A stretch of DNA of 64,000 bases. Origin: Isoetes taiwanensis. Taxonomy: Eukaryota > Streptophyta > Lycopodiopsida > Isoetales > Isoetaceae. The notes below the pieces were generated by a model. The model had not been told where the DNA came from, searched no databases, and saw nothing but the letters and a program-made list of their open reading frames with translations. Positions 1 through 64,000 of the stretch are shown one piece after another (within the stretch, counting starts at the first letter, position 1; every line of letters begins with the position of its first letter). The position numbers and the translations under genes are program-made. The DNA lies in the NCBI GenBank assembly GCA_021234155.1, contig JAJEKV010000052.1, positions 3,032,254 to 3,096,253 on the forward strand, in the 5' to 3' direction.

Positions 1-78
1 ACACTCATTGTTTAGATTTGACTTGATGGTTGTCACACTCGTTGTTTAGATTTGACTTGATGATTGTCTATTTTTCAG
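1..78 (+). repeat. Tandem 35-bp repeat in intron, ending at a splice acceptor
   Basis: Two near-identical copies of a 35-bp unit (core GTTTAGATTTGACTTGATG) end in a pyrimidine run plus CAG at 76-78. This is the 3' part of an intron just before the ParB exon of element A. Confidence 0.6.
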
Positions 79-427
79 GAGGAGGGTGACATGGAGCAAT
101 CCAGAGGATTTAAAGGGCAAGAAATTTTACATTATTTCTGGCAACCACAGTATTTGCGCGGCACAATTCCTTTGTTCGGTCGTCGGCCAGTTGGAGCAGC
201 AACTAGAATTTGCTAAAGTATATGCTAGAAGAAGATCGAGAGTGCTCAACGGAAATCTTACAGACAAGGAATATATAGAGTTGAGTATTCAATGCAACGA
301 AGTAATTGCAAACACCGTCTACAGAGAGCCACTGATTGAAAAACTGCAACAACTTCATCATCAGCACAAGGCTTATGGCTGTCCTCCACAAGGACCGATA
401 GGGACGGCTACAACTTCAGCTTGGAAG
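79..427 (+). pseudogene. Element A ParB/sulfiredoxin-like domain exon of the methyltransferase gene
   Basis: The exon runs from the acceptor CAG at 76-78 to a donor at 428 (AAG|GTATTT). Its reading frame holds FYIISGNHSICAAQF, which matches the ParB/sulfiredoxin pattern of an aliphatic strand, then G-x-H-[RS] and an Ala-rich helix. It aligns with the element B exon, which has YFVLGGTHSFKARRQL at the same place, followed in both by a hydrophobic strand and an L/I-S-x-x-x-N helix. ParB-like domains bind or hydrolyse nucleotides and are often fused to phage and bacterial DNA methyltransferases. Whether this one binds CTP or DNA cannot be seen. The exon itself is open; it is called a pseudogene because its downstream partner at 13,492-15,521 has frameshifts. 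Confidence 0.65.
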
Positions 428-491
428 GTATTTATTCATTTTCTACTCGCCAACATCGCGGCCGCGATCTTGATGACCTTTGCTTCTGCAG
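428..491 (+). other. 64-bp intron containing the element A palindrome
   Basis: A GT...CAG intron by inspection, phase 0, with the 14-bp perfect palindrome ATCGCGGCCGCGAT at 455-468. Element B has a 62-bp intron at 24,412-24,473 holding its own 14-bp palindrome, so the placement is parallel in the two elements. Confidence 0.6.
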
Positions 492-557
492 GATTTCCAT
501 GAAATTGCAACGACCACTTTGAAAGTGCAGGAGCTTAACACTAGACCTGTCCCATGA
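492..557 (+). pseudogene. Short element A exon after the ParB domain
   Basis: After the acceptor at 489-491 the frame stays open in phase (DFHEIATTTLKVQEL...) and reaches TGA at 555-557. It is either a small exon whose donor was not identified or a premature end. The stretch corresponds to the region between the ParB and methyltransferase domains in element B. No function is assigned. Confidence 0.4.
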
Positions 558-1150
558 TGGACCATTAAAGGGCATTTTGAAGGTTTACAAAAAAAATCAT
601 ATAAAATCAAGGGCACAAAAACTGGCCAAAGCCTTTCTAGTTATGGTTCACATAAAAAATACACAAAAATATATCAGCTCCCGTTCTTGTGAGTTATGCA
701 CTAGCAAACCCAAGGGGGTCAAGTACCAAAAGCTTCATGTTCACACAAAGTAAAACTGTCTTAACGAAAAGATTTTTTTGATTTTTTTGGCTATAATGTG
801 ATTTTTCTACACGAGATATAGCATCTCAATCCGAAGTCTGTGAAGGAAGATATAGCCATTCAAACATGACAGGGTCAGAACTGTCTTCTGCTTTCTGAGA
901 ACCAGTACTGGTTCCTAGAAAGCAGTTGTGGTATAAAAACAAGAACTTTTGGAAGGAGATAAATTTTGAGGTCAAATTTGGCATATAAGTAGTTCACGAG
1001 GTCCTCCATTCTAGAAAAATGTTTGTTGAGTTTGAATTTGATATTTTGACTTTTACTTCTAGTTTTAATTTTAGGGAATTTATACAAATGGGTAACATTG
1101 ATACATATGACTCTAGGTTGTCCTCCAAAAAATCACATTATGAAAGTTTA
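558..1150. other. AT-rich intron-like DNA of element A
   Basis: No gene recognised. A/T-rich sequence between the small exon and the first Helitron insertion, probably part of element A's enlarged intron. Confidence 0.4.
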
Positions 1151-3036
1151 TCTTATATTATAAAGTTTTAGCGTATGTCTTGCATCAAACCCTAATTTAG
1201 ATAGTTGAGATCGTCTGATTGCATTTGAAGGCCGAGATTTATCGCACAACTTCCCACCACCATGATTGGCCATGCTCTGATCTCTTAAGAGGAAAGGGAA
1301 AATGACAGAGAAAAGGGCAAAGTGAGAGGCAAAAAGGCATGGGTAAAAGGGAAAGACGGAGAAGGAAAAAGGAAAGGGAAAAGAGCACGAAAAAGGGAAA
1401 GAAAAAGAAAGGGAGAAAAAGGAAGGAAAAAAAGACACTATGAAAAGGAAAAGGGGGAAACGGTGAGGACAGAATAAGGGAAAAGAAAAGGGGAAGGGAA
1501 GAAAAGGAAGAAAAAAGGGGCAACGGAAAAAATGTGAAGACGAAAAGGGTGACGGAAGGGAAAAAGGGGAAGATAAGAATGGTGGAGAGGGAAAAAAGGG
1601 CATGGAAAAATAGAAAGGGAAGGAAAAAGGAGGCGAAAAAGGGAAAAGGGCATGAGGAAAAGGGAGAGGGAAATGAGAGAGGAAGGAGAAAGTGGCATGA
1701 GAAGAGGAAAAGGGTGAGGAAAGAAAAAAAAAGAAAGAAAAAAAAGAGATGGAAAAAGGGAAAAGGGAAAGTTTAAACGCTAAAAAGAGAATGGAAAAAC
1801 ATGCAATAGGAAAAGAGGAAAAGGGAAAAGGGGAAGAGGGTGGGAAAAGGAGGAAAAAGGGCATGTGAAAAAGGTGGAAAAAATGGAATGCAAAAAAGGT
1901 GTGGGAAAATGGAAAGGAAAAGAGAGAAGGAAAAAAAAGGGTGGAAAGGAAAGCGGAAAAGGGCATGGAAAAAGAGAAAAGGATGAAAAAAAGAAGGAAA
2001 AGGAAAAAGGAAATGGGAGGCGAAAAGGGAAAGGGGAAAGAAAAAAGAACACGAGGAATAAGGAGGGAAAATGAAAAAGAGGAAGGGAAAAAAGGGCAAC
2101 TGGAAAAAAAACTGGAAGAGGGAAAGGGTGAGGAAAGGGTAAAAATAAAGGGAAAAAGAGCATGGGGAAAGGGAAAAGAAAAAGAAAAAAGGGGAATAGG
2201 GACGGGAAAAAGGGGAAGAGGGTAAGGAAAGGCGGAAGAAAAGGCAAGTAAAAAAAAGTGGAAAAAAGGGAATGGAAAAATATATGGGAAAAAGGGAAAA
2301 GGAAAAAGGAAAGAGAAAGGGAAAGGGAAAGGGAAAGGGAAAGGGAAAGGGAAAGAGAAAAGGAAAGGGGGAAGGAAAGAGGAAAAGGGCACGGGAAAAA
2401 TGGAAAGGGTGGGGAAATGATGAAAAAAGAAGGAAAGGGAAAAGGAAAAAGGGAGGCGGAAAGGGGGGAAGGAAAGGAAAAAAGACATGAGAAAAAAAGA
2501 GACATGAGATAAAGAAGAAGAGGGTGAGGAGAGGAAGAAAAACATAAAAAAAAAAAGGTGGGGAAAAGGGAATGCAAAAAGGGCATGAGAAAAGGGAAGG
2601 GAAAAGAGAAAAGCAAAAGGAATGGGAAAAGGAAAGGGAAAAAAGATCATGAGAAAAATGGGAAGGGTGGAGAAAGGTGAAAAGGGAAGGAAAAAAGCCG
2701 TCAAAAAAAGGGAAAGGGAAAGGGAAAAATGAGAAGGAGAAAAGGAAGAAAAAGAGGAGGGAGAAGAGGGTAAAAAAAAGAGAGAGAAGGAGAAAAGTAA
2801 ATGTGCAGGGAAAATAAGAAAAGGGAAAAAAGAAAGTGTGTAAGAAAATGAGGAAAAAAGGATATGCAGGATAGAGCAAAGGGAAGGTTATCAAATGTAC
2901 AAAAACCTCTTATAGCCTAGCAATGATGGACTTGGTTTCTATTATATTAGATGTATAAAAATGAGTCTGAGCTGAATAGGTTTCCATCCACAAATGTTCC
3001 CAACATTTGCCCAGCAACGCTGGGCACCATTACTAG
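1151..3036 (+). mobile_element. Helitron H1, non-autonomous, with long polypurine tract
   Basis: Begins A|TCTTATATTATAAAGTTTTA and ends with a 7-bp-stem hairpin GCCCAGCAACGCTGGGC (3,009-3,025), a short spacer, then CTAG|T at 3,033-3,036. TC at the 5' end, a subterminal hairpin, CTRR at the 3' end and insertion between A and T are the Helitron hallmarks. No Rep/helicase gene is present, so it is non-autonomous. The same 5' sequence recurs at 8,375, 28,140 (minus), 43,072 (minus) and 49,429, and the same hairpin ends recur at 8,374, 12,896, 25,209 and 52,302, so this is one local family. About 85% of this copy is a purine tract. Confidence 0.85.
1262..2890 (+). repeat. 1.6-kb polypurine (GA-rich) tract
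   Basis: Almost every base on the plus strand is G or A, with scattered T and C. It includes a (GGGAAA)n block near 2,310-2,360. The long ORFs that can be read through it on both strands (Phe/Pro/Ser-rich or Lys/Gly/Glu-rich) are composition artefacts. It starts about 110 bp inside the Helitron 5' end, as does the tract in the minus-strand copy at 42,310-42,960. Confidence 0.9.
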
Positions 3037-4383
3037 TAAGAATATGAAACCAATGCAAAAACAAGCTCGTGAAAAGAGTAAAAGACATGGTAAATAAAAA
3101 TCAAAAACGATTTCTGTACCTGCCCATTACTGGTCCATAGTCCATTTAAAAATCAATAATATACTTATGTTAGTCCATCTCACGCTCAGTTTTGGGACAT
3201 GAGTACCTCCTGAACCACTTTGTTCACAAAAAATATCTGTTGGTCATTATCTTGAGGATTGTATTAAAATAAATAGCATCAATTATATTATGTCTTCCAT
3301 GTTTATTCTAGATTTGTGCCTTAAAGGTGTGACTTTACAAAATCACATCCTCGAAGTATCTCATATCAAGAAACAAATGCAAAAAGAACCAAGGAAAAAT
3401 ATGAAAAACTTTTTCTATAAAACATCAAGATAGACTGCTATCTGCAGTCCAATTGCAGACCATCATTGGTCCAAATGATTGAAAGTTTAAAAATCAATAA
3501 TGGCATCACTTTAATCAATTTTGATCTCAACTTTCGCATATAGTTTACTTGTATGATTCTCTGTAGGAGAAAATTAGTTGACTATGTGAGCTTGCGTAAT
3601 TTAAGGGTCAGATTGAAGCACAAAGAATTGAGAATTTATGAGGTACTTATGACCAATTGAACCTACATGGACCTCCACTTACACCTTTCAAAAATCATGT
3701 GATCGAAGCTAAAAAGCCATAGTATCATTCTATGGGGCAAAATGGATAAGGCTAGTGAGAGATATATGCTCTATACAATTGGTCTCATGGACCATAAATC
3801 GTGATGCATGCTTATATAAATTAAAACCTTCGAAATAACATGTTACTTTAACATGCAACTAGAGATTTATATTGCCAAGAAAGGTATGCATCCATGAAAA
3901 ATATAATATACATGAAAGATAACCTACATGTAACATTATTCTACTTAGATAACAATGCTTTATAGCAGCAACACAGATATAAAGTTTATGCTAGTAAGAA
4001 ATAAACAGATTTCTTTGTATTTTTTTTTCAATAAGGACATACAACCTATATAAGAGACCTCCATATAAGTCAATGTTCACATTTTCAACTATTTTATAGG
4101 CTTATATGGGGAAAGATAGTGTCTCTTCCATGAACTAAAGAACCATACATATAATGTCATATGGTCTAATTACATATTGCCATGGCTAAACTTCACAACA
4201 TTCACTTAATTCATCAATAAACATCACTAAATATGACCATTGTGGAGTTTTGGAGCTATAATTGTGGAGTTAACTCAACATTTATACTCTAATGTGTTAA
4301 TCCTGCAGCTGTACATCATGTTTTAATCCCAAAAATTGCATAGTTACACTCTAGTTACCCTATATGTAAGTTGATAAGAGTTA
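3037..4383. other. AT-rich unassigned DNA between Helitrons
   Basis: About 1.35 kb with no ORF of interest and no recognisable domain. Most simply read as element A intron DNA left between two Helitron insertions. Confidence 0.35.
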
Positions 4384-4814
4384 TCTACTTACTTAAAAAG
4401 TTTTTGGGGGTTTTTGCTGATGCCGGTGTCCCCTTTCCGGCCGCCGGATGTTACGCTTTTTCCGGCCATGTAACGCTTTTTCCGGCGTTTTATCTTCATA
4501 TTTTATTTTTTGTGGCATCGTATTTCTTTTCCGGCTGAAGAGGCACTCGGGTTAGGGTTTTCACAACGCTTCCTTCTATTCTCTTTTCAGTTTGCATAGC
4601 TTCGGCTTCATTGTTACAGGTTTAATTCATTGTGGTAGATAGGGAAAGGATCGGAGGGAGCTTAGAGCAAGAGGAATCGCTGTAGAAAGGAAGAGGGATG
4701 CATTCGAGTGTATCAGAGGGAGCTTGGAGCTGATGCAATCGCTGGAGTGACTTGGAGACGGTGCCATTACTTTCGACAGTTCTTGCCACATTTTTTGTTA
4801 TTGTATTTTCTCTC

Positions 4815-5110
4815 TTCCGATCCATTTCCCCACCATTTTTTTTGTCTTATTTATGTCTTTTTTTTGCTCATTCTATCTTCAGGAGAGTACCTCCATTCCG
4901 ATTTAGTTTCCAAGGATAGCATCAAAGATTTTGGCGGCTTATTCTGTCTTCAGAGGGTTAGTTCCGACCCATTTCTCCACCATTTTTTTTGTTTTACTTA
5001 TATTTTTTTTTGCTCATTCTATCTTCAGGAGGAGTACCTCCATTCCGATTTAGGATTCAAAGGGATAGCATCAAAGGGCAGCTTATTCTGTCTTCAGAGG
5101 GTCGGTTTTA
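4815..5110 (+). repeat. Tandem duplication of a ~147-bp exon-plus-intron-like unit
   Basis: Two copies run head to tail from about 4,819 and 4,966. Each has a T-rich tract ending in TTCAG, then AGTACCTCCATTCCGATTTAG and a CTGTCTTCAGAGGGT segment. The pattern of pyrimidine tract, CAG and GC-richer segment looks like a duplicated intron/exon pair. It lies in the interior of Helitron H2a. No protein family recognised. Confidence 0.5.
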
Positions 5111-5183
5111 AACTAACATAGTTTTTTTAATTCGGGGAATCACCATCTTCTTTGTGCTTGGAACCGCAACAAAACATGTGACT

Positions 5184-8100
5184 ATTCTATTCTATTCTAT
5201 TCTATTCTTCTATAAAAACATGTATTGTTTTTGTGCATTCTTATCAAAACGGGTGCCTCCAACTGTGGATCCCTTTTTATCAGGTTTTCCAGGGCAGGCA
5301 ACTCCAGTCATGTTCCCGGGTTCACTCTTGATCAGGTTTTCCAGGGAAGGCAATAAAGGTACAGTGTACTACACATTTCCAAAAGTATAGTTGAACCCAC
5401 GCCTCTATTGCTGCCTATTTCTTTCTCAAGCTGTTTGCTTTCGTTTTGTTGTTGCTTAAGTTTACTAAATCAGAGGAAGCTTCAGTGTTTGGGATGCTAT
5501 AACAGGGGATAAGCTACACTGATTTGAGCACAAACACATAGTTCGGACCTGTGCATTTTCTGAGGCCCATATTTTCTCTCTTCTTCTGTTGTAGCATATG
5601 GTTTCTGGTTTCTTGGAACTGCATTCAAAATTTTGTATTCTAATTATGAGATGTCCTGCTACAGAGCTCTACATTATTATGACTGACTGGGGCGCAGAGA
5701 AAGTCCTTCGGATATTTCATTTAGAGCGTCCAGATGCCTTTGGGCATTCGATTTGGGCGAACAGATAGTTCAAAAGTGTATGTCGATGCTCTTGCGAAAC
5801 AGGTACTTAAAGGAGCTTCTGTGAAATGTACCTGTGTCAATCCAGTAAAAAATCCTCACATTTACTATATGCATCTTGATTTTTCGGGGAAATGGTGAAA
5901 AGACGAAAACAAGATTGTATTTCCTGATGCCTCTTTTGGTGAAGAAGACTTTGAACAAACTATGTAAGTAATTTGTTTATTCTGTTCTTGTATGCATATC
6001 AACTAGAAATCAACTTATAGTTACAAACTACATAGAGGTTACCAAATGCATTTGTTGGGTTATCAATCACTCAAAATTTAATCTAGGCATAAATTCTTTT
6101 GATGGCATTCTAAATGGGGTCTTCAGCTGAGTTAATACAGGCATGATGACTATCCTAAAGTGCATCTTACTCTTATTAAACCGGCCCAAGCTGAATTCTT
6201 TTAAAGATGTCTATGTGTTTATAGGCTGCAAACTTGATGTTGTTTCACTGGTGCGCAGTTCTATTGTTTCAGTTTCTATGATGCTACATTTTGCATACCA
6301 GACACCAGAGTGTTGTTTCTCCACTATCCTTTCCTTTGCATAACTTTGGTCTGCTGGAAGAATCTATATGAGTGCCACTGTTCATTTAAGAGTTGATTTG
6401 TAATTTTTAACATCCTAATTTGTAAGTAGAACATTTGTATTCACTCCAGGATTTCAAGTGCGGTTTTTTTTTTCAACTTGGTCTTTGATTGCTTGATGTA
6501 GGACAGACGGCCAGAAGGCAATCATGTTTACTGCCTATAGATACAAAAAGAGAAGGTTTTGAGGAGTTAGTGGCACAAAGTGACTTTTGTCTAGCAAGCT
6601 GCTCAAGGCCACTATAGATTGCACCAGACGATGCAAGATGAGGCGCAGCAACATTCAATCAGGGTTTTTTTATTTTTGTTTGTTCTTATTGACAGCGAAG
6701 TTGGAGTTATTTCCTTAAAATCACATACATGCAGGTTGAAACCCTTGCTTTAAATTAAGTTGCCAAATTAAGAGCTTTTTGCCAAATTAAGTTGAACTTT
6801 GATGTCCTTTGTTTTTCCTTTGTTTGAATGCATCTCCATTTTGCTTACTGTTATGGGTTTTTGCAGAGGTACTCCAATTAAGAATGAAGAAAGAAAGAAA
6901 TTGCTCCACCAAAATCTACAAAGGGGACTGCTGGCCTTTGTAAGATACAAGCTTGATGTTGTACTCTTACTGCACATCAAGCAATTTAACATTTTGGTGG
7001 AGTGGGCTACTGTCATTTTTAAGTTAAAAGGTTTGGCTGGAGAACATATAAAAAGAGGAGGAGAGAATTTAAACAGATCCAGAGCCATTAAGAATTTCAG
7101 GAACTAGCTAGATTAGTCACAAATCAACGAGCATATAAAAGGAGGACGAGAGAATTTGAACAGACCTAGAGCCATTTGGTAAGCATTCTTTGTCTCACTA
7201 ACTTTGTGCTTATACTAGAAGCAATCTCACGGAAGAGTTTATATCCTAACCATAAGTTTTATGTATTGGCATTTTGATTGGTGTAATGTGTATGTTGTAG
7301 ATCTATTTTCTCTGCTTTAGTATCAGCTTGGCTAACCACCCTTTTGCCTGTAATACTTATACTGGACCAGATTAAGGGGAATATCTCCTTTGGTTGATTA
7401 ATTTGATCTAGGATACCAAGCAAGAATGGTTTGCCTTATAATCATGGGAGCTTTGTCATACAATGCATAAAGAGATGACCTATACATTGTCGAAAATGCA
7501 AAGGTCTTTTGGGTATGATGACGGTTGAAAATGTCGGCATTCATGTCATTGCAGTAGAGGCTGGTACAGGTCAGATACTTTGGGTTGCAGATGCTGGAGA
7601 TTAACAGATCGGCTGAATAGAAAATAGAAACAGATCTGAAGTTAGTGAATAGAAAATAGAAACAGATCTGAAGTTAAGTAATAGCTACCCAGGCGGCGCC
7701 GCCCAAAAATTCAGCAGGCTGTCAACAGAGGATTTTGTGTTTTAAAATTTCGTTTAAAAGGGCGAAATTTCATGATGGTTTTCTTAAAAATCCTTCTTTG
7801 GACGGGGAACGGGAGTAGAGAGTACTGCTGTATATGTGGCTTGCAAGTTCTGTGTCGAGTAAGAAGGGTTTCAAGCCTTCACACTACAAGGCATATTATG
7901 TAAAAACACCCTTTTCACTAACAAAACAATTCTGTTTTGAAAGCTTTCATCCTGCTAATGGCCAGTGGAAAAAACTTTGCTACAGCCATTGAAATCTCTG
8001 AACTGCTGTCAGGGAGATAAATAATGCAGGATCAATGAAAGCAGGTGTAAGTTTGTTGGAGGAGTTTTCCAAGATATGGTATCTACATGTATGAAGATTC

Positions 8101-8255
8101 CGAAGTGCACAAAGTATTCCTGTTTTATTTTTACTCAAGGTACATTTATGTCTTGGCTATCTGGGATACGATGCCACTTGCAACATAGACATGCTGATTT
8201 AGATTGCATCATTGATGGTTTCTACACCGATTGAAGGAATAGAATAGAATAGAAG
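5184..8255. repeat. Inverted ATTCT/AGAAT pentamer runs
   Basis: A (TATTC)n run near 5,184-5,208 is mirrored by a (GAATA)n run near 8,233-8,253 in the same Helitron. They could pair over about 3 kb or be independent microsatellites. Between them lie unrecognised ORF scraps, such as one near 5,740-5,960 and one at 6,799-7,107; neither shows a known domain. Confidence 0.3.
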
Positions 8256-8374
8256 GCCCCTATAAAGATTGTTGTGATGTGGGTTCTTGAAGGTTGATCA
8301 AGGAAAAGGTTAGATGCCAAGAAAAAACACAAGTCAGGACATTAGCCCGGCAACGCCGGGCACACGTTTACTAG

Positions 8375-11300
8375 TCCTTTATTATAAAGTTTTAGTGTAT
8401 GTCGTGCATAAAACCCTAAAACTTTCGATGACCCAGATTTGATGAAATCAATGGAAGAGATGATGCCACGTAAGATTCTAGGGTTTTTTTTGGCTAGGGT
8501 TAGCGAGGGCACCTACGAGCTAGGGCGGCAGTAGCACCTTCGAGCTGCTAGCTCCTCCTCCAGTAAGCAAAGCACGTATCTATAGATGCAACAGCGTAAG
8601 AAAGAAAGAAGAAGCAGAGCCGCTTCCGGCTATGGCGGCATTCAGAAGAAACAAGAAGCCGATTCCGGCTATGTGGGTATTTAGAAGAAGGAAGAAGCAG
8701 CTTCTGGCTATGTCGGCATTTAGCAGTCAAGTATATGATTTAACGCCATCAAAAGCAATATATGGATGGGCTGTATTTATTCACTTCCGGAACCAGTAGG
8801 CTCATATGAGCAATATGACGACGTTGCTCTTTAGGTAAGAACATCCACATATACACATAGGAAATCTTGCATCATAACGGTCCATAATATTATTTGTTTG
8901 CAGAATCTGTAGCAGGGGACTTCAAGCAAGGAGCATCACAGTAGTAAACGGTGTAAGTGGATGAAAATGATGCCATTTCTGCCAGTTCAAGCAAGGCCAT
9001 ACCATCCATTCCTTCTTTAGAACTAAGGTGCTGTCAATGAAGATCAAAGCCCTTTAGATATTCGCCACCCATTCTTGCTGGCAAGGTACTTTTCTTCACA
9101 AGCTGAAGACAAAGCATTGCATTTGATCTAGAAATGGTGCATGGCATGATTGCTGGGTATCGAGTGCTGCAAGAGGTGCATGGCACGGTTGCTGCAAGGC
9201 TTCTTTTTTATTGAGCAAACAAAATTTTGCCAACTCTACCTACAATTTACTTGAGGTGCATCTTTTAATCCCTTGCCTTTTAGGATCTTCATCTGTTTGT
9301 TTGTTGTAGATATTTCTCCAGGGCACCATGTATATGCAATACTGCGGCACACTCCCAGATAGTGAGATAATCTGTTTGCTTTGCATGGTTTTTAAGCCAT
9401 TAACAAATAATCTTGAAGCTCTTCTTTTGCAGGTTTAACAAGCTTATGCAATGGCAAGGCTCTAATGGAGAAGACCAGTAACTTTTCCTTTTAAGCATTT
9501 TGCAGCTCACAACACCCAATCAATGCCTATGATATTAGAGATGATTATGATTATGGACGTTTGATAGAATTTGCAAATCTGAAGGTTTTAATCTACCTAC
9601 GATACCCATTCAAGTAACAATCAGCTGGATGTCTTCGTTTATGATTTGAGCAATCTAATACGAGATCTTGAACAGTATGTTTTCTTTTGCAGATTTTACC
9701 ATATTGTGATGATATATGACTGCCAAAACATCAAAGATAAATTAACATCTTGATGTTCAAACAAAATAAACTATAGCTCTGCCTCAACATTGCAGAAGGT
9801 CTCAGGTGGATTGGAAAGGTTTCTGCACATAAACCGTCCGCCGACATTGAGGTTTTGCCCAAGTAACATCGTGTTTGTGGTATCAAAGTATATTTTTGAA
9901 GTCCTTGATACTATTGCAAATTACTTTTAGTACAAGACTGCTGTACAACTCATCTAGGCAAGCATGCATATGGTGAAACTATCAATTTTTTTCTAAGCAG
10001 TAAGCCCTTTGACGTGCCTCTTATTTCCAAGCTGGTTTATTTCTAGAAGTTGGATCCATCCAATAATTCTTTATGGTCTGGAGCATGTCAAGGTAAGATT
10101 GCGTATCAACCATGTTAGCAGCACGTGAATGCCTTTTTGCATTTGTTTTATTCGTAATTTGCATTTTGATAAATTGCTTGATTTGTGATCCAGGTTGAAG
10201 GCTAAAGGAATTGTTTGAAGCCGGATGCTCTTCTACTGCTTGGCACAAGATAGCTCCAATTTGAGAACTATCAAATGCGCCATGTGGCAGGACCATACTA
10301 TGAGAATTTTGGGGAGGCAATGGCAAGTTGTAGGGTGTAGTTGATGCTGTGTAGGCTTGGATTGATGATAAACAATACTGTTTCTTCTGAAACCAATAGC
10401 TGCAGACAAATGTGTGGCCATTTGTTTGAAAATCCACCTAGAAACTTGGTTGTGCTCAAGAATACCTCATTGATTGTAATTATGATGCTCCCGGGAACTA
10501 CGATGGTGAACCTCCTCCTTTCTTATCTGTTCTAACCTGGTGACCATTTGGAAGCATGTTAAAAGAGAATGATAGTTTCATCCAATCCGTTCCTTGATTT
10601 TATATTTCATTAGCTGAGCTTTTGGATTTCCTCAAAATAAGCACATAATTTTAAACTTCTTGAGTAGTTGCGGGAAATTTCACATAGATCATTTCTAATA
10701 ACAAACGAAGCTTTTAAATGAGAGTCTTTTGCTTAGCCTTTTGTTTTAGTTTTAAGATGAGCAGACTAGGCACATGAGTGTTTTGCACTACTTAGCAATC
10801 GTGAATCCTTGGAGATGTACATACATGTTGTGTCCGGTAAAAATTCTTGACATTGCTTTGCTTTTGCCATCATCACTTTGTTGGTTGTAGGCATTTACTT
10901 TATTTATACAGCGCCACTTTGTCGATTGTACACTCATGTATAAGTGTTGGCCCATCGATGCTATATAGCCACTCGCAGATATGAAGGGATATGTAAAGGC
11001 TTCTTGGGTGAGGTGCAAAATTATTTCACAAAAATGAATTTGAGAATTTTACTCAGAAGAGGAAGTGGAGGCAGCTTTCTTACAGCTTTCTTGGCAGAAT
11101 ATGGCTTGGTATGTGCATAAAGTTCGTGTACCTTTGCTGAGAAGAAATGCCCAACTTGGAAGCTTCTGAACTGGCTTATGCTTATGCTTATGCTTATGCT
11201 TATGCAGGTTGCTTATGCTTATACTTTTTGATACTCAAGTGCCCAGAAAAAGGTATTAGGATATCAAATGCATTTTCTTTGAGATTTGCTTATGCTTGAT

Positions 11301-12896
11301 GCAACTCGAACTCAAAATAGACTTACCTCTACATCTGGACCACTTTGGCAAGAACCAATGCAATTGTGATGGTTGTGCTTGGTAAAGAACTTAAAAAACT
11401 GCATGTTGGTCATGGAATAATTTAAGGGCTAAACTTAGCTATTTGGCGATTTTTTAGCATATTTAAAAAAAAAAAATTGGCTAAAGTAAATGGAAAAAAT
11501 TGGAAAAAAAATAATAATTTTAGCTTAACTTTTTTCGGGACTGCACCAACCCTGGAGCTCTTTAGCCAAATGCTAGAAAGTAAGAGAGTGAAATTTTGTA
11601 TTGTTTAGCCAAACCATAGAAACTTTTAGAATGAATTTCGGGCTAGTTTAGCTAACATCATTGTAGTTTATATGAAATATATGATTAGTAGTTTAGTTTC
11701 TAGCATTATGAATTAATTTGAGTCCTAGACTTTGCTAGTTAACATTATTTTAGCATGTTTTCACAAAGAAAATGACTAAAATAAATGGAAACGATTGAAA
11801 AAAAGTATGTAATTTGGCTTAATATTTTCTGTTGGCCACACCATTGAAATTTTTGGGATGATATTTGGATTAGTTTAGCTAAATGCTAGAATGTATGAGA
11901 GGAAAAATGTGTAGAGTTTAGCTAAACCACAGAAAGTTTTGGGATTAATATCGAGCAAATTTAGCTAAAGTCATTCTGGCTAATAAGAAATATGCGATTA
12001 GTAATTTATTCCCTGATGTTGGTATACAACAGCTTACAGCTCTATTTGTCATTTATTATTGATTATTTTTTGCTACACGTGGTGAAATTTCAATGCCCAC
12101 ATATTTCTTAGATCCTTTACATGTTAAGTAAAATCACTACGTCAATTAGAATTATGATGAGATTGGTTGCTTCCCTATTTTTTGCCTGGTTAGGTTTTGA
12201 GGGGATGCATGTTTCAAGTTCCAACTAACCCTAGCAATGATTCCATTCTCAGCATAGCTTGATTCACGAACGAACGTTGAACGTTGAACGTTGGTTAGCT
12301 TGATGTAGCTCACGAATGTTGGGACAAATTTTTGTGGAAAATGCTTCCTTTATATACTTTCAACTTAGCAAAATGTTGTATTGAATGTTCATATAGAAAC
12401 AGAGAAAACATAGGTGGAAAGTATGCAAAGATGATATTCATTATCTAGGTCTACTATCAATGTCAGACTAATGTTACAAAGTACCTTAGTACCTAGATTT
12501 ATTAGCTAAGTGCCTAATATAGCATAAGAGCACTTTGCACATGATCATTACTTTTTCATACTCTCAAATCGAGATCCTAATATTGAGATGATTAATTGGC
12601 CTACAAGTCACCATAATATCTAATGTCGGTCATATTAAACTTGAAGTGAACAGCATACTGGGGAGAAGAATTTTAAGGCTTGCACAATCAAATAGTGCTA
12701 TTGCATAGTATGCATGTAAGACTGAGTAATATGATAACAAATGCTAGGAATTTGAGCTTCAAAATGACTAGAAGGGCCATGTCAGTTTACCTTGAGATTT
12801 CATAGGTGGTCAAAAAAGGCATCAAGAGGCCATCAAAGTGCAACATTTAGAATGATGAGTCTTACTTTTGCCCAGCAACGCTGGGCAATTTTCTAG
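8375..12896 (+). mobile_element. Helitron H2b, inserted directly after H2a (head-to-tail pair)
   Basis: The 5' end TCCTTTATTATAAAGTTTTAGTG starts at 8,375, the base after H2a's terminal CTAG. The 3' end is hairpin GCCCAGCAACGCTGGGC plus a spacer and CTAG|T at 12,893-12,896. No Rep/helicase gene was found. The 4.5-kb interior holds no protein I recognise. A 138-codon minus-strand ORF at 10,021-10,437 has no visible domain and is probably captured or random. A (CTTATG)n run lies near 11,175-11,205. Confidence 0.8.
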
Positions 12897-13491
12897 TATT
12901 CTATGTAGATATAAGTAAAATGAATCACTTATTACCCTCATGGTATTATGGATGGTTGTTATTTGAGCATTTTAACATATACTTGTGTCCTGATTCTGTA
13001 TCGTAGATTCTTTTAGTAAATTGTGAGGTTAACATGAATTATGAACACTCCAAAAAATCATGAGACTATAGCTCGTATAGTTAGAAACTCATGGCCACAA
13101 GAATTAAGTTAAAACTTGTTATAATAAGAGAGAAATAATTCTCGAACCTCAAGCAGCTTTTTTGACCAAAATAGGGTTTGGCGGCTTCCACCAATGTCAG
13201 CTGATAGCAAGAAAACATGGGAACATAAAACTCAATGTGTTCTATGATAAACAGGCAAATACCTCCAACTTTAGCAAGGTTTAAGTCACTTTATGCTAGA
13301 AAAATTGAAGAAGGCAGTTCTGGACTGGTGCAGAGACTGCCAAATTCTCTAATGTTTGAGCAATCACCACAAGGTAGAGGTGACCCCATTGGTCTTGAAA
13401 TCCTCGGAGGTCATTAAGAAACAAGTGAAGACTCAAATGGTGGCGGTATAGTTCAAAATCGAAATTTCTGTTATGAGTTACATGGGTTTAA
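12897..13491. other. Intron-like DNA before the element A methyltransferase exon
   Basis: About 600 bp without a recognisable gene. It lies between the end of Helitron H2b and the methyltransferase exon, whose likely acceptor is the CAG at 13,496-13,498. Confidence 0.35.
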
Positions 13492-15521
13492 GTGGCAGAG
13501 GTCATGTGGGCCAGTTCTGGTCCATGGATCAGGAATGGTTCCAGAGACAGGTCTAGTGTTAAAGATGAAAAACAATTCATCTTTATGGATGAGAAGGTTT
13601 TCAAGAAGTTAATGGAAGTTGCCGGACTGTGGGTGAACCGTAAGCTCAGTGACGACCATGGTGAGTTTCCGGACAAGCCATCCAAAGACTTCTTTAACAA
13701 GACCTGGCTCCGGTTGCTACGAGGTATGTCGAATGCAGAGGTGTCACAGCTGCTCGATGAGATTATAGAAGGCAAGACGTATTTAAAGGTGCAGTCAGGG
13801 TATAGCGGGAGATTTGATTGCAAACAACGGGCAACTGACATCAGAACCCTAACTTTTATGAGGCGCGAAATTTTATCTTATGCCACAAATTTGCTGCAGA
13901 AGGATTTCGATAGCTGGGAGGAATTGCTTCAGGCTTTTCCTGATTTGACTGAACAGAGAATACTTGATATATCAGATACCGATACAGAGTACGTGAAGGC
14001 TAACTATAACAAGGATCATACACTAGGTAACCTACCTGTAGCCTTTCTGGAGCCAATCAGAAATATTCTAAAGCCAGAAGAGGCTAGAAAAAGAAAAGAG
14101 AAGAAAAATATTGTCATAAGGATGGCATCCCTACTTCCTCCCCAGTGTCAGAGAATGCCACATTGATATTTATTGACATCCGAGGGATGAACAAGGTATG
14201 GGATTGCAAGAAATACACAGACCTATTTACAAGGATAGCTACCATGACTACTGCCAAAGTTTATCACTTGGTTATTATCATGCGCTCTATGAATTTGCCC
14301 AATTGCTTGTACAGTCAGAAGCAAATTCAGGGAGGTGGCCACCTGTCTTTAGGTTCTTATGAAGAAATGGGTTGGGAGAACAAACGAAGGGTGAAAGAAT
14401 ATCAGTACTATATTAGTCATATGTGCATTAACAGGAGTGATGTTCGTGTAGCACCTGTGCAACCTGAGTTGGAGCTTCGTCTATCTCCACACAACAAGGC
14501 CCCTAAAGCAACACCATTGCCTCCAATGCCGCTAACAGGTAATGAGGATGCCAATGAGAAGATAAAAAAGACGAAGTTTCAAACTCTTTTTACAGGCAAA
14601 CCAAGATACAAATGGGCGGCAATGGAAGGAGAACTTGTATTGAAATGCCAGCTGAAAACCTTGTATGCCTATTATATTGTTGATCAGCTGGTGCCCACCG
14701 ACGGTTGCGTTCTGAATTTCTTTTCGGCTGGACAGCTTCTCGTGTCGCTCTTATGCAAGGCAAAAAGAGCGTGGCCTTTGAAAGTTCAGGTAAAGTGTGC
14801 CGTTTCCTGAGGGCCTTCTTGGAAACGCTTGAGAAAATGGCCAGTCAAACTACGGGGGGATCTGAAGAAGAGGAGAAAGCAGAGAATGCTGAGCCTAATC
14901 CTTTGCTGCCCAACATCAGTATTACCCAAAACACAGATATATCAGGGTTGGATACCATTTTGGATAACCTCGATGCTAAATCCTACAAGGAGAGAATGCA
15001 AGAAACAAAGCGCTTGCTGGACGGAAAAAGGTATTGAAGCTCTCGAGCCCACTTTTCAAAAATTAAGTGCACTGAATGAGAAGATTGATGGGTACATGCC
15101 ATTCTTGACAGGCGAACATAAGTTTGAATACATGGGCGTAGAGCACATGGAAATAGACCAACAGCACATGGAAACAGACCAACAGCACATGGAAACAGAC
15201 CAAGATGAGGCTGTTGGGACACAAGAGCATCAGGTACACTGCAAGAAGCAGAAGCTCTTTCATCCACACGAGATTGCTACTCAATCGGAGAAGGAACTTA
15301 TAGGCGTGAATGGTGCAGAGGAGAGTGAAAATGCGGTGCCTGATTCACATGTGGAGCGCATCGCAAAGGCCATGGGTGTTGAGATTCCAGAGGTCACAGG
15401 TTATTCAGAGATGGACACAACACAAACTATAGAATTGGGTAGAGCGCATGTCATCCGCATGGCCAATGAAATGGGTGTGATACCTGATAGTGTATCTGAA
15501 ACACAATCACGAGAATTATAA
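13492..15521 (+). pseudogene. Element A methyltransferase-like region and C-terminal tail, frameshifted
   Basis: Three frames together follow the element B protein. At 13,492-14,166 a helical linker includes FDSWEELLQAFP and ends in a basic EEARKRKEKK helix, matching DTWEKVKELYP and EERAKLKKKEE in B. At 14,145-14,810, LIFIDIRGM sits where B has LCIADIPYGF, so the Pro-Tyr of the catalytic D-x-P-Y motif IV is missing. At 14,705-15,037, FGWTASRVALMQGKKSVAFE resembles motif I (F-x-G-x-[GT], then an S-adenosylmethionine-binding turn). From about 15,030 a tail with a triplicated (Q)HME[IT]DQ repeat runs to the stop at 15,521. Frame changes near 14,125 (possibly an intron), 14,715 (T-run) and 15,030 (A-run) mark it as broken. 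It may derive from a non-catalytic methyltransferase paralogue. Homology to B is seen; the activity call is inference. Confidence 0.6.
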
Positions 15522-16462
15522 TTGCATTCCTCAAGAATGATTACTGTACATTACTTCCTTCAATGGAAATTTTTGTTTCAGGAATATGTATTACCATATC
15601 TTTTTGTCCCTACTACTACTTCGTGCATGTTTAATGTTAAAAATAATCGCGGCCGCGATCCTCTGTGGCAAATACATAGCTTTAAATACTGAAATGTTTG
15701 TGCTATGCTTGCTCCACTGTACCTATTTTGTACGTAATGCTCTCATATGGTTTTAATAAAAAGCTCATTATTTTGTCTCTTTTCTGCTGCGAAAGATCGC
15801 GTTCGCGATTCTTGCGATAAGATAGAGCATTCCCTCCTACTACATTCTACTCACGATGGATCTTTGCATGAGCTGTAAAAACTATATTTCCGAACAACAC
15901 CGAATCATTGGTAGAATTTGTACAAAAAAATGCCAACTTTTACTCAGTTGCTAGTAGTTTCTGCACTATATGGCTAACCACGAACCTATTTCATGCTAAA
16001 CGAGAATTCCAAATTTCTCTAATTAATTAATTCATGCTTAATGGGGCTTTTTGGTAGCATAGATTAGTGTGCAGGTGCATGGAGCAACATAAGTTTTGTT
16101 AATATTTTCATCCATGGCTACGGATCCGGCTGTGTCATTTCCACAACTCCAGATTTTCATATAATTCTCTAAATAAAGATAGAATTCTACTCGTTTTTGT
16201 CAATAAATAAAAAAATTAGGAACAAGAATGAGGTGCTTTTTGGTGAAGGTAACAGAAGTAATGGATGCAGCTGGGCCTTTCAAAAAGCTACCTGGCACTA
16301 CAATTTGAAATTAGCTAAAGCCCAATTCTACAAGTCCTTCTAAACTCTATGATCCAGATCTTGACAAATTCTCTGTTTAAAGTCATCCCATCGAGTCTCT
16401 GGCCAGCTGGCGCTGCCTGCAAGAATGGGATCTGTAAGTTCCTTTCTACATTATACAAGGAT
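15522..16462. other. 3' flank of element A gene, with two palindromes
   Basis: Holds ATCGCGGCCGCGAT at 15,646-15,659 and the variant with TT at the centre at 15,796-15,809. Beyond that no gene or terminus was identified. An ORF-like stretch near 16,250-16,440 ends at GATCTG|GTAAG-like sequence and could be a host or element exon, but it matches nothing I know. Confidence 0.4.
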
Positions 16463-16493
16463 AACAAGGTGACGGTGCAAACGCACTAATGAC
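16463..16493 (+). repeat. Left terminal inverted repeat of element B
   Basis: 31 bp identical to the reverse complement of 28,364-28,394. Just inside, TGCGTTTGCAC (16,494-16,504) is the reverse complement of GTGCAAACGCA within the repeat, so the left tip can fold into an 11-bp stem. The right tip has only part of this. Confidence 0.85.
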
Positions 16494-16966
16494 TTGCGTT
16501 TGCACTAATAAAAAGCATCTTTCAAAGATTCCCTAAGATACCCTTAAATTCAGCCACTTTTGGGGGGTCAATTAAAAAAATGACCCTAAATTTACGAATT
16601 CGGTAGCCATTTTAGGGGTCAAAATTACCAAAAAATTGGCGTCTTATTAATTTGACATCCCCATTTTAGGTATGAAAATAATAATTTAATTTAGTTGTTT
16701 TAGGTACACATTCAGAAAGTCGCAAAATGAAACAACGAGCAAATTCTTGACAAAATTTAAAGACAGAAACCATAAAATGGAGCCGTATACATTTTTTATT
16801 GCTCAAGGAGCAGCACACATGCTATGCGCGCATAGGCAAGGCACAAAAATAGTTTGCTACAAAAGAAACAAAAATTGCAAAATGCTATGCGCGCATAGCA
16901 GGGATCCTAAGTTTGAAAGACAAACATTGTACAAACTAGTCATGTACAGCTGTACAAATATTCAAA

Positions 16967-17580
16967 TTACACGAGTAGCTTACGCCCTTTAAGAAGAGCA
17001 GGTATTGGAATGTCGTCGTACTCATCAATGCCTTCAGACTGGTGATCACTCTCCTCATTGACACTCTCCTCAATATCGCTTGAAGTGGTGGAAGAGCTAA
17101 CCGCTGGAACGCTGTCCTCGTCTTGTTCAGCTTCGTCCTCGCTATCCTCGCAGAAAGACTTCAACAAGTTTATTGTTGTTCTGCGAAGTCTGTTATCAAC
17201 CTTTAAAGTAAAATCGTAAGCCAAGACTTGAGTTTCAGCCAGGTCCAGATTGTCTAAGTGATTCTTATTCACCGTTTTCCGTCCTTTCTTAAAAGGAATT
17301 ATCACAGGATCATACCGACCAACGAATGGATCTGTATCCTTAGTGGCATACCAGTGAACTTTTATCACTGAGGGTAGGTTGCCTTTATAAACAATGTCTT
17401 TAACCCTTGCAATCCAAAAAGGACGTTCTTCGTCATCGTCAGTTGAAGGTACAACCACTAGCATTCCTTTCTGCAGATCTGCAAGTTTCTCTGGAGTTTG
17501 ACCTTCCTTTTTCTTGAGTGCACGTCGAGATCCCAGGTACATTGCACGATCAACGGGCTCCTTGTTGATAACAAGATTGA
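16967..17580 (-). pseudogene. Element B transposase, C-terminal region
   Basis: The frame from about 17,580 (INKEPVDRAMYLGSRRAL) to the stop at 16,967 gives about 200 residues. A small beta-rich segment (MLVVVPSTDDDEERPFWIAR, then KVHWYA) looks like the Tudor/BAH-like module often seen after the catalytic domain of DUF7869 proteins; that comparison is from memory. The last 60 residues are strongly acidic and Ser-rich. It follows the catalytic exon but in a different frame, so either an intron or a 1-bp indel lies near 17,590. Two palindrome copies (16,822 and 16,885) lie just downstream. Confidence 0.6.
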
Positions 17581-17589
17581 TAATGATTC

Positions 17590-18682
17590 TTACGCAATTC
17601 CTTGGGCATCCTCAGCAGGAGGAGAGGTTTGGCTACCAGGCCAACAAAAAGGAATCTCCAAAGTGATGTTGTTTAAGGACATGGTCACGTCTTTCATGGT
17701 TTCAAAGAAATTTTCCCACCAGCCCTTTTCTTCCTCATTAAAGTACTTAAAACACGAGCTTATGCTTTTCTCCATGCTGGATAGTGAGACAAGAGGATTC
17801 TTGTCTTTGTTCTTCTCAGTGTTGTTTATGGCACTCTTCAGTGGCTGCTGAATGGCTCTTCTCATTTCTTTAACTTCAGGAACACGTCTCAAGAATTGTA
17901 ACCCTGCCTCTGGAAGCCAGGATGCAGAAGTTACAAAGTACTTTCCTTGAAGAATGGCATTACCTTCTTTGAGAAAGAACTTCACATGATGCTGAAAGGT
18001 CAAATTATTCAACTTGTGAATAGCAGGACCTGTGTCAGACTGTCGTTGGAAAATAAATTCATGAAAATCACAAGTCTCGCTAAGCACTTCGACAACTGGA
18101 GTTGGATTGTAGGCTTTCTCGATCACACTGCACAAAGAGTACAGACAAAATGCCTTTTTCCTGCGCAACCTTACAGAAAATCGACTGAACATTTGGTCTA
18201 TTTGATCATGCGTGTGGCCAACAAGTAAGAAGCCAACCTTGACCTTTCGGAAGATACCTAATTGGACCAGCATTGCACAGTAGGCAAATAGAACTTGGTT
18301 TTTATTTTCCCTGCTTGTATTGTCTAGCTGTATGTAGAGCACTGAAGGCAACTTCTCCGTTGCCAGAAGAATCTTGTTCAGTATTGTGACCGTGAGATTA
18401 GGATCACTGTGTATATTTGGGTACCTCAAAAATACTCTGCACTTAACCACGCCCTGAAAAACTAAAGCACCAACTAGATGCAACTTCAGGAAGTCAGCTT
18501 CATCTAAATCCTTAGGAACATTTATAAAATGAGGAAGGGACGTCTTCTTTTGATCCATGCCATCTATTACCACAGACATGTATTCAAGAGGCCTCTCCAA
18601 AGCTTTTTTTCTGTGTTTTGCAAGCTTCTTTCTTTCCAGGGCTTGAGCCTCTCTGTGTTTCTGTAATTGTTGAGTTATTTGA
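17590..18682 (-). pseudogene. Element B transposase, catalytic region (DUF7869/KDZ-like, RNase H-type)
   Basis: Starts after an acceptor (GGTTGCAG at about 18,683 on the minus strand). A Lys-rich helix leads into three spaced acidic motifs: SVVIDGMDQ, then LYIQLDNTSRENKN, then GFLLVGHTHDQIDQMFSRFS. This D...DN..ENKN...GHTH..IDQ pattern is that of the DUF7869 family, an RNase H-fold integrase/transposase-like domain found in many large plant, oomycete and algal elements. It would cut and rejoin element ends. The catalytic stretch is open for 350 codons without a lesion. Lesions or introns lie on both sides. The family call is good; calling it the transposase of element B rests on its position between the terminal repeats. 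Confidence 0.7.
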
Positions 18683-18726
18683 TCTGCAACCAAAGACATT
18701 TGTCAATATCACAGTCACTTGCTTTG

Positions 18727-19140
18727 CTATGCGCGCATAGACACAATGACACGTATTTAGTTTTTCGCTATGTGCGCATAGACAAGCGACCAGGGTACAT
18801 AAAGCATGCTATGCGCGCATAGAGAAGCGACAAGAAAACAGAAGCATGCTATGCGCGCATAGACAAGCGACCAGAAAATAGGAAGCATGCTATGCGCGCA
18901 TAGACAAGCGACCAGAAAATAGGAAGCATGCTATGCGCGCATAGACAAGCGACCCGAAAATAGGAAGCATGCTATGCGCGCATAGACAAGCGACCAGAAA
19001 ATAGGAAGCATGCTATGCGCGCATAGACAAGTGACCAGAAAATAGGAAGCACGCTATGCGCGCATAGACCAAAGTCCTTGCTTTATAAACTGTGCTATGC
19101 GCGCATAGACAAAAGACAAATCTAGTTAACCTGTGTTACG
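18727..19140. repeat. 41-bp minisatellite built on the CTATGCGCGCATAG palindrome
   Basis: Palindromes start at 18,727, 18,768 (one mismatch), 18,809, 18,849, 18,890, 18,931, 18,972, 19,013, 19,054 and 19,095, plus a decayed copy near 19,127. Spacing is 41 bp except one of 40. The 27-bp spacer reads about ACAAGCGACCAGAAAATAGG then AAGCATG. The array lies in an apparent intron of the transposase gene. Confidence 0.95.
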
Positions 19141-19149
19141 AGCGCATAG

Positions 19150-19946
19150 ATATGGGAACCGTAATTTGAATCAAAGAACGTACTTTTCTCGGGAAGATTC
19201 TTTGCCATGGACCTTTTCTCCAATACAGAACATGTAGAACATACTGAGAACCGGTGCCTTTTTGGGATCCTAACAAGATTGAATTCTTGCTTCCACAATC
19301 TTAAGAAGTAAGAGTAGGATATGAACGACTGACTTGAAGACTGGAAGAGATCTCTGTACATGATGTAGACTTCTTTCTTGGTAATGCTGTCCGTAAGATG
19401 ATGAACAGGACTGTTGGGTAGTCGCTCACAGTTTGAGTCAAAGAAGCCCACCAACCATGCTTTTGCTTCCAAGCAGTGCACACCAACTACTTTCTTTGGG
19501 TGACAGTAGTCGTCAATGCATGGATTTCTGTCTAACCGTCTTTGTACCCTTGACATGCGACAACTTCCAATGGCATGTATTCTTTTGAAAGCCAGCTGGC
19601 AAACAGTTACATTCAACTCATAGTATGAAAAACTGTCGCCTCGCTCAGGCATCACGTGATATGCTAGGTAGGATTCCTGGTCACCTTTAGACATTGACAA
19701 GAAGGATTGTCTTGTTTGCCTTAAGGACGAAAAAGGGAAGTTCATTATACACTTCTTTTGACAACAAGCCAGACGCCTTAGCTGCCTCATGTAAGTTAGT
19801 CCCATTAACCGATTTCGCAAAACTGTCCTAAATGCCCTTACTGTAGGGTCCCTCTTAAATCTCTTTTGCACCGGGCCAGTATTTCTCGAGTCGAAAGCTC
19901 GGGGGCTGTTCTGGCTGGAGCCTATATAGGTCTTTCTGGAGTACAA
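19150..19946 (-). pseudogene. Element B transposase, N-terminal zinc-binding region
   Basis: About 265 open codons. Visible marks are a CCQKKC cluster after a basic helix, SCRMSRVQRRLDRNP, an aromatic strand KAWLVGFFDSN, SYSYFLRLWKQEF and RFSVCSTCSVLEK. Cys pairs of this kind and an F-x-x-C-x-x-C just before the catalytic domain are usual in DUF7869 proteins and probably bind zinc and DNA. The exon joins the catalytic exon across the palindrome-rich intron 18,683-19,150. The true upstream start is unclear: the DNA from 19,947 to 20,360 codes a TPSP-rich N-terminal stretch, but only with frame changes. Confidence 0.6.
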
Positions 19947-20360
19947 ACAGGCTCGTCTTCAATAGTTGTGTCGTTAACCTTCTCGCTCTCAACCGAGGAA
20001 CATGGAAACAATGTTCTAGATTTCCTCCTTAACATTTGTAGGTCATCCTCGGCCGACCCTTTGGGTTAACGAGGGCCTTTTTCACGTTGAAGAGGTCTCT
20101 ACGTAATCAATTATGTTTTGCAAGGAACGTTGCAATTCCTGTAGAGGTGAAGGAGTTTCAAAAATTGAGTGGGTCGTGGTGAGTAGGTGAGGCCGAGGGA
20201 AACGCGTCTTGTCGAGTGAGGAGGGAGATGGTGTTCTAAACACGTAAGAACGCCGTAAAACGTGTGTTGGTGAAGGAGTTTGAAAGGAGGTGGCACAATC
20301 AATAGACCGGCGCATTGCTGTATTGGCGACAAAGAAACAAAGCTTCCGGATGGACATCCA
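19947..20360 (-). pseudogene. Probable N-terminal exon(s) of the element B transposase
   Basis: A minus-strand frame at 20,357-20,082 reads through three TPSP motifs (SFQTPSPTHV, FRTPSPSSL, FETPSPLQEL). Another frame just below it gives an acidic segment (SSVESEKVNDTTIEDEP). Such low-complexity N-termini are common in large transposases. Frames do not join cleanly, so the region is either multi-exon or decayed. No start codon is asserted. Confidence 0.35.
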
Positions 20361-21014
20361 CGAAATCTTAGATCTTCACCGCTTTGTCGGGTGTCTTTGA
20401 ACCCCTCGAGGCAATAATGTAAGATTCGAAGGCGGAGATAGGAAACTTTTTCTTGAGTGGCTGCCGTCCATGCTGCAAATGGACAAAAATACCATTCGTA
20501 AAACAAACATGCACCACACCTACTATGCATGTACTAAGTAAGGAAGTACACTAACTAATTAAAATAGAAATAATAGTATCTTGCCTATGCGCGCATAGCC
20601 CGGGTGTAAGATGAACTCTCGTTCCATGCGCGCATAGACAAGATATCAAAAATTACCGCGTGAGAGATAAGCCTCGTTACCTACTTGAGCCGTGGAAGAC
20701 GATTAATAAATTCTATAGCTCAAGCGAAGGAAGACAAGATAAGATACGAAACTGTAAAGGAAGAGCGGGGAAGACGAAGAGACTTTGTGTGGGTTTGACA
20801 CTCCATAAAGGACTGCATGAAATGAAACGCTATACTCTTCATGCATAATCTCATAGAGAATATCCAAGTACTAACATAGACAATAAATAGGAAAGAAGGG
20901 CGCACATTTCTGCATACAGACCGACGCTCCTGGGCCCTCGACCTCCGCCTTCACACTCACTCCACTTTTTTTTACCTATCGAATTCTATAAGAAGCTGCA
21001 TAGACACGCGGCAA
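20361..21014. promoter_or_regulatory. Divergent intergenic region between transposase and methyltransferase genes
   Basis: Lies between two divergent genes and so probably holds both promoters. Contains one perfect palindrome (20,585-20,598) and one with a single change (20,624-20,637). No clear TATA box could be chosen. Confidence 0.4.
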
Positions 21015-21203
21015 ATGGCAGGTGGAAGGTACGTCAAGATCTTAGCTGCTACTTAATTAGCTCACTTTTAAATGTTTTTTGTGCATTATTTGCTTCATTT
21101 GGCTGCCTCCAAAATGATTAAAAATGTCAATTTCTTAAGTATTTCTGGCCTTCTTCCTCTGTTCTAGGTATTTTTTGTTTGGTTTGAGTCTTTTTTTTAA
21201 GCT

Positions 21204-21542
21204 TTGCCTATGGGCGCATAGACACAAAGCTTTTTTCTTAGGCTTTGCCTATGCGCGCATAGACACAAAGCTTTTTTCTTAGGCTTTGCCTATGCGCGCA
21301 TAGACACAAAGCTTTTTTCTTAGGTTTTTGCCTATCTTGCCAAGATAGACACAAAGCTTTTTCTTAGGGCTTTGCCTATAACGATAGACACAAAGTTTTT
21401 TTTCACGCTTTGCCTATGCGCGATAGACACAAAGTTTTTTTCTTAAGCTTTTGCCTATGCCAAGATAGACACAAAGCTTTTTTCTTTTGTAGTATGCCTG
21501 TCACTATTGAATTGGTTGAATTGGTTGGCTATGCGCGCATAG
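21204..21542. repeat. Palindrome array in intron 1 of the methyltransferase gene
   Basis: Units of about 41 bp (TTTGCC, palindrome, ACACAAAGCTTTTTTCTTAG) start at 21,208 (one mismatch), 21,249 and 21,290, then decay to the right. At 21,332 the palindrome has become CTATCTTGCCAAGATAG, a different but still symmetric sequence. A single perfect copy follows at 21,529-21,542. Confidence 0.9.
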
Positions 21543-23692
21543 GAAAATGATGTCTTAATACTTTACTGTTCTTAATATTTCAGTAAGAAGAAAAACCTTG
21601 CACGGGGTAGCCAGGATGATGCAGGTGTATCCTCCCAAAAGGTCGCCAAGAAGAGGAGAACGCCGAAGGATCCAAGTCAGGATGTTTTGGCTCCAAGTCA
21701 GCAGCATTTTCAGGAGGCCGATGATGGCTCCTATTTTTGTAAGGATCAGCAGTGGTTGCTTGTCAGGGGTACCGGTAAACCAGCAACTGTGCATTTTTTA
21801 TATTTATACATTTGTTCTGCGACTGGCAAGCAAACACAGGACCTAGAAAGCTTCAGAAGATGTGGCAGGCTTATAGATGTTGAGCTGTTTGGTATGTACC
21901 ACATCAAGTGCACGACCACCACCAAGGGCAGTCAACATATATATTCTGTGGATAGTTCATTTTTTAAGCTGAGTTTGTCTTCTCCGGAAGATATGCAAGG
22001 CTACATTCAGGCAAGAATGAAGAGTAAAATTGTAAGTGTTATTTTCCTGCACGAGAAGACTTTACCAACATGTTTGGTCTATGACATCATAGGTTTTGTT
22101 TGCAGGATCTTCTTTCTATACTAAAAGATCTTCTTTTGAACAAGGATCATCTGTTAAGTTCTAGCGCACCTCCTACTAAGCTGCTGAAGGATGCCATGCC
22201 ATCTCCTGCCAAGCTGCCATGCCATCTCCTGCCAAGCTAATCATCTCCAGAATCTCAGAAACTGTTGAGTTGGCAACAGTGGATGAAGATGAACCTTCGG
22301 AATCCGAATCTGAGGAGGAAGAGTTTGAGGTTGAAGTGGTGGAGAGGCCCAGAAAAAAGAAAGCCAAAAGAAATTATTACAAGGCAGGCCTGGTGACTGA
22401 CATTGCTCCACCAACTAGCAAGGCATCAAGACAAGGCACTAAGGTAACTTTGCCTCCAGCACCGGGTACAAGGATTGCCAGTAAGAAAAAAGACATGGCT
22501 TCTAGGAAGCTCGAAGAAATTGAGCTGAGATGTCGTGTGCCTGGGATCGTGCACCTGCAGGTTGATTGTGTTAAGTTGTGCCCAAAGGATGAGTCTGGCG
22601 AGAGACCTTTGCATGTAAGAAAAATTTACTCTGGTCATTTGTCTGCTCTTAAGGAACGTATAAGGGACAGACCAAATGCAGCTACAGCACCACACATTTG
22701 CATTGTTGACCCTTCCCAGTGCACGGAAAGGGATTCGTTTGTAAAGGAAGAGGATGAAAGCTACAGATATTTTGTTTTGGGTGGCACTCACAGCTTTAAG
22801 GCGAGGAGGCAGCTTTATAAAGAAACTAAAGAGCACTGCTTCTCTCAAATATTTGCATTTGTTTACGTGGGTGTCACTGACTCTGAAGCCAAGTTGCTTG
22901 CTATGAGCCACAATGTGGACAATGAATATCGGATGAGCATGAGCTTCATTGATAAAATTAAGTTTATGCACAAGGAATACGAGCTTTTTAGGTCGGAGCA
23001 TAAGGGTGACAAAGATATAAAGGATGATCAAAACCTATATCTGGCTCTTAAAGAGCAGTGTGGTACAGAGTGCTGCTTAACGTACAACTCCAGTGATGCC
23101 AGAGCATCTCTTGTGAAGTACTTCCAACTACTTCCAACTAGCTTTTAGGCATGGACGTGTAAGATAACTTTCTTCTCCAAGTTCTTTGACCATGCGCGCA
23201 TAGCCATTGAGTTTTCTTACCTTTATTTCTTTCTTGTCCCTTTTTAGGTCTGGGAACTTCAAGAAATTTTTTTTTGATATGTTTGCTGAGGGTACACTGA
23301 AATCTAAAGGGAAGGTGAAGGATCCAAAAAGAAAAAAAAAAATGAACCTGCAAAACAGAAGGACATGGGTATCATGGTTTGGAGGGAAATGCAAGGTCTA
23401 AGAAATACAGAAAAAGTTTGTGAGGTGCTGCAGAAGGTGGTGAATGGCCACTTTAGCTTGGAAGAAATGCAGGGTGAATTCAAACAGTAAGTTCTTGCTA
23501 GTTCTCGCTGGTAGTTTACGTTCCCGAGTTTTTTAACACTCCTTACTTTTGCAGCCAAAAGGATTGTGCACTCTGTCAGCAGCACTCATGGTTCACCTTA
23601 ACTGTGACACCTGGGAAAAAGTTAAAGAATTATACCCTACATGGTCGTCGGATGAAAAGATAAACCAATACGCTTCAAATTTTACAAACTGG

Positions 23693-24072
23693 GTAAATTT
23701 TGTTGTTCCCCTACTTATCTTGTTGTGTGCCTATGCACGCATAGCACTACAAGAAGTCCGTTACTGTGGTGCTATGCGCGCATAGGCTGACACTTCGAAC
23801 TTTTGTTTTTTTCTTCTTGCTGTAAGTTGTTTTCTTGTTGTGTGGCTATGCGCGCATAGCATTACGAGAAGTCCATTACTGTGGTGCTATGCGCGCATAG
23901 GCTAACACTTGGAACCTTTGTTTTTTCTTCTTACCAAGGCTGTTTTCTTGTTGTATGTCTATGTGCGCATAGCACCAAAAGAAGTCCGTTACTATGTTGC
24001 TATGCGCGCATAGGAAGACATTTTGAACTTTCGTCTTCTTGTTTGTACTAAAGCTGTGTTCTGTGGTTTTAG
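23693..24072 (+). repeat. Intron with three palindrome pairs, each pair 41 bp apart
   Basis: Palindromes at 23,731 (one mismatch), 23,772, 23,846, 23,887, 23,959 (one mismatch) and 24,000. Within each pair the start-to-start distance is exactly 41 bp; pairs repeat every 113-115 bp. The spacer (about AAGAAGTCCGTTACTGTGGT) is unrelated to the spacers in the two other arrays. Confidence 0.9.
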
Positions 24073-24411
24073 AAAAAGAAGGACCCGATGCCGCCAGGGT
24101 TTCTTAACATGATTAGACTTGCTAAGGAAGAGCGCGCCAAGCTTAAGAAGAAGGAAGAAGCTGAGCAAAGTTTTGTACCAACAGAATTTGAAAGGTTTGA
24201 CATGTTTGGCCAGAATTGTTTATACCAGATATATCATGGAAATTGTGTCAAACTTGACCATACGTTGAAACCTGGCAATTATTCGTTATGTATTGCTGAT
24301 ATTCCTTATGGATTCAAGCTACCTGATAGTCGTGGAGACGATTCTCCATTTACTTATGCTGAATTTGATTCTTTCTTGAGACGTTTCGTCAAAATAAATA
24401 CTGCACCTTTG

Positions 24412-24473
24412 GTAAGTTATTTCTTTTTGCTATGCGCGCATAGCACACAATAACTCATTGGTTGCGGTTGCAG
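24412..24473 (+). other. 62-bp intron carrying one palindrome
   Basis: GTAAGT...TTGCAG with CTATGCGCGCATAG at 24,430-24,443. The reading frame after the acceptor is only resumed with a 1-base shift, so the junction may be damaged. Confidence 0.6.
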
Positions 24474-25208
24474 GTTGAAGATGAATGTAAGAGGAAATGG
24501 CGGTGGTGCAAGGCTTGTAAATGTTTGGGAACAGATGCACATTGGTTACCACAGCATTGGTGGGCAGAGAAGCATTTTGCACTATAATACTGCTGGCATG
24601 GACTTGCGTAATGCGTTTCAATTCCCAGCTGTCATTCATAAATTAACAGACCCAGTACACCAGGATCGTGTAGTCAATCCTTATCAGAAGCCTCAATAGC
24701 TCATTAATACCCTTTTAGAGATGTTTTCACAGCCAGGTGACTGGGTCGTCGTTGCCTTCTCAGGGTCAGGGACCACCTTGGCTTGTGCTTTAAAAAAGGG
24801 TCGCAACTGCCTTGCAATTGATTTTGATAAGGATTCTGTGGTATATATAAAATCCAGAATAAGTTCTCTGCACAGCCTGCCAGATGAAAAGCAGGAGGTT
24901 GGCCTTAAGGATAAGGATGGTAATCCCGCAGCTTCAAGCTCAGAGCCTTTGCCGCCACTCACCGGGAACACCAACGATCCGGCCGAGTTCGTTGAGCTTG
25001 TTCCTGTGGAAGAGATTCAAAAGGTTGTGGAAGAGAATGATGCCTCAGACACTGAGGAAGTTAATCCTGATAGCTCTACTACGGTTCTCCCTCCTCCAGA
25101 TTCTGATGATGAACTTCCTCACAAGGAAACTCTTCTTGATATATAATGTGTGCTAAAAAAATGAAATTTGTTTATGTGCCTATATTATTGTATTACATTA
25201 TTGAAATA

Positions 25209-28140
25209 CTAGTAACGGTGCCCAGCGTTGCTGGGATAAGTTCAAAGCCTGTAGATGTTGTACCCGCAATGAGAAAAGGTGCAGTAATAATCCAACTTTT
25301 GTAACTTTCTATTATAAGAAAAAAAAATTCAATTAACGTCGTCTAAAAGAAATCTAGCTCAAACATGGACCATTCAGCAAGTGTAGACATCACCTTCCTT
25401 TAAATTTACATGATCTAGCATTTTTGGATGGACAGACCTGCAAAGCAACCAACACTAATGATGTGCATTGTAAAAACACATGTATCATATTTTGCCTGCA
25501 TTATTGGTATAGCAATTGATCTCATGTATACGGCTTGATGAATTCTCAAAAGTTTCTGTCATCTATAAACGAAATACCTTTACATCCCTTTTGATTGATC
25601 ATGGCAGAAATTGATATAACACAATTGGTTACAACTTTCTTTAAATTGATATTGGTAAAGTAAAACTATTATAACTTCATTTATAGTTCAAACGTAGATT
25701 ATTCAGCAAAAGTAGATGTCAATTTCTTTTGAAATAACCTAACTGGTTTATTCCTAGCACTTTTGGATGGACAGATCTCGCAAAGCCGCCAACACTAATG
25801 GAGCGTCGATTGTAATATACAAATATGGAATGTTCTTTGCAAATGAACACGCCCATGTCACCTCTAGCGTGAATCCTAGTTAATATTCACGAATTTGGAA
25901 GCGGGGCAAACTTGCTCTAAGCGTGAATTCTAGTTAATATTTAGGAGGGCGGGAAGAGGGGCAAACTTGCAAAAAAAGAACATGGTAGACTATGTTGGAT
26001 ATCGGAGGAAAACATATTTTTAAACAGAGACTTAGGTGTAACAATTGTCCCGCATTTCCAAGACAAACCGGATCTTTGCTTGAGAAAACCCACAAACATA
26101 AATGTTGCTCCATCATTCAGTTCACAATTGGTTCTTTGCTTGTGCACCTCTAAGGTTTGCAAACCTGTTTTTGCACAGGTTGCATGGCTTCATGTAGGTG
26201 TAAGTCTAGCTGCCGTCATGATTCTCGTAAATTCATTCTCACGCAAAAATTAGCAAGATATAATGGAAAAGCTTATTAGACTCCCAAGCGATGCATGCTT
26301 GAGATGAAATTAGATGTGCAATGACAAAGCAGATAGTTCATTCTAACATAACATATGTTGTTAATACGTTTTCAAATTGATTGCAATATTAAGTCGATTG
26401 AGTGAGTGATGCGGATAGGCTCGCGACAAATAAAGCGAAGCGTTTTGTAGTAGTAAGTGTTATGTAGCCTTTACTTGATGGCATAGGGACAACATTGCAA
26501 GCGTGCCAAGCTATTCAAAGATGGCATTTTTCGAAAAAGGTAGAGACCACATTGTTGAATAAATTATCTCAAGTGGTGTGTCCCTTTGTAGCAAGCTCCA
26601 CTTATAATCTCAGAAGATGCATAATAACTCTTCAAACTATGGAAACAGAATTAAGTTGCATAAGTTTACGAATCCATGAGAAGGGCAAGACTGTATGTAG
26701 AGGATCATAGTGGAACATCATAGTTAGCTAGTTGCAAAGATATAAACAAGCTCCTCCTTGAGTGAATGAAGAGAGAGATAGAGCTTGAGGTGGTTTGGCA
26801 AGAAAAAAATGGAATGGGGATTACAATTTGCTAAAATATAGCCAATAATATCTTCATAAAATTAACTACCCGACAGAAAAAACGAAAATTTTCAGAGAAA
26901 ATTTAACTACCCGACAGAACAGAGATACTTGAATCCCTGAGAATGTAAAATAGAGGCCATGGCATAAGATAGCATTCAAACTTTGGCCCTTCAAATAAGC
27001 GTATAAAAAGACCTCGAGTTCTTCATACAATTCTCGTATCACTTACTCATGGTTAAGAATGATATTGTTGGCGGAGAGAAGATCGGTTTACCAACGTGAA
27101 ATACCGGATTTTGTTGTTGTTTACGCACATAATCTCGCAAAAGAAAAACACAGCTCGGTTAGCCATCTTGCCAAGCATGGGCAAATCCGAATATAGAAAT
27201 TATCTCCGCATCTTCATGTTTCCCAAAAGCTCCGAGAAAATGTAAGATGGAAAATGCACATAATCTACGCAAAAGAAAAAAACAGCTTCGGTTGGCCATT
27301 TTTTGGCAGATAGCTTAAATCATTTAATTACGAGAGCATCCTAAGCTCGGATGGATCACAGAGATGAACGAAATACTACGGCGGTGAAGCCCTTGTACAA
27401 AACAAAATCCGGGAAAAAACAATTTCGGTTGGCCATTTTTGCGAGATAGCTTAAATCACTTAATTATCGAGCATAGATGGGCCTAAATACTACAGCAGAT
27501 GAAGCCCTTATACAAAACAAAATCCGTGAAGTAAAGGAGCTTACAATGCAAAGAATACCAGGATGGGTTATAATGTAAACGTATCCAAGCATGTCCGGTC
27601 ATGCCAGGGTGTTACCGTTACATTCTCAAGCATCCAAAACTGACCCTTTACAGCCTCTTGAAGAATTTCTTTTGGTGACCATAATTCAGAATAGTCCATA
27701 GCTTCCCGAAGAAAAACTCTACCTGGCTTTTATCGATGTGCAAGCCTGCATATTCTGCGCCATAGCCCTTTGAAAAATCAAGCCTCCAGCTATTGTATCT
27801 GATGGGTTCCTTGAGCTACTAAATCCAGTTGATCAGACCTTCCTGCACCTTTGAATGATGCGGTTGTATAAACAGATGCATGGCAACCTCGGATGTTATT
27901 GAGTACAACCGCTGTGAATGAAGAGTCGCTTCCCACCTGTTTCCTTCTTACGCCAGACTTGTCCCAGGTTCCCATAAAAGAATGGCCTCCCCTAGACGGG
28001 ACAGCCATGGCCCGATATCTCAGCCTAACCCTAAACGTGCCATTATCTTGGCCTTTGGATGCGATGCGATGGAGAACTTAGGCCGTCGATTAGGGCTAGG
28101 GTTTCATTCACGACATACAATATAACTTTATAATATAGGA
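25209..28140 (-). mobile_element. Helitron H3, nested in element B
   Basis: On the minus strand it starts A|TCCTATATTATAAAGTT at 28,140 and ends with hairpin CCCAGCAACGCTGGG, spacer and CTAG|T at 25,209. No Rep/helicase gene found. The interior (25,213-28,090) is non-coding to my eye, with direct repeats: a GCGTGAAT..TAGTTAATATT..GGGGCAAACTTGC unit twice near 25,865-25,972, and a CAAAAGAAAAACAGC..CGGTTGGCCAT unit two to three times between 27,120 and 27,480. Removing it would bring element B's methyltransferase 3' end close to its right terminus. Confidence 0.85.
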
Positions 28141-28363
28141 TAACTTTGTTGTCTATGCGCGCATAGACTTCCTTCCTTCCCTTTGTATTTTGTTTCGTAA
28201 GAAAGTGCATTTTCTTAGTGTGTCTTAACACAAAATCTGTCGCCCGCTTTTAAAATGGCCATATTTGGAATGCAACTTTTTTTTTATAGTTGTTTTTTTT
28301 TTTAATGGTCAAAACTGCCGAATTTACGTTTTTTGGAAAAAGGAATCTGCAATTGCACCACAG

Positions 28364-28394
28364 GTCATTAGTGCGTTTGCACCGTCACCTTGTT
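28364..28394 (-). repeat. Right terminal inverted repeat of element B
   Basis: Perfect 31-bp inverted copy of 16,463-16,493. The last palindrome of the element (28,153-28,166) lies about 200 bp inside it. Confidence 0.85.
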
Positions 28395-29410
28395 GGATGT
28401 GCATGAACAAGTTGATGAAGGATAAATTTTCTGCTAGGTATTTAGCATGAATTGTATATAATGGGCTACCTTTAGATATTTTAGAAGGTAGCCCATTATG
28501 TACAACTCAGGTTGTTCTTGATAGCGAAGTTCATGTTTAGTCTTTCTAAATAATGAACTAAGAAGACATAAAAAACCATGTCAACGCTATACGATAAATA
28601 TAGTAGATCAACAGACTTCGACTTTTGAAGGCAGATGGACGTTAATTGCATTTGAATGGTAGCTCATTCCTCGATTCTCTGCAAAGAAACTTATGCTTTT
28701 GAAATTGCGGATTCAGATGATCTTTGAGGGTAAGGTATTCTGAAGTGTCGTGAGTTTAGAGTTGTTTAAATGCAGATGTTGATGTTTTTAGACGCTCCAC
28801 TATAAACAAAATAGAAATAGGGTTGTCTTTATTCCCTGGCGACTATTCCTATGACGACACGTGGCATTAGCCAACATTCTAGAATGGAAGTTGGGTTCGT
28901 TCATTCCGTAAGACTGGCTGCACAGGTTAGATTTAAAGTTCTTCTCTTTCCCACTGCCAGTCCATTAGGGTTCTACAAGCTCTGCCGCCTCTAGTCTTCA
29001 TGTTGATCACAACGTTCAAATAAAGGGTTCTTAATTTTTCATCCAACTATGGGGTTCTTTGTTCTTTGCAGGTAAAACTCCGTCGAATCGACTTCTAGAA
29101 CATTGTTTTAGCAAGATTCGAGCTTCGTGTCTGCAGATCCCGGTAAATTTAAACTGCTTTGTTCTTCTACAGGTTTTCTTTGCAGGTTCGCAGAGTTGTA
29201 CTTCGTAGGTCCTCTACTTAACCGCTTAGCTCGTTGCAGATAAAGTGTGCAAGATCTTTACGTGTAAACCTTTATTTTTGCCAAATCTTTGCAAATAAGC
29301 TAAATCTGAGATTTGTTCTTGCTTTTATTTTTACTGTATGTCCCCTATTTCTATTTTGCAGGGGAATGGATGTTGGTCCTCCATTCCTGGTTTTGCAGGT
29401 CACCCGTTGT
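28395..29410. other. Unassigned flank, with a hairpin
   Basis: No gene recognised. A strong inverted repeat, ATAATGGGCTACCT...AGGTAGCCCATTAT, spans 28,458-28,497. Otherwise ordinary AT-rich DNA that may be the pre-insertion target of element B. Confidence 0.4.
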
Positions 29411-30440
29411 CATGAACCTACGCAAAAACAAAGAAAATAAATAGAAAATACGTAAGAAATAGGAGGAAATATGCCAAGATCGGTGAAGAATCTAAGATAT
29501 GCATAAGAATCAAGAGTACAATGGCCTGAAGGCAAGCAGGAATACGAGACAGATGCCTAGAGCGATCAAGATTGGCATTGAACCGGAATGGTTCGATAAG
29601 AAGGAAGTGCCTCCTTATATATCTAGGCCAATTGTCAGGATCGCGCCATTCTAATGGATGAGATCACACCAAGCGTTGCGCATGCATGTAGGTTCTAGAA
29701 TATTCTAGAACCTCCTAGAAACAGCCCCGCGTATGAGGAAGATGTGAGGAAATGTCTTCAACAAGTATTGATAGCGCACTTGGCAAAGGTTTGTGATTTG
29801 CAACTAGAAGGTCGCAAGTTCAACTCTTGTCTTGTGCAACTACCCTTGTGCATCCGTGTGACGACCATCTTTTGTACATACGAGTATAATATTCATATGA
29901 TACGAATATTCTATGGTCGTCACACCATCCCCCTCCTACGACGGCCAGGTTTTCACACCATCCCCCTCCTCCTCAGAGCTGGGGCCGGAGTACTCAAACT
30001 TGGTTTATCTGGGTAACGTTACTGAAATCTCCACAATTTTATCAGGAGCATTAGTCAGATTCTCGGCAGGCTCCCAGGTTCTATCACTTGGTGAGTAACC
30101 TTCCCAATCGATAAAGTAATACAATCGATGACGAAAAAACTTGGAGTCCAGAATCTCTCGAACCTCGAACTATATGACGGCATTGTCTCGGGCTGCAAAT
30201 CAATAGGACAATCGTATAGACGATGCTCTGGAATCTTGTTGGCCTTGATTTTGTCAAAAACATCAGAGAAGTCGCGATATTTATGTGGAATCATTGGAGC
30301 AGACTTCACCGGTGCAGAGCTAGCCGATGGATGAGCCTGGATTGCAAATACTGAACTTAGATCTTGCCTTCCAGATTTAATAAACTCGTGAAGTGAAATC
30401 TTCGAGATATGAAACTGAGGACGTGAAGAAGCCTCTACAG
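29411..30440 (-). mobile_element. Ty3/gypsy retrotransposon remnant: 3' LTR, polypurine tract and pol piece
   Basis: On the minus strand, 30,440-30,055 encodes a fragment typical of the protease to reverse-transcriptase linker of plant Ty3/gypsy pol (PHKYRDFSDVFDK, then PEHRLYDCPIDL). The frame decays after that. Below it a purine run ending GGAGGGGGATGG (29,925-29,940) is followed by TGTGACGACC at 29,924, a usual polypurine tract and LTR start. The LTR would run left to about 29,411; its end was not fixed by a repeat. Reverse transcriptase and integrase are absent, so the element is internally deleted. Confidence 0.6.
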
Positions 30441-30650
30441 AAGCATGAGCAGAGCAAGAGCAAGAGTAGGAGCAGGAACTAGAGCAGGAGCAACTGGAAC
30501 AGGAACTAGAGCACGAACTGGAGCAAGAACTGGAGTTGAATCAGGACATGGAGCAAAACCAGGAACAACAAGGGCGAAATCAGGAGCCCACGATACTGCA
30601 TGGACTGAAGTAGATGTTGGTGCAGAGGCCTGAACTGTAGATAGACTGGA
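30440..30650 (+). repeat. GAGCA/AGGAACT-type simple repeat
   Basis: Imperfect 6-12-bp units (AGAGCAAGAGCAAGAGTAGG, AGGAACTAGAGCA) fill the stretch and produce an Arg/Ala/Gly/Thr repeat ORF. It is low-complexity DNA and not a gene. Confidence 0.7.
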
Positions 30651-31121
30651 ACTAGAGTTAGAACTAGCAACTAGCTACAAGAATACAAAAAAAAACGGTT
30701 GCAGTAGTTTTTTCAGTCCATTAACCGCAACATTTAGTAGTGAGAAGACAAAATAAATAATAATTACAAAGGGCAAAATCAATGGGGCAACCAGAAAAGC
30801 TATGGCTAAACCATCTAGATATGGCAGTTGTGTTTGGCAAGGTGGTGTATTTTCTTATGGTTCCTTTGTAATTTTGTTTATTACTTTTAATGTGACTATT
30901 CTTTACCATCAATTTAACATGTTTCAGATTTTAGTTTAATGCATTTGGGGTTGTTTCTTCACAGGCTTGGTCTTCTTCTTTTCTACATGCATGGCATTCC
31001 CTAATCTTCTTCTCTTTCCACTCTACAAACGAAGAACAAGAAAGCTAATATGTAGGAGATAGACCATAATCATAATATGTAGGGCCATAATCATAATCTC
31101 TATCAGCTTTTTATGAGTGTA
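30651..31121. other. Unassigned AT-rich DNA
   Basis: Nothing recognised between the simple repeat and the inverted-repeat block. Confidence 0.3.
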
Positions 31122-31365
31122 TCTTATATTATAATGTTTTGCTGTAATTCTTGGATCCAGCCCTAGATTGGATGGCTGAGATCCATCTTAGTAATTTCGA
31201 CGGTCAGGATTTTTAGGGCGATTTTTAGGGCTTGCCCGCAATAGAACTCCCTGCTGAAGGGAGCGTTACAAGCAGATGCAATCCGATGGTCAGATCCAAC
31301 CCATCAGGTTCAGCCCCCCTCTTCTGTGCAGGGTTTTGTTGGGCGTCCCCGCGCTCTAGCTATAG
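31122..31365 (+). repeat. Left arm of the long inverted repeat
   Basis: Matches in inverted orientation 39,721-39,900 (outer about 185 bp) and 39,061-39,120 (inner about 60 bp). A half-decayed family hairpin (TAGCGTTGCTGGGCG) lies at the inner end near 31,364. Confidence 0.8.
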
Positions 31366-32820
31366 CGTTGCTGGGCGTAAGTTGAGATCCTATAAATGTT
31401 TTGGGCCACAATGAAAAAAGCATGGCCAAAATATGCTCGCTCTGTAATTCTTATCTTTGTAATTTTCTTATTTTATTTGATATAGGAAATTGCCCACCTT
31501 TGATGGAAGTTTCGTGTATGTTGCGTATATCTTTGAACTTTTAGATATGTTGCCCCCAAAATAACTGCTGACCAAAACAACTTGAAAACTTATGATCCTC
31601 TTCAAGCTTTGTTGATGTTCTGCAGTTGTTCTGCAAGGAATAGCAATAGCTTGCCTCGGACTGTGCAATATACAAAAAAATCGCAGCTAAAAGTTTTAAA
31701 TTCCTCATGAAAGTATCTTGTTCTATTTCGAAAGAGGCCACAGTTTCTTCTGTAGGCAATGTCAACTGCAATGAAGGTTCACAACAATGACTTCTGCAGC
31801 TCGATTCTTCCTATCCCTACCTTTGCCATCTCCTGCCAAATTCGACTCTTGGTTATCCCAATTCGACGTTCTCCAGATTCGTCTACCAAATCAATCATTG
31901 TTTCTTGCACATGTTCGTTGCTTTCTGCTCATTTTATAACTCCTTTTGCACCAACCTCACTGCCACGTCATTCCCCTTCTACCCCTTCCCACCTCCCTTT
32001 TTTTAAATAACACACATTTTAAATTATTCTGCAACCAACAAATGCTAGATGACCATTTCTAACACTCCCTTTTTAGCCACCAATTGTCCTCCAGATGATG
32101 CCAATGGCATTTCTAAATTCGACATGCTTCTTTTCATTCAATGCTTTGTCAAAATGTCTGCTTCTTATAGATATATATTGCAAATCATTCTCTCTTTTGG
32201 CTACTACTATTGTAGATAGTTTGGCTATATTGTAGATATTTGCCCACCTTCGGTGGGCAGTCCATATGGTTGTAGGTGAGAATGTGTGCGGGTCGTCCAA
32301 TTTCATCCAGTACATATCGATAAGTCATACTAAAATTCCATTGTTGTGCCATCCATCCATTTATTCCATTGTTGTTCCAACCATCTATTTATTTGATGAT
32401 TTATGGGAATTCTTATACAGCTTTGATGTAATTCTAAGTTGTTTGGTGTTGCTTCAGTGTTGTATTTAAGTGAGGAAGTATTATGCACATTTCAATGGGA
32501 GATTACAATAATATTTTCTGTCTTATAGAGGCTAGAGTTTAATTGTTTAGAGCTACACATAGGACCATCTCATTGCTGTTTTTGTAGCACTTCTCCTTTG
32601 AGAATATTAATGAGCTCACAAAGGAGGCTCACTTATAACTTCATACAGGCATGTATACCTACACCTATATATGTAATAAGGTGAACCAAGTGATGTCATT
32701 CGCCTACTATTTAAAATATCAATCATCAATAATATCAATCATCAATTGAAATTACAGCCTTACACTGAATTAGTTAATGCAGCAAGATTTAATATTTCTT
32801 CTGATGATTGAATATTTAGA
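31366..32820. other. Unassigned interior DNA with one hairpin
   Basis: No gene recognised. At about 32,243-32,261, TGCCCACCTTCGGTGGGCA forms a stem-loop shaped like the Helitron 3' hairpin but with another stem sequence. No CTRR end follows it on either strand. Confidence 0.35.
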
Positions 32821-32826
32821 TCTATG

Positions 32827-34505
32827 TTGCCCTTTTGCAACATAGATCTAGAGCAGGATGGACGGTTTCCAGATGCGGTTTCTCAGCTACGGCTTTTAGG
32901 ATCCATATTTTATAGTCCTGTACTTACAAAAGTAAAAGAGAATTTTATCAGAAGAATGAAGACTCGAACAACTATCTTGATAGGCAGTAAAAATTTAGGC
33001 AAACATTAACCCAACTGAATCTGGTCCAACAATATTGAACATATAACCCTCTTGGGTCAAAGTACACTACCTTGCGGTCATCATTGTTGGATGCATGGCC
33101 ATTGTGGGCATAAAATGCAAGAAATAAATTTCCAAAAAACGCTCCTATGTCAAAGCCCATGGGTCCGTAGAATGCAAACTCAGGATCAATAACCTTTGTA
33201 GAAGTAAAGGTGACCATAATTGATCCAGTATGCAAATCACCATGGATTAGCGCTTGTGATCTTTCACAGAATCTACACAAAATATGATGATTAATCCAAG
33301 GTAACAACGTACAACTATAAACCAAAAAATTACGTACTTTGCCTTTAAGTCCAGCTATTTCTACTTTGATTTCATCATCTTCACGGAGAATCTTGACATC
33401 TTCATCTAGCTGCGGAGATGTCCACCGGTTGTTTGATGCAATCATGTAGGGCTCCGTAAATATAACTTGTTCAGTAAGCCTACACATCTCAACATTACCT
33501 AAGAATATTTTCACTGCCAGAAAACATAAATTAGAATAACAATGCAAGATTAAAACATGTAAAAATGGTTAACTTCAAAGCATCCTTGGGGCCAATGTTT
33601 GATGATTTTTTGACTGTGGTTCATTCATAAGTAGAGCATTGCTAGGTTTAGGTCTAAGTTTCTCAACTATTGATCTTTGTAAAACAATCCAAGGACTCCT
33701 TCCACCAAATTTACAAAGGGTGTTAGACAGGGCCCATCTGGTCTTTACAGGTTTTGAATAGAAGAATATCAATTGCTTCAGATTACAAAAAAAAGAATGC
33801 TCTGAACAGCTTGCATCATTATTATTGCATTTTTTCCCAGAAGTATAAATCTAGCATCCTTAAAAGGGGAAAAAGAGGGGATATAGCGTACCACTTAGTT
33901 TGTGCTCTTCTGTTGTATGGGCTAAAAGAGAAGTTGAAAAAAGTGTGTTCGCTAGATAATCTGACACGTGTTCTGCCAATGAGGGATATTGAACACCACT
34001 TATTAATCCCTTCCGTAGAATAATGTGTGGAGGCTCCAAGTATTGCATGACGATGGTGGCCATCTTAACATCAAAGAAATAAACTTCTGGAACATGCTCT
34101 GGAGAATAGCTTCCGTGCACTTTCAAAGCTCATGCTTCAAAGAATGCTCGCTCTATTGTCATTGGCCAGCTTTCTCCAACACATCGAACATATGGAATTG
34201 CCATCTCCTACTTCCTCAATCTTCCATTCATTTGCGGGTTCACCAAGTCTTTCTGCTATTTCTGGAGGAGCTTTAATATAGCTTGCAGGTGTTCCTTCTG
34301 TGAGGTGGTAAAATCCCACCTCGTTAATCTTTTGGCAGTCTTTGATTTCGTCATTTTCTTTGATTGCCCTAGAACAGAATGATCAATCCAAAGTACCAGC
34401 AACTTTGAGCAGATAAAATCAGGGTGCAGATAGCTAGAGCAGATAGTTGAAGATTTGCCCTTTTGCAGCATAGATCTAGAGCAGGATAGACGGTTTCCAG
34501 ATGCG
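32827..34505. repeat. Direct repeats around the methylthioribose kinase fragment
   Basis: About 50 bp (GCAACATAGATCTAGAGCAG, GATGGACGGTTTCCAGATGC) at 32,827-32,877 recur with few changes at 34,459-34,505. They flank the kinase fragment and may be the trace of its insertion or duplication. Confidence 0.6.
32985..34330 (-). pseudogene. MTK: Methylthioribose kinase fragment (5-methylthioribose kinase)
   Basis: Plant MTK phosphorylates 5-methylthioribose in the methionine salvage (Yang) cycle in the cytosol. Minus-strand pieces in order: a start-like HLTEGTPASYIKAPPEIAER and VGDGN; then YVRCVGESWPMTIERAFFEA with an in-frame TGA; then [25 protein letters not shown] and [13 protein letters not shown]; then [17 protein letters not shown]; then [17 protein letters not shown] and [19 protein letters not shown], which hold the catalytic HGDLH and the DPE metal-binding residues. 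The segment between VGDGN and YVRC is deleted and the last exon is missing after NDDRK, where a GT donor is kept. Introns are retained, so it is a captured genomic copy and not a cDNA copy. Non-functional. Confidence 0.8.
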
Positions 34506-35340
34506 ATAGAAACTTCAGAGCTTGGATTTGGAAGCCGATGGATTCTTACATTGTCACTGGTTAGTAAGGTGGGGGTGCCAGCAATGGTGAACTTAAGGTA
34601 AAATCTACTCTCCAATTCACATGTTAATCTAAAACAGTGAAATTTTTGCATAAACATGTGCTCTAAGACATGACAAAACAAACTTAATCTACGACATTCA
34701 CTAAAATTCAGTCTGCCCTTCAAAATGAACAGTTAAAGTCAGGGGGTCCAGACCCCCTAATGGTGATACGTTGTATCAAATGGTGCACAAAATTCATGTG
34801 ATGCAAGGGAGCCTGAATGGTGAGCATCTGCTGCAGCTATGGTGAGCCATGAAACATGAAATGGTGATGCTAGAATCAGAATATGGTGATGTGAATTGGC
34901 AACAATGGTGATATTTTGTACCTATATGGTGACAGTAATTTCATGACTTGGTCTGTACATTGCCCTGAAAGATAACAATAAGAACACAAAAATTAAGCAA
35001 GATTAGTTGCCTATACATTCTTGTGAACTTATATGTTACCAGTTATAGGGAATTGAACCCCTATTGACCAATAAATTGGCCAATTACCATTACTGCGCCT
35101 GCAAAACAAACAAGAAATCCGTGTTAGAATGTTCACACAGCAACAAAGACATTATGCACTCATGGAAATTAACAAAAATACCTGTTGAAGGGATCCTATC
35201 TATTGATGCATGTCTAAAACATGATCAAACGATAAGATCCCTCAAATGCAACCACACACATATCTTAATAGCTCCAAAGTCTTCAAAACGCTTAAGTTAG
35301 CACCAACAATTGTTCAATCAAGTTTGCTGAAGTCATCTAA
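34331..35340. other. Region with repeated ATGGTGA words, possible pogo element left end
   Basis: From 34,738 (GGGGGTCCAGACCCCC) a series of about eight ATGGTGA-like words runs to 34,930. Inverted equivalents (TCGCCAT, CACCAT) cluster at 38,730-38,990 on the other side of the pogo gene, ending in GTCACCATTGACGGGGACCCC. These may be the ends of the pogo element itself. No gene recognised. Confidence 0.4.
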
Positions 35341-35494
35341 TTACATGATCAATACAGAATTAAAAAAGAAAATCACTTGAATAGAATCACTTGATATTAA
35401 GCTTGATACATACCTCATTAAGAGGCAAAAAATGCATACCATGGCTGAAAATACAAGAAGTAACTGCTGGAATGATAACGCCGAAATTTTGCTG

Positions 35495-37998
35495 TCAAAG
35501 ACCCAAACTTTTGAGGTGCTCATCTGCCTCAAACCTGTACAATTCATCCAAATCTTTAAGCTTTCCTCTAGCCTGAGATTCTTCGTCTGAATCAGATGTG
35601 TCCTTTTCATTCAATTTTCTTTTTTTTCTACAATGCTCATCATTTTTACATGCAGTCAAGGGTAAATCCACAAATAGATCTAGACCTTGACTGCATCCAT
35701 GACTAGCATCTTCACCTTGTTCACTATTTTCATTTATTTCATGTTCATGCGCAGTTTCAGCCAGTAATTCAGTTGTGATAATAATTGGGCCATCTTCCAC
35801 ATCTTGTGCTTCTGATTCCAGCATTCTTTTTGTTTTTCTCCTCAATCTTTTAGGCCTTAATGAGGCAAATTCATTGTTCTCTAAGGCAGCCCTTTCCAAA
35901 GCCTCCCTTTCTGCTGCAGCCTTTCTTTCCTCTCTCAGTTTCTTATTCTCTTCCCTTCTCTTTTTCTCTTGCTCCTTTGCTTCTTTCCTCTGAGCCTGCA
36001 GCTTCTTCTTCTCTTCTAATTGTTCTTGTCTAATCCTAGCTGCCTCTTCACACTGCCTTTGATACTCTAATCTAGCATGCACCATCTCATCTGATGTCAC
36101 AAGGAGTCTGCCCTTCAAGCTTTCAGGTAATCTAAGCCTCTTAGGTTTACATTTTGGATTACTTGTGGATGGAACATCTGCAGCAGCAGGAGCAGATAGT
36201 GATGGATTGTTTGAAGGGATGGGAAGATGGGAAATCAGGTCTACAAGTGCAACAAGTGGATTGCCATCTTCAAGAGTACCACCTAAGGTATAACATAGAG
36301 AAATATTAGAGCAAGACAGTAAGATTGAATGGATTTACAAAAATTAAAGTGTCTTGTACCTTGTATCTCAGATTGACCACCATCAAGTTCATCTGCTCCT
36401 GCTGCTGCAGTATCATCAGCATCATAATACTCATCTACATCAGGTTCAGCCACAGGTGCTTCAGCCACAGGTGCTGCCATGGCTTCTGTCCTACCAGTTG
36501 CTACCTCTCTTTCCCTTTCCATACTATCTGCTAAAGGGTCAGGTTGTACACGAGAAGGATCCCAAGGCCATATTCCAGTTTTGGAAAATCCAGCAGTGAT
36601 GTTACTAGGACTAAGAGCTTGCGATAATGAATTTGACACAATAGTAGCAAGATCTTCTTTAGTAGGCTCAACTCCATATTTGCTATGCATGAAATGACCT
36701 CTTAGTTTTCTGAAATTAATTTTGAATGGTCTAAAACAAGAGACGTCTAATGGTTGCAGCCTATGTGACGTATGTGGTGGCAATTGAACAATCTGCAGCC
36801 CTATTTCTCTCGCTTTTAGAATGGTAGCCATGTTAACATGGCTACCATGACCATCACAAATTAGCAAATGAGGTCTGTCTTTACTTACCCCCCCAGGAAC
36901 GTTATTTCTGAAATGGTCTAACCATGCTTCAAATAACTCATCTGTGATCCAAGCTTTTTTTTGGAAAGCCATGGCAGCACCAGCTTCACAACCTGCTACC
37001 AGATTCTGATCTCTCATCCTTTTGCCTTTAAAAACATAAAGACTTGGAATCCTAGTTCCTGTTAATGCAAACAAGTAATGAATTAATCTATTCAATCAAA
37101 TTTATAAAACATAAACAATTAAACTAGCAAATTTAATACTTCATATCTATTCAATCAAATTTATAAAACATAAGCAATTAAACCAGCAAATTTAATACTT
37201 CATAGCTATAAACTCACCTGATGCATTTACACAAACTAGAACGGTCATCCATTCCCGATTCTTTGGCACATGCTCTGTCACATTTTTCTGCCCCTTCCTA
37301 GCTATAACTCTCATGCCAGTTCTGCAACCTGCCTGAACTCCAGTTTCGTCGCAATTCCATACTCTGCTTGGATCAAGATTTAGGTCATCATATACTTTTC
37401 TAAGTGTGGAATAGAAATTGTCAAGGTTTTTGGTAGTCATTGACTTCACCCTTTGAAGTTCAATGCATTGTACAGTCCTCACAGCAATTTCTGGATGCCT
37501 CCCCCTAAAAGATTTCCACCACTTCTTACCAGGGAGCCCATCCTTGAAACAAGTCTGCCTATGGATAGTCATGGCAGCTACCTTTTGTTTCATAATGTCA
37601 AGGGTAATTGCACGACCCTCCTCAGCCAATTGGAGGGCCCAATCAAGGAGAAATTTCTCCTCATCCACTGTTAGTGCTTTGGGAATAGATCCAAATTTAG
37701 ATTTGGATTTACCATACAAGTGATTCCTCAAAGTGGTTTGAGGAATCCCATAGTGCAAACCAGCTTTTCTTATGGAGAAGATGCCGTCTTCAATGGATTC
37801 CATGGCAGATTCTAAGGCTTCCATAGTCCATGAACCCCTAGTAGGACCTCTAACATGCTTCTTAGCAGTTGCAGATTTTTTGGCAGAAATCAGAATTCTA
37901 GAAGACCTACTTTTTCTAGGAGGAGGTGGATCTGCAACTTCTTGTTCTAAGTTAGAATCAGGGGGAAAAGCAATGGTTCTATTACTTCTCAGATTCAT
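35495..37998 (-). CDS. Pogo/Tigger-like DDE transposase, apparently intact, three exons
   Basis: Join on the minus strand: 37,998-37,218, 37,058-36,360 and 36,282-35,495, with GT...AG introns in matching phase; 755 residues. ATG at 37,998 (MNLRSNRT) is chosen over one at 38,088 because what follows is the basic transposase start. A Psq-type helix-turn-helix (GIFSIRKAGLHYGIPQTTLR, about residues 70-90) is followed by a CENP-B-like DNA-binding segment (LTVDEEKFLLDWALQLAEEG, then KKWWKSFRGRHPE). The DDE catalytic triad is WNCDETGVQ, LLICDGHGSH and RLQPLDVSCF, with 35 residues between the second and third Asp. The C-terminal exon adds a long charged coiled coil (RQEQLEEKKKLQAQRKEAKE) and an acidic tail. 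It cuts and pastes the element at TA sites. No lesion seen. Confidence 0.85.
37087..37205. repeat. 60-bp tandem duplication inside transposase intron 1
   Basis: Two nearly identical AT-rich copies (core CAATCAAATTTATAAAACAT, GCAAATTTAATACTTCATA) run head to tail in the intron between exons 1 and 2 of the pogo-like gene. Confidence 0.7.
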
Positions 37999-38099
37999 TT
38001 CTGAAAGAAATGAGATGGGAAAAACAATGAGATGAAGATGTAGCGCTTCTCCAAAAGAATGACAAAATTTATGCCTACATATAAACAATTCATTGGCAT

Positions 38100-39060
38100 C
38101 AATATTTAAAGAACTCAGTGAAAGAAATGTGAATTAAAGACTAAGTTTAAAAATATGAGACTATGGAATTAAAACAATGGGATAAATAATCTACCAGCAG
38201 ATCAATGAGCAGCAGATCAATGAGCAGAGATGCCAGTGATAGTGATCAACCCTGATGGCAAAAAGGGAGCATCATCAGAACGATTACTTCAAGCCCAAAA
38301 ATGAAGAAAAATCCTGAAAAAATGACCTCCAGAATAAACTCTTAAACTCACCTACAGAAGCCCACATCGCTCATCTCAGTTGGGCCTATTTATACCCTGC
38401 AGCCATACGAAAAACAGCATGAGAATGAAGCCACTAAAGGATGCTAATTAAAATCAAAGGTTCAGGAGATTCCATGTCAATGATCCATCCTATTTCCGGC
38501 TGGGATCATGCCAAATGGGTGCCATCTCATTGATCCTAAAGAACTGCAGTTGAAAAACCCGCCAAATCGATGAAGAAGCTCCAAGTTTTTGGAGGGCAGG
38601 AACGAAAACATGCTGCACAATGGTTTTCTTGTGAAAAATCCATGCAAAATAGTGCTCTGAACCATTGGATTCCATGGTTTTGCAAGACTCCAGCAGCTAA
38701 ATTTGATGCGCCATTAAAGGCGGGCGCAGCGCCATCTTGGGCAGTCGCCTAACCGTCATGAAGATTAGGTTTGCCATCTGCAGGGTTAGGGTTCGCCATC
38801 TGGAGCAGCCGCCTAACTGTCATGAAGATTAGGGTTCGCCATCTGCAGGGTTAGGGTTCGTCATCGTGAGGATGAGATTTCGCCATTAAGGGCTTTAGGC
38901 GGACCATTAAGGTGAATTTTGCGTGCAAAAAATAAGCTCCTGGTGACACCATGGAAGGGGGCGTCACCATTGACGGGGACCCCACCTTAAAAGGAAAATA
39001 GATGCCATCTAACCTTTGTAAAGAGGAAATAGGCTTGAGTGCTACAGCCGCAACCGCCAT
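38100..39060. other. 5' flank of the pogo gene with short repeats
   Basis: Contains a duplicated AGCAGATCAATGAGCAG word near 38,200-38,230, and a 60-bp tandem repeat near 38,755-38,870 (GTCATGAAGATTAGG..TTCGCCATCTGCAGGGTTAGGG). Probably the promoter side and right end of the pogo element. Confidence 0.4.
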
Positions 39061-39900
39061 AGCTAGAGCGCGGGGACGCCCAACAAAACCCTGCACAGAA
39101 GAGGGGGGCTGAACCTGATGAAGGGGTTAAACCCCTGTGAGAGCCCATTACGGCAAATAAATGGGCGAGCACAGGGGTTTGACCCCTTTAACCGGGCAGG
39201 TCCGAGACTGTTTTTTGGACTCCCTTGCAAATATTTTGGCGAGATTTTCAGGCAGATTTATGTGCCAGGCAGCACAAATGCGGCCAGGAATATGTTTTTT
39301 CAAAGCAGATTTGGATGAGGCATGCAAATCCGGCCAGGACCTTATTCAATGAGCCAAGCCGAAACCATGGCGACCATGGCCTTGGTGAGCCAAAGGCCGA
39401 CTTGCGAAGCGCGAATTAAAAAAGGGGGGATATGATGCGTTGAATTAAGAACATGGCTTCTTGAACATCCCGAAGAGTCCGTGGAAATTTGAACAAAGCG
39501 AAACCGGTTGTGGCGGTCGGTTTATGCAGAAGCATTGGCGGCCGGGATTGATCGAAAGAAAGCGAAATCTTCGGCTGCCGCAGATGGTTTATCATGATAA
39601 CCGTGCTGCCGCAGATGGTTTATCGTGATAACCCGAGGCGAGAGGATCACACTATTCGGCTAATAACCAGTCTAGATCTAACGGCTACGATCTAAAATAG
39701 GCGAGGACCTGCCGGTTAACGGTTGGATCTGACCATCGGATTGCATCTGCTTGTAACGCTCCCTTCAGCAGGGAGTTCTATTGCGGGCAAGCCCTAAAAA
39801 TCGCCCTAAAAATCCTGACCGTCGAAATTACTAAGATGGATCTCAGCCATCCAATCTAGGGCTGGATCCAAGAATTACAGCAAAACATTATAATATAAGA
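39061..39900 (-). repeat. Right arm of the long inverted repeat, interrupted
   Basis: 39,061-39,120 and 39,721-39,900 match the left arm. Between them, 39,121-39,720 is an insertion that opens with a long hairpin (about 39,121-39,188: AAGGGGTTAAACCCCTGTG ... CACAGGGGTTTGACCCCTT) and has a duplicated GCCGCAGATGGTTTATC unit near 39,570-39,640. Confidence 0.75.
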
Positions 39901-40650
39901 TAAGATGAAGCAAATCACGAAGCAACTCATGAAGCTAGCAATCGACACAATATGGCCATGTTATATAATGTCATATGGTATTGCGTTATTTTGATGCTGA
40001 ACCAAGTTAATCTTAATCACATTGCTTAGTTGTCATTGTTTTGCCAGTTAAACATCAATGTGTGATAATTTGTCTATGATATTTATTTTTATTGATGCCA
40101 TATATGGAGGCCAAAAGAAAGAAATTTTTTATTTGCAAAGTAGAGCTTCTTTTTTGCTTTCATTTTTTAAATGCTTCTCTTGCACTAATAATGCTAATCA
40201 CACCAAGGAATTTATAAAAATGTAGACAAATATCGAAATAAAATATTATGGGCAAGCCCAACGTTATATTCCAACAAGAAATTAAAACTATTACAATTAT
40301 TTTCAAAATTTTCATTGCCAAGTTCTCAAATTTTGGGTTCCTAGCTAACATGCCCAGCATTGTAACTTGTTTCGTAGAAAAATAAAAACTTAAGGGCATC
40401 TTGCAAAATAGTCAAAAACTTAAGGGCATTTGGTAGTTTTTTCCTTGATTTTAAGATATAGACTAGCACTAGGTATGGTCTTTTTGGGCTCGTGGGCCTT
40501 AGTTTTATGTTATCTTGGCCGGCTAGAACATATGACTAAAATGACTAAAAGAAACGTGTATATGAGCAACAATGCATGTCGAGACGTGCTAGATGCCTCC
40601 TTGCATCACGAAATGCGGTCATTAAAAGGGGCAGAATGAACCCATTACAT
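39901..40650. other. Unassigned AT-rich DNA, 5' flank of the secreted-protein gene
   Basis: No gene recognised. No firm promoter element could be chosen for the gene at 40,670. Confidence 0.3.
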
Positions 40651-40669
40651 AAGAACAACAAGGCCAGGA

Positions 40670-41284
40670 ATGACAAAGATGGATGCGAAGAAGGCACTGC
40701 TGTTGGGTGCCTTCCTCTGTCACACCGTTCTGCTAGTCCATGGAGTATATTATGGTAGATATGGTTACATGTATGCAGATGCAACACTGTCATTTCCTCA
40801 GTACAAGACCATTGTAAGCTCTCCGAACAACTTGTACAGCCTTGTCCTGTATATAACCAATAATGCAGGGAAAGGAATGCTGTGCTATGTTGGAGTGCTT
40901 AAGAACAGCACGGTGCTGACATCCTATTGGGGAGGCATAGCCATGTCTGATAGGTACTTAACCACTGATCGGTGTGAGCTGGATTTAGATACGGAGGGGT
41001 TTATTGCGGTTGAGACATCCAGTTACTACAGTAAAGTTGCGATTCTAAGTGCGGCAGAGACAGCGGACATGGCCAATGTGCTGGTAGCAGTTAGCGACGC
41101 TGGAGAGTTTATCCATTTCCTTAGAAGCAACCCCCCGGCTCCCCCTCCCCCTACTATTTCAGACTCCCCTCTACCCCCTGTTGCTAAAGACTTCCCACCA
41201 CCACCTCCTATCGGCTCTACCATACGTGCTCCTCCCAGTCCTAACAGTCGCCCCTTTGCCGGCTCCGGTTCCTGCCCCTGGTAA
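40670..41284 (+). CDS. Small secreted protein, lectin-like core with proline-rich tail
   Basis: A 204-codon intronless ORF. The N-terminus MTKMDAKKALLLGAFLCHTV has a hydrophobic core and a small-residue cleavage site before VYYG, a clear signal peptide. The core has SPNNLYSLVLYITN, then a CYVGVL strand, then LTTDRCELDLDTEGFIAVE and VLVAVSDAGEFIHF. The spacing resembles the bulb-type (B_lectin) repeat, where S-P-N-G-x-Y, L-x-L-x-x-x-G-x-L and D-x-G-N-F/L-V recur, but mannose-site residues are not obvious. The last 50 residues are Pro-rich (PPAPPPPTISDSPLPPVAKD) as in cell-wall proteins. It lies about 1.8 kb from a G-type lectin receptor kinase that uses the same domain. It probably acts outside the cell. 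Function unknown; lectin kinship is tentative. Confidence 0.6.
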   Translation: MTKMDAKKALLLGAFLCHTVLLVHGVYYGRYGYMYADATLSFPQYKTIVSSPNNLYSLVLYITNNAGKGMLCYVGVLKNSTVLTSYWGGIAMSDRYLTTDRCELDLDTEGFIAVETSSYYSKVAILSAAETADMANVLVAVSDAGEFIHFLRSNPPAPPPPTISDSPLPPVAKDFPPPPPIGSTIRAPPSPNSRPFAGSGSCPW

Positions 41285-42300
41285 ACTACCTTGCCTTTCC
41301 TCGTATGCTTCACTATATTTGCATGACGCTTTTACTAACTCTATTATTTAGATTTGGTTTTTTCGTACAGGCTTTTGCACAATGCCTTTACTAACTTGCA
41401 CTGTTTTGTTTCTGCAGTAACGCTGCGTCTCTCCATTTTGTCTTGTGTATGACCTTGTTGATTGGTGTCATTGTGTTTATACTCATGTAATAATTGGTAG
41501 CCTTACCAACATATGGTCTATATGTCAACGTTCAACAATGTTTTTGCATGACCTTGTTGATTGGTATCCATGTGTTTGTTATACTCATCTAGGAGTTGAT
41601 TGCATTGCCAACATACAGTTTATGTGTCAAAGTTCAGCAACGTTTACCATGCAATATAATGGGGAATGAAGAAACAAAAAATAAGTAGATAGTGCTTTAA
41701 TAATTTTGTTTCTTAGTGCACTGTTATATAACTCCTCAGGTTTTACCTACAATATGGAAATTCATGCCAAGTACATGGTAAAGTTTTGAATTAAAGAATA
41801 AAGCTTGATCTACATTTCTAGTAATGAAGGTGACCACAATTTGCTTTAAATTTGGAATGAATTAGGGTACCTTCGCACCGACCGTTAAGTTAGCATTCCG
41901 TTAGGATTTTAACTTCATTTGCCTTCACAACACTAGTTAGGTTAGGTTTACATTAAAAAAATTTATTTAGCATTCCGTTGACTTTTATAACCTAGAAGTG
42001 TTAACTTAAATTGGCTTCAGACTAATCTATGTTAAGTTAGGAAATTAAACCCAAATAAATGAATATTAAAATTACATAAAAAATTAAAGTGACATTTTAA
42101 GGTGCCTTTAATTTTTAATGGACATAACCGTCGGCTTAGCTCTGTTGAATGAACTTGTCGAAATGGCGGACACTAGAATTTGACAATATCGGCATCTACA
42201 GGTAGAAATCAAACGAAAATTGCAAGAAGGAAGTCAAATTATGTATCTGTTTCCTGCAATTCTCTTTGACTATACATATTCCTTAGATGCAAATTTGAGG
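41285..42300. other. AT-rich 3' flank
   Basis: No gene recognised. Contains a duplicated TGACCTTGTTGATTGGT word near 41,450 and 41,548. Confidence 0.3.
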
Positions 42301-43072
42301 CAAGCAGTCAGCTCCTTAGATGATGTAAGTTTTTCCCTTCTCTTTTCCCTCCTTCTCTCTTCCAAGTTTCTATATGCCCTCCCTTTTCCTTTTCCTTTTC
42401 CCTTGTCTCCACCTTTTTTTTCTTCTATTTTTTTAGTGCCCTTTTTTCCCTTCCTTTTTTTTTCCGTGCCTTTTTTCCTTCCCTTCCTTCTTTTTTGTTC
42501 TTTTCCCTTTCTTTTTTTCTATACATTCCATTTTTCCCTTTCCTTACACTTTCCCTCTTTCTTTTCTGCTCTCTTTCAATTTTCGCTATGCCTTTTATTT
42601 CCCTTTCTTGCTTTCCCCCTCTCTTTTTTTTTCCCCTTTTTATCTCCCTTCTCCCCTCCCTTTTTCTCTTCCCCTTTTTTGTGTCTTTTTTCTTCTTTCT
42701 CCACTTACTTCCTCTTCCCGTTTCCTAATGTCCCTTTTCGCTCCCTCCTCCTCCCCCTTTCTTTTCCCCTTTCTCTTCCCTTTTACTGTTATCCTCACCC
42801 TTTGTCTCTTCTTCTTTTCGTAATGTCCTTTTTTTCCTTCAATTTTTTTCCTTTCTTTTGCTTTTCACTTTTTTCTGTGCTCTTTTCCGCTTTTTTCCCT
42901 TTTCCTTCTTTCCCTTTTAGCCGTGCCTTTCACTTTGCCCTTTTTTTTCTTTCCTCTTAACAGATTAATGCATGGCCAATCATGATGTAGAAAGTTGTGC
43001 AATAAATCTCAGACTTCGGTCGAAATTAGGGTTTGATTCATGACATACGATAAAACTTTATAATATAAAAGA
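42300..43072 (-). mobile_element. Helitron 5' end (minus strand), 3' end not found
   Basis: On the minus strand it begins A|TCTTTTATATTATAAAGTTTTA at 43,072. The following 100 bp (CAAACCCTAATT.., TTGCACAACTT.., CATGATTGGCCATGC) match H1 at 1,185-1,275. No hairpin plus CTAG end was found to the left, so it is truncated or its end has decayed. Confidence 0.65.
42310..42960 (-). repeat. Polypyrimidine tract (polypurine on the minus strand)
   Basis: Nearly all C and T on the plus strand for about 650 bp. On the Helitron's own strand it is purine-rich and starts about 110 bp inside the 5' end at 43,072, exactly as in H1. ORFs read through it are artefacts. Confidence 0.85.
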
Positions 43073-43088
43073 TATTTACAGTACAAGT

Positions 43089-45599
43089 TCAAGGGGTGAA
43101 GGAGGAGGAAATAGAAATGCCCGTGTCCATCTGACTCGTGAAAGCAAGGCGAGCTTGAACGTTGATTAAACATTGTCCCGGAATTGGAACCACTGCTTCC
43201 AACATCTGGACTACTTTGCTCATACTTGGTCTGATGATTGGATTATCTTGAATGCAAAGAGATGCAACTTTCACCACTCTCTCTGCTTCCTCATTATCTA
43301 CACAATCAGCAATACCAGAATCAATCAGATCCTGAAAGGAATTATTACCATCTTTCTGCAAATAATGGTAGTTGAAAATGCTACTTAGACATTCCCTGAT
43401 CCTTTTACCACTCAAAATCTCAAATGCTACTACACCATAGCCGTATACATCAGCTTTTTCTGTCACGACCCCTTCAATCAGCCATTCTGGAGCTAAATAA
43501 CCAGGTGTGCCTCTCATCCTTGTCATTACTAAGCTCTGATCTCTGCTTACGAGCTTGGAAACTCCAAAGTCTGCAATTTTTGGACGGAGCTCAGAATCCA
43601 AGAGAATGTTTTGTGGTTTCAGGTCTAGATGAATGATCTTGTCAGAACATTCTTCATGCAAATATGCAAGCCCCTTTGCAGTCCCCACAATGATGTCAAA
43701 TCTTTGTCTCCATGTTAAACGAGGCTTGTCACCAAACAACCATCTGTCAAGCGAGCTATTTTTCATGAATTCGTAGACCAGTATGCTCTTTGTGGCCGTC
43801 GCACAATAACCCAACAAGCGCACAAGATTTTGATGATAGCTTTTTCCAAGAATAGCAATCTCGGTGTAGAATTCCTTGTGATCAGCCTCTAACTTTTCTA
43901 ATTTCTTCACGGCAACTTCTGTACCATCTATAAGTTTTCCCCTGTACACTTGTCCAAAGGCTCCAAAGCCAATTGGTTGAGAAAAATCCTCTGTTATGAT
44001 TCTTAGCTCCTCGAATGAGAACTTGGTTGGGAGCATGGCTTTTAATGTATCATCCACTAATACTGCCTCATCATCTTCAGAGGATACGCTTGACTTCTTT
44101 GGCTTTGAAATCTTATACAGGACTGAGATAACTACAACTATGAACAACAGGCCCCCTACTGTTCCACCTGCAATGGCTTTCCAATTAACACTTCTATGAA
44201 TAGAACCCAATCTCACAAAAGCTAATAAATTGTTATCTGATACAGCTTGAACTGTCCCAACTGTGTTATTCATCAAAAAGCAAGACGATGCACTGAAGTT
44301 ATAGAATGCAGCTTTGCAGTTGCAATCTCCCCTACAAGCATCTTGGCACGCCTGTTTTGAAACCAAATTCTTGCTCTGATATTTAACAGTAAAGTACTCA
44401 TAACCTTTCAACTCTGCAAACTTTAAACTGCATGTAGAATTTACAGGTTTGCATCCTAGGTACGGTTGACTCTTGTTTATCTCAACAAAAGAGCCATGTC
44501 CTGCCAAACACTCTCCACATTTGCCATTTCGGCAAAGTCGATAACTGCCACATTTGTTTGGAAGGGAACACGAATTTTGATCATCAAAAAGGGAGAACAA
44601 CTCACTCCAACTGGAGGCTGTGATATTCCAAGAATACACCTTAAGATTACCATCAGGAAGAATCTTGAGAAATGTACCAGCACTATTAAAATGGCCAAAA
44701 TCCTGCCTCTGACCACTGGAACCAATATGCTTACAGGCAAAATCATTCAGCATGTTCGTGTTATCGACTGCAGAAAAATTAGATCCTAGTTGAAGATTAC
44801 CTAGGAAATCAGAGTCGGAGTAAGAGTCGATGCAGAAGGCAGCAAACATCTGGGTTGCAGATTGTTTGATAGCATCCAGGTCTTGTTGTCCAGAAGGACT
44901 CCATATCCAATAAGGCAGCTTTTGATCACCAATGCTTGAATAAAGGACCAGCCCACCGGGCTCCATAACCAAGCTATAACCGCCGACAGAGCTGTCTGTA
45001 GTGGAAGCCCAACTGGTTAAGTTCTTTGCCGGCTTCAAAACCCTGCCCACCATAAGCGTATCAGTCAGCTCGTCAAAGTTCTCCCAAATAGTATCATTAA
45101 ATCGAGTCTGCAGAACCAAATTTCCCATATTTGTCACCAACAGAGTCTGCACACCTTTGCTGTAAGTATAACTGCTCCAGACTAGCCTTCCACGTTCATC
45201 TTTGAGCTCTAGATTACCAATTGAAGTAAAACTAAAGCTGGCATTCTCCCCAACAGGGTTGCCTCTATTTGCAGTCCAGATGATGCGCGCGTCCAAACTA
45301 GGATTGTTCCAGGACTTAGGAAGCTCAAGTAGAATAACAGAGAGAGTGTAGGAGTTGAACGTGCTGTTTACAAACCAGACTTCAAAGTCTAGATTATCGT
45401 ATGGTCTGTTAGCACGAAGGCCTGCCCAACGACCCGTGAGACCCTCCTTGTTGATCAGTTTAAGAGGGTGTTTGGCCTCATTGTTCCACACAGTCCAATT
45501 GTTGGTGTAATGTGTATCAGCATTACCAAGCATAGGTGTCAAGACTAAGAAACAGATTAAAGCTTGGAGGCAATAGCTAGACGTTTCTTCCTGCGCCAT
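43089..45599 (-). CDS. G-type lectin S-receptor-like Ser/Thr kinase (SD2-5-like)
   Basis: 836 residues, one exon, no lesion. In order: signal peptide (about 1-27, LICFLVLTPMLGNA), bulb-type lectin domain (about 40-190), a Cys-rich EGF-like segment (NKCGSYRLCRNGKCGECL, about 350), a PAN/apple-like segment with paired Cys (CQDACRGDCNCKAAFYN, about 420), a membrane span (about 475-497), and a kinase domain with P-loop GFGAFGQVYRG (about 543), invariant Lys in VAVKK, HLDLKPQN (about 655), DFG (about 677) and GTPGYLAPEW. HLD in place of HRD makes it a non-RD kinase, a class linked to innate immune receptors. It would sense carbohydrate or microbial ligands at the plasma membrane. It ends only 17 bp from the Helitron 5' end at 43,072. 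The ATG at 45,599 is the first in frame before the signal peptide. Confidence 0.93.
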   Translation of the reverse strand: MAQEETSSYCLQALICFLVLTPMLGNADTHYTNNWTVWNNEAKHPLKLINKEGLTGRWAGLRANRPYDNLDFEVWFVNSTFNSYTLSVILLELPKSWNNPSLDARIIWTANRGNPVGENASFSFTSIGNLELKDERGRLVWSSYTYSKGVQTLLVTNMGNLVLQTRFNDTIWENFDELTDTLMVGRVLKPAKNLTSWASTTDSSVGGYSLVMEPGGLVLYSSIGDQKLPYWIWSPSGQQDLDAIKQSATQMFAAFCIDSYSDSDFLGNLQLGSNFSAVDNTNMLNDFACKHIGSSGQRQDFGHFNSAGTFLKILPDGNLKVYSWNITASSWSELFSLFDDQNSCSLPNKCGSYRLCRNGKCGECLAGHGSFVEINKSQPYLGCKPVNSTCSLKFAELKGYEYFTVKYQSKNLVSKQACQDACRGDCNCKAAFYNFSASSCFLMNNTVGTVQAVSDNNLLAFVRLGSIHRSVNWKAIAGGTVGGLLFIVVVISVLYKISKPKKSSVSSEDDEAVLVDDTLKAMLPTKFSFEELRIITEDFSQPIGFGAFGQVYRGKLIDGTEVAVKKLEKLEADHKEFYTEIAILGKSYHQNLVRLLGYCATATKSILVYEFMKNSSLDRWLFGDKPRLTWRQRFDIIVGTAKGLAYLHEECSDKIIHLDLKPQNILLDSELRPKIADFGVSKLVSRDQSLVMTRMRGTPGYLAPEWLIEGVVTEKADVYGYGVVAFEILSGKRIRECLSSIFNYHYLQKDGNNSFQDLIDSGIADCVDNEEAERVVKVASLCIQDNPIIRPSMSKVVQMLEAVVPIPGQCLINVQARLAFTSQMDTGISISSSFTP

Positions 45600-46689
45600 T
45601 ATCTGTACCTAGCTCAGATATGAACGCTACTAGCACATATTCTAAGCTAAGTGACTATAGAAAGTCTCAGGATTCTACTTACATTATAGTTACTGAAATG
45701 ACTTAAACCCATTTTTCAGAATCTATCCTTCTAATATGCCCCTCGGCAGTGTGGAACCTGTAAGTTATCCTTCAGGTCCATGTAATGAAATATCCTAGCC
45801 TCCCCAAAGCGCCAATTGCACGTTCCAAAGTGGTGGCTTCCTCGTTTTTTTTCCTTCATCTTCATGAAATGAAATATTCTAGCCTCCCAAAAGCGCCAAC
45901 TGCACGTCTCAAAGTGGTGTCTTCCTCCTTATTTTATTTTATGATCTTCAGGCCCTTTTTCCATGGCATAGGTGTCGTATATTTTGCTTAATGTGATTGG
46001 GCCACATAAGAAAATAAGACAGCCTAGCTTTTCCACTGCCCTTTTTAAGACGTGTCTTATATTGCTGCCGTACAACTTCATAGTCTTATTTTACTCCGGG
46101 GGAAACCCCCCGCCACAAAATAAGGTGTCGATTTCTATCCAATCGTGGGGCTTCTTCTCCGGTTTCTAAGGATGTCCTAAAAAAAAAAGCAGGGATGGGA
46201 AGCGGATGGGATGCTGATGGCCTTCGGCTGCAATGGAATGGACAAGAATCAAATGTTTGTGGAATCGATTGGGCTGGATCAAATGTCTGTGGAATCGATT
46301 GAGAGGAAACGCCAACAAGCAGGTCCATCCCTGCCACTTCAACTATCAGGGGTTCATATTTCGTACTGGGTCAAATGTAGTTTTAGAGAAGTTTAGTAAA
46401 CAATGGTTTTTTTTTGCTACCCTTCATATGGCCTATCCTTTTTATCTTATATCACTACCTATGTAAAGCATTCTATTTTGTTCTTAAACAAATTAGATAT
46501 CTAATATTTCTGGGCTGAGAGCAACCCTGGTGCTTGACATGTACATTTTTTCTTCATTTCTAAAATCTTAAAAAGGAAATGTTGCATGGTTGACACGTGG
46601 ATCTTCCCCTTTCTTGCTCTGCAAGCGATCCCTGGTCTTGGTTTCTTGAGGAAGGCCAGATAAAGATCAGGAACTTCAACAATTTTTGC
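45600..46689. other. Upstream region of the receptor kinase, with a duplicated segment
   Basis: Two copies of a roughly 80-bp segment (ATGAAATAT.CTAGCCTCCC.AAAGCGCCAA, then GTGGTG.CTTCCTC) at about 45,784-45,850 and 45,864-45,930 lie upstream of the minus-strand gene and may belong to its promoter. No other gene recognised. Confidence 0.4.
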
Positions 46690-47059
46690 CATCGAATATC
46701 GAGGATTCAGCAGAAAACATTAAATTCAAGGTTCGAAGGTGCATGAGACGAAGAAGCCACAGCTGGACGGAATGCCCCTTTGCTAATCCTGGAGAGAAGG
46801 CAAGAGGGAGGTATCCAAGATGGTTTCCATATCTGGGCACTGTGACCTGATTTTTAGAAAGGGAAACTTCAAACAGGGCGATGCTTGTGGATATGCTCAT
46901 GGGGTTTTTGAATGCTGGCTTCATCCTGCTTGCTACAGAACTCAGCCTTGCAAAGATGGAAGAAAATGTCGTCGCCTTTATCATCTCTTTAAAATTGGCT
47001 TAATCCTCAGGGCCATCCTCTTTCTGTTGCTGGCATCTGAATCCACTGCCATAGCGTGA
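46690..47059 (+). pseudogene. CCCH tandem zinc-finger (RR-TZF type) fragment
   Basis: Frame one reads [20 protein letters not shown] and [11 protein letters not shown] to a stop near 46,850. The next frame continues [40 protein letters not shown]. This order (the Arg-rich region with C-x5-H-x4-C-x3-H, then C-x5-C-x4-C-x3-H-type fingers) is that of plant RR-TZF proteins, which bind RNA in P-bodies and stress granules. Several zinc ligands are lost (FAN for FAH, for example) and the two parts are in different frames, so it is a broken fragment and not a gene. Confidence 0.7.
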
Positions 47060-47640
47060 GCTGGCGGACTCCCTGCCGCTGTTGTACCCTATGCTGCATC
47101 TTCTTCCACATCTTTTTCCGATCTGGTGCGAGGAATGCAAATGTGGGGATGTATTCTGCTCCAGGGATAGGTTCAATACGTTGTACGTTTTATACGGAAT
47201 ACGTATGAATTGTATGATACGACACATATTTGTCGTATAAAACATAAAAAATAGGGCAAAAAAAATTTCCGGCGTCGGAAGATTTTTGCGTACGAGAAGA
47301 TATCTAATTCGCGTATAAACAAAAAAAACCGGCATTAGATACGAAAAAAAAAAAAAAATCCGGCGTCTGATTTGAAATTTGAATTTCACAGGTCACGTGA
47401 AATCCTATATATACAGCGACGCTTTTTTTTTTTTTTTTTTTACGAATTTGAAATTTGAAAACCGCATACGCGAAACCTTCTATATGCAAGACATCTTTTA
47501 TTATGCTGGATTGTTGGAAACGCAAGAAATTTGTTATGATCTGAAAATTATTTGTTTCACTTTGTTAGAATTTACAAGCTCCGTCCCCGTTAATGGGGGC
47601 AAGCTGGCCTAGTTATTCATCTTTAACAGATGCAGAAATA
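47060..47640. other. Unassigned DNA with inverted ATACG motifs
   Basis: Near 47,187-47,245, GTTTTATACG ... CGTATAAAAC are inverted around ATGATACGACAC, like the start of the gypsy LTRs at 29,924 and 53,314. A possible solo-LTR trace. Poly-A and poly-T runs at 47,343-47,360 and 47,425-47,441. Confidence 0.3.
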
Positions 47641-47784
47641 GATTGCAGCGCCTATTCCGATCAGTGCATGAAGGGGCAAAAGATTTGAGACAAAAATCTA
47701 TTGCCCATAAGATTTTAATACAAGAATCGATTAGATCACTGGATCTACATCATTCATTTAAATTCGTGAGGGCAATTTCCTCAG

Positions 47785-48018
47785 GTGCAAGATCTTTCTT
47801 GGCAGAAAATTGCAGGGGGCTTGCAGATTATTAACAAGCAGAAACAATCCATTAAATCTGTTGAGCCGCAGAGCATTGCAGCCAGAGAAAGGCGAAAAAA
47901 GATGAGCAAAAGCATTTCAATTCTTCAGAAGCTTATTGACCGGAAAAAAATAAACACCGCTTCCATGCAACCCCCTGTTTGTACTCAAGTGAGAAACAAA
48001 AAAATTTATTCGCAGTGA
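47785..48018 (+). pseudogene. bHLH domain fragment
   Basis: An open frame of 77 codons includes EPQSIAARERRKKMSKSISI then LQKLIDRKKINTASM. That is the basic region, first helix and loop start of a plant bHLH protein of the QSxAARERR type (as in RSL/HECATE-like groups). It then runs into unrelated sequence and a stop, and the second helix is missing. With the zinc-finger fragment 800 bp upstream it suggests transduplicated gene pieces. Confidence 0.6.
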
Positions 48019-49428
48019 GTGCACATGTCCTTCTACCGACTCACTTCTGACAGTAGAATAGTTTATAGATGATCTAGTTGTGCATTGTGTTATAATTTAG
48101 ATGAGAAGCAGATCTAAATGCTCCCTGTGCACAGCTAGAATGATATTTGACTTACTTTCCAAATTTAAATACTTTGTGTGCTAAGTTACAATGGTATTTG
48201 ACTTACTTTACAAAGGTCTTCACTCAAGGGAATCAATATATCTAGGTCAAATACCTCAATTCATGGGAACAAACCCAAAGAAGATGGATGACCTTCTAGC
48301 TAGAAATGTGCCTGTGGACGTCTTCAATATACGCAATGATGTTTGATTCCTTCAAGAAGTAATTATGCAGAGGCTACTGCTCCTTATTTGAAAGATTCCG
48401 AAGGGTGTTTGTTTAAGCACATGACCATGACATCAAGATATGCCATTGAGCTCGTGGGTACCAAGTGGGAGGCAACATAGTTTGCAATGAAACACTAACA
48501 TAGGTTTTGTAGATAGCAAGTGGAGATGTACAACTACCGTTAGGTAATTTGTGTCAGGTTGAAACATTTGAATGTTGAACTTAGTATAAACATCAATAGT
48601 CCTATTCAAGAAGTAATGAGTCGCATTTATGACAATTTTGTTCATTTTATCATAAGGGTTATATATCGAATCTCATGCCTAGATTCCCTTGTCATCTAGA
48701 GCTTCACGACGTAATATGAAGTCTCTTATTCTTTAAAACATATAATTTATTGCGTAATAGTATGCATTACAAAGACATGTGAAAATACTAAGTACAACAT
48801 TGTGCGAGTGTAATTATAATGTACAATATTGAACCATGCAAGTTCATGATCATAATCAGTAAGGAACAAAGATTGAACCCCTCAAATAACAAAGTAATGG
48901 AGAAAAGAAATGGTCAAACCAGAAACCCACAACATAGCCAAAACGATCGATAACAACATCCAACTAATTTAAGTAAAGATTAAATGATGTTAAATTAGAC
49001 TAAAAAGATAGTGCATAAATAAAGAGTGGGATTCAAACCCCCACTATACCTCCCTTAATTGACAAAGACACAGATCGTGGTTTTCTTCAAACCCTCAGAG
49101 GGCTAACGGCAATGCTAGGAGAGCTAGGTTTCTCTGATCTACGAATTTCTTGGCAGGGTTTGGAAGCAAAATGGCAGCAGACTTGCAAACATCTATAGAA
49201 TACCTGTCAATTCCAAAGCACTGCCATTAGCCAGAGCCAATGCTTGTAGTTTCAAGGGAGCCTTCCACTTCGGCTTTGTAATGGCGAACAGGGAACATGC
49301 TTTCTGATTTTTGAAAGCAAAAGTGAAGCAAAAACTCTGTTAACCTTCAGTCTTCTGCAAATTTGTGATATGCATTTGGGTTGAAGCCCGGGCTGGAGCG
49401 GCCAGCGGGTAAAGGCATAGCTGGGATA
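48019..49428. other. Unassigned AT-rich DNA
   Basis: No gene or repeat recognised in about 1.4 kb. Confidence 0.3.
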
Positions 49429-52302
49429 TCTTATATTATAAAGTTTTACCGTATATGTTGGACCCAGCCCCAAATCGGACAGCTACGATTTAAGCACGCC
49501 ACTGTGGCATCATCTTATGGTCGAGATTTCATGAGTGTCCTTTTGTTTTTTTCGCTTTAGGGTTCCCCAAAGTTTTGATGGCAAGAATCGTATAAGAAAC
49601 CCAGCAGAATCTACCAGTCGATGGCTGTTGGAGGCTATGGCAAAGTTACAACCCCATTCAATTCAATTACGACTTCTTTTCTAGTTCTCGCACATGTCTG
49701 AGTATGTAGAACCTTTTTGAGCTTTGTGAGCTCACGATTGATTTTGGCACTCGGCAATGGACTATCAGAAGTTGCATTTAGGGATATTTCATCCCTACAT
49801 TTAGGGATGCCATGGCTTTGGGTATGGTTTTCGCTGTTAATGTTTCATCAGGCCTGGCTATATCTTGCAAACCCTAAAAGAGCTTCGTCCCTCATAAATC
49901 CATTCAATTTTGGCACTGGAAAAAGTGGGCTTGCATTCAACATTCTGGATTCTGTACAGATTCGACTGGAAGCCCCAAGTATAATTCCACCTTTGCTTTT
50001 AAGGCTTAGATATAAGAAAGAAAGAAATCTTCAGTTCAGACTGCATCCGATTGTGCTGCTCAGATATGAAGAAAGGGGCTAAAAATCATTATAAAGTCAA
50101 ACAGTAGCATCTCGACATCATTTGCCTGTGTTCTTCGGTTGGTCAGTGAAAACAAACGAAGGTATGGATGCTCACACATTTTCTGCAACTAAGATATTCG
50201 ATTCTTATAATAGCTTCCCTATTATATATTTGCAACTCTTAGAATTATCGTAGGTAATGCAGTAGCAATAATGAATTTAGAATCATTTTTCTGCAGTTGG
50301 AGCCTTGGCACGAAATGGAAGAATATGGTAATTTTATGCGCAAGTTTACATACTGTATGTCCCTTAAATTCGTTTTGCATGTAATAGCAGCCTGTGGAGG
50401 ATTGACAGCATACTGGCTAACTGTTTCTTTTTGCCAAAAGTGCTAATTCAGATATTGTTTTCGGTTTTCTTTTAATATACATAATTGTTTTTCATCAATT
50501 TTTGTTCCTGTAGATATAATACATATAGTTGCTCTGATGAGCCCTTGTCTCCGTTGTATCTTCTTTACGACAGGAGCAGCCTTCATTCAAGGACCTAAAA
50601 ATCAAAAGGCTAGGGTTTTGACTTCTTGGCATGGCATCACAGCTTATGAAGATGGAGATGGAGTAGCATGTAATAGCAGATCTGTGGAGGATTGATGAAG
50701 ATCTTGGCTAAGCTGCTTCTTTTTGCCAAAAGTGCTAATTCAGATATTGTTTTCGGTTTTCTTTTAATATACATAATTGTTTTTCATCAATTTTTGTTCC
50801 TGTAGATATAATACATATAGTTGCTCTGATGAGCCCTTGGCTCCGTTGTATCTTCTTTACGATAGGAGCAGCCTTCATTCAAGGACCTAAAAATCAAAAG
50901 GCTAGGGTTTTGACTTCTTGGCATGGCATCACAGCTTATGAAGATGGAGATGGAGTAGCAACCTGCGAAGGAGTCCTTGGCTCCATTGTTAGCTAAGTCA
51001 AGGGGAATGCATCTCATTTTGCAATAAAGGTATTGAAAATTCCCCTGTGTTGCCTATCTCCTCGGTTCCTTTTGCCTTGCCTACAAGTTGTTCAAATGGA
51101 CATAACATTGTGAGGTAGCTTTATATACAAAACAATCTTTTTAAGCATTTTACAGATGGATAAGCAGAGACAGCAGCGTATAGGTAAGTATATGCTTTCT
51201 CCTTTCAAACAAATACCCTTAAAGCTGCAAAGGAACTGAAGCTTCTGAAAAGTGCATAAATTCATATTGTAGAATTATGGAGGGCTGGCTTTGCTAGCTC
51301 TCTCAGAATAATTCAAGTAGTACCTTGTAGGATTTGTAACAGAGAGTTATTCCAGCTAGAGAATCAAGTTCAGGTTTGCATTTGAGAACCGTTTCTTCTT
51401 TTGCTTTTAACCTTTTCTTCCACGTTTTACCAGAGTTAAGGAAACAAGGCACTTCCAGTAAGTGGTCCAAGGCCAATTCATAGAGTTCTTGAGCATATGG
51501 AGCAAGAAGTTTAAAACGAGATGTCACCCTTTCAAACAAATTTCCTTAAGGATACATGAGATGCTTTTGAAAGATGAATAAGTTGATATCGCAAAATTAT
51601 GGAGAACTGGCTTTGTTGTCTCTCTCAAAATAATCAAGTAGTACCCTACAGGATTTGCAACAAAAAGCAGAAAGGTAAAGGTTAAGAATAAGTTCCAGCT
51701 AGAGATTAAGTTCAGGTTTGCCATTTAAGTAGATGTGTACATTGAGGACCAATTCTGTTCCAAAATAAGCAACACAGAGTTCGAGCACAGAGCATGAAGT
51801 TCAAAAAGAGGTAATTTTGCAGCTTTTGTTTTGGGGGTTGTGATAGAGGCAATTAAATGTTATCCTTTTTCTATTTATTATTGCGTATAAAATTGCAATA
51901 AGAAAACAAAAGCAAATACACAAGCAAAGACAAATTTAATGTCTTAAATGGGCAAACTTGGCTTTCAATCCCATCTCATTCAATCTAACAACTAGGATGT
52001 ATAGTGTGAAATTGCAATAAGAAAGCAAAAGTGGATACAAAAGAAGGATCATATGCCATTTAATTGTACATAACACAAAGACATTCAATGGCTAACACAT
52101 TTTATATAAGCAGCATCACAAATGAACAAAATCTTAAGACATTCTTTATAGACACCGTGACAAAATCAATTGGTATGAATAAGAGATATACATATAATGC
52201 CCCCTCTTCGACTATTATAAATGAATATGGATCAATATTTACAGGCCCCCAACATTTACAGGTCCCCACATGATGCCCAGCAACACTGGGCACTGTATCT
52301 AG
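49429..52302 (+). mobile_element. Helitron H4, non-autonomous
   Basis: Begins A|TCTTATATTATAAAGTTTTACC at 49,429 and ends with hairpin GCCCAGCAACACTGGGC (loop side changed, stem kept) and CTAG|T at 52,299-52,302. Its first 60 bp also match the inverted arms at 31,122 and 39,900. No Rep/helicase gene. A 78-codon minus-strand ORF at 51,303-51,539 has no recognised domain and may be captured. Confidence 0.85.
50381..50961 (+). repeat. 289-bp tandem duplication inside Helitron H4
   Basis: Copies start at 50,381 and 50,670. Both contain TTTTTGCCAAAAGTGCTAAT, CATCAATTTTTGTTCCTGTA and GGCTAGGGTTTTGACTTCTT, and are almost identical, so the duplication is recent relative to the element. Confidence 0.85.
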
Positions 52303-52559
52303 TATACAAGAAATTTATTGCGGCGGCCAAGGCCGCCACGAACCTTTCTTTTGTTTGACTCGGAGCAAAAGATAATGGGTATAAAAGATACTTGGTGCCA
52401 GAGAAAAAATAGTTAAAAATGTAGCCACTAAGAAACTTTTCACATGTGATCTTGCAATACTACTTGGTGTTCTGGCTAGCCTATTTATTCCTACTTTCAG
52501 ATCACTTGAAATCAAAAGCGATAACCCTGATCTAGAAGAGATTCTTGACACACCAACCC

Positions 52560-53313
52560 TTCTGAAAATGACTGATGAAGAATTAGAAATCGTTCCAGTG
52601 GCTTTTCTTGATAGAGCATATAAGCAAACCCCTCAGAACCTGCAACATTTGGTTAAGTGGAAGCACTTACCAGAAGGATGCTACATGGATTCTGAAAATG
52701 CATCTTGATAAGGCTTATCCAGACGTTATGCAGCAGTGCCAAGGTCGGACTATCCACGATGCTATCGACTCCAACTCCGATGGTAACCACAAGTGTGTTT
52801 GATCCGGCAAGGATCATGTAGGGGTTGGGAATAGATGCATTTTATTTAGGCATGACAGGACGCGTTCGCCTACGACTATAATGGGAATGATGCCATTCTT
52901 TACGTCGCGACGAATAGCAAGCCCTAGGCATGATAGAATACCTCTTTTTCTTTTAAACACGGAGTGAACCCTTTAACCACAATCTTTTATTATCTAGTAT
53001 GTACTAATGTACTCAGAATCTGCAGGCCAGTAGCGGTTGTTATGGGACCTGCAGCTTCTTATGTTCATGACTGTTTTCCTTTTTCTGTCAGTGTGTTGTC
53101 GTTTACTAGTATGGTCCATTGAAGACCCCCCTGTAATTGTATCGGTATTGTCTTTAAGCTTTGTGTGAAGGACTACGGTCCAGAACTATGATCCTTATGA
53201 TCATTTAATGTATCATTTACATTACATGTTTGAATATATTAGCTTCCTTTTACTTTTTAACGTTAACCACTTCACCACAATGCTGCGGACAATTTTTTTT
53301 TTTGGGGAGAATG
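52560..53313 (+). mobile_element. Ty3/gypsy remnant: integrase chromodomain piece and polypurine tract
   Basis: Two adjacent frames read VAFLDRAYKQTPQNLQHLVK WKHLPEG and then DATWILKMHLDKAYPDV. Together they form the chromodomain pattern (L-D-R, LVKW-x-x-LP, ATW, Y-P) at the C-terminus of plant chromovirus integrases, with a frameshift between. GGGGAGAA at 53,304-53,311 followed by TGTGACG at 53,313 is a usual polypurine tract and LTR start. The rest of gag-pol is gone. Confidence 0.55.
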
Positions 53314-54660
53314 TGACGTTCCACGTATTTATATGGTATACGTATAAATATTATGACACGTCACTACTGGTATTTTGGGACCATTGTGGGGTAAACTAAA
53401 GAGGTTTAAGTTAGATATGCTAACGAATTAATTCATTGAACTAATAGTGACTAAATACCTAGTTAATTAGTAGTAATTAGGATAAATTGGCCCATGGGGT
53501 AAAGCCACCTAAATCAACTCGATTGGCCCAGGCTACTTACCATTTGGGAGGTATTCAAGTGGTTCTCTAGCCCAATTCTGCCCCAATTCGACCTGGGAGA
53601 GTTGAAGGAGGAACATCTGCTTTTTTGTAGCCAACTATGGAACCCCTCAGAGACAATGGATCAAGGCAAGACACCAGTTAGTTCCTAGATAGATTGATCT
53701 TCTACTAACCCCTGTGTGAGTAGATGGATGATTAATCTCTATTTTATTCTTTGATCAAGTTATGGATGAACTGATGTATGTATAGTGGATGTTCTCTTTC
53801 TGTTCCTCCTATGTTGCATGGATTAGGGGGGGAGACCTAAAAGCCATCTAGTAGTAGAGATGCTCCTAGCTAGAAATCCCCGAAATCCCAGTACATGGGG
53901 CTGGTGCATAAGAGCCCACTTGGCTGTGGATGCTATGATGCGATTGAGTACAAGATAACGGGTACCGTGGTGAAGTGGGGACGGAGCCACAAGTTGGAAG
54001 GAAGTTGCCTTTAGTTCCATGCATTGATACCAATTTGTAATATAACATACCTGCCAAAATCAATGACCATGGGCCTCATGCGGTGGGTTCTTTCATATGC
54101 TCACAAGAGTGTATGACCTGCAATTCGTAGGTAGTTAAATGTTGTTAAGGTTCTGAATCCTGGTTCCTAAATCCATACTTGTTGTATTATAGAGTATGAG
54201 CGAAGCCAAAGTATGGTCTTTTGAAGGGGGTATGGTGGTTGTACACCCTATGTAAGTTGGATTGTGTCAAGCTTAAAAGACACGAAGAAAGAATGAGTGG
54301 ATTTGCAGATGTTAGAACAGGGCTTTCGACGTTACTTATCTCTCTAACATTCCGCGCATAAAACCACCCAAATTCCCTTTGCTCTCTGGCTCCTACGGCT
54401 TCTTGCATGGGAAGTCCGCTATCTTGAATCTCATATGTCCCCTTCATCGCATGCTCGAATCTGGGCCCTTGTTCTAGTATAAGCGACGCATATTCCTTTC
54501 TCACCTCCACAGACCTAGGGTTGGCCCTTCGGACAACCCAAAAATAAAAACCCTTAATTCTCGCTTGGCAAAATCATAGGAAACAGATGTTATAATTCAA
54601 TGGCCGAGATGGGCCTAGATGAATGGCCTGGATTTCGATCCCGACCCTCTCATTCTATTG
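53314..54660. other. LTR-like DNA and a possible opposing primer-binding site
   Basis: 53,314 onward is probably LTR. Near 54,025-54,040 the minus strand reads TTGGTATCAATGCATGG, close to the plant retrotransposon primer-binding site for initiator Met tRNA, which would belong to a second, oppositely oriented element. Boundaries were not established. Confidence 0.35.
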
Positions 54661-54667
54661 GTTGGAC

Positions 54668-55093
54668 TTAAATGGATTCATTTCCCCTCTGCCCTATATC
54701 CCGTCTTGGTTGCTTTGGTGTGGCCATGGCGATAGCTCCAGTGATCCACGGCTCCAGCAATGGCGATGGCGCATATAGCATCTTCTGAAGCTTAGCAGTG
54801 CACAGAGGCCAGAAAATGGTGTTAGCAAATTCGATGGAGTATGAAGGCACTGGCTTAATAGTTTGCTCTGAAATCAGGTGAAGCTTCTGAAGCTTAGCAG
54901 TGCACAGAGGCCAGAAAATGGTGTTACTAGCAAATTTGATGGAGTATGAAGGCGCAAGCTTAATACTTTGCTCTGAAATTAGGTGAAGCTTCTGAAGCTT
55001 AGCAGTGCACAGAGGCCAGGAAATGGTGTTGGCAAATCCGGTGGGAAATAAAGGCGCTGGCTTCATATCTATCTCTGAAATCCGGTGAAGCAT
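54668..55093 (-). repeat. Three-fold ~115-bp tandem repeat with an open frame
   Basis: Three copies of a 114-117-bp unit each encode FWPLCTAKLQKLHLISEQ then a PSYSIEFANTI-like stretch. The minus-strand frame stays open for 141 codons because the units are multiples of three. No family recognised; it could be a small gene, a gene piece or chance. Confidence 0.6.
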
Positions 55094-55099
55094 GAAGAC

Positions 55100-55460
55100 C
55101 CTGATCTCCTTCCCTCTTTCCCTTTTATTTTTCCTTCAGATCATCCATGAGCACAAGGGGAACCCGCCTAGTCCCAAGGAAAGTTAGGGGGTTAACTGCC
55201 AAAGTTTAAGTTAGGCCAATGGCTACCTCCTCCGTTCTCCAAGAGTAACGGAAAAAACATGCTGAAGCCTTGTATACTACCAATCTTATCTAGTTCCTTA
55301 TCATAATTTCTACCATACCTCCTATGGTGCCCCAACCCCATCATTGCAACCTCCATATTGAAGTATTTGCATATTCGAGTGGTAGAGAGAGTCTGCTTTT
55401 GTTTTTAAGCAACCTAGCATTGTTTCCTTCAAAAGCATACATGCTTTTAAGGAATATAAT
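55100..55460. other. Unassigned DNA
   Basis: No gene or repeat recognised. Confidence 0.3.
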
Positions 55461-55664
55461 CACTACAAGGGATCATCGTTGTTCAACGACGTTGAGGCAT
55501 CCTTAAACGACGTATCAACATCGTTAATAACGTCGTTATTGCGACATAGTTTAACGACGTCGTGGTGTCATTCAACGACGTCCATGACGTATTTGAACGA
55601 CGTCGTAATGTCGTTGAACGACGTCGTGACGTCGAAATAGTTGTCACGATGATCCCTTGTAGTG
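55461..55664. mobile_element. 204-bp CACTA (En/Spm) miniature element
   Basis: Perfect 18-bp inverted ends CACTACAAGGGATCATCG, flanked by AAT on both sides (55,458-55,460 and 55,665-55,667), the 3-bp duplication usual for CACTA. The interior is almost wholly short inverted and direct repeats of AACGACGTCGT, CpG-rich, as expected of subterminal transposase-binding repeats. Confidence 0.9.
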
Positions 55665-55689
55665 AATGTTATTACTTTAAATCTCTAAT

Positions 55690-56600
55690 GTAGTTTCCTT
55701 AATAGCTGTTACAGAATAAATTGCTGCGATTGGACACGCAAAGCACACCTGTTCTGGGCCCTCATGGAACCAGTATTGCTGTATGGGGTAGAGGTCTGGG
55801 GGCCAGCGGTTAGCAATGGTACTTGGGATAAGCTAGAGAGGGTACAGAAGGCTTTCCTGACATACAGCCTAGGCGTCAAGGATACGGTGCTTTATCCGAT
55901 TTTGTTGTATGAGACTGGATTTTGGCCCCTGCAATGCCAGGCACCTTGCGTATTTCCATAAGGTTGACAGAATGGATGCACAATGTCTTCCTCCCCGGGC
56001 TCTGCTATTGGCACAAGGGCCACAACGTCTCAAGAGATTATGGCAGGAGCATTGTAGGGATGGTTCGCAAGATGGTCCATAGACTATCAACACTTTATGG
56101 ATATGTCGGATATCGTGGAGCAGGAGCTGCATTTGAATGAGCGCTTTGCTGCCTCTCTGTGGGATGCGCCCACTCTTGCAAAGCCCAAAACAGAGCACTA
56201 CCACACGCAGGTTAATCCGTCGCTTGAACATGGCCCCCACCAATATTTGAAGGCACACATCTCTACCAAGAAACGGAGAGCTATAGCTGCAATAAGGACA
56301 GGGTCCCACCATCTTAGAATTGAGACAGGCCGCTGGAGTACGGATGGAGGGCAGGGAATCCTCCGGCATGAGAGATTATGCCAGTGCAGTCACATGCAGA
56401 TAGTAGAAGATGAACACCATGCTCTACAGGAATGCCCAGCATATGCACACATCCGAGCAGCTCATGCCGATCTCAGATGCTCTGAGATAGCAATTCATCA
56501 ACTGCTGGCTTCGCCAATGGTTGCACGTCTCGCGTCCTACATTCTGCAAGTCTCCACCGTCAGGGAGTCTTTCACAGAACAGGGAATTTAAGCGCCTAGA
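55690..56600 (+). pseudogene. LINE (non-LTR) retrotransposon 3' ORF2 fragment
   Basis: 55,764 onward reads PVLLYGVEVWGPAV and LERVQKAFLTYSLGVK, the post-catalytic end of LINE reverse transcriptases. A later frame (56,097-56,591) ends in a zinc-knuckle-like RHERLCQCSHMQIVEDEHHA LQECPAY, the usual C-terminal CCHC of plant LINE ORF2. At least two frameshifts separate the parts, and the catalytic core is missing, as in 5'-truncated copies. Confidence 0.75.
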
Positions 56601-56775
56601 TAGGGCCTCTCAACGCCTACTACAAGGTTTTTCCTCCCACATGGGGGGTTTTTTCATCTCAGTGGTAGAGATACACTGTACAGGGTTTCTGTGGTTTTCT
56701 TCTTTGTTTGGAAACTTTCCGCTATATTGTATCACCGTCTCATAGGCCAGTTGGCCTCCATGGACGTTAAAATAT

Positions 56776-56811
56776 ACTTCCTTCCTTCCTTCCTTCCTTC
56801 CTTCCTTCCTT
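56776..56811 (+). repeat. (CTTC)n microsatellite, possible LINE tail
   Basis: About nine CTTC units lie 185 bp after the LINE ORF end. Some LINE clades end in a short tandem repeat in place of poly-A, so this may be the 3' end. Confidence 0.6.
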
Positions 56812-58019
56812 AAAAAGGATATATGCTTTTTTTAATTTGCTAACATTCTTTCCTTCAAGCAACCAGACCTATTCCCTTTATGTTTGTGGATTATATTTGT
56901 TGCTACTTTAGCTCTTATTCAATGGTCAATACATTCATTTTTTATTTGTTAAACAACTTCATATATTTTGAATGTTTCGAATTCTTGATTGTAAACAAAG
57001 GTATATTTTGAATTATTGATAGTAAAACAAAGGCATTGAGAAAGATAATATGACCATCCTTGTTATTATTGAATGAAAGAAACAGTAATACAACAAGAAA
57101 CATATTTTGAATTCCTGATAGTAAAGGCATTGAGAAAAATAATATGATCATCCTTGGTATTATTGGATGAAAGAAGCAGATATACAGCAAGAAACAGAGA
57201 CCATTGCCTAGCCGCCTTTTTCTGCATCTTTGCAAGCTAAACCCAGCCACATGCGTTTTTATAGCGGATATCCACGAAATTGACAGTAAAACAGGTCTCT
57301 GTTGATAGCAAAGAAAAGATTAATAAAAAACATAGCAGAGTTACCTCTGTCAGTACTTTTGCTTTCCACGAGATATGGTTACAAAATGACAGAAGAAGAA
57401 TGGTGGAATATATGTTCTGCAAGAAACAGACGTGGCCATAGCCGTTGCCAGAGCCACTTCGACACCCTAATCCCAGTGCAGTGCTTCAACACAATGAAGT
57501 CCCTGTTTTAAATAAGTAGAAAGATGTTATGAGTGATATAAAGGAAAAAAATCAAAAGGAAAAATAAACGAACAATCTGAGGAATAGCCCCACCGGATCT
57601 AAAGGCACCGACCTTAAGGCTGCAATAGATCCAGCAAAAAGGCTCACAATAGGAAGCTTGAGAAGACCATGGTCCAGGGAGTTTGTCTGATCTCGACGTT
57701 ATGGCGACGTTCTTTGGGGCTCACAATTTGAACGCACTAGAGGGGTGAACGCAATGGCTGGTGTCTCCGGTTTCTAGCTCTGCCCACCTGCAAATTTTAC
57801 AAAGCATTTCATTTCAATCCAAAGCAAAAACTCCGTAACTTCAAATCTATTGTATCCCAAATGCTCGCTCTTAAAACTCTATGGATTTCTGCACGTCGCC
57901 AACGTACAGCACAGTGTATGCATAATGGGGCTTGTCGATATTTGTGGCCATAGCTACGCACCATGGACCGCCCCGCGGCACACGCTTCTGCTCTCTGCCC
58001 GCCGTTGAGCTTCAGGCCG
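56812..58019. other. Unassigned DNA with a ~105-bp tandem duplication
   Basis: Two copies of an AT-rich unit (TATATTTTGAATT.TTGATAGTAAA..GGCATTGAGAAA) lie at about 57,000-57,100 and 57,105-57,205. No gene recognised. Confidence 0.4.
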
Positions 58020-58029
58020 GAAATGACAA

Positions 58030-60556
58030 TATTTGAGCACCTTGGCATGTGTGCCACCTTGGCATGTTGGAGCCTAGGTAGCATGTTTGAGACTAGATGG
58101 CATCTTGGAGCCCACGTGGCATGTTTGAGCCACTTTGGCATGTTTGACCCTAGGTGGCATGTTGAAGCTAGCTGGCATGTTTGAGCCACCTTGGCATGTT
58201 TAAGCCTAGGTGGCATGTTTGAGCCACCTTAGCATGTTGGAGCCTAGGTGGCATGTTTGAGCCACCTTGGCATGTTTGAGCCACCTTGACAGGTTTGAGT
58301 ATAGGTGGCATGTTCGAGCCACCGTGGCATGTTTGAGCCACCTTGACATGTTTGAGCCTAGGTGGCATGTTGGAGCCTAGATGGCATGTTTGAGACACCT
58401 TGGCATGTTGGAGCCTAGGTAGCATTTTAGAGCCCACGTGGCATGTTTGACTCACCTTGGTTGTTGGCCCTAGATGGCATGTTGGAGCCTGCGTGCCATG
58501 TTTGAGCCACCTAAGCATGTTGGCGCCTATGTGGCATATTTGAGCCCACGTGGCATGTTTGAGCCACCTTGGCATGTTGGAGCCTAGGTGGCATGTTTGA
58601 GCCAACCTTGGCATGTTGGAGCCAAGGTGGCATATTAGAGCCCACGTGGCATGTTTGAGCCTAGGTGGCATGTTGGAGCCACCTTAGCATGTTAGAGCCA
58701 CGGTGGTATGCTGGAGCCTAGGTGGCATGTTTGAGCCACCTTGGCATGTTGGAGCCTAGGTGGCATGTTGGAGCCAAGGTGGCATATTGGAGTCTACGTG
58801 GCATGTTTCAGCCACCTTGGCATGTTTGAGCCTAGGTGGCATGTTGGAGCCACCTTGGCATGTTGGAGCCATCTTGGATGTTTGAGGTTAAATGGAATGG
58901 TGGAGCCTAGGTGGCATGTTTGAGCACCTTGGCATGTTTGAGCCACCTTGGCATATTGGAGCCTACATGGCATGTTGGAGCCACCTTGGCATGTTTGGGC
59001 CACCTTGGCATGTTTGAGCCACCTTGGCATGTTTGAGCCTAGGTGCCACCTTGGCATGTTTGACACACCTTGGCACTGGAGCCTAGGTGGCATGTTGGAG
59101 CCCACGTGGCATGTTTGAGCCACCTTGGCATGTTGGAGCCTAGGTGCCATGTTGGGGCCTGTGTGGCATGTTTGAGCCTAGGTGGCATGTTTGAGCACCT
59201 TGGCATGTGAGCCACCTTGGCATGTTGGAGCCTAGGTGGCATGTTTGAGACTAGATGGCATGTTGGAGCCCACGTGGCATGTTTGAGCCACCTTGGCATG
59301 TTTGACCCTAGGTGGCATGTTGAAGCCTAGGTGGCATGTTTGAGCCACCTTGGCATGTTTGAGCCACCTTGGCATGTTTAAGCCTAGGTGGCATGTTTGA
59401 GCCACCTTAGCATGTCGGAGCCTAGGTGGCATGTTTGAGCCAACCTTGGCATGTGGAGCCAAGGTGGCATATTGGAGCCCACGTGGCATATTTGAGCCAC
59501 CTTGGCATGTTTGAGCCTAGGTGGCATGTTGGAGCCCACGTGGCATATTTGAGCTTAGCTGGCATGTTGGAGCCTAGGTGGCATGTTTGAGCCACCTTGG
59601 TTTGTTGGAGCCTAGGTGGCATGTTGGAGCCGACATGGCATGTTTGAGCCTCCTTGGCATCTTTGAGCCACCTTGGCATGTTGGAGCCTAGGTGGCATGT
59701 TGGAGCCTGCTTGGCATGTTTGAGCCACCTTGGCATGTTTGATCCATATTGGCATGTTTGAGCCTAGGTGGCATGTTAGAGCCTAGGTGGCAAATTTGAG
59801 CCACCTTGGCATGTTCGAGCTTAGGCGGCATGTTGTGAGCCACCTTGGCTTGTTGGAGCCTAGGTGAGATGTTGGAGCCCGTGTGGCATGTTTGAGCTAC
59901 ATTGGCATGTTTGAGCCTAGGTGTCATGTTGGAGCCTAGGTGACATGTTTGAGCCACTTTGGCATGTTGAAGCCTAGGTGGCATGTTGGAGCCCACGTGT
60001 CATGTTGGAGCCCACGTGGCATGTTCGAGCCACCTTGACATGTTTGAGCCACGTTGACATGTTTGAGCCTATGTGGCATGTTGGAGCCTATGTGGCATGT
60101 TTGGGCCACCTTGGCATGTTGGAGCCTAGGTGGCATGTTAGAGCCACCTTGGCATGTTTGAGCCTAGGTGGCATGTTGGAGCCTAGATGGCATGTTTGAG
60201 ACACCTTGGCATGTTGGAGCCTAGGTGGCATGTCTGAGTCCACAGCATGTTTGAGCCACCTTAGCATGTTGGAGCCTAGATGGCATGTTGGAGCCTGCAT
60301 GGCATGTTTGAGCCACCTTAGCATGTTTGAGCCTAGTTGGCATGTTGGAGCCTAGGTGGCATGTTTGAGCACCTTGGCATGTTTGAGCCACCTTGGCATG
60401 TTGGAGCCTACGTGGCATGTTTGAGACTAGGTGGCATGTTGGAGCCCACGTGGCATGTTTGAGCCACCTTGGCATGTTTGAGCCTAGGTGGCATGTTTGA
60501 GCCAACCTTGGCATGTTTGAGCCAACCTTGGCATAATGGAGCCCACGTGGCATATA
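58030..60556. repeat. 19-bp minisatellite, block 1 (2.5 kb)
   Basis: Tandem GTT[TG]GAGCC-NNNN-TGGCAT units. The variable centre is mainly one of three forms: GCCACCTTGGC, GCCTAGGTGGC or GCCCACGTGGC, mixed in no simple order. Long ORFs on both strands (minus: MPPRLQHAKVAQTCH repeats) are only the result of a 19-bp unit that lacks stops; 3 x 19 bp gives a 19-residue protein period. Confidence 0.95.
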
Positions 60557-61750
60557 GTGCTAAAATTTGAACTTGGAACACAGTATAGTAGTCCAAAACA
60601 ACGCCAGCGCTTGACAGAGACTATGAGAAAAATATAGAAAAACTAAATAGAGCTAGAGTGGGAACCCTGAAACGAAATAGTTGAGACCAAAATAAATCCA
60701 AAATTTGACAGACCTAGACTTTGAATCCAAAAAATAAAATAGCGGAGAGCAAAACAAAGCCAAGATTTGACAAAGTTAGGATTTAAACATGTATCTACCA
60801 ACAAAAAATACAAAAAACCGATACACAAATCACAGCTCACAAGTGGAAGAACAAGAATAAGGAAATCAAAACTGCACTGAAGTATCAATGTAGCAAGCAA
60901 CAACGCATCTCTTGGGTGAAAGCATAGTTGTGGTTGAATGGAGGCAGTCACAGGGCAGATACGTGGCCAAGATGTTGCCCTGGGAAGAACATGCCCTGAT
61001 CATTTGCTACTGCATATTGGTTCTACAACATCATGTTAAAATTACGAACTTTGCAGTGCACAGACCGTGCCCACATCAAATTCTAAGGACTGAAACGCCG
61101 TCAAACTTAGATCTATACAACAAGGAAGGGAAAAAACTCACCAACAACAAGAACCAGCTGCAAATCCTACCATACACTGGCGACAAGCATACCCTCGCTT
61201 ACAAACTATAGCACCATAGCTCCAGGCAGCAAAGCTTCAAACAGCTCGGAAAATCAAGCACGGCCAATGCTATCTTCTAAAACCCTAGAATTGAGCACCG
61301 ATTATACCCCTTCGTGAGACCAAGCGGACCCAGGTGATCTATATCATAGCGAGCTATCAAACAGACACAAGGTTAATCAGGAAAAAAAGTAAACTGGTTT
61401 TCTAGGGACGAAAAACCTAAATCGTTCTCTGCTAGTATGTGTGCAATTTGTCCGAGTTCACGAGACTAGACGTAATAACAAGCCAATGAGAGCAAGCAAG
61501 CTTGAGTATTGTTGAAGAGATAGAAGGCACCCAGTGCCCAGGACTGCTAGCATGGTTATTTGGTAGTGTTGGTTGAGTGCAACTAGGCTCTAGAATTGTT
61601 GAAAATACAACATGGGGGGAAGACCTATCCCAGCGATTAAAAAGAATGAGACTCTTGTTTAATATTTGGTTATTGTGTTTGGTGATGGGGCTTAGTCCCC
61701 AGGTTTTAGATGGGCTAATGCCCTTGCATATGCCGTCCCATAACCCGTTT
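60557..61750. other. Unique DNA between the two minisatellite blocks
   Basis: No gene recognised. An AAAATTTGA(CAGACCTAGA) word repeats near 60,690-60,770. It could be an insertion that split one array, since array units resume in the same orientation. Confidence 0.4.
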
Positions 61751-61751
61751 T

Positions 61752-62812
61752 AGATGGTCTTGAGCCACATTGGCATGTTTGAGCCTAGGTGGCATGTTGG
61801 AGCCACCTTGGGATATTAGAGCCTTGGTGGTATGTTGGAGCCTAGGTGGCATGTTTAAGCCACCTTGGCATGTTCGAGCTTAGGTGGCATGTTTGAGCAC
61901 CTTGGCATGTTTGAGCCACCTTGGCATGTTGGAGCCTACGTGGCATGTTGGAGCACACGTGGCATGTTTGAGCCTAGGTGGCATATTGGAGCCTATGTGG
62001 CATGTTTGAGCCACCTTGGCATGTTGGAGCCCCGTGGCATGTTTGAGCCACCTTGGCATGTTTGAGCCACCTTGGCATGTTGGAGCCTAGGTGGCATGTT
62101 CGAGCCAACCTTGGCATGTTGGAGCTAAGGTGGCATGTTGGATCCCACGTGGCATGTTTGAGCCACCTTGGCATGTTGGAGTCTAGGTGGCATGTTGGAG
62201 CCCACGTGGCATATTTGAGCTTAGGTGGGATGTTGGAGCCTAGGTGGCATGTTTGAGCCACCTTGGTGTGTTGGAGCATAGGTGGCATGTTGGAGCCCAC
62301 GTGGCATGTTTGAGCCACCTTGGCATGTTGGTGCCTAGGTGGCATGTTGGAGCCCCCGTGGCATATTTGAGCCACCTTGGCATGTTGGAGCCTAGGTGGC
62401 ATGTTGGAGCCCACGTGGCATGTTTGATCCATATTGGCATGTTTGAGCCTAGGTGGCATGTTGGAGCCTAGGTGGCACATTTGAGTCACCTTGTCATGTT
62501 GGAGCCTAGGTGGCATGTTGTGAGCCACCTTGGCTTGTTGGAGCCTAGGTGGCATGTTGGAGCCCGTGTGGCATGTTTGAGCCACCTCGGCATGTTGGAG
62601 CCTAGGTGGCATGTTGGAACCCACGTGGCATGTTGGAGCCCACGTGGCATGTTGGAGTCTTGGTGGCATGTTGGATCCCACGTGGCATGTTTGATCCACC
62701 TTGGCATGTTGGAGCCTAGGTAGCATGCTGGAGTCCACGTGGCATGTTTGAGCCACCTTGGCATGTTGGAGCCCACGTGGCATGTTAGAGTGGGTGTGGC
62801 ATGTTTGAGTCC
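61752..62812. repeat. 19-bp minisatellite, block 2 (1.06 kb)
   Basis: Same unit and centre types as block 1, same orientation, ending in decayed units near 62,812. Confidence 0.95.
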
Positions 62813-64000
62813 TTCAAGAAATGCCTATATGATGCCAAACCAGTGTCTATCTTTGGTTTTTCGTATCAATGTGTCTTCTACAAGTTGCCAAGTGATGGAT
62901 GTCTTCAAATTTCACGCTCTACAAGCTCACACACACACACATATATGAGGTCAAATGCTAGTGAGTGTGTCAAGCATGTATACAGCTCTTTTATGCCGCC
63001 ATTTTGTAGCAATAATGGCATGTGGACAACTTGGTCATACATGGATTCTTAGAAAACCATAAAAAACCACACCTCAAAAAAACACTACCTTAAAGAACAA
63101 CACTTAAAAAAAGAAAAACATCCCTTCAAAAAACCATACCGCCTGAGAAAACAACATATACTTAAAAAAGAAACTACACCTCCTTAAGAAACTACACATT
63201 CTTAAAAAAAAAAAGCTACGAATCCCTAAGAAAAACTATATCATATCCTTGAAAAACCACACCTCCATATAACTACGTGTAGGTTTTTTTCAAATCTTCA
63301 AAAAAACAATCCATATCTTGTTTTTACTGTTGTTTTCAGCCGTGGACCAAATGTTGGGGTTATAGTGCCTTTCTAATACACAGGAGTGAGCATAGAGATA
63401 GAACATTATCATCCATAGAACTAAAATATAGAATAACATCTAATCTATCTACCTAAACATACATGGTTAGGTTCCTTCGTTAGAGGTTGAGATCTTGGAA
63501 TCTATAGGTCCTATAAGGCTAATAGAAGATGCTAACTCGGCCTAATGCCAGTTGGGAAGTTGGCGTTGCTCAACAGATTAACCACATACCAGATCCTTGA
63601 CTCGCTCCAACTCATGAAAGGCGTCCATGCTCTCGATCTGGTCTGAGACGATCGAATGCGCGTGATCTATTGGACAATGTTGGCTTCGCGGCGGCTGGCA
63701 AGGCGGAATGGCGCAGGCGCTTGGTCAAAATGGCGCTTGGAGACTGGAATCTGAAAAAGGAGACATTTTTTAGGGTTCCTGCCTCTTTATGCCCATGTTT
63801 TAGGGTTAGGGTCTAATGGGCCATATGGCTCATATAGGGTATTGCCACATGGCAATATAGGATATATTCACATGTTGCAGAACATGTGCAATATAATGGG
63901 TTCTAATTGTTGTACCCCATGGTACAATCCTTTACGGTCGCCATGTACATGTCCTCATAGTCGACATGTACTAATGATGTGGTAGTATAATATACGTATT
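62813..64000. other. Low-complexity and unassigned DNA at the window end
   Basis: Includes (CA)n at about 62,929-62,941, a C/A-rich block of TTAAAAAAGAAAC/ACCACACC-like units at 63,050-63,300, and a small inverted repeat CACATGTT..AACATGTG near 63,871-63,890. No gene recognised. Confidence 0.4.

Follow-up and report, generated by a model that had tools for sequence, protein, structure and literature searches.

The element and its genomic copies

Positions 16463 to 28394 of the window (the whole 64,000-nucleotide stretch of Isoetes taiwanensis DNA that was analyzed) are a single insertion of a multicopy DNA transposon. It carries a DUF7869 transposase gene, a divergently oriented gene for a putative ParB-like DNA methyltransferase, and many copies of a 14-bp palindrome (Table 1). 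The terminal inverted repeats (TIRs) are 34 nucleotides long with one mismatch; the outer 31 nucleotides are perfect and bordered on both outer sides by GGAT, exactly as an earlier sequence-only reading had described. By a rough estimate, the chance expectation for a perfect inverted 31-mer pair in 64 kb is about 4e-10. Genome-wide, at least 40 matches with 92 to 100% identity were listed for the left TIR (40 of 557 candidates scored) and at least 40 for the right TIR (same identity range, 40 of 504 scored).

Table 1. Coordinates of features of the element (window positions; TIR, terminal inverted repeat)
Feature	Position	Strand	Basis
Target-site duplication, left copy (GGAT)	16459..16462	.	
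Left TIR, transposase side	16463..16496	+	inverted-repeat comparison
Palindromes, span of 28	16822..28166	.	
Palindromes, left part	16822, 16885, 18727-19149, 20585, 20624, 21208-21303, 21529		
Palindromes, right part	23190, 23731-24013, 24430, 28153		
Transposase C-terminal exon, frame different from DUF7869 exon	16970..17611	-	reading frames
Transposase catalytic exon, DUF7869 (motifs D, LDN, GHTHxxID)	17590..18681	-	PF25273 match
Predicted transposase intron with densest palindrome array (41-bp repeat)	18682..19159	-	
Transposase N-terminal exon, predicted, start provisional	19160..19958	-	reading frames
ParB-like/DNA methyltransferase gene, disrupted in window copy	21015..25146	+	splice sites, reading frames
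Methyltransferase gene, predicted exons 1-4	21015-21028, 21584-22031, 22106-23158, 23248-23486	+	
Methyltransferase gene, predicted exons 5-7	23555-23692, 24073-24411, 24474-25146	+	
ParB-like core (VRKIYSGHL...VLGGTHSFKARRQL...LLAMSHN)	22591..22923, approximate	+	weak profile matches
Methyltransferase motif IV (DIPYGF)	24298..24315	+	
Methyltransferase motifs X and I (VNPYQKP..., FSGSGTTLACAL)	24660..24830, approximate	+	
Nested Helitron-type insertion, foreign to the element	25209..28139	-	TC...hairpin...CTAG at A^T; edges ±1
Right TIR, methyltransferase side	28361..28394	-	inverted-repeat comparison
Target-site duplication, right copy (GGAT)	28395..28398	.	

Identical 4-bp duplications (GGAT, TGAG, AGAG and CTGG among them) flanked 18 of 20 genomic copies with paired ends, compared to 3 of 380 mismatched pairs. 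A small unrelated element as owner of the TIRs, which the sequence-only reading had named as a possible objection, was thereby ruled out, since the ends pair across whole elements. The other objection, that the two genes might be unlinked elsewhere, also failed: the transposase was present at all 12 transposase-side ends examined and the methyltransferase at 11 of the 12 opposite ends, and no case (0/12) had the genes the other way round. Relatives occur as dozens of diverged copies spread over many contigs, which, together with the predicted introns, led to the rejection of prokaryotic contamination or a viral origin. In line with this, the ParB-like exon gave no matches among phage records, and no relatives of catalytic exon 6 of the methyltransferase were found among viral contigs. 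A single search with joined flanks gave no empty site; each flank half was recovered, along with two partial matches, both weak.

The TIRs bound the whole interval that had been proposed as the element; however, about 2.93 kb of it, the nested insertion, was absent from all four other copies compared (in one of these, L041, the alignment extends just 63 bases past the insertion). The element proper is thus about 9.0 kb long.

The transposase and the methyltransferase

The DUF7869 profile (PF25273) matched the minus strand at 17590 to 18702 with an E value of 2.9e-51. Residues D127, N133, V161 to H165 and D169 were invariant across 33 aligned sequences, and the profile match and the invariant D, N, H and D residues together would be compatible, at the sequence level, with an RNase H-type DDD/E transposase. 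A search of open-licence papers for DUF7869 found none. The C-terminal exon lies in a different frame from the DUF7869 exon and a clear intron between them was not found; the region was found again in DUF7869 proteins from Riccia and from environmental sequences.

The divergent gene matched PF01555 (N6_N4_Mtase) in the window (E = 3.6e-8; 24700 to 25146, plus strand) and, above the cutoff, in another copy (E = 5.7e-15). Matches to phrog_67 (E = 1.4e-15) and to the CcrM model (E = 2.8e-11, yet far under the curated cutoff) were also obtained, as were PDB matches to RsrI (1.8e-7), CcrM (5.4e-7) and MboIIA (3.5e-6). In beta-class DNA amino-methyltransferases, motif IV (D-x-P-Y) precedes motifs X and I. 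The motifs of the predicted enzyme follow in the order DIPYGF, NPYQKP and FSGSGT, which places it in the beta class by motif order. RsrI and CcrM are adenine-specific enzymes, and because they are among the closest named relatives of solved structure, the target base would most likely be adenine. Motifs IV, X and I were invariant or nearly so among the aligned copies, and IADIPYGF/APLWR or NPYQKP motifs were present in 6 of 7 environmental relatives. When the long methyltransferase read-through was used as a protein query, none of 7,992 scored candidates matched.

The transposase and the divergent beta-class methyltransferase are thus combined in one transposon as proposed, while the proposed fusion of the latter to a ParB domain is less firmly based. 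No Pfam ParB match was obtained for the window copy or for the other copy searched. In all three proteins compared, NCBIfam ranked TIGR03764 first (E = 0.009 to 0.09, under the cutoff), and the ParB-like family phrog_723 was the top PHROGs match in two of three proteins and second in the remaining one (E = 0.11 to 0.25). Profile comparison with ParB gave a P value of 0.0035 in the expected register versus 0.37 and 0.83 for two controls, with an hhalign probability of only 9%. The ParB label therefore reflects several weak yet concordant profile matches. A PDB profile search with the ParB-like exon gave no ParB match, and the structure model of this exon was poor (mean pLDDT of 37.7). The PDB matches that did appear were two nucleosome-assembly chains on an acidic stretch (E = 0.03) and one unrelated chain.

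The window copy of the methyltransferase gene is disrupted. It contains a frameshift at a 23-bp tandem duplication (22192 to 22237), more frame changes near 23130, 23265 and 23341, and an in-frame TAG at 24697. At 24408, the catalytic exon also lacks 95 bp that L039 and L040 have. Frame breaks were seen in all four other copies read through, some of which are possibly mapping or assembly errors. Comparison of two subfamilies yielded pS values of 0.69 to 0.84, with saturated synonymous sites, and dN values of 0.055 to 0.23; by this measure the methyltransferase family is under strong purifying selection, catalytic exons included. The disrupted window copy would rely on other copies.

A phased palindrome array

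Within the window, the 14-bp palindrome CTATGCGCGCATAG, which the sequence-only reading had missed, was matched 28 times: 21 matches are exact, 6 have one mismatch and 1 has three. All of them fall within the element, while 1.22 would be expected in the whole window. None of the 27 palindromes with at most two mismatches lies in a predicted exon; many are intronic, and others are found between the genes and beyond both of them. The largest arrays occupy introns of both genes, well away from the ends, and two palindromes lie close to the left end and one close to the right end. The exact palindrome occurs at 1,551 sites in the genome, compared to none for the reversed control and about 3 expected from composition, and 107 of 197 gaps between palindromes are exactly 41 bp. 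Exact copies are present in 12 of 13 diverged loci; the methyltransferase locus L036 has none, and L023, L030 and L034 have one each. When sites with at most one mismatch were clustered by their flanks (n = 36), the core was exact in 24 clusters and differed by one base in 12, and a symmetrical TTG...CAA trend was common to both sides. The palindrome has been retained between subfamilies whose synonymous sites are saturated.

For 23 of the 50 palindromes listed, no exact end 10-mer lay within 15 kb, so some must belong to elements that are decayed or of another kind. Two different arrays of the window are matched by diverged loci at 72 to 82%; the arrays are therefore partly related, and the 41-bp spacing could in part be an old duplication. 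Two comparisons were set aside, because the sites had been picked as good matches in one copy and the counts are biased accordingly: lower pairwise substitution rates inside the palindromes as a sign of selection, and fewer transitions inside than outside (4.3% versus 8.3%) as a sign of protection from CpG decay.

Known relatives and possible function

The sequence-only reading knew of no description of this combination of genes; that none exists is wrong. ParB-methyltransferases in algal transposons have already been reported. In the available part of PMC12477816, Sola1-1_Ec32 from the brown alga Ectocarpus is described as carrying a transposase gene and, on the opposite strand, a gene for a ParB-like protein with an N4/N6 DNA methyltransferase, and its authors suggest that the transposon encoding a protein of this kind may itself be bound and modified by it. 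The same source cites Iyer 2011 and Petroll 2025 for ParB-methyltransferase proteins in green and red algal transposons, and the red algal paper also in connection with accessory genes on giant EnSpm elements. Likened by description, the Isoetes element shares the opposite-strand arrangement of Sola1-1_Ec32, with both parts of the accessory protein predicted in one polypeptide and the ParB part weak; it differs in size (about 9.0 kb versus 21.5 kb), in host lineage, and in its palindrome array, none being seen in the available description of Sola1-1_Ec32. The green and red algal proteins, also likened by description, are similar proteins in transposons of other host lineages. A prokaryotic parallel by annotation comes from phage ParB-methylase fusions such as QBX14016 of Streptococcus phage Javan117, in which a gene annotated as a DNA modification methylase has a ParB-like N terminus; unlike the Isoetes element, no transposase is annotated in the stretch examined.

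With regard to superfamily, the consulted parts of PMC10741241 and PMC3627910 describe Sola as having a DDD-type transposase and being present in the moss Physcomitrella, and the former gives 4-bp target duplications, TIRs of at least 11 bp and a size of mostly 2 to 9 kb. The Isoetes element fits in duplication length, TIR length and size, as compared by description, whereas Sola2 duplications are AT-rich (PMC10741241, PMC3627910), unlike those found here. The KDZ-like affiliation proposed from sequence was rejected: Zisupton and a Dileera element have 8-bp duplications according to the excerpted text of PMC12730594, and the 4-bp duplications are evidence against membership. KDZ (Kyakuja-Dileera-Zisupton) transposons can carry TET/JBP genes (same source) and in this respect resemble the Isoetes element, both being transposons with a DNA modification enzyme gene; the passenger is a dioxygenase in KDZ but a methyltransferase here. 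The accessible text of a comparative genomics study of Chlamydomonas (PMC8226300) names Zisupton and Kyakuja elements, and ParB was not seen in it. No land-plant case of the transposase/ParB-methyltransferase combination, or of the palindrome, was seen among the open-licence PMC matches listed.

The palindrome is likely a landing site for one of the element's two proteins. We favor, at roughly even chances, a two-gene transposon in which the ParB-like part binds CTATGCGCGCATAG and the enzyme methylates element DNA as a mark of self versus host. The insertion is one copy of a large family of such presumably cut-and-paste transposons, in which the DUF7869 transposase, as its family suggests, would recognize the inverted ends and catalyze insertion, with a 4-bp duplication as the result. 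The product of the second gene would combine, judging by homology, a ParB-like part with a beta-class DNA amino-methyltransferase, and its ParB-like part would bind the 41-bp-phased arrays in introns, in intergenic DNA and near both ends. The enzyme would methylate element DNA at the palindromes, most likely on adenine; the mark could let element proteins separate element DNA from host DNA and may control the divergent promoters or hold off host silencing. Methylation of the element by its own enzyme is a candidate reading, which the palindrome array makes more plausible. A bolder version, self-marking by a ParB-like methyltransferase that loads on parS-like arrays (14-bp core, 41-bp phase) and deposits a bacterial-type base, is tentative, with perhaps a one-in-three standing.

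Subterminal repeats serve as transposase binding sites in other large plant DNA transposons. The palindromes could likewise be internal or subterminal sites for the transposase, with the methyltransferase acting separately, as an accessory for modifying the element or for tuning transposase binding. The palindromes near both ends, the array inside the transposase intron, and a transposase sublineage as tightly tied to the palindrome as the methyltransferase all favor this explanation, but the biggest arrays are distant from the ends, in introns of both genes. Moreover, at 10 loci with other DUF7869 genes (of 150 scored), neither CTATGCGCGCATAG within 1.5 kb (0/10) nor any perfect 10- to 16-bp palindrome occurring three times nearby (0/10) was found. 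Repeated palindromes are thus apparently no general feature of DUF7869 transposases. The absence leaves the binder undivided between methyltransferase and transposase lineage, because both differ at those loci. Overall, we consider the transposase-site explanation somewhat unlikely, though the strongest competitor.

A role of the palindromes in RNA or DNA structure (intronic hairpins, splicing or small-RNA signals), with neither element protein binding, would agree with the absence from predicted exons of all 27 palindromes that have at most two mismatches; the intergenic copies and those beyond both genes, the 41-bp phasing, which better suits a protein on DNA, and the symmetrical flanks make it improbable. 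The methyltransferase might instead be passive cargo captured by the element, as its disruption in the window copy could suggest. Its presence at nearly all ends examined, its conservation between subfamilies so diverged that synonymous sites are saturated, and the ParB-methyltransferases reported in algal transposons in the seen part of PMC12477816 leave little room for this idea. About the same low weight, if anything slightly less, goes to a ParB-like protein for partition or for coupling to replication, which would load at parS-like palindromes and spread, with the methyltransferase role minor or lost; the ParB-like region and the arrayed sites would suit it, but the catalytic motifs are conserved and the catalytic exons under strong purifying selection.

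Functional, targeted N6-adenine or N4-cytosine DNA methylation in land plants is disputed. The element offers a candidate plant enzyme family under purifying selection together with a specific candidate target sequence, whose modification should be directly readable, as the I. taiwanensis assembly was built with nanopore ligation libraries. The algal observation would be extended by a possible missing piece, namely, the DNA sites that a ParB-methyltransferase might recognize. If true, the tentative version with parS-like arrays would describe a eukaryotic transposon with a self-marking system that tells its own DNA from that of the host, in a genome with 1,551 exact sites.

Copies of the element and their target-site duplications

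The positions that the sequence-only reading gave for the inverted repeats, GGAT duplication, DUF7869 transposase gene and divergent methyltransferase gene were all confirmed. A nested insertion on the methyltransferase side was missing from four other copies in a copy comparison, and its subtraction left an element of about 9,001 bp. We take a TC start, a hairpin and CTAG at an A^T site to be the marks of a Helitron, and this insertion was classified as Helitron-type (see the table).

Both element ends were used to search the genome (1,658,258,908 bases in 1,110 contigs); the available text of PMC8566536 describes an Isoetes taiwanensis assembly of 1,658.30 Mb, with 204 scaffolds and 909 unplaced contigs, from nanopore reads with Illumina polishing. 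At least 40 matches were obtained per end (scoring covered 40 of 557 candidates at the transposase side and 40 of 504 at the methyltransferase side). Among the matches listed, 20 end pairs shared a contig and had matching orientation, at a spacing of 7.6 to 42 kb, 13 of them at 8.0-10.1 kb. All 20 were tested, and an identical 4-bp duplication was found in 18 (the exceptions were C941 and C1106), a count that includes the copies on C963 and C1051, which have common flanks, and C1056b, for which a match carries little weight as it lies in a short tandem repeat; without C1056b and one of C963/C1051, the proportion was 16 of 18. Deliberately mismatched end pairs had matching 4 bp in 3 of 380 cases. 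Since the 12-base flanks of the C963 and C1051 copies are nearly the same on both sides, the region probably underwent duplication once the element had inserted; alternatively, the assembly contains two haplotypes. Two short stretches on C23 and C79 are perhaps internally deleted, non-autonomous derivatives. The 4-bp duplications fit Sola elements, for which the available text of PMC10741241 gives target duplications of this length, and do not fit Zisupton as described in the corresponding part of PMC12730594.

Features of the window and of related stretches elsewhere in the genome
Feature	Position	Size	Details
Nested Helitron-type insertion	25209-28139	~2.93 kb	reverse orientation; starts with TC; 15-nt hairpin and CTAG at the other end; A^T site
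Palindrome units	18719-19151; 21191-21499	~41 bp per unit	direct tandem repeats with different spacers; two introns
Open frames left of element	13492-15521		Pfam search of one frame (13492-14166) without significant match
Strong strand skew	1-4000		GC skew 0.32-0.40; AT skew 0.29-0.40
Paired-end copies	C963:2996160-3005661; C1051:3960517-3969635		near-identical 12-base flanks on both sides
Short stretches	C23:182420-185998; C79:8216-11348	3.1-3.6 kb	exact end 10-mer inverted at both borders; palindromes inside

Linkage and state of the two genes

Linkage was scanned at 12 transposase-side and 12 methyltransferase-side loci, the best 12 of the 40 listed for each end. The transposase was present at all 12 of the former and none of the latter, while the methyltransferase was present at 11 of the 12 methyltransferase-side loci and at none on the transposase side; the sole exception was the end belonging to the window copy, which the Helitron separates from the gene. 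Apart from the end pairs, comparison by eye with 150 scored matches placed a DUF7869 match within about 15 kb of five methyltransferase loci (C926, C1028, C1042, C1045 and C1064), and the gene order was divergent in all five. The methyltransferase search returned at least 153 matches at no fewer than about 47 places, both lower bounds because scoring covered 48 of 5,864 candidates. The genome shows a huge expansion of DUF7869 (9,902 candidates at first look; all 150 scored were over the cut-off), and a listed methyltransferase locus lay near only a handful of those 150.

The catalytic exons carry the motifs DIPYGF, NPYQKP and FSGSGT in the order that is found in beta-class methyltransferases. 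They matched PF01555, phage methyltransferases and, with a score below the cut-off, CcrM. In the PDB, RsrI, CcrM and MboIIA came ahead of any named N4-cytosine enzyme, and adenine specificity is predicted solely from these relatives. The ParB-like exon had no match in a Pfam search; ParB was its best NCBIfam match in all three copies tested and its best (two copies) or second (one copy) PHROGs match, all with weak E-values. When a profile of this exon was compared with nine ParB sequences, P was 0.0035 in the expected register, with a program probability of just 9%; two catalytic-exon controls gave P 0.37 and 0.83. Seven relatives of the catalytic part (151 to 256 aa) were found in environmental sequences, six of them with element-type motifs, and the named transposase relatives found belong to Riccia, a liverwort, and Adiantum, a fern.

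The window copy has a disrupted methyltransferase, with a frame shift at a 23-bp tandem duplication, additional frame changes, an in-frame TAG and a catalytic exon that lacks 95 bp present in other copies. Its transposase has a frame change near 17590, where there is no clear intron. Frame breaks were met in all four other methyltransferase copies read through by exon mapping; some of these breaks may stem from the mapping or from indel errors of the assembly, given that several copies have single exons that are open. Synonymous differences between two subfamilies were saturated (pS 0.69 to 0.84) and dN was 0.055 to 0.23 over the ParB-like and catalytic exons. Judged by these rates, the methyltransferase family is selected as a protein despite the frame breaks. 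Values of dN/dS inside one subfamily spanned 0.08 to 0.97, which is what would be expected of copies that decay once inserted.

A palindrome array as candidate target

The window contained 28 matches, with up to 3 mismatches, to the perfect palindrome CTATGCGCGCATAG (1.22 expected); 21 were exact, and all lay inside 16822-28166. All 27 palindromes with up to 2 mismatches lay clear of the predicted exons, even though these account for 5,437 of the 9,001 bp. Among 197 gaps of 15-129 bp between neighbouring palindromes, with overlapping loci counted twice, 107 were 41 bp and 137 were 39-42 bp. Genome-wide, 1,551 exact sites were counted, compared to about 3 expected from composition and none for the reversed sequence. 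An exact end 10-mer lay within 15 kb of 27 of the first 50 palindromes listed (9 of 18 contigs; 1.6% by chance) and was lacking at that distance for the other 23.

At least one exact palindrome was present in 33 of 34 methyltransferase loci of 3.5 kb or more, a set in which two represent the window's own place and several overlap, and in 12 of the 13 diverged loci (67-81% protein identity) that we set apart within it. The locus L036 (C1089:6218259-6222197) contained no exact palindrome. With pS of 0.73-0.82 to both subfamilies, it seems from its sequence to be a third lineage; its target may be a different one, or the locus may have decayed. When palindromes with up to 1 mismatch were grouped according to flank sequence, 24 of the 36 groups had the exact core; in nine the sole deviation was at the second base or the one that mirrors it, and in three it was at another base. 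In the flanks, TTG tends to precede the core and CAA to follow it, giving a longer, weak palindrome.

Most simply, the palindrome would be a protein target, because it is unchanged in introns while nearby synonymous sites are saturated, its spacing equals about four helical turns and it is concentrated in one transposon lineage. The main rival for its binder, ranked second to the methyltransferase, is the transposase of this lineage. The equivalent stretch of the window holds 11 exact palindromes; none occurred within 1.5 kb of ten other DUF7869 genes (10 of the 150 scored loci, with transposases 44 to 59% identical in the longest segment), nor did any other 10-16 bp palindrome occur three times near these genes. 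ParB and many methyltransferases usually target palindromes. For this reason, and because those other DUF7869 genes lack palindromes nearby, our best guess is that the ParB-like methyltransferase binds the palindrome, which the element's enzyme would also methylate.

The combination of genes had been thought undescribed; this is contradicted by algal transposons with ParB-methyltransferases already in print, as far as the available text of PMC12477816 goes. Within the literature searched, what is new is the land-plant case of such a transposon, the statistics on linkage and duplications across many copies, and an array of palindromes that is a candidate target.
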